A program made the position numbers and the translations under genes. DNA of 52,369 bases from positions 1 to 52,369 of the forward strand of contig JAPHRK010000010.1 in NCBI GenBank assembly GCA_026196105.1. Direction: 5' to 3'. Every line of letters starts with the position of its first letter. Positions within the stretch are counted from its first letter, which is position 1. Shown here in pieces: positions 1 through 52,369 of this stretch. Source of the stretch: Rhodospirillales bacterium. GTDB lineage: Bacteria; Pseudomonadota; Alphaproteobacteria; Rhodospirillales; JAPHRK01. The notes beneath the pieces are model-generated. The model was not told the origin of the DNA, made no database searches, and worked only from the letters and a program-made list of their open reading frames with translations.

Positions 1-203
1 AGATAAAACAAGTCATTCATTGAGAGAATCTCCTTTGCCTCAATGAATCACAGATTAGCTCAATTGGGAATCTTAAAATTTAATGGGTCCTGAGCCTAGT
101 GATTTGCAATTTATTTTCAACATACAAAACTCAACCGAAAGAACAAAAGCCTTCATTCCTTCGGGATTAAACTTATACGTAAGTGTGACCAAGAAATTTA
201 CTA
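1..203. other. Intergenic stretch downstream of speE with a hairpin
   Basis: No gene is visible. Positions 15-24 (ATTCATTGAG) and 39-48 (CTCAATGAAT) form a perfect 10-bp inverted repeat around a 14-base loop. Read on the minus strand it lies about 155 bases after the speE stop and is followed by a weak T-containing run, so it may end the speDE transcript, but the U tract is poor. Confidence 0.4.
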
Positions 204-1064
204 CTAAATTTTGAGATTTTTAATGTATTCAGGCAAAGCAAAGGCCGCATTATGTACAGCAGCATTATAATACTTTGTTTGTAAAGAGAGGGGGACAACC
301 CGTTCCTCTAATATCGCCGTACTGTGCTGACGTAGTGTCTTGTTCATGGTTGCCCAGCCAAGGGTCATATAGCCCCCCACATAAGTAGGGATTGGCGCGA
401 CAAAAAATGAGGCATCTTTGAAATGAGGACTTAAACGACGGAAGGTCGTCGTGACTTCATCTGGTTGGAATATTGGGACACCATTTTGAGTAATCAGAAT
501 ACCATTATCACCAAGGCACCGCTTGCAATCCTTATAGAAAGCTTCAGTAAATAGGACTTCACCAGGCCCGATTGGGTCTGTTGAATCAACAATAATTACA
601 TCAAATTGCCGATCAATCTCAGCTACAAATTTAATACCGTCTGTGATTAATAGTTCGGTGCGAGGGTTTTCAAATGCTCCATCACTCAAGCTAGGCATAT
701 ACTCAATACACAGATCGACAACACTACGATCTAACTCAACCATCGTAGGCGAAACTAGAGGGTGCTTTAGGACCTCTCTTAAAACGCCACCATCACCGCC
801 ACCAATGATCAACACATTTTTGGCATTCCCATGTGCAATGATCGGAACATGGGCCATCATTTCATGGTATATGAATTCGTCTTTTTCAGTGGTTTGAATA
901 ACCCCATCAAGGGCTAAGACTCTCCCAAACGTCGGCGTTTCAAAGATGACTAAATCCTGAAACTCCGTTTTTTCTCGATAAATTTCTTTTGTGACCTGAA
1001 AACGCTGAGCGTAACCATGTCCACTTCCATGAAGGTGAAGGCCTTCTTCGAACCATTCACTCAT
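204..1064 (-). CDS. speE: Spermidine synthase (polyamine aminopropyltransferase)
   Basis: Transfers the aminopropyl group of decarboxylated SAM to putrescine, giving spermidine in the cytoplasm. The 286-residue length is normal. Family signatures are visible: the SAM-pocket glycine motif IIGGGDGGVLREVLKH (around residues 86-101) and the catalytic loop DSTDPIGPGEVLF (around 160-172). The start lies three bases after the speD stop, so the two are clearly co-transcribed and speD supplies its substrate. The pair follows the flagellar operon on the same strand after a short gap and may be partly read through from it. Confidence 0.95.
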   Translation of the reverse strand: MSEWFEEGLHLHGSGHGYAQRFQVTKEIYREKTEFQDLVIFETPTFGRVLALDGVIQTTEKDEFIYHEMMAHVPIIAHGNAKNVLIIGGGDGGVLREVLKHPLVSPTMVELDRSVVDLCIEYMPSLSDGAFENPRTELLITDGIKFVAEIDRQFDVIIVDSTDPIGPGEVLFTEAFYKDCKRCLGDNGILITQNGVPIFQPDEVTTTFRRLSPHFKDASFFVAPIPTYVGGYMTLGWATMNKTLRQHSTAILEERVVPLSLQTKYYNAAVHNAAFALPEYIKNLKI

Positions 1065-1067
1065 TTA

Positions 1068-1556
1068 TCAAGACTCGTTAATAATGCCACGATGCTGCTC
1101 ATCTAAATCAATTTTTTGGGGATTGAAAGCGTCTTTAAGAGCAGGGATTCCTTGATAGGGGTCACATTCACCACACATAAAAATATCCAAGGCTGCATAT
1201 TGGCGCTCCGGCCAGGTATGAATGCTGATATGAGACTCAGCCAAAACCACAACACCAGAAATTCCGCCATTTGGCGTAAAGTGATGCAAGTGACAATGAA
1301 GAATGGTTGCCCCAGCATCGGTAGCTGCTTTTTTCAAAGCATATTCTGTGGCTTCCAAGTCATTGAGGTTTTCTGCCCCCCAAAGATCGACCAACAGATG
1401 CATTCCCGCAAATTTAACACCATCTTTTTCGACAAAATAATCTTTATCATTGTCGATAACTGGATAAATTTTGTTCTTTTTACTTTCGGCAACAGATTTT
1501 GGTGTAATTTCCCTCAGATCTGCCCCAATTTCAGCAAGCACAGCATTATCAGCCAT
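1068..1556 (-). CDS. speD: S-adenosylmethionine decarboxylase proenzyme, bacterial short form
   Basis: Decarboxylates SAM to provide the aminopropyl donor for SpeE. The 162-residue proenzyme has the self-cleavage sequence AESHISIHTWPE. Ser108, after Glu107, is the expected precursor of the pyruvoyl cofactor, and His109 and the downstream CGECDP segment are also typical. It has a ~45-residue N-terminal extension compared with the ~120-residue SpeH type. A GC-rich hairpin (CCCGCC/GGCGGG, about 1577-1600) lies in the 94-base gap after the TPR gene, which suggests its own promoter or at least partial separation from the flagellar genes. Confidence 0.93.
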   Translation of the reverse strand: MADNAVLAEIGADLREITPKSVAESKKNKIYPVIDNDKDYFVEKDGVKFAGMHLLVDLWGAENLNDLEATEYALKKAATDAGATILHCHLHHFTPNGGISGVVVLAESHISIHTWPERQYAALDIFMCGECDPYQGIPALKDAFNPQKIDLDEQHRGIINES

Positions 1557-1650
1557 TTCTCACTCCAAAATCAGCACCCGCCCCAACATGGCGAAGGCGG
1601 GATATTTCGCTCATTCTGAATTTAAATGCAAGAAAAATTAGCGTTAAAAA

Positions 1651-4600
1651 TTATTTTTGAGCTGTTTCTTGATCTTCAACGGCTTTTAAGCGGGCTTCAT
1701 ATGCAGCCATGAAGGTTTGGAAACTCTCAACTTCCTTAACCCGCCGTGATACTGATCTAAAATCAATCAAGCCACGACTAGAAGCACTGGTAATAAGTTG
1801 GTAGGCATCTTCATAAGGCCCACCGGCCATGAGAGGGGTATATTTTTCCCTAGCTCTGGCAAGCCCTCTCTCATTCCCCCCAAGAACCAAGGCAACACCA
1901 AGGTTAAGAATATACTTCATTTGCTTTTCAGTGAGTTTTGAATCTTTTTCGATATTCTCACCTTTTACAATCCGTTGCAGGGACTGAGCCGCATCGGGCC
2001 ATTTTTGGCTACGCCAGAACATTTCAGAACGAATTAAATCTGCTTCTTTGGATTCATCTTCGCCAAGGGTCAACAAAGCCTCGTCGTTTCGCTTTAACTC
2101 CATCAATGTCCGAGCCTGAAGATGGCGTCGCATCACAGCTAATTCATCCGGAATACCAGGACTATCTGTATTAGTGATGGTTTTTAAAGCTTCTTCTAAA
2201 TTTCTATTCATCATATAGATTAGGGCAAGCTTGGCGCCAACCTTGGCTTTTTGCTCACCTTTCAAACGGAATGAGACCTGGTTTTCCAAAAGTTTGGCAG
2301 CTCTGTCTAATAAATCTACCGACACCAATCGATCCGCCAATCTGCGAATCATTAAGTCACCTTTATCCCCTGCGGGGGTAAGCTCTTTAAACTCCTCATA
2401 AAGAGCAATCGCTTTTATAGGTGAAACCTTGTCTGCTTCACCATCAAGATAAAGCTTCTCAAAAGCGCCAGACATTTCTTGGGTGATTTCAGGGGTGCGA
2501 GGATGTTTTCTGAAATTAGTCGCAGCTTCTTTAAGAGCAAGAAGAGCTTTGCGATAATTCTTTTCAGTAAAGTACAGGACACCAAGTTTACGCAACAGAT
2601 TAAACTCAAAATCATCTCCGCGCCAAGCAAAGCGTAACTTTTCCAGCTCTTCAATAGCTTCTTTATTGGTAATTTTTTCTAGAACACGAAGCACTTCAGC
2701 ACGAGCATAAGCCGCTTTCGCTCTTGAGGGACGATGGGCTCCATCTTGCGCTTCTTCCCACTTTTTTACAGCTTCATCAACATTACCACCCAGCTCTAAA
2801 ACCCGCCCTTGTAGGTAAGCCAACTGCCCCTGTTCACGTGGTGTTGGCTCTTCAAGTTTAAGCATATCCAGGAAGCGCTCTGCAGCTTTAACATCACCAG
2901 AGGCAATTGCCGTTTCAATAGATAGTGCCCCAAGAGGCATCTTCAGCTTCCGAGGATAGGTTCTAATAATTCCTCCAAACCGCCGAAGGTTCTCAGAGGC
3001 TTTGTTTAGATTACCATCTGATGCATAAGAAGAGGCGAGCCAATAGCGCGCTTCATCATTATGGCTGAGATCTTCTCTTGAAAACTCTTGAATAGCAGTT
3101 TTATACCGCCCTTTAAGAAATTTAGCTGCACCACGAAGGGCTGCAAATTCGACATCTTTTGTGACTTCTGGCCGCTCTATCAACATCAAGCGCAAAATCG
3201 CATCAGCCTCATGCCCCATTCCAAAGGACAGGAAAAATCGCCCTAAGGCCATTCTGGCTTTTTCACGTTCGGGACCTTTTGTTTTTGAAATATTGTATTG
3301 AAGGTTCTGTCGGTTTTCGTTGAATTCTTTTAAATCCGTTATTTGCCAACTTCTAAATTGGAAAACTCTGCTCATAGTTGAAGGTGCTGCAATCTTTGCC
3401 GCAGCTTCAAGCTTTGCATCAAGCGGCGTTACATTTAGGGCAGTCTGGCTCGTTAGCTCAACACCTTGAATGAACGGACGAACCCTTAAATCATCAATTT
3501 TAGGTTCAATAGCAATACCCTGTGCGCTGGGTAGCACTTTGAATTCTACATAATCGCGCTCTTGCCCGATGCCTTGTCCTAGGGGAACGAGGGGAACAAC
3601 AACGAGATTATCGCCTGTGTTTTGATCTCTTAATGGAATGGCAAGGCCAGCTTGAGAAACAGGCATAAACATCCGAGAGCCACCTCCAGGAAGTTTTTCT
3701 GATTTCGAGTCAATAACATTTTGTGGCTTCAAAGGTTGGCGCTTGAATTGTAAAACCCAATCAAATCCATTGCGACCAATACGGGGGTTTATATCTTCAG
3801 GTAAGACCAAGCGAAGAGCCGTAGCTCGATCAACGGGAAGCTTGATGATATCCCTAATCACCCCGCCAGCAGCTTCTTTTAACCCGGCGATATTAGGTGT
3901 CGAATGGCGATCAAAAACAACCCACAAAGTTCCAGAGCGTCTGAATATTGCTGCTGCAACAGGTTCATTCCAAGGGAAACTTAAGGTGAATTCTTCAGGC
4001 CCTGTTGCGGCCTCAGTTTCCGCCGTTAGTTGAATTGGCTTGCCAGCTTCCCCAGGCAACTTTGTAAGAGGGGCCGTCCCTTCTTCTCCAGGCTTAGCTA
4101 CGACAGGTTTTTCTCCTGGTTTCAGTGCTTCTTTATCAGGAGTTTCCAACTTTCCAGCAACGGTTACAGGTTTGGTAGGTACTGCTGGAGGTGTTTTTGG
4201 TTCTACCGCTTTGGTATCTTCTTTTTTAGTCTCGGGCTTCGCTGCAGGGGGAGCAGGTTGCACCACTGGTTTCTCTGTTTTTTTCTTAGCAGCTTCAGCA
4301 ATACGTTTTGCAGTAGGGTTTAAAACATCAACAACGACTTTGGGGCCACTCAAAAAGTGCTTAAAGCCAGAACCAGGAGTAACATCAAGGGTTACGACTG
4401 TTTTGTCATCTTGTGTCGAAGCTTTGATTCCCTTCACATTCCGAGGTAAGCGACGGTTAACAGCTTTAAGATTTAAATTAACACCACGGGCAAATTCTAT
4501 GGTCGCCGTTGAGCCCTTATCTTCAAGTTTATAGTCCACCTTAGTGGGCCAGTCGAAGACAAGGCGACTATAATCTTTATGTTGCCCACTCCGAACGCCG

Positions 4601-5058
4601 ATGGTTGGACCTTTTGTACTGGCTTTTGCTGGTGCTGACTCTGGAGAAGTCTCTGCCTTTGCTTTAGGGGTAGGAGTTGGCTCTGGCCCCTCCCCTGTAT
4701 CATCCATCAAATCAACAACGACCGAACGCCCCATATCAAAGTCACGTAAGCCAATTTTCTTGGTGAGCGTTAATACAACACCTTGACCATCCGCCGTAGG
4801 TGTCGCTGAGCGAATATATTTCCTAAGAGCTCTTACAGCTTGTCCATAATCAGCTTCAATATTTTTGCGAAATAAAACCGTCAGTTGGTCGCCTTCAACA
4901 GTTGCCGTATAAGGAGTTGGCACTCCCCAGTTAAAGACCAACCGCCCATAACCAGGATGAACACCTCCTTTGACCTCAACAGGTTCTGCAGACGCCACTC
5001 CGGTCAGCAAGAAGGAGGTAAGACATAGTATGACCAGAAAAAAAGAACGCCCAATCAT
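1651..5058 (-). CDS. Large periplasmic TPR protein with N-terminal AMIN-like repeats, flagellar/stator operon
   Basis: 1135 residues starting with a Sec signal peptide (hydrophobic 4-20, likely cleavage after ASA near residue 24), so probably periplasmic. The N-terminal third holds two clear copies and one weaker copy of a beta-rich, AMIN-like module (about residues 27-120, 152-248, 350-455; note the repeated RLVFNW / RLVFDW), separated by Pro/Lys/Glu-rich linkers. The rest (about 560-1100) is helical with TPR-like repeats. Its start overlaps the stop of the upstream motB-like gene by 4 bp, so translation is coupled. By context it may bind stator or peptidoglycan components, in the way rhizobial MotC binds MotB; that role is inference. 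No enzymatic motif was seen. Confidence 0.8.
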   Translation of the reverse strand: MIGRSFFLVILCLTSFLLTGVASAEPVEVKGGVHPGYGRLVFNWGVPTPYTATVEGDQLTVLFRKNIEADYGQAVRALRKYIRSATPTADGQGVVLTLTKKIGLRDFDMGRSVVVDLMDDTGEGPEPTPTPKAKAETSPESAPAKASTKGPTIGVRSGQHKDYSRLVFDWPTKVDYKLEDKGSTATIEFARGVNLNLKAVNRRLPRNVKGIKASTQDDKTVVTLDVTPGSGFKHFLSGPKVVVDVLNPTAKRIAEAAKKKTEKPVVQPAPPAAKPETKKEDTKAVEPKTPPAVPTKPVTVAGKLETPDKEALKPGEKPVVAKPGEEGTAPLTKLPGEAGKPIQLTAETEAATGPEEFTLSFPWNEPVAAAIFRRSGTLWVVFDRHSTPNIAGLKEAAGGVIRDIIKLPVDRATALRLVLPEDINPRIGRNGFDWVLQFKRQPLKPQNVIDSKSEKLPGGGSRMFMPVSQAGLAIPLRDQNTGDNLVVVPLVPLGQGIGQERDYVEFKVLPSAQGIAIEPKIDDLRVRPFIQGVELTSQTALNVTPLDAKLEAAAKIAAPSTMSRVFQFRSWQITDLKEFNENRQNLQYNISKTKGPEREKARMALGRFFLSFGMGHEADAILRLMLIERPEVTKDVEFAALRGAAKFLKGRYKTAIQEFSREDLSHNDEARYWLASSYASDGNLNKASENLRRFGGIIRTYPRKLKMPLGALSIETAIASGDVKAAERFLDMLKLEEPTPREQGQLAYLQGRVLELGGNVDEAVKKWEEAQDGAHRPSRAKAAYARAEVLRVLEKITNKEAIEELEKLRFAWRGDDFEFNLLRKLGVLYFTEKNYRKALLALKEAATNFRKHPRTPEITQEMSGAFEKLYLDGEADKVSPIKAIALYEEFKELTPAGDKGDLMIRRLADRLVSVDLLDRAAKLLENQVSFRLKGEQKAKVGAKLALIYMMNRNLEEALKTITNTDSPGIPDELAVMRRHLQARTLMELKRNDEALLTLGEDESKEADLIRSEMFWRSQKWPDAAQSLQRIVKGENIEKDSKLTEKQMKYILNLGVALVLGGNERGLARAREKYTPLMAGGPYEDAYQLITSASSRGLIDFRSVSRRVKEVESFQTFMAAYEARLKAVEDQETAQK

Positions 5059-5786
5059 CGAGTGAAATCCGTTGGCATAACGACGACATCAACACGACGG
5101 GCTAGAACATTTTGCTCAGCTTCACTCAAATCCTGTGAGGCTTGAATTTTAGAATCCGCATAACCAAAAGCCATAATCTCTTCAGTATACCCTGCTCGCC
5201 TTAAGGCGTTAGAAACAGAAATAGCTCTCCCAAGAGACAATTCCCAGTTTGATTCATAGAGAGCACTTTTAAGAGGGACCGGATCAGTATGCCCATTCAC
5301 ACCAATCAGGTTATCAACGTTACGCAGAACACCACCTAGCTCAAACATCGCTTCTTGGGCGGCTTTTGAAAGGACAGCACTTCCAGGATTAAAGAAAAGG
5401 TCCCCAGGTAGTGAAATCACAAGGCGATCATCTAGGAGTTTTAGCTCAGTTTTTGAGAGGGCAGAGCCGGGCTCCAGCTTCTCTTCAATAACCGCATGAA
5501 GGTATTCTAGGTTAATGGCACGTTTTCTGAAAACGGTAGAAATATTAAACTGAGCCGTCGGTTGAGTAACTCTTTCTTCCAATTGCGGGTTCAAACTCTT
5601 GGATAAAGCATTAATCATCTCATCCCATTTATCCACCTTCACAGAAGACATCGAGAACAAGAGGACAAAAAATGTCAGCATAAGCGAGACTAGGTCAGTA
5701 AATGTTACCATCCAGGCTTTAGAACTTTTGCTTCTTTCACCGACACCAAAAACATCAACACTTGAGGAGTTTTCCTGATAATTCAT
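5055..5786 (-). CDS. motB: MotB-type stator protein (OmpA/MotB domain)
   Basis: 243 residues. An N-terminal cytoplasmic tail is followed by one membrane helix WMVTFTDLVSLMLTFFVLLF (25-44) carrying Asp31, the position of the proton-binding Asp32 of E. coli MotB. A C-terminal OmpA-like peptidoglycan-binding domain follows, with NGHTDPVPL and the SLGRAISVSNALRRAGY helix. It overlaps the upstream MotB-like gene by 4 bp (ATGA) and the downstream TPR gene by 4 bp. No motA is in the window, so the MotA partner must be encoded elsewhere. Assignment to the flagellar motor is supported by cheY/cheZ/fliM in the same operon. Confidence 0.85.
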   Translation of the reverse strand: MNYQENSSSVDVFGVGERSKSSKAWMVTFTDLVSLMLTFFVLLFSMSSVKVDKWDEMINALSKSLNPQLEERVTQPTAQFNISTVFRKRAINLEYLHAVIEEKLEPGSALSKTELKLLDDRLVISLPGDLFFNPGSAVLSKAAQEAMFELGGVLRNVDNLIGVNGHTDPVPLKSALYESNWELSLGRAISVSNALRRAGYTEEIMAFGYADSKIQASQDLSEAEQNVLARRVDVVVMPTDFTR

Positions 5787-6580
5787 CGGAACACCTCCAC
5801 AGGATCAGGCTCAGCTAAAGGAATAGCCTGAGTTGGGGCTGGTGTTGTCGCAACTGGAGCAGCCAAAGGTAAACCGTTATCAAGTGCATCTTCAGGGTCT
5901 ATGACAGGGGCCGGTTCAGTAATAACATCTCGGACAAAGAAATGGAGGGTCACCTCTTTAGGGTCACCCGCCATCATGCCAATAACAACGCCGTCTGGAG
6001 GGGCTCCCCGCTCTCGCATCTCACGAGCAAACGCCCCAGCTCGTTTCATTTCAAGAGATTGACCAATGGGCAAGCCTCCCCCTGGAACTGACTTGCTACC
6101 TATGATGAATTCTACATCATAGCGCAAACCTGGCGGGCTGCTGCTTTGAGAAGCAATAATACGATCCATTAGAGGGTTTTGGGCCGGGCGAATACGGGCT
6201 TCATCAGGGAAATACAAAGTATCTGAGGGCATGGTGACTTTCATATGCTTACCAGGTTGCATAACCTCGACCTTTGCCACTTGAACGGCTGCGGCAAAAA
6301 GTCCCTGGATGCGTTCGATGAATTGTTCACCTGCGATAATATTTCCCGATTCACCTGTATAACTCGAAAGTTCTTTCGGCTGCGGTAAGATTGCCGCAAA
6401 AGTCGTTGTTAAACTATCTTGAACGGCTTTTGCTTTAAGTTCTTCTGTACTGGAAATGCTGACTAAAATAATAAAGAACGCTAAAATGAGAAGATAGAGG
6501 CCTAAGAAGATCGCGATTGTATCGCTCCCCCCTGAACTCCCCTGGTCTATCTCATCTTGTATGAACTCTATTTGGTCCAT
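5783..6580 (-). CDS. MotB-like paralogue lacking the proton-binding aspartate
   Basis: 265 residues with one N-terminal membrane helix (FLGLYLLILAFFIILVSISS, 25-44) that aligns without gaps to the MotB helix encoded next door (FTDLVSLMLTFFVLLFSMSS). The essential Asp is replaced by Gly27. The periplasmic part resembles a diverged OmpA/MotB domain (FPDEARIRP, then a helix around RAGAFAREMRERGAPP) and ends in a Pro/Ala-rich tail. It starts 20 bases after cheZ. It probably assembles beside the true MotB but cannot carry protons through this residue. Structural partner, regulator or heteromeric stator subunit are all possible. Confidence 0.75.
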   Translation of the reverse strand: MDQIEFIQDEIDQGSSGGSDTIAIFLGLYLLILAFFIILVSISSTEELKAKAVQDSLTTTFAAILPQPKELSSYTGESGNIIAGEQFIERIQGLFAAAVQVAKVEVMQPGKHMKVTMPSDTLYFPDEARIRPAQNPLMDRIIASQSSSPPGLRYDVEFIIGSKSVPGGGLPIGQSLEMKRAGAFAREMRERGAPPDGVVIGMMAGDPKEVTLHFFVRDVITEPAPVIDPEDALDNGLPLAAPVATTPAPTQAIPLAEPDPVEVFR

Positions 6581-6600
6581 GGTGGATTTGTCCCCTGGAC

Positions 6601-7266
6601 TTAGTCAAAGCTAGCGAGCAAAGCATCCACGTCTGATTGATTGCTACCCTGTCCAGCTAACTGTGGCCCTTCAAGAAGGTCATCTTTTTCATTGATTACC
6701 TTCACAACGTCCTGATTAGCGTCATCTTTGATTTTTTGTTCAGCTTTAGCGGCTTCAATTTCGTCACTAAAGGCTTCAACCAATCCATCAACTTTATCTT
6801 CAATATTTTTAAGAGCTGTCACAACTTTAGTGATCCGTTGCCCTGTAATATCTTGAAAAGTACAAGCCTCATAAATTTTTGAGGTAATATCCATGATGCC
6901 ATTTTGCATATCCTGATCTAGATCAGCACAGGCATTTTCAATTTCTTCCGTCGCATCCATAATTGAATTGGTCGCTGTCGCCGTTGCTTCGACGATAGCG
7001 TCCAATTCATCTGTCGCGCTCGGAATAAGGGTTTCACCTACTTCATCAGGACGTAAGGAAGCAATTTCCATACGCGCCTCATGAATATAGTTAGCCAAAT
7101 CCCTCAAATCCGAAAAGAGATCAGTTTCGCTAGACATCCCGCCTTTTGTTACGGCAAGAAGCTCGCCAGCAACATCAGCAAGGAGTTCAACGGGGACATG
7201 GTCCCCATATCTCTCTCTGATCGCTTCGATTCGTTTGGCTCGAAGATCGTCACCCTGATTAGTCAT
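6601..7266 (-). CDS. cheZ: CheY-P phosphatase CheZ
   Basis: 221 residues, mostly long helices expected to form the CheZ four-helix bundle. The catalytic motif FQDITGQRITKV is present; Asp139 and Gln143 occupy the places of E. coli Asp143 and Gln147. The C-terminus QSDVDALLASFD matches the amphipathic CheY-binding peptide of CheZ. It dephosphorylates CheY-P to end the motor-switching signal. It lies 11 bases after cheY on the same transcript, so enzyme and substrate are co-expressed. Confidence 0.88.
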   Translation of the reverse strand: MTNQGDDLRAKRIEAIRERYGDHVPVELLADVAGELLAVTKGGMSSETDLFSDLRDLANYIHEARMEIASLRPDEVGETLIPSATDELDAIVEATATATNSIMDATEEIENACADLDQDMQNGIMDITSKIYEACTFQDITGQRITKVVTALKNIEDKVDGLVEAFSDEIEAAKAEQKIKDDANQDVVKVINEKDDLLEGPQLAGQGSNQSDVDALLASFD

Positions 7267-7277
7267 ACAGAATTACC

Positions 7278-7664
7278 TTAGAAATCCCCGAGAACACTGA
7301 CCATTTTAGCCTTCAGTGTTTCAGCATTAAAAGGTTTGACGATGTAGTTTGATACACCGGCTTCTTTAGCCGCAATCACGTTTTCAGACTTACTTTCAGC
7401 CGTAACCATGATGAAAGGGATGTGCTTATGTTTATCATCTGCACGTACTTCCTTAAGGAACTGCAAGCCAGTCATAGGCTCCATATTCCAATCGGAAATG
7501 ATAAGATGAAAGTCGCCTTGTTTGACTTTTTGCATTGCAGATGAGCCATCAATAGCTTCATCAACATTTGCAAAACCCAATTGGCGTAGCAGGTTACGTA
7601 AAATCCGAAGCATCGTTTTGTAATCATCAACGATGAGGATACTCATATTTTTATCGACAGCCAT
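7278..7664 (-). CDS. cheY: Chemotaxis response regulator CheY
   Basis: Single receiver domain of 128 residues with no output domain. The acidic pair Asp13/Asp14 (IVDDYKTM), the phosphoacceptor Asp58 (IISDWNMEPMTG), the Thr/Ser switch position (MVTAES) and Lys110 (IVKPF) are all present. Phosphorylated CheY binds FliM at the motor switch. It lies between the motE-like gene (140-base gap, possibly with a promoter) and cheZ. Confidence 0.93.
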   Translation of the reverse strand: MAVDKNMSILIVDDYKTMLRILRNLLRQLGFANVDEAIDGSSAMQKVKQGDFHLIISDWNMEPMTGLQFLKEVRADDKHKHIPFIMVTAESKSENVIAAKEAGVSNYIVKPFNAETLKAKMVSVLGDF

Positions 7665-7804
7665 TTATATCTCCATTATTCCGGCGCGTCTCTTATTCGA
7701 GCATAGAGATTAACACGAAGGGTGAATGTTTAAAGTAAAAACATGGGACCCTTTGGTTCAACTCTTTTTTTCAAATACTCACATAATAAAGGTGAATTAT
7801 TATA

Positions 7805-8539
7805 TCAACCCCCTTCACTTCCTGGCAAAGGCATATCCCGCATGCGGGCTAATTCAACCGTCATTTCTTTCGCTTTAGCAGGATTCATCTTTGCCATAAC
7901 AGCTGCAAGCTTACGTTCTTTCATACGCTCCGCTACCATCAACAATGTATCCATATCCAATTCACCAAAGATACGAGCTGCATCTTTAGGTTTCATATTT
8001 TCGTAAATTTTAACGAGGCTTCCCATCTTCTTTTCCTGCTGCTGATCGTGCTGTAGCATCAGGCTAGAGATGGTTTCTTTTAAGTTTCTAAGCTCTTGTA
8101 CTTTCTTATTGATTCGTGCTTCAGCCGCTTTTAACAAGCCATCACGCTGGTTTATTTCAGCCTCACGTTCTTCGATGATTTGGCGGCGGTCTGCCAGTTG
8201 TTGTAAGAGATCAATTTCTTGTTGGGTAAAAAGAGTAGGATCGTTAGCAAGCATTTTAGCTGCCTCAGCCTCATCATCTATCTCTTCTTCATCTTCCACA
8301 ATCTCATCTTCATTATCTGCAGGGTCTTCCTCTCTGGCATTTCCATCTGCAGCCATATCTTGTGGCTTTGCTTCTTCGCCTGTACTTCTCGCCTGCTGAG
8401 CTTCTGCCTTTGCCATGCCCACGCCCTCAACCATACCATCAATGCCCGTCCAGATTGAATTCAACTTAACTGGCAAAAAGACAAGAGCCGCCACAATTGT
8501 AATGGGAATGATACGAATATTGGCAAGGACTTTAAGCAT
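7805..8539 (-). CDS. MotE-like flagellar protein (coiled coil plus MgtE_N-like domain)
   Basis: 244 residues. An N-terminal membrane segment or uncleaved signal anchor (about 8-26) is followed by an Ala/Glu/Asp-rich acidic linker, a long coiled coil (about 105-170), and a C-terminal MgtE_N-like helical domain (YENMKPKDAARIFGELDMDTLLMVAERM, then MNPAKAKEMTVELARM). This architecture matches alphaproteobacterial MotE/FlbB-family proteins, periplasmic chaperones or scaffolds for MotC/stator components. It lies 13 bases downstream of the DUF6468-like gene. Confidence 0.75.
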   Translation of the reverse strand: MLKVLANIRIIPITIVAALVFLPVKLNSIWTGIDGMVEGVGMAKAEAQQARSTGEEAKPQDMAADGNAREEDPADNEDEIVEDEEEIDDEAEAAKMLANDPTLFTQQEIDLLQQLADRRQIIEEREAEINQRDGLLKAAEARINKKVQELRNLKETISSLMLQHDQQQEKKMGSLVKIYENMKPKDAARIFGELDMDTLLMVAERMKERKLAAVMAKMNPAKAKEMTVELARMRDMPLPGSEGG

Positions 8540-8552
8540 AGCTCTCTTCTCC

Positions 8553-9041
8553 CTAACTCATAGACTGCAAGGCTTTTAGGAGCTCTTGCTGTGCTTTAGC
8601 CCGTGCATCAGGACCTTCATCGGCAGGATCAGGAACACGCTGTGGCGGACCTTTTGGTTTTGAAGGAGCGCTCATAAATGCATCTTCAACACCCAAGGGG
8701 TTTTCTGCTGCTAGTTCATTGCGTTTTTCACGCACACCACTTTCTAGACGATCGGCGACAGAAGCACCTCTATCGACTAAGAAAGTCAGATCATCACGGA
8801 TAGATTCTGCCTTTTCGATTTCTTTATTAAGGGCAGAAGCAATCTCGTCAGTCGATCCTCTTAAATTCTGAATACTGGCTTCAGCTTTTCCCGTTGCCTC
8901 TGAAAATTTTGAGGTCAATGATTCCAACTCATCCTTATCTTGACGCAATGCGGTCAATCTACGGTTGAGGGACACAGTATAACCAATTGAGAAAACCAGA
9001 AGAACTGCAATTAAAATATCTAAGATAAGTGAAAAGGCCAT
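8553..9041 (-). CDS. DUF6468-like membrane-anchored coiled-coil protein of the flagellar operon
   Basis: 162 residues. One N-terminal membrane helix (about 5-23) is followed by a coiled coil (about 28-110) and a Pro-rich tail ending in a short helix (AKAQQELLKALQSM). Proteins of this shape lie between fliM and motE in many alphaproteobacteria; the DUF6468 label is from memory of that context. It starts two bases after the fliM stop, so it is translationally linked. Its function is not known; a structural role near the C ring or stator is inference from position. Confidence 0.65.
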   Translation of the reverse strand: MAFSLILDILIAVLLVFSIGYTVSLNRRLTALRQDKDELESLTSKFSEATGKAEASIQNLRGSTDEIASALNKEIEKAESIRDDLTFLVDRGASVADRLESGVREKRNELAAENPLGVEDAFMSAPSKPKGPPQRVPDPADEGPDARAKAQQELLKALQSMS

Positions 9042-9043
9042 TT

Positions 9044-10216
9044 TTAGTTATCCTCCTCACTTACTTTGTTGTCGATTCTCACAGCGATGCGATCCCCTTT
9101 CCGGCCCATTTTTCCAGAAAACATTGGGATTTGACCACATCTTAACAAGACATCAGATTCTGTTGTGGCATTCAAAAGCATTTTTGACCCCACTTCCATA
9201 TTAAGCATATCCCGCAGGTTCAAGATTTGTTGATCTAAAACTGCCTCAAGTGAAACATGGGTACGCCATAGCTCATTTGCCAAGTGTGTTTCCCAAATGG
9301 AATCTCGACCAAACTTTTCGCCCATGAACATCTGTAGGAGAAGCTCACGAACAGGCTCTAAGGTCGCATACGGCAAGAGCAATTCTAAGCGCCCACCACG
9401 GTCTTCCATATCGATCCGAAGTTTAGCCACAATCGCAGCATTCGATGGCCGAGAAATCGTTGCAAACCTTGGGTTAGTTTCCAAACGATCAAACCTGAAA
9501 GTAACAGGGCTCAAAGGATCAAACGCCGTACTCAGATCTGAGAGAACAACGTGAACCATACGTTCAACCAGATTTCTCTCAATGGTCGTGTAAGGACGTC
9601 CTTCAATCCGCATTGCCGCAGTCCCCCGGCGTCCACCAAGCAAAACGTCAACAATCGAATAGATAAGGGAAGAATCAACGGTCAGCAGACCAAAGTTATC
9701 CCACTCTTCAGCTTTAAATACACCAAGCATAGCTGGCAGCGGGATTGAGTTCAGATAATCACCGAAACGAATACTGACGATATTATCAAGAGAAACTTCA
9801 ACGTTATCAGAGGTAAAGTTACGTAATGAGGTCGACATCATACGAACGAGGCGATCAAAGACCACCTCCAGCATTGGCAAACGTTCATAAGATACTAAGG
9901 CACTATTAAGAATAGCCTGGATACCTGATTGCTCACCAGCGTCCCCGTGATCATCATCGAAGCCTAAGAGACTATCGATCTCATTCTGATCAAGTACACG
10001 CGTAGCTTCACGACCTGTAGACGTGGCCATAACAGCTGAATCTAGACCGTCATCATCGCCTTCATCGCCGGCGACCATAGACTCCCATTCAGCAGCTAGC
10101 GCATCACCGTCTTCGGCATCGCCACCACCGCCATCATCGCCACCATCATCATCCCCCCCACCAAGAGAGGCTTCCCATTCAGCAGCTAGCGCATCTTGAT
10201 CTTCATCATCCATCAT
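9044..10216 (-). CDS. fliM: Flagellar motor switch protein FliM
   Basis: C-ring subunit that binds CheY-P and FliG. 390 residues, longer than the usual ~330-350 because of an acidic N-terminal extension of ~70 residues. The conserved CheY-binding peptide VLDQNEIDSLLGF is at 74-86. It is preceded by two copies of DALAAEWE (around 8-15 and 38-45) embedded in Asp/Gly-rich sequence. The CheC-like middle domain and the C-terminal SpoA domain (WRTHVSLEAVLDQQILNLRDMLNMEVGSKM) are intact. It starts 62 bases after fliL; two adjacent ATG codons are possible. Confidence 0.93.
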   Translation of the reverse strand: MMDDEDQDALAAEWEASLGGGDDDGGDDGGGGDAEDGDALAAEWESMVAGDEGDDDGLDSAVMATSTGREATRVLDQNEIDSLLGFDDDHGDAGEQSGIQAILNSALVSYERLPMLEVVFDRLVRMMSTSLRNFTSDNVEVSLDNIVSIRFGDYLNSIPLPAMLGVFKAEEWDNFGLLTVDSSLIYSIVDVLLGGRRGTAAMRIEGRPYTTIERNLVERMVHVVLSDLSTAFDPLSPVTFRFDRLETNPRFATISRPSNAAIVAKLRIDMEDRGGRLELLLPYATLEPVRELLLQMFMGEKFGRDSIWETHLANELWRTHVSLEAVLDQQILNLRDMLNMEVGSKMLLNATTESDVLLRCGQIPMFSGKMGRKGDRIAVRIDNKVSEEDN

Positions 10217-10278
10217 GACGAAAGCCCTTTAAAGGCACTCCAAAGTAGATCTGTATATATGTTCAGATTCAGCATCAT

Positions 10279-10845
10279 TTACTGCACCAACATTTCTTTA
10301 AAGAGGACATCATTCACCCTTGCAGGAGCAACTGCCGCATTCACTCTCGTTAACATTTCTTCTCGCAAACGATACATGCCAGCGGATCCTTTTAAGTCGT
10401 TAACCCTCAACTCTCTTAAATAGACTTGAAAATTATCGATGACCCTTGGCATTAAGGCTTCCATTTTTGCTTGATCCTCCGCCTTCTCTAATTCAAGGCT
10501 AATCCTGATCTTGAGGTAGCTGGTTTTGCGTCCCCCTGTATTCAGGTTTACGAGAAGCTCCGGCAAATCATAAAACACGACGGTTAAAGGAACGCCATCT
10601 TCACCTTCCTTAGAATCACCCTCTTCGCCTTCTGCTGTCTGTTCTTCACCAACAATCATTGCAAGGACAGGATCAAGGTAGCCCATAAAATATGCTCCCG
10701 CTGCACCACCTATAACTAAAAGAAGAGGAAGTACAATCAGGAGGAGGAGTTTCTTTTTACCACCGCCGCCACCGCCTTCACCTTCTTCGTCTTCGTCGTA
10801 CTCACCTTCTTCGTCGATATCTTCGTCTAAGTCGTCGTCTGCCAT
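10279..10845 (-). CDS. fliL: Flagellar basal-body-associated protein FliL
   Basis: 188 residues. A very acidic cytoplasmic tail with a poly-Gly stretch is followed by KKKLLLLIVLPLLLVIGGAAG, a single membrane helix (about 31-50), and the periplasmic FliL stomatin-like domain (YDLPELLVNLNTGGRKTSYLKIRISLELE). It stabilises stator units around MotB. It is the first gene of the minus-strand flagellar operon, divergent from flgF across a 362-base gap. Confidence 0.9.
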   Translation of the reverse strand: MADDDLDEDIDEEGEYDEDEEGEGGGGGGKKKLLLLIVLPLLLVIGGAAGAYFMGYLDPVLAMIVGEEQTAEGEEGDSKEGEDGVPLTVVFYDLPELLVNLNTGGRKTSYLKIRISLELEKAEDQAKMEALMPRVIDNFQVYLRELRVNDLKGSAGMYRLREEMLTRVNAAVAPARVNDVLFKEMLVQ

Positions 10846-11207
10846 TCCCTCATCCGATCCAAATCGGTTGTGTCCCTAAAGCGAATAAATCACCCGCATA
10901 GAATCCTAGTTAGTGTCAGTTTAGAATCATAGGGTTAACAACTCGTTGAAGCCTACGCCCCGCATAATAAATTATGTCATTTTTTAAAGCAAACTCACTA
11001 TAGCCTCCCTCACCCACATTTAAAACCGTTCACGTTGGGAAAAAGCTGCCGGGCATTCCATACCCAATAGGCAACATAGCCCCCCCTTCACAGCACACAA
11101 AAACATTCTAACACATTGATTAAAAACAATATTAAAAATTGGCACACCTCATGCATTAGATGGGGCAAACATATTGATTTTGCGACACAAGACGCGAGAC
11201 GGGAAAA
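10846..11207. other. Divergent flagellar promoter region (fliL / flgF)
   Basis: A 362-base gap with no convincing ORF. It contains the sigma-54 element for the plus-strand flgF operon, annotated separately. On the minus strand only a weak GG-N10-GC match was found (about 10877-10890), not good enough to call as a fliL promoter. An AT-rich palindromic run (ATAATAAATTATG, near 10964) is also present. Confidence 0.5.
11141..11156 (+). promoter_or_regulatory. Sigma-54 (RpoN) -24/-12 promoter for flgFGAH
   Basis: TGGCACACCTCATGCA has the invariant GG and GC separated by exactly ten bases and a full TGGCAC -24 element. The -12 element is TGC. The predicted start is about 12 bases downstream, near 11168, leaving a ~40-base leader to the flgF ATG. 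Control of hook and rod genes by sigma-54 is common in flagellar hierarchies. No enhancer site was identified. Confidence 0.75.
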
Positions 11208-11942
11208 ATGGAAAATACATTATTCATAGCCTTATCAAGGCAAACGACTTTGAGACGCGAAATGTCGACCATTGCGAATAACCTCGCCAACATGAACACT
11301 ACAGGGTTCAAAGGCGAAAAAACAATGTTCGTTGAGCATCTTATAAAAAGTAAAGACGGCGATAAAATTTTGGGTACAAAGCTATCCTATGCCCGGGATA
11401 TCGCTCAATACAGAAATACCATGGACGGTCCCGTACAAAACACAGGCAACCCTTTAGATGTTGCCATCCACGGCGACGGGTACTTCACCGTAGAAACAGA
11501 ACAAGGCACTCGTTACACCCGTAACGGTAACTTCACAATTAATTCTGAAGGTCAGCTCACCACGAAAGGTGGAAACCCTATCCTTTCCGCAACTGGTGCC
11601 CCCTTCTTCTTTGGTCCGACCGATACCAATATCCATATCGCCGGAGATGGTACCGTCTCTACATCAAACGGTGAGTTGGGTAAATTGGAAGTTGTGACCT
11701 TTGAAAACAATCAGAAATTAATGAAGGTCGCAAATGGTTTATATACCTCAAAAGACGACCCACAACCAGCTGAAACAACAGCTATTGTTCAAGGAGCCCT
11801 AGAAGGTTCCAACGTAGTTCCAATGCTTGAAATGACGAGAATGATTGAGGTGCAGCGCTCTTACCAGAGTGCCGCAAACTTAGTCAGCAAAGAAGATCAA
11901 CGGCTAAAAAGCCTACTTAGCGTCATCTCAAGAGGCGTTTAA
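11208..11942 (+). CDS. flgF: Flagellar proximal-rod protein FlgF
   Basis: 244 residues. The N-terminal rod signature TTLRREMSTIANNLANMNTTGFKGEK is the flg_bb_rod motif, and the C-terminal SNVVPMLEMTRMIEVQRSYQSAANLV is the family's terminal helix. Exported by the flagellar type III apparatus; forms the proximal rod. First gene of the plus-strand operon behind the sigma-54 promoter. FlgF is distinguished from FlgG by its shorter length and its position directly before the longer, canonical flgG. Confidence 0.93.
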   Translation: MENTLFIALSRQTTLRREMSTIANNLANMNTTGFKGEKTMFVEHLIKSKDGDKILGTKLSYARDIAQYRNTMDGPVQNTGNPLDVAIHGDGYFTVETEQGTRYTRNGNFTINSEGQLTTKGGNPILSATGAPFFFGPTDTNIHIAGDGTVSTSNGELGKLEVVTFENNQKLMKVANGLYTSKDDPQPAETTAIVQGALEGSNVVPMLEMTRMIEVQRSYQSAANLVSKEDQRLKSLLSVISRGV

Positions 11943-11975
11943 GGATTACTCCTTAAGTTAGAAAGGACGGGAAAA

Positions 11976-12761
11976 ATGAGATCATTAAATATTGCAGCAA
12001 GTGGAATGTTAGCTCAACAACACAATGTTGAGGTCATCTCCAACAACATCGCCAACATGAACACAACGGGCTTTCAACGCAGCCGCACTGAGTTCCATGA
12101 CCTTTTGTATCAAAACCTACGTCGTGCAGGCAGTGCCTCATCTGATGCCGGTACTGTGGTACCTACAGGCGTTCAGCTTGGTTTAGGTGTTAAACTTGCC
12201 GCTGTTTATCGTATTCATGAACAAGGCAATATGACCGCCACTGAGAATACTCTGGATATGGCAATCCAAGGCAAAGGGTTTTTCCAGATCACTCGCCCAA
12301 ATGGTGACATTGCCTACACTCGTGACGGCACCTTCCAGCTCAACGGTTCTGGCCTTATCGTGTCTCATGACGGTTTTCAATTAAATCCAGGGTTGACCGT
12401 TCCTGCAAATGCTATCGATATTACTATTAATTCCAGCGGTGAAGTTCTCGCAACAATCGAAGGGCAAGTAACTCCTCAGAACCTCGGACAGATTTCCTTG
12501 GCAACTTTTGCTAATGAGCCCGGCCTAGAGGCAATTGGTGGAAATCTATTCAAAGAAACAGACGCCTCTGGCAACCCTTCAACCGCTGCCCCAGGTTCAA
12601 CTGGTTACGGAACCATTCTTCAAGGTTTCCTTGAAACCTCTAATGTGAACTCTGTAACTGAAATCTCTCATCTGATTTCTGCTCAACGGGCTTACGAAAT
12701 GAACTCGAAGGTAATTACTACCTCTGACGAAATGATGAACGTCACCAGCAAGCTGAAGTAG
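11976..12761 (+). CDS. flgG: Flagellar distal-rod protein FlgG
   Basis: 261 residues, the standard FlgG length. The N-terminus MRSLNIAASGMLAQQHNVEV with ISNNIANMNTTGFQRSR and the C-terminal SNVNSVTEISHLISAQRAYEMNSKVI are diagnostic. Forms the distal rod crossing the peptidoglycan and outer membrane rings. The 33-base gap after flgF carries a GGACGGG ribosome site that resembles the leader of flgF. Confidence 0.95.
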   Translation: MRSLNIAASGMLAQQHNVEVISNNIANMNTTGFQRSRTEFHDLLYQNLRRAGSASSDAGTVVPTGVQLGLGVKLAAVYRIHEQGNMTATENTLDMAIQGKGFFQITRPNGDIAYTRDGTFQLNGSGLIVSHDGFQLNPGLTVPANAIDITINSSGEVLATIEGQVTPQNLGQISLATFANEPGLEAIGGNLFKETDASGNPSTAAPGSTGYGTILQGFLETSNVNSVTEISHLISAQRAYEMNSKVITTSDEMMNVTSKLK

Positions 12762-12772
12762 GAGGATAAGTT

Positions 12773-13756
12773 ATGAGATATTTAACTAAAACCTTAAGCT
12801 TTGGCTTAGTCGGATTAGTCATGACTTTGGCAAGTGTGGCACAGGTTAATTCTGCAGTACTCAACGAACGGATTAAGGTTACCGACAAATATATTCTGTT
12901 AGGTGATTTATTTGACAACGCTGGAGAGAAAGCTGACAAAGCAGTTGCCTACTCTCCGCGTCCAGGTAAAAGCACCGTCTTTGAAGCTCGTTGGCTCTAC
13001 AAAGTTGCGCGTTCCTATAAACTAGAATGGCGCCCTGAGGATATAAATGTTCGTGCCGTCGTCGTTCGTGACAGTAATGTTATCTACCGAGCACAGGTCG
13101 AAGAAGAATTGTTGAATGCCATTCTTGAGCAAGGTGCTCCAAAAAGCAGTGTTGTTCAAATCAATAATCGTACCCTTAAAATACACGTAAATGCTGATCA
13201 AGCTCCAAGCGTAGAAGTAGAGGAAATTCAGTACGACAAAAAATCACGCCGCTTTACAGCGATTATAGCAGCACCTGCAGGTGATCCATCCGCTCAACGT
13301 TTCCGTGTTTCTGGTCGCACCCATGCAGTTCAGGAGATTCCCGTTCCTGCACACCGCATTCGTAAGGGTGAGATAATCAGCGAAAACGATATTCAGTGGA
13401 TCAAAGTAAGGTTAGATCGTCTCGACTCAAACACCGTAGTATCTTTGGATCAAGTTCTTGGTATGACCCCTAAACGGGCTTTGAGAGAAGGTGTATCCTT
13501 TAGAGTTCGCGATGTTCAGCGTCCCATAGCAGTAACAAAGCGCTCTTTGGTTACCCTGATCCTTCAAACCCCATTGATGACTATGACCGCAAAAGGCAAA
13601 TCCCTTGATAATGGAGCCAAAGGTGAGACCATTCGTGTCGTCAACACTAAGAGCAAAGCTATTGTCGAAGCCGTTGTGATTGGCCCAGGGCAAGCTTCTG
13701 TAACATCTAATAGTGCAACTAACTCGGCGAAAATTCGTCGATTGGCTATGAACTAG
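12773..13756 (+). CDS. flgA: Flagellar P-ring assembly chaperone FlgA
   Basis: 327 residues. A signal peptide (cleavage after NSA, around residue 28) directs it to the periplasm. The C-terminal half contains the SAF/FlgA segment VPVPAHRIRKGEIISENDIQWIKV... and the closing GETIRVVNTKSKAIVEAVVIGPG. It assists FlgI polymerisation into the P ring, yet flgI is not adjacent here. Starts 11 bases after flgG with an AGGAGG-type site. Longer than E. coli FlgA (~220), as usual in alphaproteobacteria. Confidence 0.88.
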   Translation: MRYLTKTLSFGLVGLVMTLASVAQVNSAVLNERIKVTDKYILLGDLFDNAGEKADKAVAYSPRPGKSTVFEARWLYKVARSYKLEWRPEDINVRAVVVRDSNVIYRAQVEEELLNAILEQGAPKSSVVQINNRTLKIHVNADQAPSVEVEEIQYDKKSRRFTAIIAAPAGDPSAQRFRVSGRTHAVQEIPVPAHRIRKGEIISENDIQWIKVRLDRLDSNTVVSLDQVLGMTPKRALREGVSFRVRDVQRPIAVTKRSLVTLILQTPLMTMTAKGKSLDNGAKGETIRVVNTKSKAIVEAVVIGPGQASVTSNSATNSAKIRRLAMN

Positions 13757-13779
13757 AGCTTTGAGATAGGAGATTTACG

Positions 13780-14580
13780 ATGTTTATTCATACACAACAT
13801 ACCGATCACAAAACTATCGCCCCAAAATCACTGGGCAAAAAGTTCCTAGGCTTTATAGCGGTTGCTTTGATCACCACCTCCATCACTGGCTGCAATACGG
13901 TTTCCCGCCTCGCATCAGTCGGTGATGGGCCAACTATCACACCAATCATTAACCCTCAAAAGAAACCTGGCTACAGAAGTGTTAGCATGCCAATGCCAAC
14001 ACCACAGATAGCTCGTCATAACCCAAACTCACTTTGGCGTGCTGGAGCACGGGCTTTCTTCAAGGACCAACGGGCGAAAGCCGTCGGTGATATTCTGACG
14101 GTAAACTTGAATATCTCTGAAAGCGCTTCATTGAACAACAAGACAGAAAGAACCCGGGATGATTCTGAAGATGGAAACGTCACAAACTTACTAGGCTTAG
14201 AAGCCGAATTGACGAAAAAGCTTCCACAAGCAATCAACCCACTTTCTACCATGAGCCTTGATACTGATCACGTAACTAAAGGTGAGGGTAAGATAGCTCG
14301 GGACGAAACTTTAGAACTTCAAGTCGCTGCTGTTATTGTTCAAGTGCTTCCGAATGGTAATTTAGTTATTCATGGTCGTCAGGAACTTAAGGTCAACGCA
14401 GAATTACGCGAGCTCCAAGTGGCTGGAATTGTTCGCCCTGAAGATATTGATACAACAAACGCAGTATCACACGAGAAAATCGCTGAAATGCGCCTCGCTT
14501 ATGGTGGCCGTGGTTCAATCTCTGACCTTCAAACTCCACGCTGGGGTCTTCAGGTTCTCGATATCTTACTCCCCTTCTAA
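13780..14580 (+). CDS. flgH: Flagellar L-ring lipoprotein FlgH
   Basis: 266 residues. An unusually long N-region precedes the signal peptide and lipobox ITGC (Cys around residue 38). The FlgH core follows: SLWRAGARAFFKDQRAKAVGDILTVNLNISESASLNNKTERTR, then PNGNLVIHGRQELKVNAELRELQVAGIVRPEDI and GRGSISDLQTPRWGLQVLDILLPF. It forms the outer-membrane L ring. The start is supported by AGGAG seven to eight bases upstream. Last gene of the operon. Confidence 0.94.
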   Translation: MFIHTQHTDHKTIAPKSLGKKFLGFIAVALITTSITGCNTVSRLASVGDGPTITPIINPQKKPGYRSVSMPMPTPQIARHNPNSLWRAGARAFFKDQRAKAVGDILTVNLNISESASLNNKTERTRDDSEDGNVTNLLGLEAELTKKLPQAINPLSTMSLDTDHVTKGEGKIARDETLELQVAAVIVQVLPNGNLVIHGRQELKVNAELRELQVAGIVRPEDIDTTNAVSHEKIAEMRLAYGGRGSISDLQTPRWGLQVLDILLPF

Positions 14581-14634
14581 TATAGGAGATTACAGTTTTC
14601 CCGTTCTAGCGAAAATCGCTGGACAAAACTCAAA

Positions 14635-14666
14635 AGGCCGGAGCAATGCTCCGGCCTCTTTTTTTA
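14635..14666 (+). terminator. Rho-independent terminator of the flgFGAH operon
   Basis: Perfect 10-bp stem AGGCCGGAGC / GCTCCGGCCT with a three-base loop, followed by C and seven T. Between flgH and this hairpin lies another ribosome-site-like TAGGAGATTA (14582-14591) with no gene behind it, which may be the relic of a gene once following flgH. Confidence 0.93.
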
Positions 14667-14691
14667 TTCTAATAACTTCAGAATCAAATCG

Positions 14692-15426
14692 TTAAAGCTC
14701 TTTATATATATAAGGAGCTTCAGGATCAGGGCGTTCGCCAAGAATCAAGGATGAAGACCATTCAACATGATGTGTAAATGTTGCAACAGCCCCTTTTCCA
14801 TCCCCAACCAAAATACAGTCATTCACCCGATGATAATTCCGAATAAAGATATAACCATAAGTATCAAATGGAATAACGTTGGGTAAATAACTACACCAAA
14901 AGACGACTTGTAACTGGGCAAGGGCCTCATCAAAGACCGGTTTATCAATGATCGAATGGGTTACCCGGTGGTAATCAAGAAGTGCCATAATAAAATGGGT
15001 ATGGGAAACATTCTCAAATGCAGTTTCAATACACCCCATAGCTCTTTTAAGTTGATCTCTGTTATCGGGTTTTTCAGCAATTTTTTGCGCTGTCATGTGC
15101 AGGCTCATACAAGCCAAGCTGCGATAGATTTTCCACCAATCGACAATTTCATCAGGATTCATAGTCCTGATGCGAGCGCCTTTAAGAGGAAGAAGCTCGA
15201 TCAACCCAGCTCCAGCAAGATAATGGATAGCTTCTCGGACTGGCACGATACTCACATCTAGAGCTTCTGCTAATTGTTTAGCATTTAATCTCTGCCCGGG
15301 CTGGTATTCACCTTCAATGAGTCCATTTAGAATTTTGGAAAGAACCAAGTCAGTTAAAGGTCGGCCTGTATTCGTTTCGACATATGTTTCAGGGACTGCT
15401 GAAGGCTGTCCTTCAATTTTATCCAT
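14692..15426 (-). CDS. GntR-family transcriptional regulator, FadR/FCD subfamily
   Basis: 244 residues. An N-terminal winged helix (about 22-85: LSKILNGLIEGEYQPGQRLNAKQLAEALDVSIVPVREAIHYL) with the GntR signature is followed by an all-helical FCD-type ligand-binding domain (RSLACMSLHMTA..., His-containing helix LLDYHRVTHSII). It probably senses a carboxylic acid or acyl-CoA, but the ligand cannot be read from sequence. It is convergent with flgH and in the same orientation as the phosphotransferase gene upstream, about 120 bases away, so that gene is a possible target. Confidence 0.85.
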   Translation of the reverse strand: MDKIEGQPSAVPETYVETNTGRPLTDLVLSKILNGLIEGEYQPGQRLNAKQLAEALDVSIVPVREAIHYLAGAGLIELLPLKGARIRTMNPDEIVDWWKIYRSLACMSLHMTAQKIAEKPDNRDQLKRAMGCIETAFENVSHTHFIMALLDYHRVTHSIIDKPVFDEALAQLQVVFWCSYLPNVIPFDTYGYIFIRNYHRVNDCILVGDGKGAVATFTHHVEWSSSLILGERPDPEAPYIYKEL

Positions 15427-15477
15427 TTTCTCTGCTTCAGTTAAAAGGCTATCAAGTAAAACCTTATGGTACCCATA

Positions 15478-15545
15478 TTAAAGCGTGCCCCTCCCATCGA
15501 CCACGATTAATTCACCAATGCCGCAGCTAATCCAAAACCAGAGCT
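15478..15545 (-). pseudogene. Probable scrap of a short-chain dehydrogenase (SDR) gene
   Basis: On the minus strand two overlapping frames give SDR-like pieces. SSGFGLAAALVN, resembling the N-terminal Gly motif and helix, is read from 15545. ELIVVDGRGTL-stop, resembling the usual SDR C-terminus, ends at 15478. The two pieces lie back to back, as expected if an internal deletion joined the ends of an SDR gene. SDR genes often accompany ACAD10-type phosphotransferases such as the one just upstream. The match is only about 22 codons, so chance is not excluded. Confidence 0.35.
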
Positions 15546-15548
15546 ATT

Positions 15549-16580
15549 TTAAGTATTTTCTTTGATCAAGGCATTTGCCATTGCTGCAAGAATATAAACC
15601 GCCTGGCCAACCTCTTTAGCTTTAGCATTAGAGGCATTGCCATCCATGGCCCGTTTTTTCACCCCTTGAGCAATAGAAGCGAGACGGAAAAAACTAAAGG
15701 CGAGACCAAAAACCCAATTATCAACTTTTTCAATTCCCCGACGCTGACAATATTGAGCAATATACTCTTCTTCAGTTGGAACTCCGAGGTCATTTCGATT
15801 TAAACTACCAAAGCCTGGAATTGGTGCCTGTTCTGGCAAACGCCACTGCATACATTGATAGGCTAAATCGGATAATGGGTGCCCCAAAGTAGAGAGCTCC
15901 CAATCGATCAAGCCTAAAATTTTTGGCTCCGTTGGATGGAATAGCATATTATCCATCCTGAAATCACCATGAGCGAGGGCCACTTGCCCATCATCTTCAG
16001 GTAAAGCTTCTTCTAGCCATGAAATAAGGTTATCCATATCAGAAAGCGTTTCTGTTTCTGCGGCCCGGTATTGCTTGGTCCAGCGAGAAAGCTGACGGGC
16101 AAAGAAGTTTCCTGGTTTACCGTAATCAGCAAGACCAACGGCTTCTACGTCAACAGAATGAAGCGCCGCCAACACACGATTCATTTCATCATATAGAGGG
16201 CCACGCTGATCTTTAGCTAAATCGGGCAGTTTGGCATCCCAAAAGATACGCCCCGCAATATGTTCCATAATATAGAACATACTACCAATGACAGCATCAT
16301 CCTCACAAAGGTGAACAACCTTCGGCACGGGAACATCCGTATCCGCTAAGGCAGACATAACCTTATATTCCCGATCAACAGCATGAGCCGAAGGGAGAAG
16401 TTTTCCGGGTGGCTTACGCCGCAAAACATATTGGCTGTTATCAGTGGTCAGAAGAAAGGTCGGGTTTGATTGTCCCCCTGCAAATTTCTCTGCAGATTGC
16501 AACTGACCAAAGCCATAAACTTTATCCTGTAAATAACCCTGAAGGACATCCGTATCTAGTTTGTGCTTATCAATTGTCAT
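15549..16580 (-). CDS. ACAD10/11-type phosphotransferase (APH fold)
   Basis: 343 residues. The kinase-like fold is shown by the P-loop-like FAGGQSNPTFLL, a Lys/Arg region VLRRKPPGKLLPSAHAVDREY, the catalytic loop HGDFRMDNMLFH and the metal-binding IDWELSTLGHPLSDLAY. This subfamily resembles the N-terminal kinase of mammalian ACAD10/11, which phosphorylates 4-hydroxyacyl-CoAs for their beta-oxidation; that link is family knowledge, not shown here. No acyl-CoA dehydrogenase is adjacent. Its operon partner may have been lost. Confidence 0.85.
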   Translation of the reverse strand: MTIDKHKLDTDVLQGYLQDKVYGFGQLQSAEKFAGGQSNPTFLLTTDNSQYVLRRKPPGKLLPSAHAVDREYKVMSALADTDVPVPKVVHLCEDDAVIGSMFYIMEHIAGRIFWDAKLPDLAKDQRGPLYDEMNRVLAALHSVDVEAVGLADYGKPGNFFARQLSRWTKQYRAAETETLSDMDNLISWLEEALPEDDGQVALAHGDFRMDNMLFHPTEPKILGLIDWELSTLGHPLSDLAYQCMQWRLPEQAPIPGFGSLNRNDLGVPTEEEYIAQYCQRRGIEKVDNWVFGLAFSFFRLASIAQGVKKRAMDGNASNAKAKEVGQAVYILAAMANALIKENT

Positions 16581-17082
16581 TTTCTAAACTCTCGCTTTAA
16601 TCAGCTATAATGGGCTACATCTCTTTGTCTAGCACCTTAAACATCCCTGTATCAGAGGCTTCAATTATTTTAAATAGAATGTTTTCATGGAGCTTAGCTT
16701 AGCACTCACCCAGAAAAAGCTCAAAATACCATCACAAATAATCTCAATCCTTATAGTCATGATCGTCCAGGACAAACTATTCTTTAGTTACATAACGAAT
16801 GACCAATTAGGGGAACGCTATTTTATTGATTGCACCACGAGAGCATAGATTGGGGATGCTAGAGAAAGCAATCAATGGAGTTAGGTTATCGCAACTGACT
16901 ACATCGGCACCATACAGAAAAAGACGTTTTGCATGGCCATTGCTTAACAAGAACCGTCAGCGAGCGTTTCGTTTCCATAAAACTGGAGGCTCTACCTAGC
17001 TAAAGCCTAAAGTTATTGGACCGACGGTTGGCCCCTTCTTTTCCTTAGGTTTTTAATGAAGGGGTTTCTCAGGCAGGCAAGT
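16581..17082. other. 502-base gap without a recognisable gene
   Basis: Short ORFs occur but none has a convincing ribosome site or recognisable product. CCCCTTC (17032-17038) and GAAGGGG (17058-17064) can pair downstream of rnfH, giving a possible weak terminator for the rnf operon on the minus strand, but no U tract follows. The base composition near 16840-16990 is slightly more gene-like and could be decayed coding sequence; no family was recognised. Confidence 0.4.
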
Positions 17083-17394
17083 TTATTCCTTTTTTTTCTC
17101 TGAATCATTGCTATTAGCCGCTTCATTTGAGCGCGGAGCACGTTTACGTTTTGCTGCTTTTGGATCTGCGGTAATCGGACGATAGATTTCCACCCGATCC
17201 CCCTCTTTAAGAGGGTCTTCCATCTTTACAAGCTTGCCAAACACGCCAACCTTTTGAGTCTCTAAGTCAATATCAATAAACTCTTTCAAAATACCTGATG
17301 CTTCGATCGCCTGTTGAACTGTAGCTCCATCAGGAACTTCAACATTCAGCCAAAGTTGTTTTGCCAAAGTAGCATAAGCGACACCAACCATCAT
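17083..17394 (-). CDS. rnfH: RnfH-family ubiquitin-like protein
   Basis: 103 residues with a beta-grasp core: VGVAYATLAKQLWLNVEVPDGATVQQAIEASGIL, then VGVFGKLVKMEDPLKEGDRVEIYRPITADPKAAKRKRA, the typical RnfH ending. The tail is highly charged. The exact role in the Rnf complex is unknown. Last gene of the rnf operon; its start is directly next to the rnfE stop, so translation is coupled. Confidence 0.9.
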   Translation of the reverse strand: MMVGVAYATLAKQLWLNVEVPDGATVQQAIEASGILKEFIDIDLETQKVGVFGKLVKMEDPLKEGDRVEIYRPITADPKAAKRKRAPRSNEAANSNDSEKKKE

Positions 17395-18090
17395 TTACCT
17401 GGCCTCCGCTTCTGCCACAGGAGTTTCAGGTGTTTCATCATCTGCGGCACGTCCTTCTAGCTTTTTCTCTAGAAGGTTTTTCCCTGCTAAAATAAACCCA
17501 AGAGCAATAAAGCCCCCCGGCGGCAAGACAAAGAGAAGAAAGCCTTTGTAATCGGGAATAATCACCGTTTCGAGAATTGAGAAAGGAGAACCAAGGAGCA
17601 GGGACGCATTAGCGAAAAGAGTTCCGCTTCCAAGAATTTCTCGAACAGCTCCAAGTAAGACCAAGCTAAAGGTAAAACCAAGCCCCATCATTATGCCATC
17701 AACAATTGACGGAAGGGCTTTTTCTTTCACCGCAAAAGATTCGGCACGCCCCAAAATAGCGCAGTTGGTCACAATCAAAGGGATGAACAGGCCTAAAACT
17801 TTGTAAAGCTCATGGAGCCAGGCATTCATCGCCATATCGACAAGAGTCACCACCGTGGCAATGATCAAAACAAAAGCAGGAATTCTAACTTCAGGTGTAA
17901 TGGCATTTCTAAGTAAAGAGACCGACAATCCTGTCGTCATCATAACCGCTGTGGTAGCTAAGCCCATGCCTAAGCCATTGGTCGCCGTTCCGGTTACAGC
18001 AAGGAGAGGGCAAAGAGCTAAAAGCTGAGCAAAGACAACATTATTGCTCCACAGCCCATCCGCCATAATCGTTTTATAGGGCGTACTCAT
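17395..18090 (-). CDS. rnfE: Rnf complex membrane subunit RnfE
   Basis: 231 residues with about six membrane helices. Family sequence NNVVFAQLLALCPLLAVTGTATNGLGMG near the N-terminus and VTNCAILGRAESFA centrally contain the Cys residues that in RnfA/RnfE bind an intramembrane [2Fe-2S] cluster. Transfers electrons across the membrane between ferredoxin-side and NADH-side modules. Overlaps rnfG by 4 bp. The Glu/Ala-rich C-terminal tail (about 215-231) is variable. Confidence 0.94.
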   Translation of the reverse strand: MSTPYKTIMADGLWSNNVVFAQLLALCPLLAVTGTATNGLGMGLATTAVMMTTGLSVSLLRNAITPEVRIPAFVLIIATVVTLVDMAMNAWLHELYKVLGLFIPLIVTNCAILGRAESFAVKEKALPSIVDGIMMGLGFTFSLVLLGAVREILGSGTLFANASLLLGSPFSILETVIIPDYKGFLLFVLPPGGFIALGFILAGKNLLEKKLEGRAADDETPETPVAEAEAR

Positions 18091-18731
18091 TGCTTCGCCT
18101 CCATTTTTTTCGGCGCTAAAAGCTTCACTTTATTTGAGTTAAAAAACTCTAACCCACGTTTAATCGTTGTGACAACAGTTCGCGGCGTTATGGTTGCACC
18201 GCTAAACTGATCAAACTGTCCGCCATCTTTTTTAACAGCCCATTTATCAGGGCTTGGATTTCCAAGAGACAGCCCGTTAAATTTTAAAATCCAATCGTCT
18301 TTTTTCTCTTCGATCTTATCACCCAGGCCTGGGGTCTCAGTATGAGAAAGCACACGAACACCGAGGAGTTTTCCATTGGCCTCTATGCCCATGATGACAG
18401 CGATTTCACCACCGTAGCCAAAGCCACTCATCCGATAAGCAACGGCCACAGTCTGCCCTTTGCGTTGGGCCTGATAAACCGTTATTGGATCTCCTGCTGG
18501 GTGGGGGATGCTTAGAGTGTCATCAAGGATATTATTGTCATGAAGATTTGGCGGAATAACCTGATTAATTGATGCCTTCAGGTCTTCAGCTTTCCGTTCC
18601 TGAATAGCGGCATATGTTCCCTCATTACCAAAAGCTAATAAGGCCGCTGCCGCCATAGCAAACCCGCCGAGCAAAATACCCTGAAACATTGCCCCTTCAC
18701 GTAAGATTGATTTTTTCCCGTCTGTACTCAT
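18087..18731 (-). CDS. rnfG: Rnf complex flavoprotein subunit RnfG
   Basis: 214 residues. One N-terminal membrane helix (about 15-35) anchors a periplasmic FMN_bind domain. The FMN attachment motif FSGATITPRTVV has Thr180 as the expected covalent phosphoester site, modified by ApbE (encoded ~5 kb upstream). SHTETPGLGDKIEEKKDDW is also a family hallmark. Overlaps rnfD and rnfE by 4 bp each. Confidence 0.94.
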   Translation of the reverse strand: MSTDGKKSILREGAMFQGILLGGFAMAAAALLAFGNEGTYAAIQERKAEDLKASINQVIPPNLHDNNILDDTLSIPHPAGDPITVYQAQRKGQTVAVAYRMSGFGYGGEIAVIMGIEANGKLLGVRVLSHTETPGLGDKIEEKKDDWILKFNGLSLGNPSPDKWAVKKDGGQFDQFSGATITPRTVVTTIKRGLEFFNSNKVKLLAPKKMEAKQ

Positions 18732-19807
18732 GATCCACCTTTTGGAGCAAGTGGATCACCTTTGATCGTCCGACCATAAACCCGAGGTTTGATATAACGG
18801 TCGATCAATGGTGTCATCGCATTCATCAAAAGCACAGCAAAGGCCATTCCTTCAGGATATGCTGTCCAGGTTCTAATGATATAAACTAACAAACCACAAC
18901 CAACACCAAAGAGAAGTTGACCCCGCTTGGTCACTGGGGAAGTGACCAAATCAGTCGCGATAAAAAAGGCACCAAGAACTGTTGCCCCTGAAACAAGATG
19001 GAAAAGGGCATCCGGATATTGGGCAGGGTTAATCAGGTTAAACAAAGTCGCCATAATCGCTATAGTCCCCAGCATAGCCACAGGGATATGCCAGGAAATT
19101 ACCCGTTTGATAATAAGGAATAAACCACCTACAAGAATCAAAGAAAAAGAAGTTTCTCCCATACTTCCAGAGGCATCCCCCAAGGTCATCGCAAAGAGGT
19201 CGTAATTGCCCTCAAGGGCTTGCTGTAAGGGAATTCCACGACTGAGTTCGGTCTTCACATGGCCTAAAACAGAAGCACTGGAAACCACATCTACGGAGTT
19301 AGCGAGCCCAAACGTGAAGGCAAGACTATCCATAAAACCTGGAGCCCCTGCTGTCCCTAAAGGACTTGGGGCAACAAAGGTCGTCATTTCTAAGGGGAAA
19401 GAAATCAATAAAGCAACACGGGCGACCATGGCGGGGTTAAAGACATTTTGCCCAATCCCACCAAATATCTGTTTACCGATTACAATCGCAATACCAGCCC
19501 CCAAAACACCAATCCACCAAGGGGCCCAAGGGGGAAGACTCATAGCGAGGAGCCAAGCGGTTAAAATGGCCGAACCATCGGTCAAAAACATCACGATCGG
19601 CTTGCGGGCAATCACAAGACACAAAGCTTCAATCATCAAGGCAGAGGCTATCGTGATAACAAAGAGATTTATGGCAGGCCAACCGAACAGATATAGATCG
19701 TAAGCCGTTGCCGGAACCAAAGCGACCATAACCAACACCATTGTTCTTTGAACGCTGGTCTTCTTATGGGCGTAGGGTCCCCCCTCAGTCGCACTCCGGT
19801 TAGGCAT
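18728..19807 (-). CDS. rnfD: Rnf complex membrane flavoprotein RnfD
   Basis: 359 residues, about ten membrane helices, NqrB/RnfD family (FGGIGQNVFNPAMVARVALLISFP; GAFFIATDLVTSPVTKRGQLLFG). The usual FMN-attachment box, (S/T)GAT followed by PL in most homologues, appears here as SSASVL at 176-181, so Ser179 replaces the modified Thr and Ser177 the Gly. ApbE can in principle use Ser, so the site may still be flavinylated. A separate SGAT occurs later in the C-terminal half, where homologues normally have SGG, and is probably not the attachment site. One-base overlap with rnfC. Confidence 0.92.
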   Translation of the reverse strand: MPNRSATEGGPYAHKKTSVQRTMVLVMVALVPATAYDLYLFGWPAINLFVITIASALMIEALCLVIARKPIVMFLTDGSAILTAWLLAMSLPPWAPWWIGVLGAGIAIVIGKQIFGGIGQNVFNPAMVARVALLISFPLEMTTFVAPSPLGTAGAPGFMDSLAFTFGLANSVDVVSSASVLGHVKTELSRGIPLQQALEGNYDLFAMTLGDASGSMGETSFSLILVGGLFLIIKRVISWHIPVAMLGTIAIMATLFNLINPAQYPDALFHLVSGATVLGAFFIATDLVTSPVTKRGQLLFGVGCGLLVYIIRTWTAYPEGMAFAVLLMNAMTPLIDRYIKPRVYGRTIKGDPLAPKGGS

Positions 19808-21345
19808 TAATTCACCTCCGGAGGAGATGAAGTCATCTCAGTCGAGGTCGCCTCTTGAGGAGCAGCAGTTGCTTCCTCGGCGGCTTTTGCCTCAGCCTGC
19901 GCTGCTGCTTTTGCGGCTTTTTCGGCCTTGCGTTTGGCAAGCATTTCTTTCTTCGCTCTCATTTGTTCCACTAAGCGAACCTCACGCTGTTCAGCAAGCT
20001 GTTTCGTAATTTCTTGTTTCCGCTGTTCCCCTTGGATGGCTTTCAAACGGCCTTTGGCATAGTTAAAATATTGAGTCAGAGGAATATAAGACGGACAAAC
20101 ATAGGCACAGGCCCCACAACTGACACAATCCATCAAACCAATATCAACTGCAGCATCCAGCTCTTCTTTGCGGATACGCGCAGCCATTTCCAAGGGAACC
20201 AAACCACAAGGACAAGCCGTGACACAGCTCCCACAGCGAATGCAGGGCATCTCATCTTGTTTTCTGGTTTCTTCTTTAGTCAGGGCCAAAACCCCGTTAG
20301 TCCCTTTAACGACAGGCGAACGGGTCGAGATCAAGGGTTGGCCCATCATGGGACCACCAATTAATATGCGATGTGCTTCTTGAGTTAACCCACCACAATA
20401 ATCAATAAGGCTTCCAACGGGTGTCCCGATAGGAACTAATAAATTTTTAGGTTCTTTGATAGCACCACCGCTGACCGTCACCACGCGGGTCATCAAAGGA
20501 TATCCATAACGAACGGCAACATGAACAGCGTAGGCTGTCGCAACGTTGTGAACGACCATTCCAATATCTGCAGTCAGTTTTCCTGATGGCGTTTCGACCC
20601 CAGTCACTACTTGGATTAAGTGCTTTTCTGCCCCCATTGGATAACGGGTCGGTATTCCGACAACCTTAACATCAGAATACCCTTTCGTTGCCTCCTTCAT
20701 CACCGACAAAGCATCTGGCTTGTTGGATTCAATGGCGATAATAACGTTTTCGACCCTGAGTGCTCGCGCAATAGTACGCGCGCCATCTAACACCCCATCT
20801 GCTTTTTCCTGCATCAGCCGGTCATCGCAAGTTAAGTAAGGCTCACATTCAGACCCATTGATCACAAGAGTTTTAAGTTGATGAGATTTACCCAGATAAA
20901 GCTTGATCGCAGAGGGGAAGGTGGCTCCCCCCATTCCAACAACACCACTAATTGCGACCCTATCGGAAATTTCTTCTGGGGTAGACTCAAATGGATTCAT
21001 AGGAGGAGGCATTTCACCCCATTCATCCTTGCCATCCGACTTCATGGTGATTGTCTGCCAAGGTAAACCTGAGGCATGGGGGGCGGGGAATTCGTGTATT
21101 CCTAAAATTGTTCCAGAGGTAGAAGCATGCACAGGTGCAGATATCATGCCCTTTGCGAGCGCAATCACCTGCCCCTTCTTCACCTTATCACCCGCGTTTA
21201 CTTCTGGTTCAGCTCTTGCGCCAATATGTTGCTGCAAGGGCATATGCAACATAGGAGGCATTGGAAGAACTTCGATCTCGTTCTTGCGCGTTAATCGTTT
21301 TTGGTATTCTGGATGGACACCGCCCCTAATCTTAAATAATTTCAT
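19807..21345 (-). CDS. rnfC: Rnf complex NADH-side iron-sulfur subunit RnfC
   Basis: 512 residues. Order: N-terminal RnfC domain (GGVHPEYQKRLT..), a lipoyl-like hammerhead (50-100), the FMN/NADH-binding NuoF-like core (GVVGMGGATFPSAIKL at 134-149; INGSECEPYLTCDD at 162-175), an SLBB segment, then two [4Fe-4S] motifs at Cys368/371/374/378 and Cys407/410/413/417. The tail is a Lys/Ala/Glu-rich helix (about 430-500). It is the electron entry or exit point for NADH. Starts three bases after rnfB. Confidence 0.95.
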   Translation of the reverse strand: MKLFKIRGGVHPEYQKRLTRKNEIEVLPMPPMLHMPLQQHIGARAEPEVNAGDKVKKGQVIALAKGMISAPVHASTSGTILGIHEFPAPHASGLPWQTITMKSDGKDEWGEMPPPMNPFESTPEEISDRVAISGVVGMGGATFPSAIKLYLGKSHQLKTLVINGSECEPYLTCDDRLMQEKADGVLDGARTIARALRVENVIIAIESNKPDALSVMKEATKGYSDVKVVGIPTRYPMGAEKHLIQVVTGVETPSGKLTADIGMVVHNVATAYAVHVAVRYGYPLMTRVVTVSGGAIKEPKNLLVPIGTPVGSLIDYCGGLTQEAHRILIGGPMMGQPLISTRSPVVKGTNGVLALTKEETRKQDEMPCIRCGSCVTACPCGLVPLEMAARIRKEELDAAVDIGLMDCVSCGACAYVCPSYIPLTQYFNYAKGRLKAIQGEQRKQEITKQLAEQREVRLVEQMRAKKEMLAKRKAEKAAKAAAQAEAKAAEEATAAPQEATSTEMTSSPPEVN

Positions 21346-21348
21346 AGG

Positions 21349-21888
21349 CTAAGCTGCGAGCCTCCGCTCTTTGGGCTTAGGCCAATGCCAAGTCTGGACC
21401 GTTGCTTCTAGGGGTTGCATGGTTATGCATTCAGTCGGGCAGATGTCGATGCATTTTTCACAGCTGGTACAAATTTCGCCAATCACTGTGTGAATTTGTT
21501 TTGGTGCACCGATGAAGGCATCCGTCGGGCATTGGGCAAAGCAACGGGTGCAGCCAATGCATAAATCTTCATTCACAAAAGCAACGGCAGGCTCTTTTTC
21601 TTCCATGGAAGTCAAGTCAACTTCAACACTGAGTTTTTTAGCTAAATCAGCAGCTAAGGCACGCCCACCTGGGGGACAAAGCGTAACGTCAGCCTTACCA
21701 TCAGCTAAAGCTTCAGCCGCTGGACCACATCCAGGGAAACCACATTGCCCACATTGGGAACCGGGAAGCATTTCTTCCACTTCAATAACCAGCGGATTGC
21801 CTTCTACCTTTAGGTATTTTGACGCAATACCAAGCAGTCCACCTAAAACAAGACCTAAGAGGGTCAAACTACCAATTGCTGTTAACAT
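21349..21888 (-). CDS. rnfB: Rnf complex ferredoxin-like subunit RnfB
   Basis: 179 residues. An N-terminal membrane helix (about 5-22) is followed by the Fe-S domain with Cys46/49/54/71 (SQCGQCGFPGC) and a 2[4Fe-4S] ferredoxin domain with Cys110/113/116/120 and Cys140/143/146/150. It is the probable docking site of soluble ferredoxin. Shorter than enterobacterial or clostridial homologues, with no extra ferredoxin repeats. The 18-base gap after rnfA carries a ribosome site. Confidence 0.95.
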   Translation of the reverse strand: MLTAIGSLTLLGLVLGGLLGIASKYLKVEGNPLVIEVEEMLPGSQCGQCGFPGCGPAAEALADGKADVTLCPPGGRALAADLAKKLSVEVDLTSMEEKEPAVAFVNEDLCIGCTRCFAQCPTDAFIGAPKQIHTVIGEICTSCEKCIDICPTECITMQPLEATVQTWHWPKPKERRLAA

Positions 21889-21906
21889 TAAGTTCTCTCC
21901 TCCCCC

Positions 21907-22497
21907 CTATTGAACCGACAAACCGGAAAAACCCATAAAGGCTAGCGACAGAAGTCCAGCAACGACAAAACCTATAGGAGCACCAGCAAATGACTCCGGA
22001 ACATCCGCAAAAGACAAACGCTCTCGCAGGCCTGCAAAGATAATCATCACTAAGGTGAAACCTAGGGCAGAGCCAACGCCATAAAGCAGGCTCTCAACAA
22101 ATGTATTCTTCTCCTGGATATTAAGCAGAGCGACACCTAAAACCGCACAGTTAGTGGTGATCAAAGGCAGGAAAATTCCTAAAACTTGATAGAGCACAGG
22201 AGAAATTTTCTTAACGGCCATTTCTGTGAACTGAACCACAGCAGCAATAACCAAAATGAATGTCAGAATACGTAAGAACTCAATGCCAAAGGGCTCTAAG
22301 AGAAAGCGCTCAAGCAGCCAACTAGACGCCGCAGAAAGGGTCAGCACAAAAGTGGTGGCAAGTCCCATCCCGATGGCTGTGTCTACCTTATTGGAAACGC
22401 CCATAAATGGACACAGGCCAAGAAACTTGACCAGCACCACGTTATTTACCAACGCTGTTCCTAAAATGATAAGGAGGTATTCCTGCATTTCACCCAA
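21907..22497 (-). CDS. rnfA: Rnf complex membrane subunit RnfA
   Basis: 196 residues, about six membrane helices. [30 protein letters not shown] and [13 protein letters not shown] are highly conserved and contain the Cys residues paired with those of RnfE for the intramembrane [2Fe-2S] cluster. First gene of rnfABCDGEH. A palindromic operator candidate lies ~115-160 bases upstream. Confidence 0.95.
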
Positions 22498-22611
22498 TCA
22501 ACTTCATCAAAAATTAAACTCATTATAAAAGCGGTTATTCGGTACCATTTTACCACTTTATGCAATCATTCAAACCATTTACTGCAAATATGCGCAATAT
22601 ATTGATATGAT

Positions 22612-22654
22612 AAAATTAGTTTGGTATCAAACGTTTTTGCGTCAAACTAATTTT
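22612..22654. promoter_or_regulatory. Inverted-repeat operator candidate upstream of rnfA
   Basis: AAAATTAGTTTG (22612-22623) and CAAACTAATTTT (22643-22654) are perfect 12-base arms around a 19-base spacer. Inside lies a second palindrome, GTTTGGTATCAAAC (22619-22632). The same GTTTKGTATCAAAC core followed by TAATTT recurs at 24581-24600 before rseC-apbE. The half-site resembles the TTGAT of FNR/CRP proteins, but no full FNR box is present, so the regulator is unknown. Confidence 0.6.
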
Positions 22655-22800
22655 GAAGCCCACCCCAAATTCAATATTTCTTTGTTTTACAACGAGCTAA
22701 CAATTCCCACATTGAGATATTATTTTCACATCTTCCCTTCTGTGTGCACTGGTAATACCACTGTTGATTTCTTTTGTAAACGTGCAGGAAGGATTTTTTG

Positions 22801-22878
22801 ATGAAAATTCAGGAAGCTCCAGAGTCTGTTTTACTTAAATACCACCCCTTAGCTAAGGGCAAACCCAAAAAACATTAG
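22801..22878 (+). CDS. Possible 25-residue peptide, divergent from rnfA
   Basis: ATG to TAG, 25 codons, beginning MKIQEAPESVLLKYHPLAKG and ending in a Lys-rich tail with a final His. A good ribosome site (AGGAAGG) lies eight bases before the ATG. The inverted repeat at 22612-22654 would lie in its promoter or leader. No family was recognised and there is no Cys or membrane segment. It could be a real microprotein linked to rnf control, or chance. Confidence 0.35.
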   Translation: MKIQEAPESVLLKYHPLAKGKPKKH

Positions 22879-22972
22879 AAATTACTTATATTTAGAGACG
22901 TTCCGACTTCTCAATCTTTTAATTATCAAAAATCAAAATTAAATGGATGGTTTATTATGAAACCTATGGTCC

Positions 22973-24010
22973 TTAAAGCGGGTCGCTTATAACCAGTTTT
23001 TTAGGCTCATCTTTTGCAAAAATTGTTCGATCTTTCATTGCAGGGTTGAGATAGACCGTTCCCTTTTCATCGACTAGCAGGACAAATTTTATTCCCATTT
23101 TTTTGGCGATCCTATGCCAATTTTCTGGCCCCGCAACAGTAAGAGCTGTAGCTGCGGCATCAGCCAAGCCTCCATCTTTATGAATAACGCTAGCAGAAAC
23201 AATATGGTTCACAGGCATTCCTGTCTCAGGATGGAGAATATGAGCATATTTAATTCCCTCATGCTCGCGGTAACGCTCATAGTTACCCGAGGTATAAAGG
23301 TTTTCATCTTCCCGCATTTCAACGGAGGCAATCACCCCCCAATTGACGGGATGACGGATACCTATCTTCCAGGGACGATCACCAGCACTACCAAGTGTGT
23401 TTAAATCTCCTCCAGCATTGACAACTGCGCTTTTGATCCCCATTTCCCGCAACCGATTGACTGCCCGGTCCAAGGCAACCCCTTTGGCAAATCCACCAAA
23501 ATCCATATGAACATTCTTATTGGTGCTAGAAACTAGGTTACCGCTTATTTGGATGTCATCCATGGAAGGGTGGGTTGTCGCCAGCGCTTTAATTTTATCT
23601 AAAGGCGGCAAAGAACCTTTGGGCAATTCATCTCTATGAAAACCCCAAGCACTTATCAAGGCACCGATTGCTGGATTAAACAAACCATCACTAATCCGAT
23701 AATGTTCTTTCGCCTGGACGATTAAAGGCAAAAGAAATGGCGACACAGCCATGGCCTCCCCTCGCGCTAAAGCTTGGTTAAGGTTCGTCAATTCTCCAGG
23801 TTTCCAGGCATGCCAATCTTTATGCATATGCTGGAATTCTTGATCAATCTCAGTGATAGCTTTTTGGGCGACCTCTTTTTCAACACCGCGAATAACAAAC
23901 TCGACCAAGGTTCCGAAAACATAAACGGTTTCTTTATGCTCCTGTGGCTTCTCACCGCACCCGGAGATGAAAACAAACAGGCCTAAAGCAAACGGCAGGA
24001 CTTTACCCAT
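22973..24010 (-). CDS. apbE: FAD:protein FMN transferase ApbE (lipoprotein)
   Basis: 345 residues counted from the ATG at 24010; a GTG one codon earlier is also possible. The signal peptide ends in lipobox ISGC, so it is a periplasmic lipoprotein. ApbE hallmarks are visible: MDFGGFAKGVALDRA (FAD/Mg site), VNAGGDLNTLG and HILHPETGMPV. It attaches FMN covalently to Thr/Ser of RnfG and RnfD. The start lies inside the last codons of rseC, giving strong coupling. Proximity to rnf and the shared operator support Rnf maturation as its job. Confidence 0.92.
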   Translation of the reverse strand: MGKVLPFALGLFVFISGCGEKPQEHKETVYVFGTLVEFVIRGVEKEVAQKAITEIDQEFQHMHKDWHAWKPGELTNLNQALARGEAMAVSPFLLPLIVQAKEHYRISDGLFNPAIGALISAWGFHRDELPKGSLPPLDKIKALATTHPSMDDIQISGNLVSSTNKNVHMDFGGFAKGVALDRAVNRLREMGIKSAVVNAGGDLNTLGSAGDRPWKIGIRHPVNWGVIASVEMREDENLYTSGNYERYREHEGIKYAHILHPETGMPVNHIVSASVIHKDGGLADAAATALTVAGPENWHRIAKKMGIKFVLLVDEKGTVYLNPAMKDRTIFAKDEPKKLVISDPL

Positions 24011-24524
24011 CACAATTTGTCTTCCCTTGAGCTATGACCGGGCTCAGCGCGGGGCGAAGAATCGTCGGTGTTGCCGAATTTAAGATATCACCACGGCTGG
24101 AAATCCGTTGAGCAAGAGCCAAGCCCCCTATCAACCCCAAAACAGCCCCACATGCGGCTCCCAAGTCTGAAGCCCCAAAGAACGAACTCCCGATTGCCCC
24201 CGCTAATGTCCCAGTGAGAGGAAGTAAATAAGCAATAGAAGCCATCTTCAAGATAACTTTCTGAGAAATTCCCACAACAAAAGCATCTCCAATTCGGGCA
24301 TCCATTGAATTTGGAACCGTAAAGTGAAGTTTCTTATTTCCAAACATACCAGCGAGAGCGGAGACACCACACCCTTTTGCCGAGGCACAAGATTCACAAG
24401 CGGATTTTCGAGCCGCGGCTAATACGGCCATATCCCCTTCCAGGGCGATGACAACAGCAACTGTCTCCACAGAGCTTTCATCTAAAGTAATGGGCTGGTT
24501 ATGGACGCTCAAAGTGAACCTCAA
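24003..24524 (-). CDS. rseC: RseC/MucC-family redox-associated membrane protein
   Basis: 173 residues. A short N-terminal domain carries the Cys motif SACESCASAKGCG (C-x2-C-x5-C), then two membrane helices (about 75-120) separated by a small loop. RseC proteins are linked to Rnf/Rsx complexes and to reduction of SoxR. It overlaps apbE and lies directly behind the GTTTTGTATCAAAC element. The long C-terminal tail has no recognised feature. Confidence 0.85.
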   Translation of the reverse strand: MRFTLSVHNQPITLDESSVETVAVVIALEGDMAVLAAARKSACESCASAKGCGVSALAGMFGNKKLHFTVPNSMDARIGDAFVVGISQKVILKMASIAYLLPLTGTLAGAIGSSFFGASDLGAACGAVLGLIGGLALAQRISSRGDILNSATPTILRPALSPVIAQGKTNCDG

Positions 24525-24580
24525 ATTACATAATAATTCTGCGCCTAGCTAAACAGGTTCCACAAGATTCGTCAAAAATT

Positions 24581-24600
24581 GTTTTGTATCAAACTAATTT
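24581..24600. promoter_or_regulatory. Operator-like element shared with the rnf promoter
   Basis: GTTTTGTATCAAACTAATTT matches GTTTGGTATCAAAC plus the TAATTT flank found upstream of rnfA with one substitution in the 14-base core. It lies in the 150-base divergent region between rseC-apbE (minus) and the unknown gene at 24675 (plus), so it could regulate either or both. Confidence 0.55.
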
Positions 24601-24674
24601 CTGGTAAGCCGAAGCTGTTGACATCGTTCTAGCCTTCCCTTAGAGCAAGTCTAACTTAATTTTTAAAAATTGAA

Positions 24675-25643
24675 GTGGCGAGCGACATGACTACTCCATC
24701 TCTGAACATGGAAGCATTAACCCAAGCCTGTAATTCTACCGTCCCAGGACAGGACATTACGCCCCTTCTCGAAGCAATAAATAATACGATTCCTGGTTAT
24801 GAATTTCATCTGACTTTTACAGAAAAAGACTGGTACCGCGTTGGGGGAATCGTCACTACTGATGGCGAAAGAATAGCTGAGAATCTTGAAGAGTGGGTAG
24901 AAGTGACTACGGATGGCAACGTCATGGACCTAGTCGCTGAATATGGTGATGAAAGTTATTGCGCCACGGCCCTCTCTGGCAAAACCCATTTCTTAAGCGC
25001 GCCAACAGGCGATAAGGATTTAGAGTTTTTGCAAATTGAAGTCGAGGAAGTTCAAGAAACTATGGATCGAGAGTTATTTGATCCAAATAACATTCCTGAC
25101 ACCCTCGAAGATATTATCGACCCTCTTAATTTTATTGAGATAGAACATAAACCTATTTCCTCACCAAAATATATTTTCAAAAATGCGATTTGTTTTTCTG
25201 ACATAACGACGGAGCTCACTTCGGAATACAGTGGAGATCCAAGATTCAAACGTTTTCTTGAAGAATGGGAGCGCAGCAGCGCAGGAAAAAATACAGAATT
25301 TTATAAACATTGGGCGATAGAGATTCTACCGATTCTTCGTGATGTTGGGGAACATCGCCATGAAGTTAAACTCTTCTCTCCTCATGCAGACGCCATTCAC
25401 GCCTATGACATGAGCGGAATGAGCAAAAGCGGACCAATTGTTCAGATGCTCAACAGCCTGGATAAAGAATCCGGTTTTCCAATGGCTTGGTACTTCCTAA
25501 TGTTAACAAAGAAATTCATGTCCTATGCCATGGTAAAATCCATCAATGAAGAAATCAGATGGTCTCGTGAGGATTTTGCTTTCTTAGCTGACAAAGATCG
25601 TCAACTTCTAGAGAATTGGGTTGAAGACCCTTACAATCTCTAA
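24675..25643 (+). CDS. Uncharacterised soluble protein, divergent from rseC-apbE
   Basis: 322 residues from a GTG start, or 318 from the ATG at 24687; neither has a strong ribosome site. No signal peptide, membrane segment or known motif was found. The protein is acidic and Trp/Tyr-rich, with a beta-rich N-terminal half (EFHLTFTEKDWYRVGGIVTTDGERIAENLEEWVEV) and a helical C-terminal half (ENWVEDPYNL at the end). Conserved-looking His-rich stretches (DVGEHRHEVKLFSPHADAIHAYD) could bind metal. It shares its promoter region with rseC-apbE and so may belong to the same regulon. I do not recognise the family. Confidence 0.7.
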   Translation: MASDMTTPSLNMEALTQACNSTVPGQDITPLLEAINNTIPGYEFHLTFTEKDWYRVGGIVTTDGERIAENLEEWVEVTTDGNVMDLVAEYGDESYCATALSGKTHFLSAPTGDKDLEFLQIEVEEVQETMDRELFDPNNIPDTLEDIIDPLNFIEIEHKPISSPKYIFKNAICFSDITTELTSEYSGDPRFKRFLEEWERSSAGKNTEFYKHWAIEILPILRDVGEHRHEVKLFSPHADAIHAYDMSGMSKSGPIVQMLNSLDKESGFPMAWYFLMLTKKFMSYAMVKSINEEIRWSREDFAFLADKDRQLLENWVEDPYNL

Positions 25644-25822
25644 CCATAAGCAATGATAGCCCCCTAAGATACAAAAAGAAGGCCCCGCCGTCATTTGGGG
25701 GGACGGCGGGGCAATTCTCGACAGTAAGACTAGGGATAAAATCGTGTCATTTAGCATGATCATTCATTACCCATCCTCCCCTTCAATGGAAATATTATTA
25801 TTCTTTGCGAGAGTGGCTTTAT

Positions 25823-25915
25823 AAAAAAAAGAAAGAGCTTTTTTCTTTTATTTTATTCCAAATGCGGTCTAAACCGCTGTTTGGAATAAGTCTCGGCTAG
25901 ACTTATTGCTCTTTC
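25823..25915 (-). terminator. Complex minus-strand terminator with competing hairpins
   Basis: GAAAGAGC (25831-25838) pairs with GCTCTTTC (25908-25915). On the minus strand the closing arm is followed at once by eight T. Inside, TTATTCCAAA (25853-25862) pairs with TTTGGAATAA (25880-25889), while AATAAGTC (25885-25892) pairs with GACTTATT (25900-25907). The two inner stems share 25885-25889 and cannot both form fully. It may simply end the mcp-yhhN-like transcript, or act as a switch. Confidence 0.5.
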
Positions 25916-26168
25916 TCATCTTCACCACTCCTCCGAAGAGAAGGTAGGGAGTTTATAGCAATGGAATATTTCAGGGGCATTTATCCGATGTTAACGTCAT
26001 ATGAATATCAAAAAAGTTTCACACCTCCCCCATATGGGTGAGGACAACTTCTTAAAACGTCGTCATATTCTTTTCCAGCTGCTCACTTTTAGGAGTGAGC
26101 GCTGAGCAAGACGTAGTTTCTCGGCGGACTAGGGGCGATTATCTTTTAGATAATCGCCCTCTTTTTTT
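25916..26168 (+). ncRNA. Candidate small RNA ending at a strong terminator
   Basis: Inferred because the plus-strand terminator at 26133-26168 has no plus-strand gene behind it closer than 24675-25643, and that gene is followed by its own hairpin and by opposing structure. Within the interval are short stems (CACC...GGGTG near 26020-26040, GCTCAC/GTGAGC near 26083-26102). The 5' end is not defined and no known RNA family was recognised. Confidence 0.35.
26133..26168 (+). terminator. Strong plus-strand intrinsic terminator
   Basis: Perfect 11-bp stem GGGCGATTATC / GATAATCGCCC with a TTTTA loop, followed by TC and seven T. It has no T run on the minus strand, so it works for plus-strand transcription only, facing the end of the gene at 26200. 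Confidence 0.9.
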
Positions 26169-26199
26169 GCCTGTCATGGATTAAATTATGAGAGGTAGG

Positions 26200-26640
26200 C
26201 TACTTGCTTGTTAGCAGGTCAAGCTTCTGGTTAACCAGATCGGCAAAAGAGAAACCTCCACCTTTACGGTCCTGAGGAGGTGTCCCACCAAGGATGTCAG
26301 TCACTGTTTGACGGACTGCCTCTTGGTATTGTTCTGATAAGAAAGACGTTTCTGGCGTTTGGTTTTGCCCCTGAGGAGGTGCCCCTTTGAGACGGCGCCC
26401 AAAGGCTTCTGTCAGGGCCATTATTTCATCACTTGCATCGGCAAGAACCTTGGCGAATTGATCACTATCCGGAAGAGCTAAAATTTTGTTCACAAGTTCC
26501 CCGGTTCGCGACAGGTTAATTTCATCTTGAACGGACTGATCTAAATTCTTCTCCGTCTTTCTCTCTTTTGCCGCTTCATCAGGTTTTGGCAAAACCTGTG
26601 TCGTTTGTTGCGCGCTGGAGAGTCCTGTACTTTTAATCAC
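26200..26640 (-). CDS. Small hydrophilic hypothetical protein, coupled to YhhN-like gene
   Basis: 146 residues from the GTG at 26640, which overlaps the upstream gene's TGA as GTGA and has a GAAGGGG ribosome site; longer readings run inside the neighbour and are unlikely. Mostly helical and charged (NLDQSVQDEINLSRTGELVNKI; EQYQEAVRQTVTDILGG), with no signal peptide, membrane segment or known motif. Function unknown. Operon with the lysoplasmalogenase-like gene. Confidence 0.65.
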   Translation of the reverse strand: MIKSTGLSSAQQTTQVLPKPDEAAKERKTEKNLDQSVQDEINLSRTGELVNKILALPDSDQFAKVLADASDEIMALTEAFGRRLKGAPPQGQNQTPETSFLSEQYQEAVRQTVTDILGGTPPQDRKGGGFSFADLVNQKLDLLTSK

Positions 26641-27299
26641 CCACGTGCCCCTTCTCTGTATTTTTTCGTTGCGCCAAGAACAATCAGGAATTGGGCCACG
26701 ACATAAAGCGGCCATGTAATATACCCAAGCCACTCCATGGGCATATGAAACTTATTCACCGCTATGCCAGAATCAGACAGGATAAAGGACAAAGCTCCCA
26801 GAGCGACCATTGGTGTTCCGAAAGCCCCCATATTTGCAGTCACCCCCATCAGGATAAGAATGATGGCATATACCATCACAGGAATAGCCATAGTACCTAA
26901 AGATGGATAGAGAAAGGCAACTAAGCAGACACCGTAAGCAGCAAAGGCTATCCCAATTAAAATATGACGTTTCTCTACCGCATCCTCTTTGTGTCTCAAA
27001 AACAAAGCGATGTAAAATAGGTGTGCCACAAGAAAAGAGATAAGACCATGAAGAAAGAAGGAGGGCTCCATAGCTAAAAAAATATCCCCTAAATCCGAGA
27101 ACAATAACGCGACACAGAGAAATAATCGGGTCCGCCCTTCGCTGTTCATAAAAGCATAAATACACAGGAAAATAACCACTGGAGCTTTAATCAACGGCTT
27201 CGAAGGGAAAAGGCCGTATTGCAGACCATAAAGATGAGCTACAGCAAATGCAGTACTTAAAGCCAACAGAATAAAGTTGAGGCGATCATTTATGATCAT
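26637..27299 (-). CDS. YhhN-family membrane protein (lysoplasmalogenase-like)
   Basis: 220 residues, about eight membrane helices. Typical YhhN features: [25 protein letters not shown] with conserved Asp, [12 protein letters not shown] and the late [10 protein letters not shown]. Eukaryotic TMEM86 and some bacterial members hydrolyse lysoplasmalogens; the substrate here is not known. The start overlaps the end of the chemoreceptor gene by 4 bp (27296-27299), so it is translated from the same transcript. Confidence 0.8.
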
Positions 27300-29056
27300 G
27301 CCGCAATTCCCTCCATGGATTGGGCTTGTTCAAACTGCATTCCAATAACCGTGGGCAAAACCCGCATGATCGTTGCTTTCAAGACCCCAAATTGCGGAAT
27401 ATTAATTTCAACCACATCACCCATTTCCAGATGAAAAGCCACTTGCGGTTCAATACCAGCCCCTGTTTTAGAGATATCCTTCATGGTGATATCCATAGAA
27501 CGACCATGGGCATTTAAAGTGGTTTTCGTGGTCATTGTATAACGTTCGGATTCTCTGCGGTTTCCTGCTGTTGATTCCCTTAAGATAGAGGTTAAGCGGT
27601 CTTGCAAACTTTGAATATCGGCTGACATAGCAGCGGCATTTTGTTGCACATCTTTAGAAATACTTCCTGTCTCATGAGTGGCGTCTGAGACACCAATGAT
27701 ACGGGCTGAAACATCTTGAGTACCCGCAGCGGCATCATCCACATTACGGGCAATCTGTTGAGTCGCGATATTTTGTCTCTCCACTGCCCCTGCAATGCTA
27801 GAAGCAGATTTCTCGGTTTTCTCAATTGTACCACCAATTGATTTAATGACACCGACAGCCTCTTTAATCGCGCCCTGAATTTCTGTAATTTGTCCGCCTA
27901 TTTCCCCAGTGGCATTCGCTGTTTGGTGGGCAAGGTTTTTGACTTCAGAGGCAACAACAGCAAACCCTTTCCCGGCCTCACCTGCCCTTGCAGCCTCGAT
28001 TGTTGCATTAAGGGCTAACAAGTTAGTTTGCTCAGCAATATCATTAATCAGGTTAACGACTTCCCCGACTTTTTGGGCTGAATCCACCAATCCTTGGATT
28101 TTTTGGTTTGCTGCTTCAGCTTCACGAACAGCAGCTTGGGCAATTTGGCTCGAGTTTGTGACTTCTTCTGTGATTTCGGCGATTGAGGCAGAGAGATCTT
28201 CGGCCGCCTTTGCAGCCGTCATGACGTTCTCAGATGTTACTTCTGAACTTGAGGCCACCGCTGTGGTTTCATCTTCCACATCGGCAACCTTGACCAACAT
28301 TTTTTCAGCCGCAATTCGCATAGCTTCTGACTTTTCAACAACTGCCGTCACAGTTGTTTGCACTTCTTTATCCAAAGAGTTCGCCATGTCGAGCATGTTA
28401 TTCTTGATCGTCTCTTTAGCCTTCATTTGCTCAACATTACGGTCTGCTCTCAATCTATGGGTTTCAATCGCATTGGTCTTGAATACATCCACAGCGCGGG
28501 CCATTTTGCCAACCTCATCTTCCCTTGAGGTTTCAGGAATATCTACGTCAAGATCATTCTCTGCTAACCGATTAGCTGCATCGGTTATTCTCTTTAATGG
28601 ATCTCCCAGAGAATATTTAGCAATAAACAGGAAGTACAAAAGAACCAAGATTTGCCAAACCGTACGCCCGGTCATGGTAAACCACCCTGTATTTATGGCT
28701 TCATCAACGAGGGTGTTCACCTCTCCCATTTCACTTTTTTGGCTCGTTAAAAGCTTTTGGGTGACTTTATCTAGGCGTTCTTTTGCTGCAGTATAAGCCG
28801 TATCAATTTCTTTCCCGGCTCCGGCTTTAGTGGCGTGTGCTGCCAGTTCTTTAAAGGCGATATCAAACTCTGCAGATATTTGTTTGATTTGTTTCCCTGT
28901 ATTTTCTGCCGATCGCTCAACCTGACTTTGGATAGATATAAAGCTCTCGTTGGTTCCCCAGAAAGCAAAAAGTAAGGCTATAATCCCCAATAATTGCCCC
29001 AGATTTCCAACACCAATTTTTTTGACAATACTTAAATGCATGATTTTATTTCCCAC
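27296..29056 (-). CDS. Methyl-accepting chemotaxis protein with C-terminal PilZ domain
   Basis: 586 residues. Order: membrane helix (about 13-32), a short ~100-residue periplasmic domain with coiled-coil character, second membrane helix (about 130-150), HAMP (about 150-205: [41 protein letters not shown]), signalling domain with the hairpin tip [40 protein letters not shown], then a PilZ domain (about 495-580) with RRESERY and DISKTGAGI, the c-di-GMP-binding R-x3-R and D-x-S-x2-G elements. It probably joins chemotaxis to c-di-GMP. The ligand of the small sensor region is unknown. Confidence 0.92.
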
Positions 29057-29399
29057 CTGCTAAATGCCGGTATTAAAAGCGTATTTGCTTTTATTTTATC
29101 TACTATAAGAAAGCCTCGTATCAGAGTCTCTAAGAATTAAAAAAAAGCCCCTTCAAATTTCCTTGAAGAGGCTTATTTTGGATACACAAGTATCGCCCGA
29201 TCTTTAACCGGGCCTATACGGGAAAAATCCCGTTAGAAACTTCTATTATATGGTTTCCATCTGGTCAGGTGGGGTCAATTTTTTATCCTCCCTAAATTAC
29301 TATTCCACTATTTGATATGGGAAGATTGTTTTTGAGTTCAATATTTAATTTCGGTATTCTTCAATTGAAAACCTTAGGAATACCGTTTAGAGGTTTCCC
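29057..29399. other. Gap with structured minus-strand leader or small RNA
   Basis: A 343-base gap with no full-size gene. On the minus strand, upstream of the chemoreceptor, it holds GGGAGG followed by a TTG-started 10-codon reading frame (29278-29246), three small stems (CGGGA...TCCCG; GCCCGG...TCGGGC; GATAC...GTATC), and an intrinsic terminator at 29137-29174. This could be a transcription attenuator or an independent small RNA. Confidence 0.5.
29137..29174 (-). terminator. Intrinsic terminator in front of the chemoreceptor gene
   Basis: On the minus strand AAGCCTCTTCA pairs with TGAAGGGGCTT (one G-U pair) around an eight-base loop, followed by eight T. On the plus strand the same position would be an A-C mismatch, so the minus orientation is favoured. 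It lies about 80 bases before the chemoreceptor ATG. Confidence 0.75.
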
Positions 29400-29621
29400 A
29401 TGAACCAAACATCACAAGACAGCCTTAAACGCCGCACCTTCTGGACCAGAATTGGTTATCTCTTTTCTGCAGCCTGGATTGCTTTTATTCTGATGAAAAC
29501 TGAAGGGGATATGTCGAACCCCTGGTTTGATTCAATCTTTCTTGTCCCTTTAGGTGCCTGGGCCCTCGGGCTTTTAGTTGCTCGGCTTATTTCTGGAAAG
29601 CCTCCTCAAGAAAAGCCTTAG
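29400..29621 (+). CDS. Small two-helix membrane protein
   Basis: 73 residues: MNQTSQDSLKRRTFWTRIGY start, two hydrophobic segments (about 17-32 and 45-63) separated by a short loop, and a Lys/Pro tail. A ribosome site (AGAGG) precedes the ATG. No family recognised. It stands alone on the plus strand between two minus-strand genes and is followed by a bidirectional terminator. Confidence 0.6.
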   Translation: MNQTSQDSLKRRTFWTRIGYLFSAAWIAFILMKTEGDMSNPWFDSIFLVPLGAWALGLLVARLISGKPPQEKP

Positions 29622-29630
29622 TGTTTCCCC

Positions 29631-29660
29631 ATAAAAAACCCCGCCACGAAGACGGGGTTT
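29631..29660. terminator. Bidirectional terminator between small membrane gene and ompA-like gene
   Basis: AAACCCCG (29636-29643) and CGGGGTTT (29653-29660) form an 8-bp stem. On the minus strand it is followed by six T and lies ~24 bases after the OmpA-like stop. On the plus strand a weaker T-rich flank follows, ten bases after the small gene. Confidence 0.8.
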
Positions 29661-29683
29661 AATTATTTCATCGAAAAGACGTT

Positions 29684-30511
29684 CTATTGAACGAGAACAA
29701 TTTCAACGCGACGATTTTTCATTTCTGGTGTTTCATCAGCGGTAGGTACTGCTGGAAGTTCTTCACCATAAGCTTTGACAGTCAGCTTACCGTCCCAACC
29801 AGCCATTGTGATGATTTCAGTTACAGCTTTCATACGAGCTTCTGAAAGGGCTTGGTTATAAGCGGCTGAACCAGAGGTGTCTGTGTGTGCACCAACAATG
29901 ATGCCAGTAGCTTTAGCCCATTTTGCTTTATCAGCAGCTTCAGCAACGATAGAGAATGTATCATCATTGAGTTCTGCACTATTCATGTCGAAGTGAACAA
30001 CAAATGGCCCAGGAATTTTCTTTTTCTTAGGTTTGGGTTTGCTTTCGATTTCAGCTAACGCCATAACAAAAGATTTCTTACAAGCTGCAATGTCTTCAGG
30101 TTGGAAGTTTTCTTCTTGCTCTTGCATCCAGCAATCAAAACCAGCTTGAGCACGTGCAGCAGCAGCTGGCTTAGCCATTGCGCCTTTTTCCAATGCTTTT
30201 ACCAAGCGATCTCGGAAACCAGCCATTTCATCAACTTTATCGGCAGGGATAGAGCGTTTACTCATCATTTGTGGGCCAAACTTGGTCCCCATAGCAGCAA
30301 CTCTAGCTTTGTCATTAAAGCGACCTGCATCACTCCAATCGTCCTCCATAGCTTCCATTTTAGCAAGCTTGACATATTCGCTGTGCAAGCCTTTTTGGAA
30401 CGCGTCGCCTTGAGGGGACATACCAGCCACACCGTCAAGATCATAGGTTGCACAACCTGTAACTAAAACTGCAGTGGCCAATAAAGCCAGTCCGGACTTA
30501 ATAGGTTTCAT
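29684..30511 (-). CDS. OmpA-family outer-membrane lipoprotein
   Basis: 275 residues. Signal peptide with lipobox VTGC (Cys20), a helical region (about 40-160, including a Cys-containing FDCWMQEQEENFQPEDIAACKKSF), then a C-terminal OmpA domain (about 170-275) with VHFDMNSAELND, GAHTDTSGSAAYNQALSEAR and NRRVEIVLV. It should bind peptidoglycan non-covalently, tethering the outer membrane. Monocistronic, with its own terminator. Confidence 0.88.
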   Translation of the reverse strand: MKPIKSGLALLATAVLVTGCATYDLDGVAGMSPQGDAFQKGLHSEYVKLAKMEAMEDDWSDAGRFNDKARVAAMGTKFGPQMMSKRSIPADKVDEMAGFRDRLVKALEKGAMAKPAAAARAQAGFDCWMQEQEENFQPEDIAACKKSFVMALAEIESKPKPKKKKIPGPFVVHFDMNSAELNDDTFSIVAEAADKAKWAKATGIIVGAHTDTSGSAAYNQALSEARMKAVTEIITMAGWDGKLTVKAYGEELPAVPTADETPEMKNRRVEIVLVQ

Positions 30512-30679
30512 TTTTGAACCTCCCGATTATTGGTTAAATAAAAATTATTTGGAGAACTGATGCTCACCAATTGTCGTTACCCTAATCTTTCATGGGAAGA
30601 CGACAATGGTTTTTTAAAAGATTTACAAACCTTTATAATTGCAACGCCCCTTCCTTATAATGATTTGAGCGTACTCAGC

Positions 30680-31213
30680 TTAAGGAGTCAACAGTATCAA
30701 TTCACGTGTGACGATTTCGATCAACGTTTTGAAGCTAATGTCATCTGGACTTTCAACATTTTTCACCCATCCTTCCACATCTGATAACAAGTCGTTGCGT
30801 GAACAAAGAACGGCACGAACTGTTATTTTCTCCAGATCGTAGTTGGGTTCTGGCCTCTCCCCTTCACAAACGCGATTGGCATTTAAGTTATTGGGTGCCC
30901 CAAAAAGGATCGTAACTTTGAAATCAGGGGAAGGAGCTTTCGACTTCTCAAGAGTATATGTAAATTTTCTTTTCTCAATTGAATCCGTCATATCCTTCAA
31001 AATAACAGACTTAAGGTGGGATTCGCCCCCCCCAAAAGGGTTCCCATGAACTTCGACTAGGATAGGCCCTTTTAAATTAGCTGAAACAGCTAAATCCCAA
31101 ATAATGGTTGGGCCTTTATTGAAGTTTGAAATAACTGTAGGGCCATCGCTACACCCAGACAACACTAGGGGTATGGCAGATACACAAGCTTTAAACATGC
31201 TTTTCAAAGACAT
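30680..31213 (-). CDS. Hypothetical lipoprotein
   Basis: 177 residues. Signal peptide with lipobox LSGC (MSLKSMFKACVSAIPLVLSG then Cys21). The mature part is beta-rich with no recognised domain (GPILVEVHGNPFGGGESHLKSVI; FKVTILFGAPNNLNANRVC). Asn/Lys-rich codons and composition are like the neighbours. It is 466 bases upstream of cinA in reverse order (cinA is transcribed toward it with a 40-base gap), so it may be the last gene of the cinA operon. Confidence 0.65.
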   Translation of the reverse strand: MSLKSMFKACVSAIPLVLSGCSDGPTVISNFNKGPTIIWDLAVSANLKGPILVEVHGNPFGGGESHLKSVILKDMTDSIEKRKFTYTLEKSKAPSPDFKVTILFGAPNNLNANRVCEGERPEPNYDLEKITVRAVLCSRNDLLSDVEGWVKNVESPDDISFKTLIEIVTRELILLTP

Positions 31214-31253
31214 AATTTGTTTCCTGCAATAATTATTTCAAATCTACATTCAC

Positions 31254-31997
31254 TTAAAGAGGTTCTCCGCCCAGAGAGCGCATTAAGATCTTAAGCTCGT
31301 CAGCGGTAGTTTCCAATTCACCTAAATCAGTACCACGCATGACGATACTCACACCGAATCGGCCTTCGCGATAATAAGGATAGCTTCCGACATCAATACC
31401 TTGGTGATTATTTTGCAATGCTTCCAAACCAGCAGCAAGTTTTCCTTCAGGAAGTTCCACTGTCACCGTTATAGAATGAACCTTATCGCCACCTACCAAC
31501 ATCGGGGTCATCGAGATAAACATTGTTTCAACGATCAAAGGCACACCAGCTAAGACAAAAACATTCTCTAGGTTGTAACCCGGCGCTTTACTTATAGGAT
31601 TATCAATTAGGGCCGCCCCTTCTGGAACATGAGCCATTTTCAATCGGGCATCTGTCAGGTTCTTTCGACCATATTGAGCTAACATGAGGGCTTCAGCTTC
31701 AGGATTCAGAACCACTTTTTTCCCAAAAGCAGCAGCGATACATTCCGTTGTTATATCGTCATGGGTCGGGCCAATACCTCCCGTAGTAAAGACATAATCG
31801 AATTTCGCCCGACATTCGTTTACTGTCCCTATGATAGTTTCTTTCACATCAGGGATAACTCGACATTCAGTAACGCGGATGCCGATCTCACCTAAGCTTG
31901 TTGTCAAAAATTTAATATTCACATCTTGAGTACGGCCCGAAAGAACCTCATTGCCAATAACAACGATACAAGACGTAACAATTTTTGCCTCAGCCAT
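31254..31997 (-). CDS. cinA: CinA-like molybdopterin-binding-domain protein
   Basis: 247 residues, one MoCF/MoaB-like domain: VVIGNEVLSGRTQDVNIKFL, then FDYVFTTGGIGPTHDDITTECIAAAFGK and NPISKAPGYNLENVFVLAGVPLIVETMF. This matches the N-terminal domain of CinA without the C-terminal NMN-deamidase domain; such short forms are common in alphaproteobacteria. Function in competence is not established for them; FAD/ADP-ribose pyrophosphatase-like activity is known for some relatives. One-base overlap with the upstream gene. Confidence 0.85.
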   Translation of the reverse strand: MAEAKIVTSCIVVIGNEVLSGRTQDVNIKFLTTSLGEIGIRVTECRVIPDVKETIIGTVNECRAKFDYVFTTGGIGPTHDDITTECIAAAFGKKVVLNPEAEALMLAQYGRKNLTDARLKMAHVPEGAALIDNPISKAPGYNLENVFVLAGVPLIVETMFISMTPMLVGGDKVHSITVTVELPEGKLAAGLEALQNNHQGIDVGSYPYYREGRFGVSIVMRGTDLGELETTADELKILMRSLGGEPL

Positions 31998-32338
31998 CAG
32001 TGGTCGCTGCCATGCAGAATTTTATCATACATGCCTGTATCGTAGGCTAAACCATCTTTATTGAGGATAATCACTACTGGGTAGGTCGCCTTGGCCAAAC
32101 CTTTACGGTGCAGGGTTTGCCACACACCTTCATTTCTAAAACCCGTTGCATCCGCAGCCATCACGACTTTTGAGCCGATATGGAAATGGTTGCCATGGGG
32201 GTCTGGAAAATTAGTGATTGACACGCCTCCCGTTTCCTCATCAAGGGTAGAGGTATTGGGTGATTTGGCTAGCTCTTGCAACAAAGTAAGGGTTTTCAGT
32301 TGCAGTTTATTGAGCTTAAGGGGGTTCTTTTTCATCAA
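31997..32338 (-). CDS. Conserved small alphaproteobacterial-type protein, function unknown
   Basis: 113 residues. Starts with a Lys-rich helix (LKLNKLQLKTLTLLQELAKS) followed by a compact beta-rich part with FPDPHGNHFHIGSKVVMAADATGFRNEGVWQTLHRKGL. His/Asp clusters (PHGNHFHIG) could bind metal. No signal peptide. Its stop shares one base with the cinA start, so the two are translationally coupled. I do not know its function. Confidence 0.7.
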   Translation of the reverse strand: MMKKNPLKLNKLQLKTLTLLQELAKSPNTSTLDEETGGVSITNFPDPHGNHFHIGSKVVMAADATGFRNEGVWQTLHRKGLAKATYPVVIILNKDGLAYDTGMYDKILHGSDH

Positions 32339-32341
32339 TAG

Positions 32342-32431
32342 TTATCCTGAAAACTTAATGTAGCCAATATAAGCAATAAGGGCTGTATTTAAGATCAGAG
32401 CAACAACGAGTATTTTAAATTTCAATGGCAT
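32342..32431 (-). CDS. Possible 29-residue membrane peptide
   Basis: ATG to TAA, 30 codons, encoding a single hydrophobic helix (MPLKFKILVVALILNTALIA, then YIGYIKFSG). It fills the gap between mutT (stop at 32442) and the next gene (ATG at 32338), and the AGGA of its last codons serves as ribosome site for that gene. Its own ribosome site is weak. Single-helix microproteins are often missed, but chance is possible. Confidence 0.4.
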   Translation of the reverse strand: MPLKFKILVVALILNTALIAYIGYIKFSG

Positions 32432-32441
32432 TTTATCATCT

Positions 32442-32903
32442 CTAAAGAAAGTCTCGCACCATAGCTACAAGGGGTATATCTGCAGCGGGGAGCGGAAGTT
32501 TAGCAATTTTATGCGGGTAGAGCCATTTTAGAACCTGTCCTTCCTGCGGTGCAAGGTCGCCTTTCCAGACGCGACAGGCAAAAAGTGGCATCAAAAGATG
32601 GAAATCATCATAAGAGTGGGAGGCAAAAGCCAAAGGCGCAAGGCAGCTCGCGGTGATATCAATACCTAGTTCTTCACGAACTTCCCGAACAAGCGCCTCT
32701 TCAGGTGTTTCGCCTTTGTCTACTTTTCCACCAGGAAATTCCCACAACCCCGCCATAGATTTTCCTTCAGGGCGTTGCGCCAAGAGGACGCGTCCATCGG
32801 TATCTATGAGACAAATTGCAGAAACAAGAACTGTCGGGAGGGGGCCTCCTTCTCTTGCAGGTAGGGCATCGAAACAACCGTTATCAGGACCTGATATTGC
32901 CAA
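32442..32903 (-). CDS. mutT: MutT-type Nudix hydrolase (8-oxo-dGTP diphosphatase)
   Basis: 153 residues. The Nudix box GGKVDKGETPEEALVREVREEL (about 57-78) fits G-x5-E-x7-R-E-U-x-E-E-x-G-U. QRPEGKSMAGLWEFPGGK is typical of MutT, which removes 8-oxo-dGTP from the nucleotide pool. The start is a TTG with a strong GGTGAGG site; the N-terminal ~20 residues have no counterpart in E. coli MutT, so a later start cannot be excluded. Confidence 0.88.
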   Translation of the reverse strand: MAISGPDNGCFDALPAREGGPLPTVLVSAICLIDTDGRVLLAQRPEGKSMAGLWEFPGGKVDKGETPEEALVREVREELGIDITASCLAPLAFASHSYDDFHLLMPLFACRVWKGDLAPQEGQVLKWLYPHKIAKLPLPAADIPLVAMVRDFL

Positions 32904-32924
32904 AATTTCCTCACCTCAAGTTTC

Positions 32925-35555
32925 TTAAGTTTCCAAACTCTCTAAGGCCGCTTCAATAGCCTCTTCTTTGCCTTCGGTATAGTCAATAATGGTTTGATCC
33001 ATGCCTAAAGTATGATCTATGAACCATTCCCTGAGAAATTCGACGAACTCGACCACCACTTTATGGTCTTCATTTTCAGACAGTCCTTTTGAAAAAGCCA
33101 GTACTCTTGCCCCAAGAAGTTCATGGATTTTACGATGGTTGTCCAGGTGTGGGTATTCACAAGCTTCCATAACAACCTCTTCGCGTTTGAAATGAGAGTT
33201 GGCATACACAAGCAGGGAATCACAAATACCCATAAAAACTTTATGTTCCAAGCGATTTTGCACGGCATCCATAAGCTGGTTGAGTAGAGTTACCAAAACT
33301 TTATGATCTTCATCAAGTTTTTGAATTCCTACCGCCATTTTTTCAGACCACTGTACTGCAATTACAGCATCTAAGGCTTGGCGCACTGCAGGAATAAGAA
33401 CATCTCTTGGTACTGGTTTGGACAACAGATGGTTAAGCAAATAAGCTATAACAGGGTTTTCTTTAACCCGAAGAGTGAAAATCTTTTCAGAATAACCAGA
33501 AGTAAGCATTAACCGTACTTCAGGATATTTGCGCATAACTTTTGCAGCTAAATCCAATCCATCTTCTTTTCCAGGCATTACAATATCTGTAAGAACTAAG
33601 TTAATTGCCTCACCTTGATCTAGAATTTCCATGGCTTCATCAATTGAGCAAGCTTTAAAGACTTTGTATCCGGCATTTTCTAATTCACTTGAGATAACCT
33701 CAAGAAGATCAATTTCATCATCAACAACCAGGATCGTTTCAGTCCCTTTGTGATCTGAAACAACGTCATTATGTGGACGGTTTAAAGACTTTTCTTGTGA
33801 ACCACGAGACTTTGAACGGGGTAAAAACAAATGAAATGTTGTGCCCTTACCTCTCTCAGTTTCCAGATGAACAAAACCGTTTGAGCGGGAAATAAAACCA
33901 TAGACCATACTCAAGCCAAGCCCGGTCCCTTTTTCATTCCCTTTTGTCGTAAAGAAGGGATCATAAATTTGGTGTACTATTTCTTTCGCGATACCCCCTC
34001 CCGTATCCTGAATTGAGAATTTAACGAACTCACCAAGCTTAGCATCAGGGTATTGAGAAAGCTCTGCCTCGGAGATAACCACGTTAGCAGTCTCCATTGA
34101 TAAGTTGCCATAGCCATCCATAGCATCCCGTGCATTTAGGGCCAGATTAATAATGGCATCTTCCATATCACCTGCATCAATATCCGTAAGCCAAAGGTCA
34201 TCTTGCTGATTTAAATTCAGAGTAATTGAATCAGTAAGGGTTTTACCAAGTAAAGTAAGTGTTTCTTGCAACAAATCGTTGAGAGATGTCGGAGTAGCAG
34301 CCTGAGGCTTCCTTCTCGAAAAACTTAATAATTTCTTGGTGAGGTCTGCGCCTCGGCGAACGGCTCTCAAGGCAGGGTCGATACGATCTAATAACTTTGT
34401 TTCTTCTGCTGGGATTATGCGTCGAAGGAGGTCTAGGTTTCCCTCAACAATACCTAGGAGGTTATTGAAATCATGAGCAACACCACCTGTAAGTTGTCCG
34501 ACTGCCTCCATTTTTTGTGACCGAACAAGCTGTCTTTCCAAATTTTTTTGCTCAGTAATGTCTTGAACAGTCCCGTGTGCGGAAACAAATCGACCATTTT
34601 CATCTAGATTATAAGTACTCTTTTCCCGAACCCAGCGGACGGCCCCATCATTTCGTCGAATAATTCTATGCTCAATCCCAAAGGTATCATCATTCTCTAC
34701 TGCATCACGGTACTCGTGGTCAACTTGGTCTCTTTCATCAGGATAAACGACACCTAAGAAATCATCGTAGCTTCCATCAAAGTCATCTTTAGGAATGCCA
34801 AAAATTTCATAAACAGCATCGGACCAAACAAGCTCTTTGCTTTCCCGGTCAAACCTCCAGCTACCAAGTCTGGCAATTCTTTCAGCATCTGCCAACATAG
34901 ATTGGCTTTCACTAAGGGCTTCTTCAATTTGTTTACGGGCAGTGATATCCGTTGCAATGCCACATATGGCGTAGGTTTCGCCGTTTTCACGCTTCAAAGG
35001 AAACTTAGTCGCAATATATGTCTTAATACCCCCATCAAAAAAAATCGTCTCTTCAAATTCTAAGACACCATCTTTATCCAGCACCATTTGGTCATTAAGC
35101 TTTAAACGGGCCGTCGTTTCTTCACTGAAAAAATCTATATTACTTTTACCAACAATCTCTTCTGCTGTTTTATTCGCGGCCTGCTCAAAACGTTTGTTAA
35201 CCAATTGGTAGATACCAGCTAGGTCCTTCACAAAAATAATTGAGCTCGTGTTGTGAATGATAGCAGAGAGCTTTTCTTCGCTACTTTTCAGCTCTTCGCA
35301 GATCAAACGTTGTTCTTCAAGTTCTTCTGTAAGCTTACGGACCCGGCTCTGGATAACAATCCACGTAATACCTAAAACAAAGATAAGAAGGGAGGCGACA
35401 ATAAATCCCCACTCAATATTGAATGAGTCATCTTGAAGAGGCTCCGCAGCCGCAGCCGTTCGCCCTGTTAACAAGGTAAAAACTAGAAGTATCAGGGCTT
35501 TCACGCCCTCCCCCCGCCATCCAAAGACAACGAGCATATTATGCAATTTTCTCAT
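32925..35555 (-). CDS. PAS hybrid histidine kinase with receiver and C-terminal hemerythrin domain
   Basis: 876 residues. Order: signal anchor (about 14-37) and membrane helix (about 48-68); coiled coil; PAS (about 90-205, SSIIFVKDLAGIYQLVNKRFEQA); second PAS/PAC (about 215-335); HisKA with phospho-His in GGVAHDFNNLLG (about 360); HATPase_c (GTGLGLSMVYGF); receiver (about 610-725, VVDDE and phosphoacceptor in LVLTDIVMPG); hemerythrin (about 745-870) with LDEDHKVL, HFKREEVVM, HLDNHRKIHE and WFIDHTLGMD, the di-iron ligands of bacteriohemerythrin. Likely senses oxygen or another di-iron ligand. No cognate regulator adjacent. Confidence 0.9.
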   Translation of the reverse strand: MRKLHNMLVVFGWRGEGVKALILLVFTLLTGRTAAAAEPLQDDSFNIEWGFIVASLLIFVLGITWIVIQSRVRKLTEELEEQRLICEELKSSEEKLSAIIHNTSSIIFVKDLAGIYQLVNKRFEQAANKTAEEIVGKSNIDFFSEETTARLKLNDQMVLDKDGVLEFEETIFFDGGIKTYIATKFPLKRENGETYAICGIATDITARKQIEEALSESQSMLADAERIARLGSWRFDRESKELVWSDAVYEIFGIPKDDFDGSYDDFLGVVYPDERDQVDHEYRDAVENDDTFGIEHRIIRRNDGAVRWVREKSTYNLDENGRFVSAHGTVQDITEQKNLERQLVRSQKMEAVGQLTGGVAHDFNNLLGIVEGNLDLLRRIIPAEETKLLDRIDPALRAVRRGADLTKKLLSFSRRKPQAATPTSLNDLLQETLTLLGKTLTDSITLNLNQQDDLWLTDIDAGDMEDAIINLALNARDAMDGYGNLSMETANVVISEAELSQYPDAKLGEFVKFSIQDTGGGIAKEIVHQIYDPFFTTKGNEKGTGLGLSMVYGFISRSNGFVHLETERGKGTTFHLFLPRSKSRGSQEKSLNRPHNDVVSDHKGTETILVVDDEIDLLEVISSELENAGYKVFKACSIDEAMEILDQGEAINLVLTDIVMPGKEDGLDLAAKVMRKYPEVRLMLTSGYSEKIFTLRVKENPVIAYLLNHLLSKPVPRDVLIPAVRQALDAVIAVQWSEKMAVGIQKLDEDHKVLVTLLNQLMDAVQNRLEHKVFMGICDSLLVYANSHFKREEVVMEACEYPHLDNHRKIHELLGARVLAFSKGLSENEDHKVVVEFVEFLREWFIDHTLGMDQTIIDYTEGKEEAIEAALESLET

Positions 35556-35805
35556 TATTATTGTTCTTCGTTATATGTCATTTAGAGGCGAATTATTGTT
35601 CGCCTTCAATTTCATAAAGCTGCTCATATTTTTTTAGAACTGCTTCTCAGCTAAAAGATGTTGTCATCCAAAACTGAAAATGTCTAGAAAACTTTACTAG
35701 TGGTTGAAAAAACTGGTGATGACAAGCGACTAAAACTCTATTTCAAAAACAACCGACACACCTTAAAGTCGTTCAAAACATTTATTAAAGGGATACACAA
35801 GCTCT

Positions 35806-36049
35806 ATGAGTAAGGGCTTACTTTTTACTCCAATTAAACTTGGCAATACAGAAATTCTAAATCGAGTAGTGGTGACTTCATCCATACTTCAAGCGGAGGA
35901 ACTATGCCCAACGCTAAAATCACCTCTGAGCCCGGTGCTCAAACCAAGCCGACATCATCGCTCTCGCCCGGGCTATGCTCTACAATCCCCGCTGGGTGCG
36001 GCCCGCCACCGCGGAACTCAATGATCAAGCCTCCTACCCGCCCCAGTAA
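35806..36049 (+). pseudogene. Remnant of an Old-Yellow-Enzyme-family gene (NADH:flavin oxidoreductase)
   Basis: The reading frame from the ATG at 35806 encodes MSKGLLFTPIKLGNTEILNR then VVVTSS, the N-terminal FMN-domain start of the family. In a different frame, 35945-36049 encodes QADIIALARAMLYNPRWVRP, then ATAELNDQASYPPQ and a stop, the typical family C-terminus. About 300 central codons are gone and the frame is shifted, so the enzyme cannot be made. The relic lies at the left edge of the aromatic island. Confidence 0.7.
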
Positions 36050-36112
36050 GTCACACCCTTCACTACAGGGTATGCCTGTACCGGAGAAGGCCCCAAAGCC
36101 GAAGAACGATAG

Positions 36113-36592
36113 CTACCGCGTAAATTCAATCGCTCCACCGGGAAGCAAGTAAAGCACAATCGCTTCACCGTCCGTCACGGTTGGATTGTGAGCCGTATCA
36201 GGACCGTAGACGACCCAACCGGCACCTTTACCATCAAATTTGGCATCACCTTGGGTGGGGATGACCATGTCGATTTCGCCATTGGGATGCTTGTGGTGGG
36301 GGCCTTTGAGGTCTTTCATTAGGACAACATCAACCGAGCACCCGGCCAGATCATCAGTTGGCTTGATGGGGCGACCGTAACGGATGCCACCATGTTCATT
36401 TTCACACAACCAGCCTTCTTCGATACCTGTTTTGCAACCTGCGGCAATGGCTTGGAACTCTGCGCTATCAGCAGGAAACTCTTTATTAAGTTGCTCACCT
36501 AAAGCAGCATCAACAGTTTTGCCTTCAATCGAGGTAGTCACTTTTTTCAATAAAGCCTGAAACTCATCAACGGTCATCTCATTTTCCTTCAC
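36113..36592 (-). CDS. DUF4863 family protein (4-hydroxylaminobenzoate lyase-like cupin)
   Basis: 159 residues. An N-terminal helical part (VDEFQALLKKVTTSIEGKTV) is followed by a cupin-like barrel with KGPHHKHPNGEIDMVIP and GWVVYGPDTAHNPTVTDGEAIVLYLLPGG, probably metal-binding His/Glu. PnbB, a 4-hydroxylaminobenzoate lyase, belongs to this family, and other members lie near benzoate/benzoyl-CoA (box) gene clusters; this is from memory. Divergent from the NDP-forming synthetase across a 251-base gap that contains the shared operator module, so it may be co-regulated with the pad island. Real substrate unknown. Confidence 0.7.
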   Translation of the reverse strand: MKENEMTVDEFQALLKKVTTSIEGKTVDAALGEQLNKEFPADSAEFQAIAAGCKTGIEEGWLCENEHGGIRYGRPIKPTDDLAGCSVDVVLMKDLKGPHHKHPNGEIDMVIPTQGDAKFDGKGAGWVVYGPDTAHNPTVTDGEAIVLYLLPGGAIEFTR

Positions 36593-36645
36593 TTGGATAT
36601 ATACAAATTTACCACATTAGAGCGCTTCTAATCACCTGCGTCCAG

Positions 36646-36710
36646 AGAAAATAGGTATTGCGATACCACTTTTTTTCACTTATGTTAGAATTGTTCGATT
36701 ACCAAACAAT
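36646..36710 (+). promoter_or_regulatory. Pad-island promoter module, copy 1
   Basis: Positions 36646-36674 are identical over 29 bases to 38924-38952 and include the palindrome GGTATTGCGATACC (36654-36667). Twenty-two bases on lies ATTGTTCG-N5-CAAACAAT (36690-36710), an imperfect dyad. Upstream of the NDP-forming synthetase and between it and the DUF4863 gene. Two separate palindromes suggest two regulators, or an operator next to promoter elements. Confidence 0.65.
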
Positions 36711-36843
36711 TTAGGTTCCGAACTATACCCACCAAATAAAAATAATAGGGTAGCCGCTCACTGTCCCAGAGTCTGAATTGGGGGGGATGTGTCAACGGCA
36801 GCTTAAATATAAACAGACTTGACCAGATTAGGAGAGGCCACCT

Positions 36844-38871
36844 ATGAGCCAGACATTAGATCAACAACAAATTTCAAACCTGTTCAAAGAAGCCGCTATT
36901 ACAGCTGCCTGGAACACGGATGCTGCCCCTGCCCTTGGGCGTGAGCTAAGAGTTGAAGTTCAAAACAGTCGTGAGTTTGGCCTTGTTGTCAAAGTTGGCG
37001 TTGGTGGCGTCGAAGGCACCCTTGAAACGAACGCTTTCCGCAAAGGCCGCGCAACTATTGCAGCAGCCGTGGAACTCGTTGATGCAGAGGGTTTGCTTGA
37101 ACTGTTCCAGAAAACCCATGCGTACCAACGCCTCAGTGCCCTCGAAGCTCAAGCCAAACAAGGCTCTCCAGACCAAGCCCTGACTGAAATTTTCTCAGGC
37201 GTCTTACAGCTTGCTAACCAGTATTCACCGTCCAATACTGAAACGTCACAAATCATTGAAACTTTGATTATCGACCCCCTTGTCATTAATAATGGCACAG
37301 CGACTATTGGTGCTGCTGAGGTGCAATTTGGTGATCGAGTTGAAGGTCCTGTTCCTCGGCCCATCCATAAAATCGACAAGCTTATCCATCCTGAGTCTAT
37401 TGGCATCATTGGTGTTTCAGGCACCAAAATGAACTTTGGCCGGATCATCCTGCACAATGTGATCGACAGCGGTTACGACAAAGCCCGCCTAACAATCCTC
37501 AAGCCCGGTGATGATAAAGAAGTGGATGGCGTTAAGTGCGTGCCCAGTCTCGCCGACCTTGAGAATAAATTAGACCTACTCATTGTCGCTGTTCCTTCAG
37601 GGGCAGTTTATGATCTGGTTGATCAAATCATTGCCACTGATGCCGTTGAAGCCGTTATGCTTATTCCTGGTAGCCTTGGCGAAACCAAAGCCAGTGTTGA
37701 GCCAGCAGCCGAGCTCGCTGCAAAAATCAATAAAGCCCATCTCAACGAAAGCGGCGGCCCAATCTTCCTTGGCGCCAACTGCCTTGGCGTGGTTTCCCAC
37801 CCCGGCAATTACGATTCTTGGTTCATTCCTCTAGAGCGCCTTCCTAAGCCACAGAAGAAGAAAGAGCGCAACTCCGTTATGCTGAGCCAAAGTGGTGCCT
37901 TCATGATCACCCGCCTAAGCCGCAATCCTTGGCTTGACCCACGTTACATGTTGGCTCTAGGTAATCAAACCGATCTGACCCATGGGGATATGCTAACCTA
38001 CTTTGCCGAACTTCCTGAATTGGAAACCATTGGTATCTACATTGAGGGTTTTAAAGACCTGGACGGTTTGCATTTTGCTCGCGCAGTTCGCAAAGCCACC
38101 CTTAGCGGCAAACAAGTCGTTATTTATAAATCAGGTCGTACAGAAGCAGGTATGAAAGGCGTTATGGGCCACACAGCCTCTATTGCTGGTGATCCTCAAT
38201 TGTTTGAGTCCGTGCTAAAACAAGCAGGCGCGATTATCACCACTGAATTCACTGAGTTTGATGATATTTTCTATATCGCTGGAGCCTTACATAACAAACA
38301 AATCAACGGCAACCGCCTCGGTGCGATTAGCGGTGCTGGCTTTGAAGCTGTTGGTATGGCAGATAGTGCAGAAACCGATAGCTACGGCCTCGTCGCCGGA
38401 GAGCTCACCCCGGCTTCTGTTGAGAAAGTTGAAGCGATCTTAGAAGCTAAACGCCTGAGTGCTTTAGTCGAAGTTAGAAACCCAATAGACATCAACCCAG
38501 GTGCAGACGATGAAGCGCATTTGCAAATCTCCGAAGCCTTCGCTGCCGACCCGAACATTGATGCCGTTGTTGTAGGGCTCGACCCCACGGCTCCTTCAGT
38601 ACGTTCACTCGTTGAAAGCAAAAAGCGTCCTGGTTATGACATTAGCGATCCAAAAAGCACCGTCACCTTGATGCCTGAGTTAGTAAACCGTAACGACAAA
38701 CCGATTATTGGTGTCGTCGATGGTGGTGAACTTTATGACGCGATGGCAGCTAAGCTTATGGATCAAGGTACCTGCGTATTTCGCACCAGCAGCCGGGCTG
38801 TATTGGCTCTAACCCGTTACACAGAAGCCCGTCTGAACGCTGACGCCATCCGTCGCAAACACAATCAGTAA
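36844..38871 (+). CDS. NDP-forming acyl-CoA synthetase (ACD-like), rearranged domain order
   Basis: 675 residues. The N-terminal ~165 residues resemble the second half of the ATP-grasp beta domain of ADP-forming acyl-CoA synthetases (VKVGVGGVEGTLETNAFRKG ... IIETLIIDPLVINNGTATIGAAEVQF). A CoA-binding Rossmann domain follows (about 180-310, HPESIGIIGVSGTKMNFG), then ligase domains with MLSQSGAFMITRL and the phospho-His candidate in VMGHTASIAGD (about 440). The ATP-grasp N-lobe with the ATP-binding Lys appears to be missing. It reversibly couples acyl-CoA hydrolysis to ADP/GDP phosphorylation in relatives. Substrate here inferred from context: an aryl or arylglyoxylyl-CoA. Ribosome site GGAGAGG. 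Confidence 0.8.
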   Translation: MSQTLDQQQISNLFKEAAITAAWNTDAAPALGRELRVEVQNSREFGLVVKVGVGGVEGTLETNAFRKGRATIAAAVELVDAEGLLELFQKTHAYQRLSALEAQAKQGSPDQALTEIFSGVLQLANQYSPSNTETSQIIETLIIDPLVINNGTATIGAAEVQFGDRVEGPVPRPIHKIDKLIHPESIGIIGVSGTKMNFGRIILHNVIDSGYDKARLTILKPGDDKEVDGVKCVPSLADLENKLDLLIVAVPSGAVYDLVDQIIATDAVEAVMLIPGSLGETKASVEPAAELAAKINKAHLNESGGPIFLGANCLGVVSHPGNYDSWFIPLERLPKPQKKKERNSVMLSQSGAFMITRLSRNPWLDPRYMLALGNQTDLTHGDMLTYFAELPELETIGIYIEGFKDLDGLHFARAVRKATLSGKQVVIYKSGRTEAGMKGVMGHTASIAGDPQLFESVLKQAGAIITTEFTEFDDIFYIAGALHNKQINGNRLGAISGAGFEAVGMADSAETDSYGLVAGELTPASVEKVEAILEAKRLSALVEVRNPIDINPGADDEAHLQISEAFAADPNIDAVVVGLDPTAPSVRSLVESKKRPGYDISDPKSTVTLMPELVNRNDKPIIGVVDGGELYDAMAAKLMDQGTCVFRTSSRAVLALTRYTEARLNADAIRRKHNQ

Positions 38872-38885
38872 GACACAACCTCACT

Positions 38886-38925
38886 CTTAGCCACACCTAT
38901 GCTGGCAACAGCTTGTGTGGCTAAG
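38886..38925 (+). other. Stem-loop between synthetase and thioesterase genes
   Basis: CTTAGCCACAC (38886-38896) pairs perfectly with GTGTGGCTAAG (38915-38925), with an inner GCTG/CAGC. It begins 14 bases after the synthetase stop and has no U tract. It directly abuts the second promoter module. It could stabilise the upstream mRNA or be a weak terminator. Confidence 0.6.
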
Positions 38926-38989
38926 AAAATAGGTATTGCGATACCACTTTTTCTAGCTTATTATGCAGATTGTTCGTATATCGAACAAT
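38924..38989 (+). promoter_or_regulatory. Pad-island promoter module, copy 2
   Basis: The first 29 bases (38924-38952) are identical to copy 1, with GGTATTGCGATACC at 38932-38945. After a 23-base spacer comes ATTGTTCG-N5-CGAACAAT (38969-38989), a perfect 8-bp-arm dyad. It lies ~105 bases before the thioesterase ATG and should drive the thioesterase-padBCD unit. Confidence 0.7.
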
Positions 38990-39094
38990 TAACGCAAAAA
39001 TAAAAATAAATACGTTGATTAGGCATTTAGGGAACAAAATATAGGTCTCAAGCCTGTGCGCTTTATATGACCGCGATTTAAGGAAGAGAAGATA

Positions 39095-39502
39095 ATGAAG
39101 GACAGTCTTGTAGTAGGCCTCTCTAAAACCGAGCGCATCGACGTTGATGCTGGCCGCACCATCAGTTTTTTTGGCGATGATCTCGCCGTTTATTCTACAC
39201 CAAGCCTCATTTATGACATTGAAGTTGTCGCCCGGAACCTCATGCTTGAGCATTCCGACGAAGGTGAAGACTCTGTCGGTACTGTTGTGAACATTGCTCA
39301 CATGGGCGCAACACTTAAAGGTAACTGGGTTGAGATCACCGCAACCATTACCGAACTCAAAGGCCCTGGCGTTACTTTTGAAATTGTCGCCAAAGACGCC
39401 CTTGAAACCGTTTGCAAAGGCTCCCACCAACGTTTTGCCGTTCCCATCGCAGGGCTTGAGGCAAAACTAAAAGGGAAAGCAGCCAAAATCGCTGCCCTTT
39501 AA
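39095..39502 (+). CDS. FlK-type hot-dog acyl-CoA thioesterase
   Basis: 135 residues, single hot-dog fold of the fluoroacetyl-CoA thioesterase (FlK) type: VYSTPSLIYDIEVVARNLM, SVGTVVNIAHMGATLKGNWVEITA, CKGSHQRFAV. Thr35, Glu43 and His69 match the FlK triad Thr42/Glu50/His76 with identical spacing (8 and 26 residues). Hydrolyses acyl-CoA; the substrate is inferred from the position directly before padB, perhaps phenylglyoxylyl-CoA, whose alpha-carbonyl, like fluorine, activates the thioester. Own promoter module upstream; a strong stem-loop separates it from padB. Ribosome site AGGAAG. Confidence 0.85.
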   Translation: MKDSLVVGLSKTERIDVDAGRTISFFGDDLAVYSTPSLIYDIEVVARNLMLEHSDEGEDSVGTVVNIAHMGATLKGNWVEITATITELKGPGVTFEIVAKDALETVCKGSHQRFAVPIAGLEAKLKGKAAKIAAL

Positions 39503-39515
39503 CACTGATTAAGGT

Positions 39516-39560
39516 CGCGACGGCGGCCTCGCCAATCGTTTGGCGTGAGCCAACGTCGCG
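39516..39560 (+). other. GC-rich stem-loop between thioesterase gene and padB
   Basis: Outer arms CGCGACG (39516-39522) and CGTCGCG (39554-39560), inner CGCCA (39530-39534) / TGGCG (39541-39545). No U tract follows, so it is not a canonical terminator. It probably sets the relative stability or expression of the two parts of the transcript. Confidence 0.6.
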
Positions 39561-39630
39561 TCTGAACGTGGATTGATTAATGATCGATCCTAAATAATTT
39601 GCTTCACGCTAACACAATTGAGGTAATGCC

Positions 39631-42369
39631 ATGGATGCCGAAAGTGGTAAAGACGTCAAGAAAGTACCAACTTATTGCTATAACTGCGTAGCAGGTCCTG
39701 ACTTCATGAAAGTGAAAGTCGTTGACGGTGTCGCGACTGAAGTCGAAGGAAACTTCGATTTTGTTGAGGATACACCTTCAGCTGGTCGTGTCTGTGTGAA
39801 GCCATTTGGTCTTATCCAAAAAGCGTATAATCCCAACCGGGTGCTGACGCCGATGAAACGGACCAATCCTAAAAAAGGTAAAGATCAAAAACCAGGCTGG
39901 GTTCCTATTTCATGGGATGAGGCTCTGGATACTGTCGCAGGTAAAGTAAAAGAAGCCATTGCTGCGGGCCCTAGGGACTCTGCTGGTTATCCTCGGATTG
40001 CCTGTAGTTTCGGTGGTGGTGGTACCCCAACTTATTACATGGGTACCCTCCCTGCCTATCTCTCAACCCTTGGCCCTCTTGATTTCAGTTTCGGCTCTGG
40101 CCAAGGTGTTAAGTGTTATCACTCTGAACACCTTTATGGCGAGTTCTGGCACCGTGCCTTTACCGTGGCTCCCGATACCCCTAACTGCAACTACGTCCTA
40201 TCATTTGGCTACAATGTTGATGCTTCTGGCGGTGTTTGTGGTGTTAAGCGTCATGCTGATGCGCGTGGCCGCGGCGCAAAGCGGGTTCAGATTGAGCCCC
40301 ATCTATCTATTTCTTCTGGCACCGCTTCTGAGTGGGTGCCTATTAAAGCGAAAACCGATCCAGCCTTCATGTTTGCCCTTATCCACGTCATGCTCCACGA
40401 GCAGCGGGACAAACTGGACATTCCGTTCCTAAAAGACCGGACAAACTCTCCTTATTTGATTGCACCTAACGGCTATTATCTACGGGAAAAATCCACTAAG
40501 AAGCCTTTGGTATGGGATTTAGCATCTGAAAAAGCTGTCCCCTTCGACACGAAGGGCATTGACGTTGCTCTTGAAGGATCCTTTGCCACAACAGGCTGGG
40601 AAATGGGCCCTGACGATGATGAGTGGGATCATGATACCCCCGTTAAATGTCAAACCTCTTTCCAAGCCCTTTGCGACCATATGAAGAAATTCACCCCTCT
40701 GTGGGCCTCGCGCATTTGCGAAATCCATCAGAAGGTTATTCGGCGTATTGCCATCGAATTTGTTAGCGAAGCTTGTGTTGGTCAAACCATTGAAATTGAA
40801 GGCCGCACCCTCCCTTATCGTCCTGTAGCAGTAGCCTTAGGCAAAACCGTTAACAGTGGTTGGGGTGGCTACGAATGCTGTTGGTCTCGTACCTTGATGG
40901 CTGTTCTCCTTGGTGCGCTGGAAGTTCCCGGCGGTACCCTCGGCACAACAGTTCGCTTGAACCGTCCGGCAACCTCTCGTCAGGCTAGTGTTACGATGCA
41001 TCCTGATGGCTTCATGGAATATCCTATGAATGCGACCGATAAAGAAAATTGGCTCGCTGAACCAGATGTGCGTAACGCCAACCGAACTTTGGTTCCTCTT
41101 GGGGCTAACTCTCCTTGGTCTGTTGCTCTCGGCCCCACACACTTAGCCTGGATGCAACAAGAAAAAGGCCCAGACCATTGGCCACAGGCAACTCCGCCAG
41201 ATGTCTGGTTTGTCTTTAGGACCAACCCAGCAGTTTCCTTCTGGGATACGGAACAAGTTTCAAAAGTTATGGCAAAGTTCCCCTTCACGGTGGCTTTTGC
41301 TTACACTGACGATGAAACCAACCATATGGCAGATATTCTGTTGCCTGATTGCACAGACATTGAAGCGACCCAGCTTATCCGGGTTGGTGGCACCAAGTTC
41401 ATTGAGCAGTTCTGGGACAAGCAAGGTTTTGCCCTTCGCCAGCCTACAATAGAGCCTGTGGGTGATGCCAAAGATATGACCTGGATCACCACCGAACTTG
41501 CCAAACGGACAGGTAAACTCGAAGGCTACAACAACGCCGTTAACCGTGGTGCCCATGGGGTTCCCCTTTCCGGCGAAGGTTATGACTTCTCCTTGGATAT
41601 TACCAAGGAACACGAAGTTGATGAAATTTGGGATGCAACTTGTCGCGCTGCTAGTGCAGAGATTACGGGTGGTGAAGAGACCGATGGCCTTGATTGGTTT
41701 AAAGAACATGGTCTTCGTCTTAAACCCTTCTCCAAAATCGATTGGTACCTTGAAGCCGAGCTGCAAGACCAAGGCATTCGGTGGGAACTCCCCTACCAAG
41801 AACGCCTCGTTCGAACTGGTAAACAACTCGGCCGCCGCCTCCATGAAAAGGGTATTAGCTGGTGGGATGAGCAGCTTGAAGAGTATGAAGCTTTCCCTGA
41901 ATGGAAAGATTTGCCCCAGATTTGGGATGATGCGATCGAACGTAATTACGATGTAGACATCAAAGACTTCCCTTTCTGGCTCATGACCTCACGGTCCATG
42001 CAGTACAACTGGGGCAGCAACGCGTCTCTCCAGATGATTCGCGAAGTTGCGAGTAACATCCAAGGCCATGGTGGTGTTATTATGAACACCAAAAAGGCTG
42101 AAGAGCTTGGACTTGAAGAAGGAGATTGGCTGGAAATCCGCTCTCCTGTCAATGCCACTCGCGGCCACTTGCTGACCAAACACGGCATTCGCCCTGACAC
42201 CTTATTGATGATCGGTCAGTTTGATCACTGGGCCACGCCTTATGCAAAAGAGTTTGGGGCACCGAGCATGAACGCCTTGATCCCTATGCTATTGGATCTA
42301 ACCGATGCTACAGGGTCGAGCTGTGACCTGACAAAAGTGAAGATTACCAAGTTGGGAGGCAGCTCATGA
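39631..42369 (+). CDS. padB: Phenylacetyl-CoA:acceptor oxidoreductase, molybdopterin subunit
   Basis: 912 residues, DMSO-reductase family. Catalytic subunit that oxidises the alpha-methylene of phenylacetyl-CoA to the keto level. N-terminal Fe-S segment (YCYNCVAGPDF, Cys16 and Cys19, then Cys55 in GRVCVKPFG), followed by the molybdopterin domains (SWDEALDTVAGKV; SGQGVKCYHSEH; VFRTNPAVSFWDTEQ) and the C-terminal cofactor-binding barrel (IQGHGGVIMNTKKAEELGLEEGDWLEI). The Cys normally third in the motif is absent; Asp24 lies near. There is no Tat signal, so it faces the cytoplasm, consistent with a CoA substrate. The padB name is assigned from the whole cluster. Confidence 0.87.
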   Translation: MDAESGKDVKKVPTYCYNCVAGPDFMKVKVVDGVATEVEGNFDFVEDTPSAGRVCVKPFGLIQKAYNPNRVLTPMKRTNPKKGKDQKPGWVPISWDEALDTVAGKVKEAIAAGPRDSAGYPRIACSFGGGGTPTYYMGTLPAYLSTLGPLDFSFGSGQGVKCYHSEHLYGEFWHRAFTVAPDTPNCNYVLSFGYNVDASGGVCGVKRHADARGRGAKRVQIEPHLSISSGTASEWVPIKAKTDPAFMFALIHVMLHEQRDKLDIPFLKDRTNSPYLIAPNGYYLREKSTKKPLVWDLASEKAVPFDTKGIDVALEGSFATTGWEMGPDDDEWDHDTPVKCQTSFQALCDHMKKFTPLWASRICEIHQKVIRRIAIEFVSEACVGQTIEIEGRTLPYRPVAVALGKTVNSGWGGYECCWSRTLMAVLLGALEVPGGTLGTTVRLNRPATSRQASVTMHPDGFMEYPMNATDKENWLAEPDVRNANRTLVPLGANSPWSVALGPTHLAWMQQEKGPDHWPQATPPDVWFVFRTNPAVSFWDTEQVSKVMAKFPFTVAFAYTDDETNHMADILLPDCTDIEATQLIRVGGTKFIEQFWDKQGFALRQPTIEPVGDAKDMTWITTELAKRTGKLEGYNNAVNRGAHGVPLSGEGYDFSLDITKEHEVDEIWDATCRAASAEITGGEETDGLDWFKEHGLRLKPFSKIDWYLEAELQDQGIRWELPYQERLVRTGKQLGRRLHEKGISWWDEQLEEYEAFPEWKDLPQIWDDAIERNYDVDIKDFPFWLMTSRSMQYNWGSNASLQMIREVASNIQGHGGVIMNTKKAEELGLEEGDWLEIRSPVNATRGHLLTKHGIRPDTLLMIGQFDHWATPYAKEFGAPSMNALIPMLLDLTDATGSSCDLTKVKITKLGGSS

Positions 42370-43058
42370 CCCGTTGGGTATTTGTCGCCGACCTCAACCG
42401 TTGTGTCGGCTGCCAAACTTGCACCGCTGCGTGCAAACACCGCAATGCTACCGCTCCTGGGGTAATGTGGCGCAAAGTTCTCGATATGGAAGTGGGCGAA
42501 TTTCCTGAAGTTCGTCGGACTTTCGTTCCCACAGGCTGTCACCATTGTGAAAACCCACCTTGCATGCATGTTTGCCCAACCACAGCAACCAAGCAACGCG
42601 ACGATGGTATTATCACGATTGATTATGACCTGTGTATCGGTTGCATGTATTGCTCCGTCGCTTGTCCTTATCAAGCGCGTTATAAAGTCGATATCGTCAA
42701 CAATGCCTACGGGCTGACCAAAATGGCGAACGAAGTAGCTCGGGATGAGGAAAACCTGCCGCGTAAAGCTGTTGCACAGAAATGTACTTTCTGTGCAGAT
42801 CGCATCGACTATGGACTGGAGAACGGTTTAACCCCAGGGGTTGATCCTGATGCCACTCCAGCCTGTGTGAATTCCTGCATTGCTGGCGCTTTGCATATGG
42901 GAAATATTGAAGACCCCAAAAGCAATGTTTCCGTTATGGTTGAAGAGAATGAAACCTTCCTGATGCACGAGGAATTAGGTACTAAACCTGGCTTCTATTA
43001 CATCTGGGATCGTAAGCATGATGCGGATGAAGACACCGCAGAAGGGGGAGAAGAGTAA
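42366..43058 (+). CDS. padC: Phenylacetyl-CoA:acceptor oxidoreductase, iron-sulfur subunit
   Basis: 230 residues, DmsB/NrfC-type protein with four Cys clusters: CVGCQTCTAACKHRN, CHHCENPPCMHVCP, CIGCMYCSVACP and CTFCADR with CVNSCIAGAL. Carries electrons from PadB to the PadD anchor. Begins with MTRWVFVADLNRCVG, no signal peptide. Overlaps padB by 4 bp (ATGA) and padD by one base (TAATG), so the three are made in fixed ratio. Confidence 0.88.
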   Translation: MTRWVFVADLNRCVGCQTCTAACKHRNATAPGVMWRKVLDMEVGEFPEVRRTFVPTGCHHCENPPCMHVCPTTATKQRDDGIITIDYDLCIGCMYCSVACPYQARYKVDIVNNAYGLTKMANEVARDEENLPRKAVAQKCTFCADRIDYGLENGLTPGVDPDATPACVNSCIAGALHMGNIEDPKSNVSVMVEENETFLMHEELGTKPGFYYIWDRKHDADEDTAEGGEE

Positions 43059-43987
43059 TGCCTAAGAGTCAAAACGGCCAAACCCAATACCCAACAACCC
43101 TATACCCTGTCCTTCAACAAGACTGGGATTTACGCGGCACAGGTAACTTTGTCTTTGGCGGCACAGGTACAGGTCTAATTCTTGCCATTACCGTGATGTC
43201 ATTCTTCGGCGTTTCTGGGCAAATTCTTACACTTTTAGCGCTTGCCTTTATCGGCCTTGGGCTGACATGTGTTCTTGCTAAAATCGGACGTCCTTTTAGG
43301 GCAATGAATGTTGTCCTCAATCCACAAACATCTTGGATGACCCGTGAAGGCCTCATTGCTGGCCCCTTATTTATTGCGGGCTTAGCTGCAGCTTGGTTTG
43401 ACCAAGTTTTTGTCTATGTTCTCGCTGCATTTGTCGCCATGGTCTTCCTGTACTGCCAAGGTAAAATCCTTACCGAAGCTAAAGGAATTCCTGCCTGGAG
43501 AACTCCAAAGTCTATTCCCTTATTCATGTCCACAGGCATTGTTGAAGGCGCTGGTATTTTTCTGATTGCCTCCCTCTTCTTAAACCCTGAAGACATGAGT
43601 ATTGTACGGCCTGTTATCTTAGCGCTGCTACTAATTTCTATTGTCTCTAGGGTTTTCACCTGGCGGATTTATTTACGTGATTTGCAAGAAAGCGGTGCCC
43701 CTAAAAAAGCATTAAACGCCTTAGAAAAAGCCGATGGCCCAATAACTTTCATCGGTAACATTCTGCCTGTCTTGTTGTTGCTGGTTTCACAGCTTGTTCC
43801 AGAAAGCGCGGTGATTGCAGCTCTTGTTTCTGGCATCCTTGCCTTTGCAACAGGTTGGTACTTGAAGTTTGTCATCATCAACAAAGCTGCCTTTAACCAA
43901 GGATTTGCTATCCCATTTTCTCCAGCCCGCGGTGGCGGAAAACCTGGACCAGGAACCAAACCTGGGTGGAGAGCACCTAAGCCATGA
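43058..43987 (+). CDS. padD: Phenylacetyl-CoA:acceptor oxidoreductase, membrane anchor
   Basis: 309 residues, about eight membrane helices, DmsC/NrfD-like (HPILQQDWDLRGTGNF-type start, GLTCVLAKIGRPFRAMNVVLNPQTSWMTREGL central). Should anchor PadBC to the inner face of the membrane and pass electrons to quinone. Gly/Pro/Lys-rich tail (FSPARGGGKPGPGTKPGW). No haem-binding pattern is obvious. Followed by a 165-base gap before padJ. Confidence 0.83.
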   Translation: MPKSQNGQTQYPTTLYPVLQQDWDLRGTGNFVFGGTGTGLILAITVMSFFGVSGQILTLLALAFIGLGLTCVLAKIGRPFRAMNVVLNPQTSWMTREGLIAGPLFIAGLAAAWFDQVFVYVLAAFVAMVFLYCQGKILTEAKGIPAWRTPKSIPLFMSTGIVEGAGIFLIASLFLNPEDMSIVRPVILALLLISIVSRVFTWRIYLRDLQESGAPKKALNALEKADGPITFIGNILPVLLLLVSQLVPESAVIAALVSGILAFATGWYLKFVIINKAAFNQGFAIPFSPARGGGKPGPGTKPGWRAPKP

Positions 43988-44111
43988 ATGAAGGGGAAAC
44001 TCTTCTTCATGCTACCAAATGCGGCTCAGTAGAACTTGATTTCACGATGCCAAGCTGATGACAAATGAACTATTTATCTTTAAAACCAAAAACAATAATA
44101 ATGTATTCAAA

Positions 44112-44130
44112 CATTCGTAAAATACGAAAG
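44112..44130 (+). promoter_or_regulatory. Operator-like inverted repeat upstream of padJ
   Basis: TTCGTA-AAA-TACGAA (within 44114-44128) resembles the TTCG/CGAA arms before the synthetase, thioesterase and padE genes, but the arms are two bases further apart. It lies ~25 bases before the padJ ATG, close to the ribosome site, so if bound it would block rather than activate. Confidence 0.4.
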
Positions 44131-44152
44131 ACCCTAAAGGGGGGGTAGAACG

Positions 44153-45460
44153 ATGACTAAAGGCGACAACTACATGTTCGCACCTGAACTGGAAACCATG
44201 CCACGGGACCAGTTAGAAGAGCTGCAATTAGGACACCTGCAAAAAATCCTTCAGCATGCTTATGACAATGTAGATCACTACAAAAAAGCATTCGATGAAA
44301 AAGGCGTTAAGCCCGAAGAGTGCAAGACCCTTACAGATCTCAAAAATTTTCCATTCACAGTGAAAACCGATCTACGGGACGCGTACCCCTTTAATCTGTT
44401 TGCTGTTCCTCGTGAAAAACTCGTTCGTATTCACGCGTCTTCAGGCACCACAGGTAAGCCTACCGTTGTTGGTTATACCGAAGGCGATATTGATCGCTGG
44501 GCTGACCTTATGGCTCGCAGCTTGGCGGCATCTGGTGCTCGCCCTGGTGATATCCTCCACAACGCTTATGGCTACGGCCTCTTCACTGGCGGCTTGGGAG
44601 CTCACTATGGTGGCGAACGCCTAGGTTGCTCCGTTGTTCCAATGTCAGGTGGCAACTCAGAAAAACAAATCCAACTTCTGCAAGATTTTGGTGCACATGT
44701 TCTGTGCAGCACCCCGTCCTATGCAATTGCTCTTGCTGAATATGCAGAGAAAAACGGCATTGACCTTAAAGCTCTTCCTCTTCGCGCAGCTGTCTGTGGT
44801 GCAGAACCTTGGAGCCAAGCCATGCGGGAAGAAATCCAAGAAAAAATGGCCATTACCGCAGGGGACATCTATGGCCTGAGTGAAATTATGGGCCCTGGTG
44901 TTGCTTGTGAATGTGAAGACCAATGTGGTCTCCATGGTTGGGAAGATCACTTCCTGTTTGAAATCATTGATCCAGAAACTGGCGAACCTCAGCCTTATGG
45001 CACGGAAGGCGAATTGGTCATCACCACCTTGACCAAAGAAGCTCTCCCTATGATCCGTTATCGTACCCGTGACATCACGAAGCTAACGGCTGATAAATGC
45101 TCATGTGGGCGGACACACGTTCGTATCTTGCGCGTTACGGGTCGTAATGATGACATGCTGATTATTCGTGGTGTTAACGTTTACCCAAGCCAAATCGAAA
45201 GTGTTATGGTTGGGCTCGAAGGCGTTTCTCCTCATTACCAGTTGGTTGTCCAACGTGAAGGGGCAATGGATACAATGACCGTTGAAGTTGAAGCAGAACA
45301 CGGCGTTGAACCATCTACTTACGACAATATGGGTAAAGAAATTCAGCACCATATTAAATCAATTATTGGTGTTTCTACCCGTGTCGTCGTTCTTGCTCAC
45401 GATGAACTACCCCGTTCACAAGGCAAAGCCATTCGCGTTCGGGATATGCGTAAAGGCTAA
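44153..45460 (+). CDS. padJ: Phenylacetate-CoA ligase (AMP-forming)
   Basis: 435 residues, PaaK family. Adenylation motifs IHASSGTTGKPTVVGYT (P-loop), PLRAAVCGAEPWSQAMRE, DIYGLSEIMGPGVACEC and the hinge ITGRND-type LRVTGRNDDMLIIRGVNVYPSQIE are all present. Forms phenylacetyl-CoA from phenylacetate, ATP and CoA, the first step of the pathway. Strong ribosome site in a G7 tract. Contains a Cys cluster (CECEDQC; CSCG) usual in this family, probably zinc. Ends in its own terminator. Confidence 0.92.
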   Translation: MTKGDNYMFAPELETMPRDQLEELQLGHLQKILQHAYDNVDHYKKAFDEKGVKPEECKTLTDLKNFPFTVKTDLRDAYPFNLFAVPREKLVRIHASSGTTGKPTVVGYTEGDIDRWADLMARSLAASGARPGDILHNAYGYGLFTGGLGAHYGGERLGCSVVPMSGGNSEKQIQLLQDFGAHVLCSTPSYAIALAEYAEKNGIDLKALPLRAAVCGAEPWSQAMREEIQEKMAITAGDIYGLSEIMGPGVACECEDQCGLHGWEDHFLFEIIDPETGEPQPYGTEGELVITTLTKEALPMIRYRTRDITKLTADKCSCGRTHVRILRVTGRNDDMLIIRGVNVYPSQIESVMVGLEGVSPHYQLVVQREGAMDTMTVEVEAEHGVEPSTYDNMGKEIQHHIKSIIGVSTRVVVLAHDELPRSQGKAIRVRDMRKG

Positions 45461-45482
45461 AGTTCCTTAAGACTGTTGAGAG

Positions 45483-45511
45483 AAGGCCATCCTGAGGGGT
45501 GGCCTTTTTTT
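45483..45511 (+). terminator. Intrinsic terminator after padJ
   Basis: AGGCCATCC pairs with GGGTGGCCT (one G-U pair) around a five-base loop and is followed by seven T. It is convergent with the methyltransferase gene, whose stop is at 45534. Confidence 0.88.
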
Positions 45512-45533
45512 GTATTGGAAAATGATGCTTCAA

Positions 45534-46283
45534 CTAAAGTTTCTGGGCAACATACACACCATAGCTATAATAAGATTTATACTTCTCATAGAATGCGATC
45601 TCTTCTTTTTCAGCCTCAATAATGGAGGTTGCCCCCTCGTTATCTTTTTGTCTTGCGAGAAAGTCGGGAAAACCATCCTGCAAAGGCCGATAATAATTCT
45701 CCAACCAACAATTTTCCGGCAACACGAAGTAACCAATCGGCGAGTACCCACTTTCTTCAAGAATCTCAATTTTTGAAGAAGCTGTGGCAATTTCCGGATA
45801 CTGGGCTTCCCAATATTTTTGCACCTCAGGTGGGCGGGTGTTTGTTATCCACGTGATCTCAGACACCACTAAAACTCCGGCTGGTTTTAGAAAGCGCCTC
45901 CACTCATTCAACCCTTTTTCAAAGCCCATGTTGTAAATGGCTCCCTCTGACCAAAGAACATCATATTCTCCTTCAACAAAAGGCAGCTGCTCCATTGAAC
46001 ATTCAAGTGTTTTTATTTTTTCAGATACACCCTCTTCTTCGGCTTTGTCTTTAAGCGTCTCAATGAATTCCGGCAAAAAATCCACGGCCGTAATTTTAGC
46101 ATTCAGAGAGTGCGCGAGTTGTAATGTCGAGGCTCCGGTCCCACAGCCGATATCGGCTATCCGTAATGGCTCTGACTTTTGAAGATTTGCCAGAGCGATC
46201 GCTTTAAGTGTCTCGGCTTCCCCACCGGGGCCTTGACGCTTCTGACGTTTATGTAAATCAACCAACAGAGCTAAGTCGTTCAT
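45534..46283 (-). CDS. SAM-dependent methyltransferase, class I
   Basis: 249 residues from the ATG at 46283, which has a GAAGG site; a longer reading from 46313 lacks one. Motif I is IADIGCGTGASTLQLA, the acidic end of strand 2 ITAVDFLPEF, then YDVLWSEGAIYNMGFEKGLNEWRRFLKPAGVLVVSEI. C-terminal cap is Tyr-rich (ENYYRPL; EKYKSYYSYGVYV). Substrate not known. It stands in opposite orientation between padJ and padE and may not belong functionally to the island. Confidence 0.78.
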   Translation of the reverse strand: MNDLALLVDLHKRQKRQGPGGEAETLKAIALANLQKSEPLRIADIGCGTGASTLQLAHSLNAKITAVDFLPEFIETLKDKAEEEGVSEKIKTLECSMEQLPFVEGEYDVLWSEGAIYNMGFEKGLNEWRRFLKPAGVLVVSEITWITNTRPPEVQKYWEAQYPEIATASSKIEILEESGYSPIGYFVLPENCWLENYYRPLQDGFPDFLARQKDNEGATSIIEAEKEEIAFYEKYKSYYSYGVYVAQKL

Positions 46284-46434
46284 TCTAAAAACCTTCAATA
46301 TTCTGGCGAACATAAGTTATCAAGAGAACGGATCATATTTGAAATTCACTGATGTGAAAAGTTCTGCTTAAGACCAAAAAAACGCTTTATATGCCGCGAT
46401 GAAATAGAAGTTTGCATTTTTCAGTCAAATCAAT

Positions 46435-46455
46435 TATGTTCGGTATACGAACAAT
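46435..46455 (+). promoter_or_regulatory. Pad-island operator copy 3, upstream of padE
   Basis: TGTTCG-N5-CGAACA (46438-46454 within) has the same arms, spacing and flanking AT as the dyads at 36690-36710 and 38969-38989. It lies ~100 bases before the padE ATG. The GGTATTGCGATACC element is not present here. Confidence 0.6.
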
Positions 46456-46553
46456 TATAAAAATATGCTTTTAAGGCAATTTCACATTCAATTGATTGGT
46501 TCTGGGATTTGAATCTCGGGGGGGAATACCTCGGCGATTTCGAAAGGTAAGTT

Positions 46554-47093
46554 ATGCGAGAATTATTGATTATAGGCCGTGGTGGACAAGGTGCGCAAAC
46601 GGCCGGAATCCAGTTAGCACAGGCATTTTATAGTGGAGGTAGTTATGTTCAAACCTTCGCGACTTACGGAGGCGCCCGTCGAGGGACCCCGGTCACCTCA
46701 TCCCTACGGGTTGATGATCAACCAATCAGGCTGCGTTGCGATATTGAATGCGCCGATGCACTTTTAATTTTTGACGAAACTCTGCTGGACAAGTTGGTTC
46801 TAAAGCGTGCCGACAGCAAAACTAAAATTGTTGTAAATTCAGCCAAAGCCAGCGACGCTTTCGCAAATCTAGGCGATTACAATATTACCACAATTGATGG
46901 TCGCGATATTGCCCGTCAAAACAATATGGGCAAGGTAGTGAACTCGGCTCTTCTTGGAGCTTTTATTGCTACATTGGCTAACCTCGAGATCGACACATTA
47001 TGCAAGGTGATAGAGGAAACAGCGCCCGTAAAACATCAAGAGAATGTCGCCGCCTGTCGTCAGGCACACCAACAACTCAGCAAAGCGGCGTGA
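46554..47093 (+). CDS. padE: Phenylglyoxylate dehydrogenase gamma subunit
   Basis: 179 residues, gamma domain of the 2-oxoacid:acceptor oxidoreductase superfamily: LIIGRGGQGAQTAGIQLAQA, TYGGARRGTPVTSSLRV, NSALLGAFIATLANLEI. Part of the enzyme that oxidises phenylglyoxylate with CoA and NAD+ to benzoyl-CoA, CO2 and NADH. First gene of the padE-H-G-I operon. Ribosome site GAAAGG. The padE name follows the Aromatoleum evansii gene set. Confidence 0.87.
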   Translation: MRELLIIGRGGQGAQTAGIQLAQAFYSGGSYVQTFATYGGARRGTPVTSSLRVDDQPIRLRCDIECADALLIFDETLLDKLVLKRADSKTKIVVNSAKASDAFANLGDYNITTIDGRDIARQNNMGKVVNSALLGAFIATLANLEIDTLCKVIEETAPVKHQENVAACRQAHQQLSKAA

Positions 47094-47106
47094 GGAGATG
47101 AATAAA

Positions 47107-48753
47107 ATGACGCAACAACCACCAACGCCTCTTTGGACAAATGACACGTCAGAAGCCCGTATGACCGGGACTTGGCGCAGTGCCATGCCCAACTATAAAA
47201 ACTTACCCTCTCCCTGTCGAGGCGCCTGCCCTGTCGGTGGACGGATTGCCGAATGGATTCGGGAAATTGAATTGGGAGATTATAAGAAGGCATGGACAAT
47301 ATTGGCCGACAATAATCCGTTCCCTTCGATTGCTGGGCGGATTTGTCACCACCCATGTGAAACCGATTGTAATCGGAATCAGCTAGATGAAACCGTGGGA
47401 ATTTGTAATCTTGAGCGTTTCGTCGGCGATCTAGCTTTAAAAGAAAACTGGTCCTTTCCTGCACCAACCGTTTCCCGTGATACTTCCATTGCTGTTGTTG
47501 GCGGTGGTCCAGCTGGGTTATCTGCTTGTTATCAGCTCCGCCGCCTTGGGTTCAAAGTATCACTTTATGAATATCAGAAACAACTTGGGGGCCTTCTACG
47601 CTACGGCATCCCAGCCTACCGACTTGAGAAAAAAATATTGGACGGTGAGATCCAACGTATCATTGATATGGGTGTCGATGTCCATCTTAATGCAGAAGTT
47701 GGCAGTGCCGAGGCTCTAAAAGAGCTTCATGAAAAACATGACGCTGTTTATCTTGCCACGGGAGCTAGTCGATCAAAAAACCTTCCTGGTCTCGACTATA
47801 GTCAATCATGGGTCATGGACAGTGCTGACTTCTTAGCTGAGACAAATGCTGAAATGGCCTGCGATCTCGGGAAGGATCTCGTGGTCATTGGCGGTGGCAG
47901 TGCAGCAATGGATGTGGCCCGAACAGCCCGCCGTCTCGGACGGAATGTAACTGTTTTAACTCTAGAGCCAGAAGATAAGTTACCGGCCCACGAAGTTGAG
48001 GTCGTTGAGGCAAAGGAAGAAGAAATAACCTTTGTTTCAGGCGCAATGATGCAGTCCGTTGAGGTCAACGGTGAGCAAATTACGCTTAAATGTATTCGGG
48101 TTGAATTTTTGCAAGGTGAGGCTAGGGGACAATTTACCATCAACCCCATTCCCGGCAGTGAGTTTGAACTCGTCACCAATGGTGTCATCCCCTCTATCGG
48201 ACAAGACGCCGATCTTTCTCGTTGGCAAGACCTGCTTAATTCCGAAGGTCCGGTGATCTCCACTGACAAGCAATGGCAGACTTCGACCCCTGGCATTTTT
48301 GCTGGTGGAGACGTGGCTAGCATGGACCGCTTTGTTACTCAGGCCATCGGCATGGGAAAAGAAGCTGCCTTTGCCATTGCCCGTCAACTTGCCCCGGTGA
48401 GCAATGAAACAAGCTCACCTGACGACCCTATGGTTCCTTATAGTGTTATTAATACAAGCTATCACTCTACTCTTCGCCGTCATCTTGCAGCGAATAGTGA
48501 AGTTGAGGCCCGTCTTCAAACATTTGATGAGGTGCAACAACCTCTGTCGCATGATGAAGCCGTGGCTGAAGCCAGCCGTTGTTTCAGTTGTGGAACGTGT
48601 ATCTTATGTGACAACTGTTACCTCTATTGCCCAGATATGGCGATTATTAAATTAGAGGACGGTTATGAAGTCAAAGATGATTACTGCAAAGGCTGTGGCC
48701 TCTGTGTGGCTGAATGTCCTACCGGCTCCATCGCTATGCAAGAGGAGAAATGA
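47107..48753 (+). CDS. padH: Phenylglyoxylate dehydrogenase NADH subunit with C-terminal ferredoxin domain
   Basis: 548 residues from the ATG at 47107, chosen for the AGGAG nine bases upstream; longer frames overlap padE. GltD-like architecture: N-terminal Cys-rich domain (CRGACPVGGRIAEW; CHHPCETDCNRNQL), FAD motif VVGGGPAGLSACYQL, NAD(P) motif VIGGGSAAMDVARTARRLG, GIFAGGDVASMDRFV, then two [4Fe-4S] motifs (CFSCGTCILCDNCYLYCPDMAI; CKGCGLCVAECPTGSI). The last part resembles the separate delta subunit PadF, which is not otherwise visible. Accepts electrons from the TPP core and reduces NAD+. Confidence 0.83.
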   Translation: MTQQPPTPLWTNDTSEARMTGTWRSAMPNYKNLPSPCRGACPVGGRIAEWIREIELGDYKKAWTILADNNPFPSIAGRICHHPCETDCNRNQLDETVGICNLERFVGDLALKENWSFPAPTVSRDTSIAVVGGGPAGLSACYQLRRLGFKVSLYEYQKQLGGLLRYGIPAYRLEKKILDGEIQRIIDMGVDVHLNAEVGSAEALKELHEKHDAVYLATGASRSKNLPGLDYSQSWVMDSADFLAETNAEMACDLGKDLVVIGGGSAAMDVARTARRLGRNVTVLTLEPEDKLPAHEVEVVEAKEEEITFVSGAMMQSVEVNGEQITLKCIRVEFLQGEARGQFTINPIPGSEFELVTNGVIPSIGQDADLSRWQDLLNSEGPVISTDKQWQTSTPGIFAGGDVASMDRFVTQAIGMGKEAAFAIARQLAPVSNETSSPDDPMVPYSVINTSYHSTLRRHLAANSEVEARLQTFDEVQQPLSHDEAVAEASRCFSCGTCILCDNCYLYCPDMAIIKLEDGYEVKDDYCKGCGLCVAECPTGSIAMQEEK

Positions 48754-48755
48754 GC

Positions 48756-49913
48756 ATGAACGCAATCTCAAATAAAATGCTGCTAAGCGGAAATCATGCC
48801 GTTTCCTGGGCTGTAAAATTGGTTGAGCCAGATGTCGCACCAGTTTATCCCATTACCCCACAAACGCCAATCTTGGAAAAGATTACAGAGTTTGAAGGAC
48901 GCGGTGAAATCACAACCGAACTGGTGACACCGGAATCTGAACATTCAGCTATGTCAGCCTGTATCAGTGCCTCATTAACTGGTGCCCGTGTGTTTACAGC
49001 AACGTCTTCTCAAGGGTTATTGCTGATGCATGAATTATTGCATTATGCCTCTGGAGCCCGAGCGCCGATTGTTATGTTTAACGTCAACCGGACACCAGCA
49101 TCTCCTTGGGGGTTTTGGCCTGATCAATTAGATAGCCTCTCTCAGCGCGACACAGGTTGGATTCAGCTCTATAGCGAAAATCCTCAGGAATCTCTTGATT
49201 CAGTTATTCAGGGTTATCGCATCGCAGAAGCTGTTGGCATCCCGACCATGATTTCTCATGACGCTTTTTATGTGTCCCATGCCTTGGAAGTGGTAGAGGT
49301 GCCCGAGAAACAGATGGTCAGTGATTTTCTACCAGACTACGAACCGGAAAATGTACTGGATGTAGAGGCAGGTCGATCTTTCGGTGCGCCAATTGATCAA
49401 ATGACCTGGAATCGTAGCCGTCAGGAACTCGCGGGTTCTTTTGCTAAGGTTGAAGACCTCGTCAATGAGACTGGAGAAGCGTACGGCAAGCTGACTTCAC
49501 GGCCTTATGGGGCTTTGGAAGAATATCGTACCGATGATGCAGAAGTGGTCATTGTTACCATGGGCTCCATGTGCGGGACGACACGGGTTGCCGTAGATAC
49601 CCTTCGCGAGCAAGGTATAGCCGCAGGACTTCTGAAAGTAAGGTTATTTAAGCCACTTCCTTCAGCAAGCTTACGCAAGGCCCTCGAAGGGGTCCCTTGC
49701 GCAATCGTACTAGATCGCAATTACTCTCCAGGAATGGGTGGTATTCTGCATCAAGAACTGAAAAGTGCTTTGTACGGGATGAACGATGCCCCTCGTCTTC
49801 ACGGTATTATGGCCGGAGTTGGTGGCGTTAACGTGCCTCCTGAGAAAATCGAAAGTTTGGTGACCAAATATAAGGACGCCCCAACCTCAGTTGAACCCCA
49901 GTGGGCGGAGTAG
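48756..49913 (+). CDS. padG: Phenylglyoxylate dehydrogenase alpha subunit
   Basis: 385 residues from the ATG at 48756 (AGGAG eight bases upstream); an ATG at 48750 overlapping the padH TGA is possible. PorA-like: GNHAVSWAVKLVEPDVAPVYPITPQTP, ELVTPESEHSAMSACISASLTGARVFTATSSQGLLLM, and the C-terminal domain VVIVTMGSMCGTTRVAVDTLREQGIAAGLLKVRLFKPLP. Contributes the TPP pyrimidine side and the CoA/2-oxoacid pocket. Confidence 0.88.
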   Translation: MNAISNKMLLSGNHAVSWAVKLVEPDVAPVYPITPQTPILEKITEFEGRGEITTELVTPESEHSAMSACISASLTGARVFTATSSQGLLLMHELLHYASGARAPIVMFNVNRTPASPWGFWPDQLDSLSQRDTGWIQLYSENPQESLDSVIQGYRIAEAVGIPTMISHDAFYVSHALEVVEVPEKQMVSDFLPDYEPENVLDVEAGRSFGAPIDQMTWNRSRQELAGSFAKVEDLVNETGEAYGKLTSRPYGALEEYRTDDAEVVIVTMGSMCGTTRVAVDTLREQGIAAGLLKVRLFKPLPSASLRKALEGVPCAIVLDRNYSPGMGGILHQELKSALYGMNDAPRLHGIMAGVGGVNVPPEKIESLVTKYKDAPTSVEPQWAE

Positions 49914-49917
49914 CATC

Positions 49918-50790
49918 ATGGAACAAATTAATTATACAGACGAAGGTCAATTTTTCTCAGGCCACGTAGCTTGCGCAGGTTGTGTAGAAGCCGTTTCTCT
50001 GCGGGTTATTCTTAATACTGTAGGCCCTGACGCCGTTGCCGTTGTTCCACCTTCTTGCACAGCCGTAATCTGTGGCGGCTACCCCTTTAGTTCAGTCAAA
50101 ATTCCTGTCTATCATACGACTTTGGAATCAGGCGCGGCCTCTGCAACTGGTGTGAAACGGGCTTTAGTAAAAAAAGGCAAGCCAGACACCACTGTTTTGT
50201 GTCTGGCCGGCGATGGCGGCACCTATGATATTGGTCTGCAAGCTTTGTCTTCCGCGGCAGAACGTAACGAAGACATTCTCTACATTTGCTTTGATAATGA
50301 GGGCTACATGAATACAGGCGGGCAGAAAAGTTCGTCAACGCCAGTCAATGCGGTTACCGGCAGTACGCCAGCGGGTAAAAGCACAAAGAAGAAAAACATG
50401 ATTGAGATTCTGGCTGCCCACCGCATTCCTTACGTAGCGACAGCCAGCCCGTCAGACCTAAACGACATGGCCGCCAAGGTTAAAAAAGCACAAGGAATGA
50501 AGGGTACAAAAGTGATCATCATTCTTATTCCTTGCTTGCCGGGATGGGGTGTTGCCGACAACTCAGCGGTTAAAATCGCACGTATGGCCGTAGAATCTGG
50601 TGTCTTTCCTCTTTTTGAAATTGAGGGTGGATTGGACTACACGATGAACTATTCCAGTAAGAATGGCTCCGTTAAGGAATATCTGAGCGTTCAGAAACGT
50701 TTCCGTCACCTTAACGAGGATCAAATCTCCTCGATCGAAAATGACGTTGACGAAGATTGGCAACGTATAGCCGACAAAGCGGGTGTGTAA
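49918..50790 (+). CDS. padI: Phenylglyoxylate dehydrogenase beta subunit (TPP-binding)
   Basis: 290 residues from the ATG at 49918 (GGAG seven bases upstream). PorB-like: FSGHVACAGCVEAVSLRVIL, SCTAVICGG, the TPP motif LAGDGGTYDIGLQALSSAAERNEDILYICFDNEGYMNTGGQKSS, and RIPYVATASPSDLNDMAAKV. Binds TPP-Mg and, with PadG, decarboxylates phenylglyoxylate. Last gene of the operon; 4-base gap after padG; terminator downstream. Confidence 0.88.
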   Translation: MEQINYTDEGQFFSGHVACAGCVEAVSLRVILNTVGPDAVAVVPPSCTAVICGGYPFSSVKIPVYHTTLESGAASATGVKRALVKKGKPDTTVLCLAGDGGTYDIGLQALSSAAERNEDILYICFDNEGYMNTGGQKSSSTPVNAVTGSTPAGKSTKKKNMIEILAAHRIPYVATASPSDLNDMAAKVKKAQGMKGTKVIIILIPCLPGWGVADNSAVKIARMAVESGVFPLFEIEGGLDYTMNYSSKNGSVKEYLSVQKRFRHLNEDQISSIENDVDEDWQRIADKAGV

Positions 50791-50822
50791 GCTAAAGCGA
50801 GAAGGCAAACTGTGTTATTAAG

Positions 50823-50850
50823 AAAAGGCTGCTCATGGGCAGCCTTTTTT
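50823..50850 (+). terminator. Intrinsic terminator after padI
   Basis: AAAAGGCTGC pairs with GCAGCCTTTT around a six-base loop and runs into six T in total. It lies 33 bases after the padI stop and closes the pad island. It overlaps the end of the interrupted minus-strand ORF at 50833-51087. Confidence 0.88.
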
Positions 50851-51087
50851 CTTCTTTGTTTCTGCCTCTTCCTGTTCTTTTTCTAATTCAGCAAATTCAA
50901 CATTAACTTAGGATTGAGTAGCACCTCCAGTTATACCACCGTCACCATTTTCCTCATGAGTAACCATTCTTTCAGCATAACTGTAAGGTTTGGGCGTCAA
51001 ATAGATATCGTAAATCAGTACACTAATCCAAATTAGATTTACGGCAATCAGCACCCACCTCTCAATTTTATACTTCTGAGAATTCAT
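50833..51087 (-). pseudogene. Small membrane protein gene with an in-frame stop
   Basis: ATG at 51087; 59 codons encode MNSQKYKIERWVLIAVNLIW, then ISVLIYDIYLTPKPYSYAERM and a Gly-rich stretch, with a single membrane helix, ending in TAA at 50908. The same frame continues without another stop for 24 codons of Glu/Lys-rich, gene-like sequence (VEFAELEKEQEEAETKKKKG) to a TGA at 50833. Either a nonsense mutation, an extension by chance, or a 59-residue protein whose real end is the TAA. AAGG site ten bases before the ATG. Confidence 0.45.
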
Positions 51088-51204
51088 TTAAATAAGACCT
51101 TAAAAATTAATCTGCTTTGAGACCGTCTATTAAAGTAAATAAAGTAATACTATTTAAGTAAATAGAGGCTAAGTTAGACAAAACAAAGTTGTAACGAGGG
51201 GAAA
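50851..51204. other. Gap between the pad island and the receiver-like gene
   Basis: Apart from the interrupted small ORF on the minus strand, the last ~115 bases (51088-51204) are AT-rich with imperfect direct repeats of AGTAAATA (51135-51165), and should hold the promoter of the receiver-like gene. No operator resembling those of the pad genes was found. Confidence 0.4.
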
Positions 51205-52257
51205 ATGGAAGAGGGATATTCTTTTTCCAATATTTCGGCGATTGTTGCCGAAGACAATGAACAGAGCCGTTCGCTCTTGAGTTCAACTCTGCGTCACCTT
51301 GGCGTAGGGCGTGTTATCTTAAAATCTGATGGTCGTGACGCCATTGATTTTCTTGAGAAAGTTAACAATGGCACAGATCAAGAGCAATACCCTCCCATTG
51401 AGGCGGTATTTGCCAACTGGGATATGGGCCATGTCGATGGCATGTTGCTGCTGAAATGGATCAGACGGCATGAACACTCACCAAACCGCTTTATGCCCTT
51501 TATCCTGCTCTCTCCTGAACTCAATAAGAAAAAGGTTAGAGAGGCAATTAACGCCGGGGCTCACGAAATCATCCCCAAGCCCTTCCCTGGTGATGCTGTT
51601 AAGCGCGTTTTAGAAAACCTCGTCAATTATCACCGAATTTTCGTTCGCACACCGGTTTATTTTGGCCCTGACCGTCGGCGGAAAAAAGTTGAAGTTAAAG
51701 ATACTGAACGCAGGATTGAAATTAAAACTAGCGATCACGGCGAAGAAGAATCCTGGACTGCGGATACCCCAGATATTCATTTTTTCAAAGTCCCCAACAT
51801 ACTTCAAGAAAAGTCACAACTCACAGATCCAAAGCAGGCAGCAAAAACTAAACTAGAATTAGGCGCAAAAACCGAACAGCATTTAAATGAATGCAGTGAA
51901 GATTATGCTGATTGGGTTAGCATAAAAATCAAAGAGTTGTACCTTCATCTAGGGCAAGCTCGTCGGGATAGCACCGTTATTGTTCAGTGCTTCCAAGAGC
52001 TCCATAAAACTGCGCAAGAGATCAAAGCCCAAGGGGTATGCTTTGGCTATCCGTTGCTTTCAGATTTGGCAAAATCATTAGAAAAAGTCACCAATATATC
52101 TGTAGCAGCTTCGGGCAAACGCCTTGACCTTATTAAAACTCACATCAGCGCCATGGAGCTTATCGTAAAGCACAAGCTAATTGGAGCTGGCGGACCATTC
52201 GGCAAAACAATCTTAGATTCTCTCGCCGAAGCCAGTAAAAAAGTTACCAAGTCGTAA
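51205..52257 (+). CDS. Receiver-like (pseudo-CheY) protein with helical C-terminal domain
   Basis: 350 residues. An N-terminal CheY-like domain (about 10-135) has acidic pair Glu16/Asp17 (AEDNEQSR) and the Lys of IPKPF, but the phosphoacceptor position is Asn71 (VFANWDMGHVDG). A linker with GPDRRRKK and charged stretches follows, then an all-helical domain (about 240-345) with two Cys and conserved-looking HLGQARRDSTVIVQCFQELHKTAQE. It cannot be phosphorylated in the usual way; it may act by protein binding. No partner gene in view. Last gene of the window. Confidence 0.75.
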   Translation: MEEGYSFSNISAIVAEDNEQSRSLLSSTLRHLGVGRVILKSDGRDAIDFLEKVNNGTDQEQYPPIEAVFANWDMGHVDGMLLLKWIRRHEHSPNRFMPFILLSPELNKKKVREAINAGAHEIIPKPFPGDAVKRVLENLVNYHRIFVRTPVYFGPDRRRKKVEVKDTERRIEIKTSDHGEEESWTADTPDIHFFKVPNILQEKSQLTDPKQAAKTKLELGAKTEQHLNECSEDYADWVSIKIKELYLHLGQARRDSTVIVQCFQELHKTAQEIKAQGVCFGYPLLSDLAKSLEKVTNISVAASGKRLDLIKTHISAMELIVKHKLIGAGGPFGKTILDSLAEASKKVTKS

Positions 52258-52369
52258 TTCTTGGTTTCTAATACACTGCAATACTGTTTGCCCTCTTTAC
52301 GTTAAGTATATAACATCAAACCATCCAATAGATGTTTAATACGTGATAACTAGAAATTATGCCGCAAAA

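Follow-up and report, generated by a model that had tools for sequence, protein, structure and literature searches.

Two copies of one short DNA element stand before two different genes in contig JAPHRK010000010.1 of a Rhodospirillales bacterium, of which positions 1 to 52,369 were analysed (hereafter, the window). We consider it likely that the element combines a sigma-70-type promoter with sites for two repressors, one of the Rrf2 and one of the MarR family, and that it was copied around a CoA-ligase gene. The genome (3.9 Mb, 82 contigs) was searched whole. Gene calls came from a codon-based caller, which failed at some loci (e.g. L137, L139 and L317).

Gene content of the window

Two neighbouring gene groups in the window probably serve the oxygen-free breakdown of phenylacetate. 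The relevant genes are as follows.

17395-22497, minus strand: rnf genes E, D, C, B and A, assigned by model in a scan lying outside 18087-18731, between E and D
36113-36592, minus strand: PnbB-family (4-hydroxylaminobenzoate lyase family) gene, divergent from promoter A
36844-38871, plus strand: ADP-forming acyl-CoA synthetase-like gene, downstream of promoter A
39095-39502, plus strand: FlK-family thioesterase gene, downstream of promoter B
39631-43987, plus strand: padBCD-like genes (molybdopterin, Fe-S and NrfD-type subunits)
44153-45460, plus strand: phenylacetate-CoA ligase-like gene (PaaK model 605 bits, curated cut-off 646)
46554-50790, plus strand: 2-oxoacid oxidoreductase (POR) operon, padE-I-like, downstream of dyad C

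The cluster resembles the Pad pathway from phenylacetyl-CoA to benzoyl-CoA (context in PMC9765128) in bringing together genes for a molybdopterin/Fe-S/NrfD complex, a phenylacetate-CoA ligase-like protein and a 2-oxoacid oxidoreductase. Unlike in that pathway, the matching NCBIfam Pad and PaaK equivalog models stay below cut-off here, with PadE at 74 bits (cut-off 300), PadG at 251 (700) and PadI at 225 (700). The window genes are called Pad-like from cluster content alone. The pad cluster of A. aromaticum EbN1 holds padR, whereas none was seen in the cluster here.

Two predicted promoter modules around a CoA-ligase gene

The elements of the two modules are given below.

36646-36674, plus strand: module copy A, 29 bases, exact match to copy B
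36654-36667, plus strand: candidate Rrf2/BadM-type operator core GGTATTGCGATACC, copy A (23.1 bits, matrix from other organisms)
36658-36663, plus strand: predicted -35 of promoter A, TTGCGA, within the 14-mer core
36681-36686, plus strand: predicted -10 of promoter A, TATGTT, 17 bases past the -35
36690-36710, plus strand: MarR-type dyad A, ATTGTTCGATTACCAAACAAT, over the predicted start, one mismatch to an 8-5-8 palindrome
38924-38952, plus strand: module copy B, exact match to copy A over 29 bases
38932-38945, plus strand: candidate Rrf2/BadM-type operator core, copy B (23.1 bits, matrix from other organisms)
38936-38941, plus strand: predicted -35 of promoter B, TTGCGA
38959-38964, plus strand: predicted -10 of promoter B, TATTAT, 17 bases past the -35
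38969-38989, plus strand: MarR-type dyad B, ATTGTTCGTATATCGAACAAT, arms a perfect palindrome with no mismatch

An earlier note on this DNA had reported the 29-base identity, and direct reading found it to be exact and to stop at both ends. The dyads that it placed behind both copies are also there, but the gaps of 22 and 23 bases are counted from where the 14-mer stops (36667 and 38945), not from the last base of the 29-mer. Transcription is predicted to start near 36693 in A and near 38971 in B. Local alignment of the two intergenic regions scored 73, against a maximum of 27 in 300 shuffles; the aligned part is about 66 bp long and the remainder differs. Judged by their sequences, modules A and B are homologous. 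Over eight Rrf2-type cores, the match to TATAAT was maximal at a spacing of 17 (mean 4.0 of 6), against at most 2.9 at 21 other spacings.

The note had further proposed that the module was kept or copied for co-regulation, which agrees with this homology and with the arrangement in the related genome G300. There, PnbB and FlK-padB diverge over one module of core and dyad, with no CoA-ligase gene between them, so in our genome the module has probably been doubled, with one copy on either side of the ADP-forming CoA-ligase gene. Such an event would be an example of a promoter copy that puts a neighbouring gene under the same control. PnbB and FlK-padB diverge in G296 too, but over the dyad only and with a further small gene before PnbB (a label from reading the sequence, not a model result). 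We think it unlikely that A and B came to resemble each other by convergence or gene conversion, with no promoter having been copied to the other side of an inserted ligase gene. Such an origin would fit the shortness of the alignment, some 66 bp amid differing intergenic sequence, and the ancestral arrangement with the full module is known from G300 alone; against it speak the single module shared by PnbB and FlK in that genome and the 29 identical bases, which exceed what the operators appear to need.

The ATTGTTCG-N5-CGAACAAT dyad and candidate MarR regulators

At zero or one mismatch, the dyad occurs genome-wide only as A and B. Exactly two mismatches added three places, C44:13566, C45:47915 and, upstream of the POR operon in the window, position 46435, which the earlier note had not listed.

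46412-46440, plus strand: possible promoter C, TTGCAT-N17-TATGTT, read by eye, its -10 forming the start of dyad C
46435-46455, plus strand: MarR-type dyad C, TATGTTCGGTATACGAACAAT, upstream of the POR operon

No Rrf2-type core lies within 110 bp of dyad C. Up to three mismatches gave 21 matches in total against 18 in the reversed control, so the weaker matches are not above chance. A random scatter across coding regions without a tie to aromatic genes, which the note had named as telling against its reading, was not found for the dyad at up to two mismatches; for the short 14-mer pattern at one mismatch, genome-wide counts do not exceed the reversed control.

A matrix of 31 foreign sites, found via the window's own dyad and chosen where a relevant gene with a credible promoter followed, scored A, B and C at 27.0, 26.7 and 22.5 bits, with the next best site in the window at 9.5. 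Hits lacking context were omitted from it (e.g. L184, L185, L186, L190, L263, L267, L269, L271-L273, L275, L277 and L278). In promoters A, B and C (C by eye) and in relatives, the dyad overlaps or closely follows the predicted -10. Within other genomes of the order it stands upstream of FlK-padB, POR, hcr-like, ligase-MarR, ior and hpaB genes, where hcr-like beyond the large subunit, like TolB-like (L004), is a label from reading the sequence, not from a model. Four dyads opened in G303 had no obvious aromatic neighbours.

The earlier note saw no regulator gene in the island, and we saw none there either; candidates for both families lie on other contigs, a MarR gene on C8 and an Rrf2 gene on C44. 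Across the order, at least three dyads were present in 19 of 29 genomes with a MarR homologue of at least 150 bits and in 9 of 170 others (Fisher p 5e-13, with the threshold chosen post hoc and the genomes related). High-scoring MarR homologues without dyads were found in G301, G321 and G347. Of 20 MarR regions fetched, 16 were annotated. The dyad lay just upstream of the ligase-MarR operon in all four opened in one set, and upstream in 6 of 13 further annotated MarR regions of other genomes, five of these six at three mismatches, which makes ten related genomes in all.

Three MarR homologues were found in our genome, on C8 (172.5 bits; L243 6782-7255, minus strand), C69 (153.6 bits) and C41 (141.2 bits). 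Close to the C8 gene there is a member of the benzoate-CoA ligase family, a neighbourhood that recurs in genomes with the dyad. By sequence, the closest solved chain to the C8 product is CouR, 6c28 (E 2.4e-28; next best 2.2e-15), the R. palustris protein. C8 is also the only one of the three with a candidate site alongside, a weak one of 10.4 bits, of which about 83 are expected per 3.9 Mb; there is no dyad upstream of the ligase at this locus. It is rather improbable that the two-site layout is right and the dyad is bound by one of the other paralogues (C69, C41) or by a protein from outside the MarR family. The weakness of the C8 site would suit such a protein, as would a MarR tree whose backbone is unresolved, which offers no choice among the three and in which rows G347 and G479 look misread. 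The top score of C8, its benzoate-CoA ligase neighbour and its site, however faint, point the other way.

A palindrome associated with GNAT-Rrf2 operons

The exact 14-mer GGTATTGCGATACC occurs genome-wide only in A and B, with two further places at one mismatch. It fits a 28-bp palindrome, with half-sites of the GGTAYTG type, found in other genomes upstream of padB and of GNAT-Rrf2 (BadL-BadM-like) genes. The plain pattern GGTAYTGYRRTACC at up to one mismatch showed no enrichment over the reversed control (4 and 8 against 15 and 11 in this genome), so only the longer Rrf2 matrix is specific. This was built from 27 sites picked from hits in foreign padB loci, leaving out second halves of double sites and hits in genes or without context (e.g. 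L047-L049, L098, L075, L080, L087 9367 and L088 18124). In a simulated 3.9 Mb it found one site of at least 16 bits and none of at least 18 bits.

Among 20 Rrf2 regions of genomes of the order, 17 had their best site (14.6-31.2 bits) 369-654 bp upstream of the Rrf2 gene, a distance that leaves space for a GNAT gene. In 13, the called GNAT start lay at most 140 bp from the site. As for the three exceptions, the site is distant in L325 and L326, and region L321 is cut. One training contig, L054, comes from G335, and the 20 tested regions include the Rrf2 region of that genome (L310). In other classes, a site of at least 12 bits lay within 800 bp at 25 of 78 named padB loci, 10 of them outside the training set (78 of 80 named loci were scanned, leaving out L086 and L111). 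Of 36 dyads, 10 had a site of this strength no more than 110 bp away, compared with 61 of 7200 places picked at random; among these ten, OFTM364 and G335 helped train the matrix, while G335, G348 and G372 belong to a single genus. No clear core was seen at the dyad-bearing FlK promoters of G293, G296 and G353.

The palindrome recurs at other loci of our genome. A site of 26.3 bits lies 130 bp upstream of the had-oah-dch-bcrCBAD operon (C5:940-8914), in which BcrA-D, had and dch all exceed their model cut-offs and oah, beyond its enoyl-CoA hydratase domain, is a label from reading the sequence. This operon was located by Pfam family alone, and the matrix had been built in other genomes beforehand. 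A stretch of 1.5 kb around bcr-type genes held no Rrf2-type site, and a longer one that included the operon start held one; the second BcrBC-like cluster (C25) had nothing above 9.1 bits. Another site, of 24.9 bits, falls between boxC and GNAT-Rrf2. In L188, the GNAT gene (16734-17270; Acetyltransf_1 40.8 bits, cut-off 20.7) adjoins the C44 Rrf2 gene (17295-17729; rrf2_super 106.8, cut-off 73.3); boxC is a label read from sequence, not from a model, in nine regions besides L188 and L312. The rnf operon of the window is preceded by a double site, as are rnf homologues in L098.

22533-22554, plus strand: Rrf2-type double site upstream of the rnf operon (12.4 and 16.1 bits)

The palindrome is probably the motif that BadM-like Rrf2 proteins recognise across several classes of bacteria. 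The tie to GNAT-Rrf2 operons was the sole ground for giving up an interpretation of the 14-mer as a CRP/FNR-type site (5-4-5 layout). The earlier suggestion that core and dyad may bind two different regulators gains from the same comparison, with the 14-mer falling in a palindrome family tied to these operons and the dyad in one tied to a MarR gene.

We find it hard to credit that the 14-mer is a mere -35 in its context, recently copied, and that a single MarR regulator runs all three promoters. The 14-mer does include the -35, promoter C does without it, A and B are homologous, and the short pattern is not enriched. Yet in other classes the longer palindrome again stands upstream of padB, it precedes Rrf2 genes in 17 of the 20 genomes of the order, and in our genome it lies ahead of bcr, boxC/GNAT-Rrf2 and rnf, where copying of the A/B module cannot account for it.

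Proposed mode of control

With two sites bound by two proteins, GGTATTGCGATACC would be the operator core of a BadM-like Rrf2-family regulator and cover the -35 box, and the dyad would be the operator of a MarR-family regulator and cover the -10/start region. Either protein, when bound, would block RNA polymerase, so that promoters A and B would fire only once both release. The acyl-CoA ligase gene (A) and the FlK-padBCD operon (B) might then be switched on with, for example, an aryl-CoA plus a benzoate-pathway signal. The POR operon would respond through a MarR site only, and the rnf and benzoyl-CoA reductase operons through an Rrf2-type site only. The scheme leaves one more place in our genome, C22:3335 at 19.3 bits, unaccounted for, which speaks against it. 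IscR-type Rrf2 proteins can activate, and the weak -35 boxes (TTGCGA, TTGTCG) would fit a need for help. Even so, and although some MarR proteins activate (PMC4737184), activation by one or both proteins seems very unlikely, given that sites over the -35 and the start fit a steric block and that R. palustris BadM, RHA1 CouR and BadR proteins are described as repressors (PMC6191541, PMC4737184, PMC9795900).

The evidence is evenly balanced on whether repression at both sites amounts to a conserved two-key design, in which a CouR-like MarR protein (answering to aryl-CoA) and a BadM-like Rrf2 protein gate the peripheral phenylacetate genes at one and the same promoter, and both keys were copied to a newly placed CoA-ligase gene. 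If so, the entry genes would stay shut until the central ring-reducing pathway is licensed, and the Rrf2 protein would have the genes for the central benzoyl-CoA reductase, box and rnf under its control as well. The predicted regulon comprises the acyl-CoA ligase, padBCD, POR, benzoate ligase with ABC uptake, TRAP uptake, bcr, box and rnf genes. Two operator motifs and two candidate regulator genes are thus offered for one genome, with support from many others. The open-access papers searched said little about how anaerobic phenylacetate breakdown is controlled, and no description of the motif pair was found in the literature searched, which was mostly open-access, so this absence proves little.

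Control of badDEFGAB by BadM/BadL in Rhodopseudomonas palustris (PMC6191541) shares with our prediction an Rrf2 gene beside a GNAT gene, aromatic acid metabolism and a predicted site before a benzoyl-CoA reductase operon. Unlike there, the predicted site here also covers the -35 of a phenylacetate promoter, beside a MarR site. The likeness to BadM is drawn from gene neighbours and site position, not from the R. palustris operator sequence. CouR, a MarR-family protein of R. palustris and Rhodococcus jostii RHA1, is the nearest solved chain by sequence to the C8 protein and differs in its target genes; it releases DNA on an aryl-CoA (PMC4737184, PMC9594313). The RHA1 CouR operator was rejected for the dyad: its box, cATTGA-N5-TCAATg, the only CouR box compared, differs from ATTGTTCG-N5-CGAACAAT. 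That of BadR was rejected too, as CAAT-N2-ATTG has the reversed half-site order and is much shorter (PMC9795900). BadR of R. palustris and Aromatoleum sp. CIB is described there as a MarR-type repressor of anaerobic ring-acid genes with a CoA-ester effector, and its operators lie over promoter elements, as predicted for the dyad here.

The promoter module occurs twice in a Pad-like island

The window makes up all of contig C54, one of 82 contigs in a genome of 3.9 Mb. The island spans 36-51 kb of the window, and we take its gene set to be that of the anaerobic phenylacetate (Pad) cluster. Because its genes score under the cut-offs of the matching NCBIfam Pad models, we termed it Pad-like. Its content is as follows.

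Gene 1, minus strand: PnbB family
Gene 2: ADP-forming acyl-CoA synthetase-like
Gene 3: FlK-family thioesterase
After FlK: molybdopterin/Fe-S/NrfD complex
After the NrfD complex: phenylacetate-CoA ligase-like gene
After the ligase-like gene, minus strand: methyltransferase
Last: 2-oxoacid oxidoreductase (POR) operon, four genes, an NAD(P)-binding subunit among them

Direct reading of the window confirmed the 29-base identity between 36646-36674 and 38924-38952 described in the earlier note, together with the dyad behind each copy. The intergenic regions of copy A (in front of gene 2) and copy B (in front of FlK) align over about 66 bp with a score of 73, the maximum of 300 shuffles being 27. 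Each copy has a 14-mer core, a putative Rrf2-type operator, and a downstream dyad, a putative MarR-type palindrome. Genome-wide, the exact 14-mer was found only in A and B. Two further sites carry one mismatch, one about 180 bp upstream of a branched-chain-type binding protein gene, with only 5.9 bits in the longer matrix described below, and the other, by reading, within a tolB-like gene. Likewise, only A and B have a dyad with no more than one mismatch, and three more sites, two of them on other contigs (C44, C45), have two mismatches.

Window 46435-46455 (dyad C): upstream of the POR operon
C44:13566: upstream of a benzoate-CoA ligase family gene (630 bits, cut-off 375)
C45:47915: upstream of a DctP-type binding protein gene

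A predicted -35, TTGCGA, lies within the 14-mer, followed 17 bases on by TATGTT in A and TATTAT in B. Over eight promoters with a core of this kind (A, B, C45, G300, G335, OFTM364, G348 and G372, with G335, G348 and G372 from one genus), the mean match to TATAAT was 4.0 of 6 at spacing 17 and did not exceed 2.9 at any of the 21 remaining spacings in the range 8 to 29. The dyad begins inside the predicted -10 or a few bases downstream of it; in promoter C, judged by eye, the -10 seems to be the start of the dyad itself.

The dyad co-occurs with a MarR homologue

A dyad matrix made from 31 chosen foreign sites gave 27.0 bits for A, 26.7 for B, 23.5 for C45, 22.5 for C and 21.9 for C44, while the next best site in the window reached 9.5 bits and a simulated genome held four sites of at least 16 bits. 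The sites behind this matrix go back to a search that used the window's dyad, which makes the fit of the matrix circular in part; this does not apply to the evidence from gene neighbours and co-occurrence. A dyad-like site at C22:3335 (L189 3335-3355) scores 19.3 bits, with three mismatches to the palindrome.

The comparison set comprised the best 80 of 510 PadB relatives from public genomes, together with 199 genomes from this bacterial order, of which 46 gave a match. A dyad with at least 13 of 16 positions lies 450-550 bp upstream of padB, before the FlK gene, at 4 of 78 named loci, and most of these loci are without one. Dyads were present in eight of nine genomes picked for good PadB matches, and their neighbours there include FlK-padB and, in L181, the POR operon. 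Also among these neighbours are a CoA-ligase operon with a MarR protein gene in second place and an operon encoding a large subunit of xanthine-dehydrogenase type, similar to 4-hydroxybenzoyl-CoA reductase. Elsewhere dyads also front hpaB and FlK-padB, and in another genome the exact dyad A sequence fronts ior and is flanked on the opposite side by genes for a thioesterase and a PnbB protein. Four dyads opened in G303 had no obvious aromatic neighbours. G303 and G322 (family f174) have nine to ten dyads and a MarR homologue, yet no PadB match in the order-genome search.

MarR homologues at or below E 1e-25 occur in 58 of the 199 order genomes, and 100 of the 199 have at least one dyad with at most two mismatches. 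The 29 genomes with a MarR score of at least 150 bits average 4.4 dyads; three or more dyads occur in 19 of them, compared with 9 of the other 170. Means fall to 0.9 with weaker MarR matches (29 genomes) and 0.65 with none (141), the reversed-pattern control giving 0.2-0.3 per genome. Three genomes with a high MarR score (G301, G321, G347) have no dyads. Among another 13 MarR regions, taken from other genomes, a dyad stands just upstream of the ligase-MarR operon in six, five of these at three mismatches, and in seven there is none at that place.

The 14-mer core resembles sites near GNAT-Rrf2 genes

The palindrome GTATTGNNRTAC matched 20 times in the 78 named padB loci, six times within 900 bp upstream of padB; by our estimate, about 5 and 0.1 are expected by chance. 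With at most two mismatches, GGTAYTGYARTACC gave 40 matches in 80 loci, and twelve shuffled half-site patterns gave 1 to 23. Several of these sites precede GNAT-Rrf2 operons (L056, L066, L095) or GNAT or hemerythrin-GNAT genes (L064, L103, L106, L109), the GNAT and hemerythrin calls being Pfam-checked for L064, L066, L095 and L103; others precede benzoate-type CoA ligases, POR-like genes and FlK-padB. A result against a link with GNAT-Rrf2 genes is that the bare 14-base pattern, allowing one mismatch, was not enriched in whole genomes above its reversed control. In R. palustris, GNAT plus Rrf2 is the pair BadL and BadM; according to PMC6191541, BadM acts there as repressor of the benzoyl-CoA reductase operon and is released by acetamidobenzoates made by BadL. 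A hemerythrin gene lies behind the Rrf2-type site in L103 (by model) and in L106 and L109 (by reading). Double palindromes of 22 bp of the GGTATTGTAGTACTACAATACC type, with overlapping cores 8 bases apart, occur at L064 14371-14392, L106 20458-20479 and L109 18629-18650.

From 27 of these sites, this genome excluded, we built a 28-bp matrix with the consensus GTAAATTGGTACTGCAGTACCAATTTAC. It gave 23.1 bits each for A and B, and a simulated 3.9 Mb held one site of at least 16 bits and none of at least 18. A site of at least 12 bits lies within 800 bp upstream of padB at 25 of the 78 named loci, ten of them without a training site. An Rrf2 homologue at E 1e-20 is present in 87 of the 199 order genomes. 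In twenty regions taken around such homologues, the best site had 14.6-31.2 bits in 19 and lay 369-654 bp upstream of the Rrf2 gene in 17. Of the other three regions, L325 and L326 have it 1.3-1.5 kb away, and L321 lacks its upstream part. A called GNAT gene starts at most 140 bp from the site in 13 of the 20, and boxC lies on its opposite side in L312 (by model) and nine more (by N-terminus).

The one Rrf2 homologue found in the present genome follows a GNAT gene (Pfam Acetyltransf_1), which faces boxC (926 bits, cut-off 712). The site between these two genes, first found by a short pattern, scores 24.9 bits. Benzoyl-CoA reductase type genes were located via Pfam PF06050 only. On C5, BcrC, B, A, D, had and dch are all above NCBIfam cut-offs, in the gene order given for Thauera in an excerpt of PMC6449761. 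A site of 26.3 bits lies 130 bp upstream of this bcrCBAD cluster and one of 19.0 bits upstream of a double-GNAT gene (L334 810 and 11161). The best site at the other such cluster, on C25, has about 9 bits. Upstream of the rnf operon, the window has a double site at 22533-22554 (16.1 and 12.4 bits, at a distance of 8 bases), and a similar one (15.8 and 10.6 bits) precedes rnf homologues in L098. This arrangement suggests that the same regulator also controls the supply of ferredoxin.

Two sites and two candidate regulators

An Rrf2-type site of at least 12 bits lies within 110 bp of the dyad at four of the five dyad promoters of the genome (A, B, C44 and C45), on the gene side in C44. Over all dyads examined the count is 10 of 36, or 8 of 34 without the two training promoters, against 61 of 7200 at random places. 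Sequence comparison lends good support to two sites for two regulator families. Upstream cores begin 30 to 41 bases ahead of the dyad, a distance that makes independent binding of the two proteins probable. The predicted layout of the copied promoter is a BadM-type operator over the -35 joined to a MarR operator over the start: ordinary parts in an unusual assembly. We infer the identity of the binder, the signal and the sign of regulation at both sites. The candidates are:

C8:6782-7255: MarR protein, 157 aa, Pfam MarR 62.6 bits
C44:21294-21707: Rrf2 protein, rrf2_super 106.8 bits

The C8 protein has CouR as its closest solved chain by sequence. A single gene separates the MarR gene from one of the benzoate-CoA ligase family, and directly upstream of the MarR gene there is only a weak dyad-type site (10.4 bits). 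Two MarR paralogues are possible alternatives, and the MarR tree favours neither them nor the C8 protein. Seven aligned Rrf2 relatives share no invariant cysteine, so an IscR-type Fe-S sensor is not indicated.

Origin of the pair and other features of the window

In G300, one core-plus-dyad module (core 25.6 bits) lies between the divergent PnbB and FlK-padB. G296 has the same divergence with the dyad only, and an extra small gene upstream of PnbB. In this genome PnbB and FlK are separated by an acyl-CoA ligase gene, which is flanked by a module at either end. The module had been described as either kept or copied; copying is the simplest account, the ligase gene having entered between PnbB and FlK and the promoter having been duplicated with it, with thin support from the full single module of one genome, G300.

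Seven-G runs (36780-36786, 44139-44145, 46518-46524) stand just upstream of the first genes of three island units, and six-G runs upstream of ligase genes in G353 and G452. A looser dyad with other spacing, TTCGTAAAATACGAA, lies at 44114-44128, upstream of the phenylacetate-CoA ligase-like gene. The product of 15552-16580, a weak APH(3') phosphotransferase match (46 bits, cut-off 205), is probably an ordinary kinase-fold protein. Adjoining the island, 32925-35555 encodes a hybrid histidine kinase with PAS domains, a receiver and a C-terminal hemerythrin domain.
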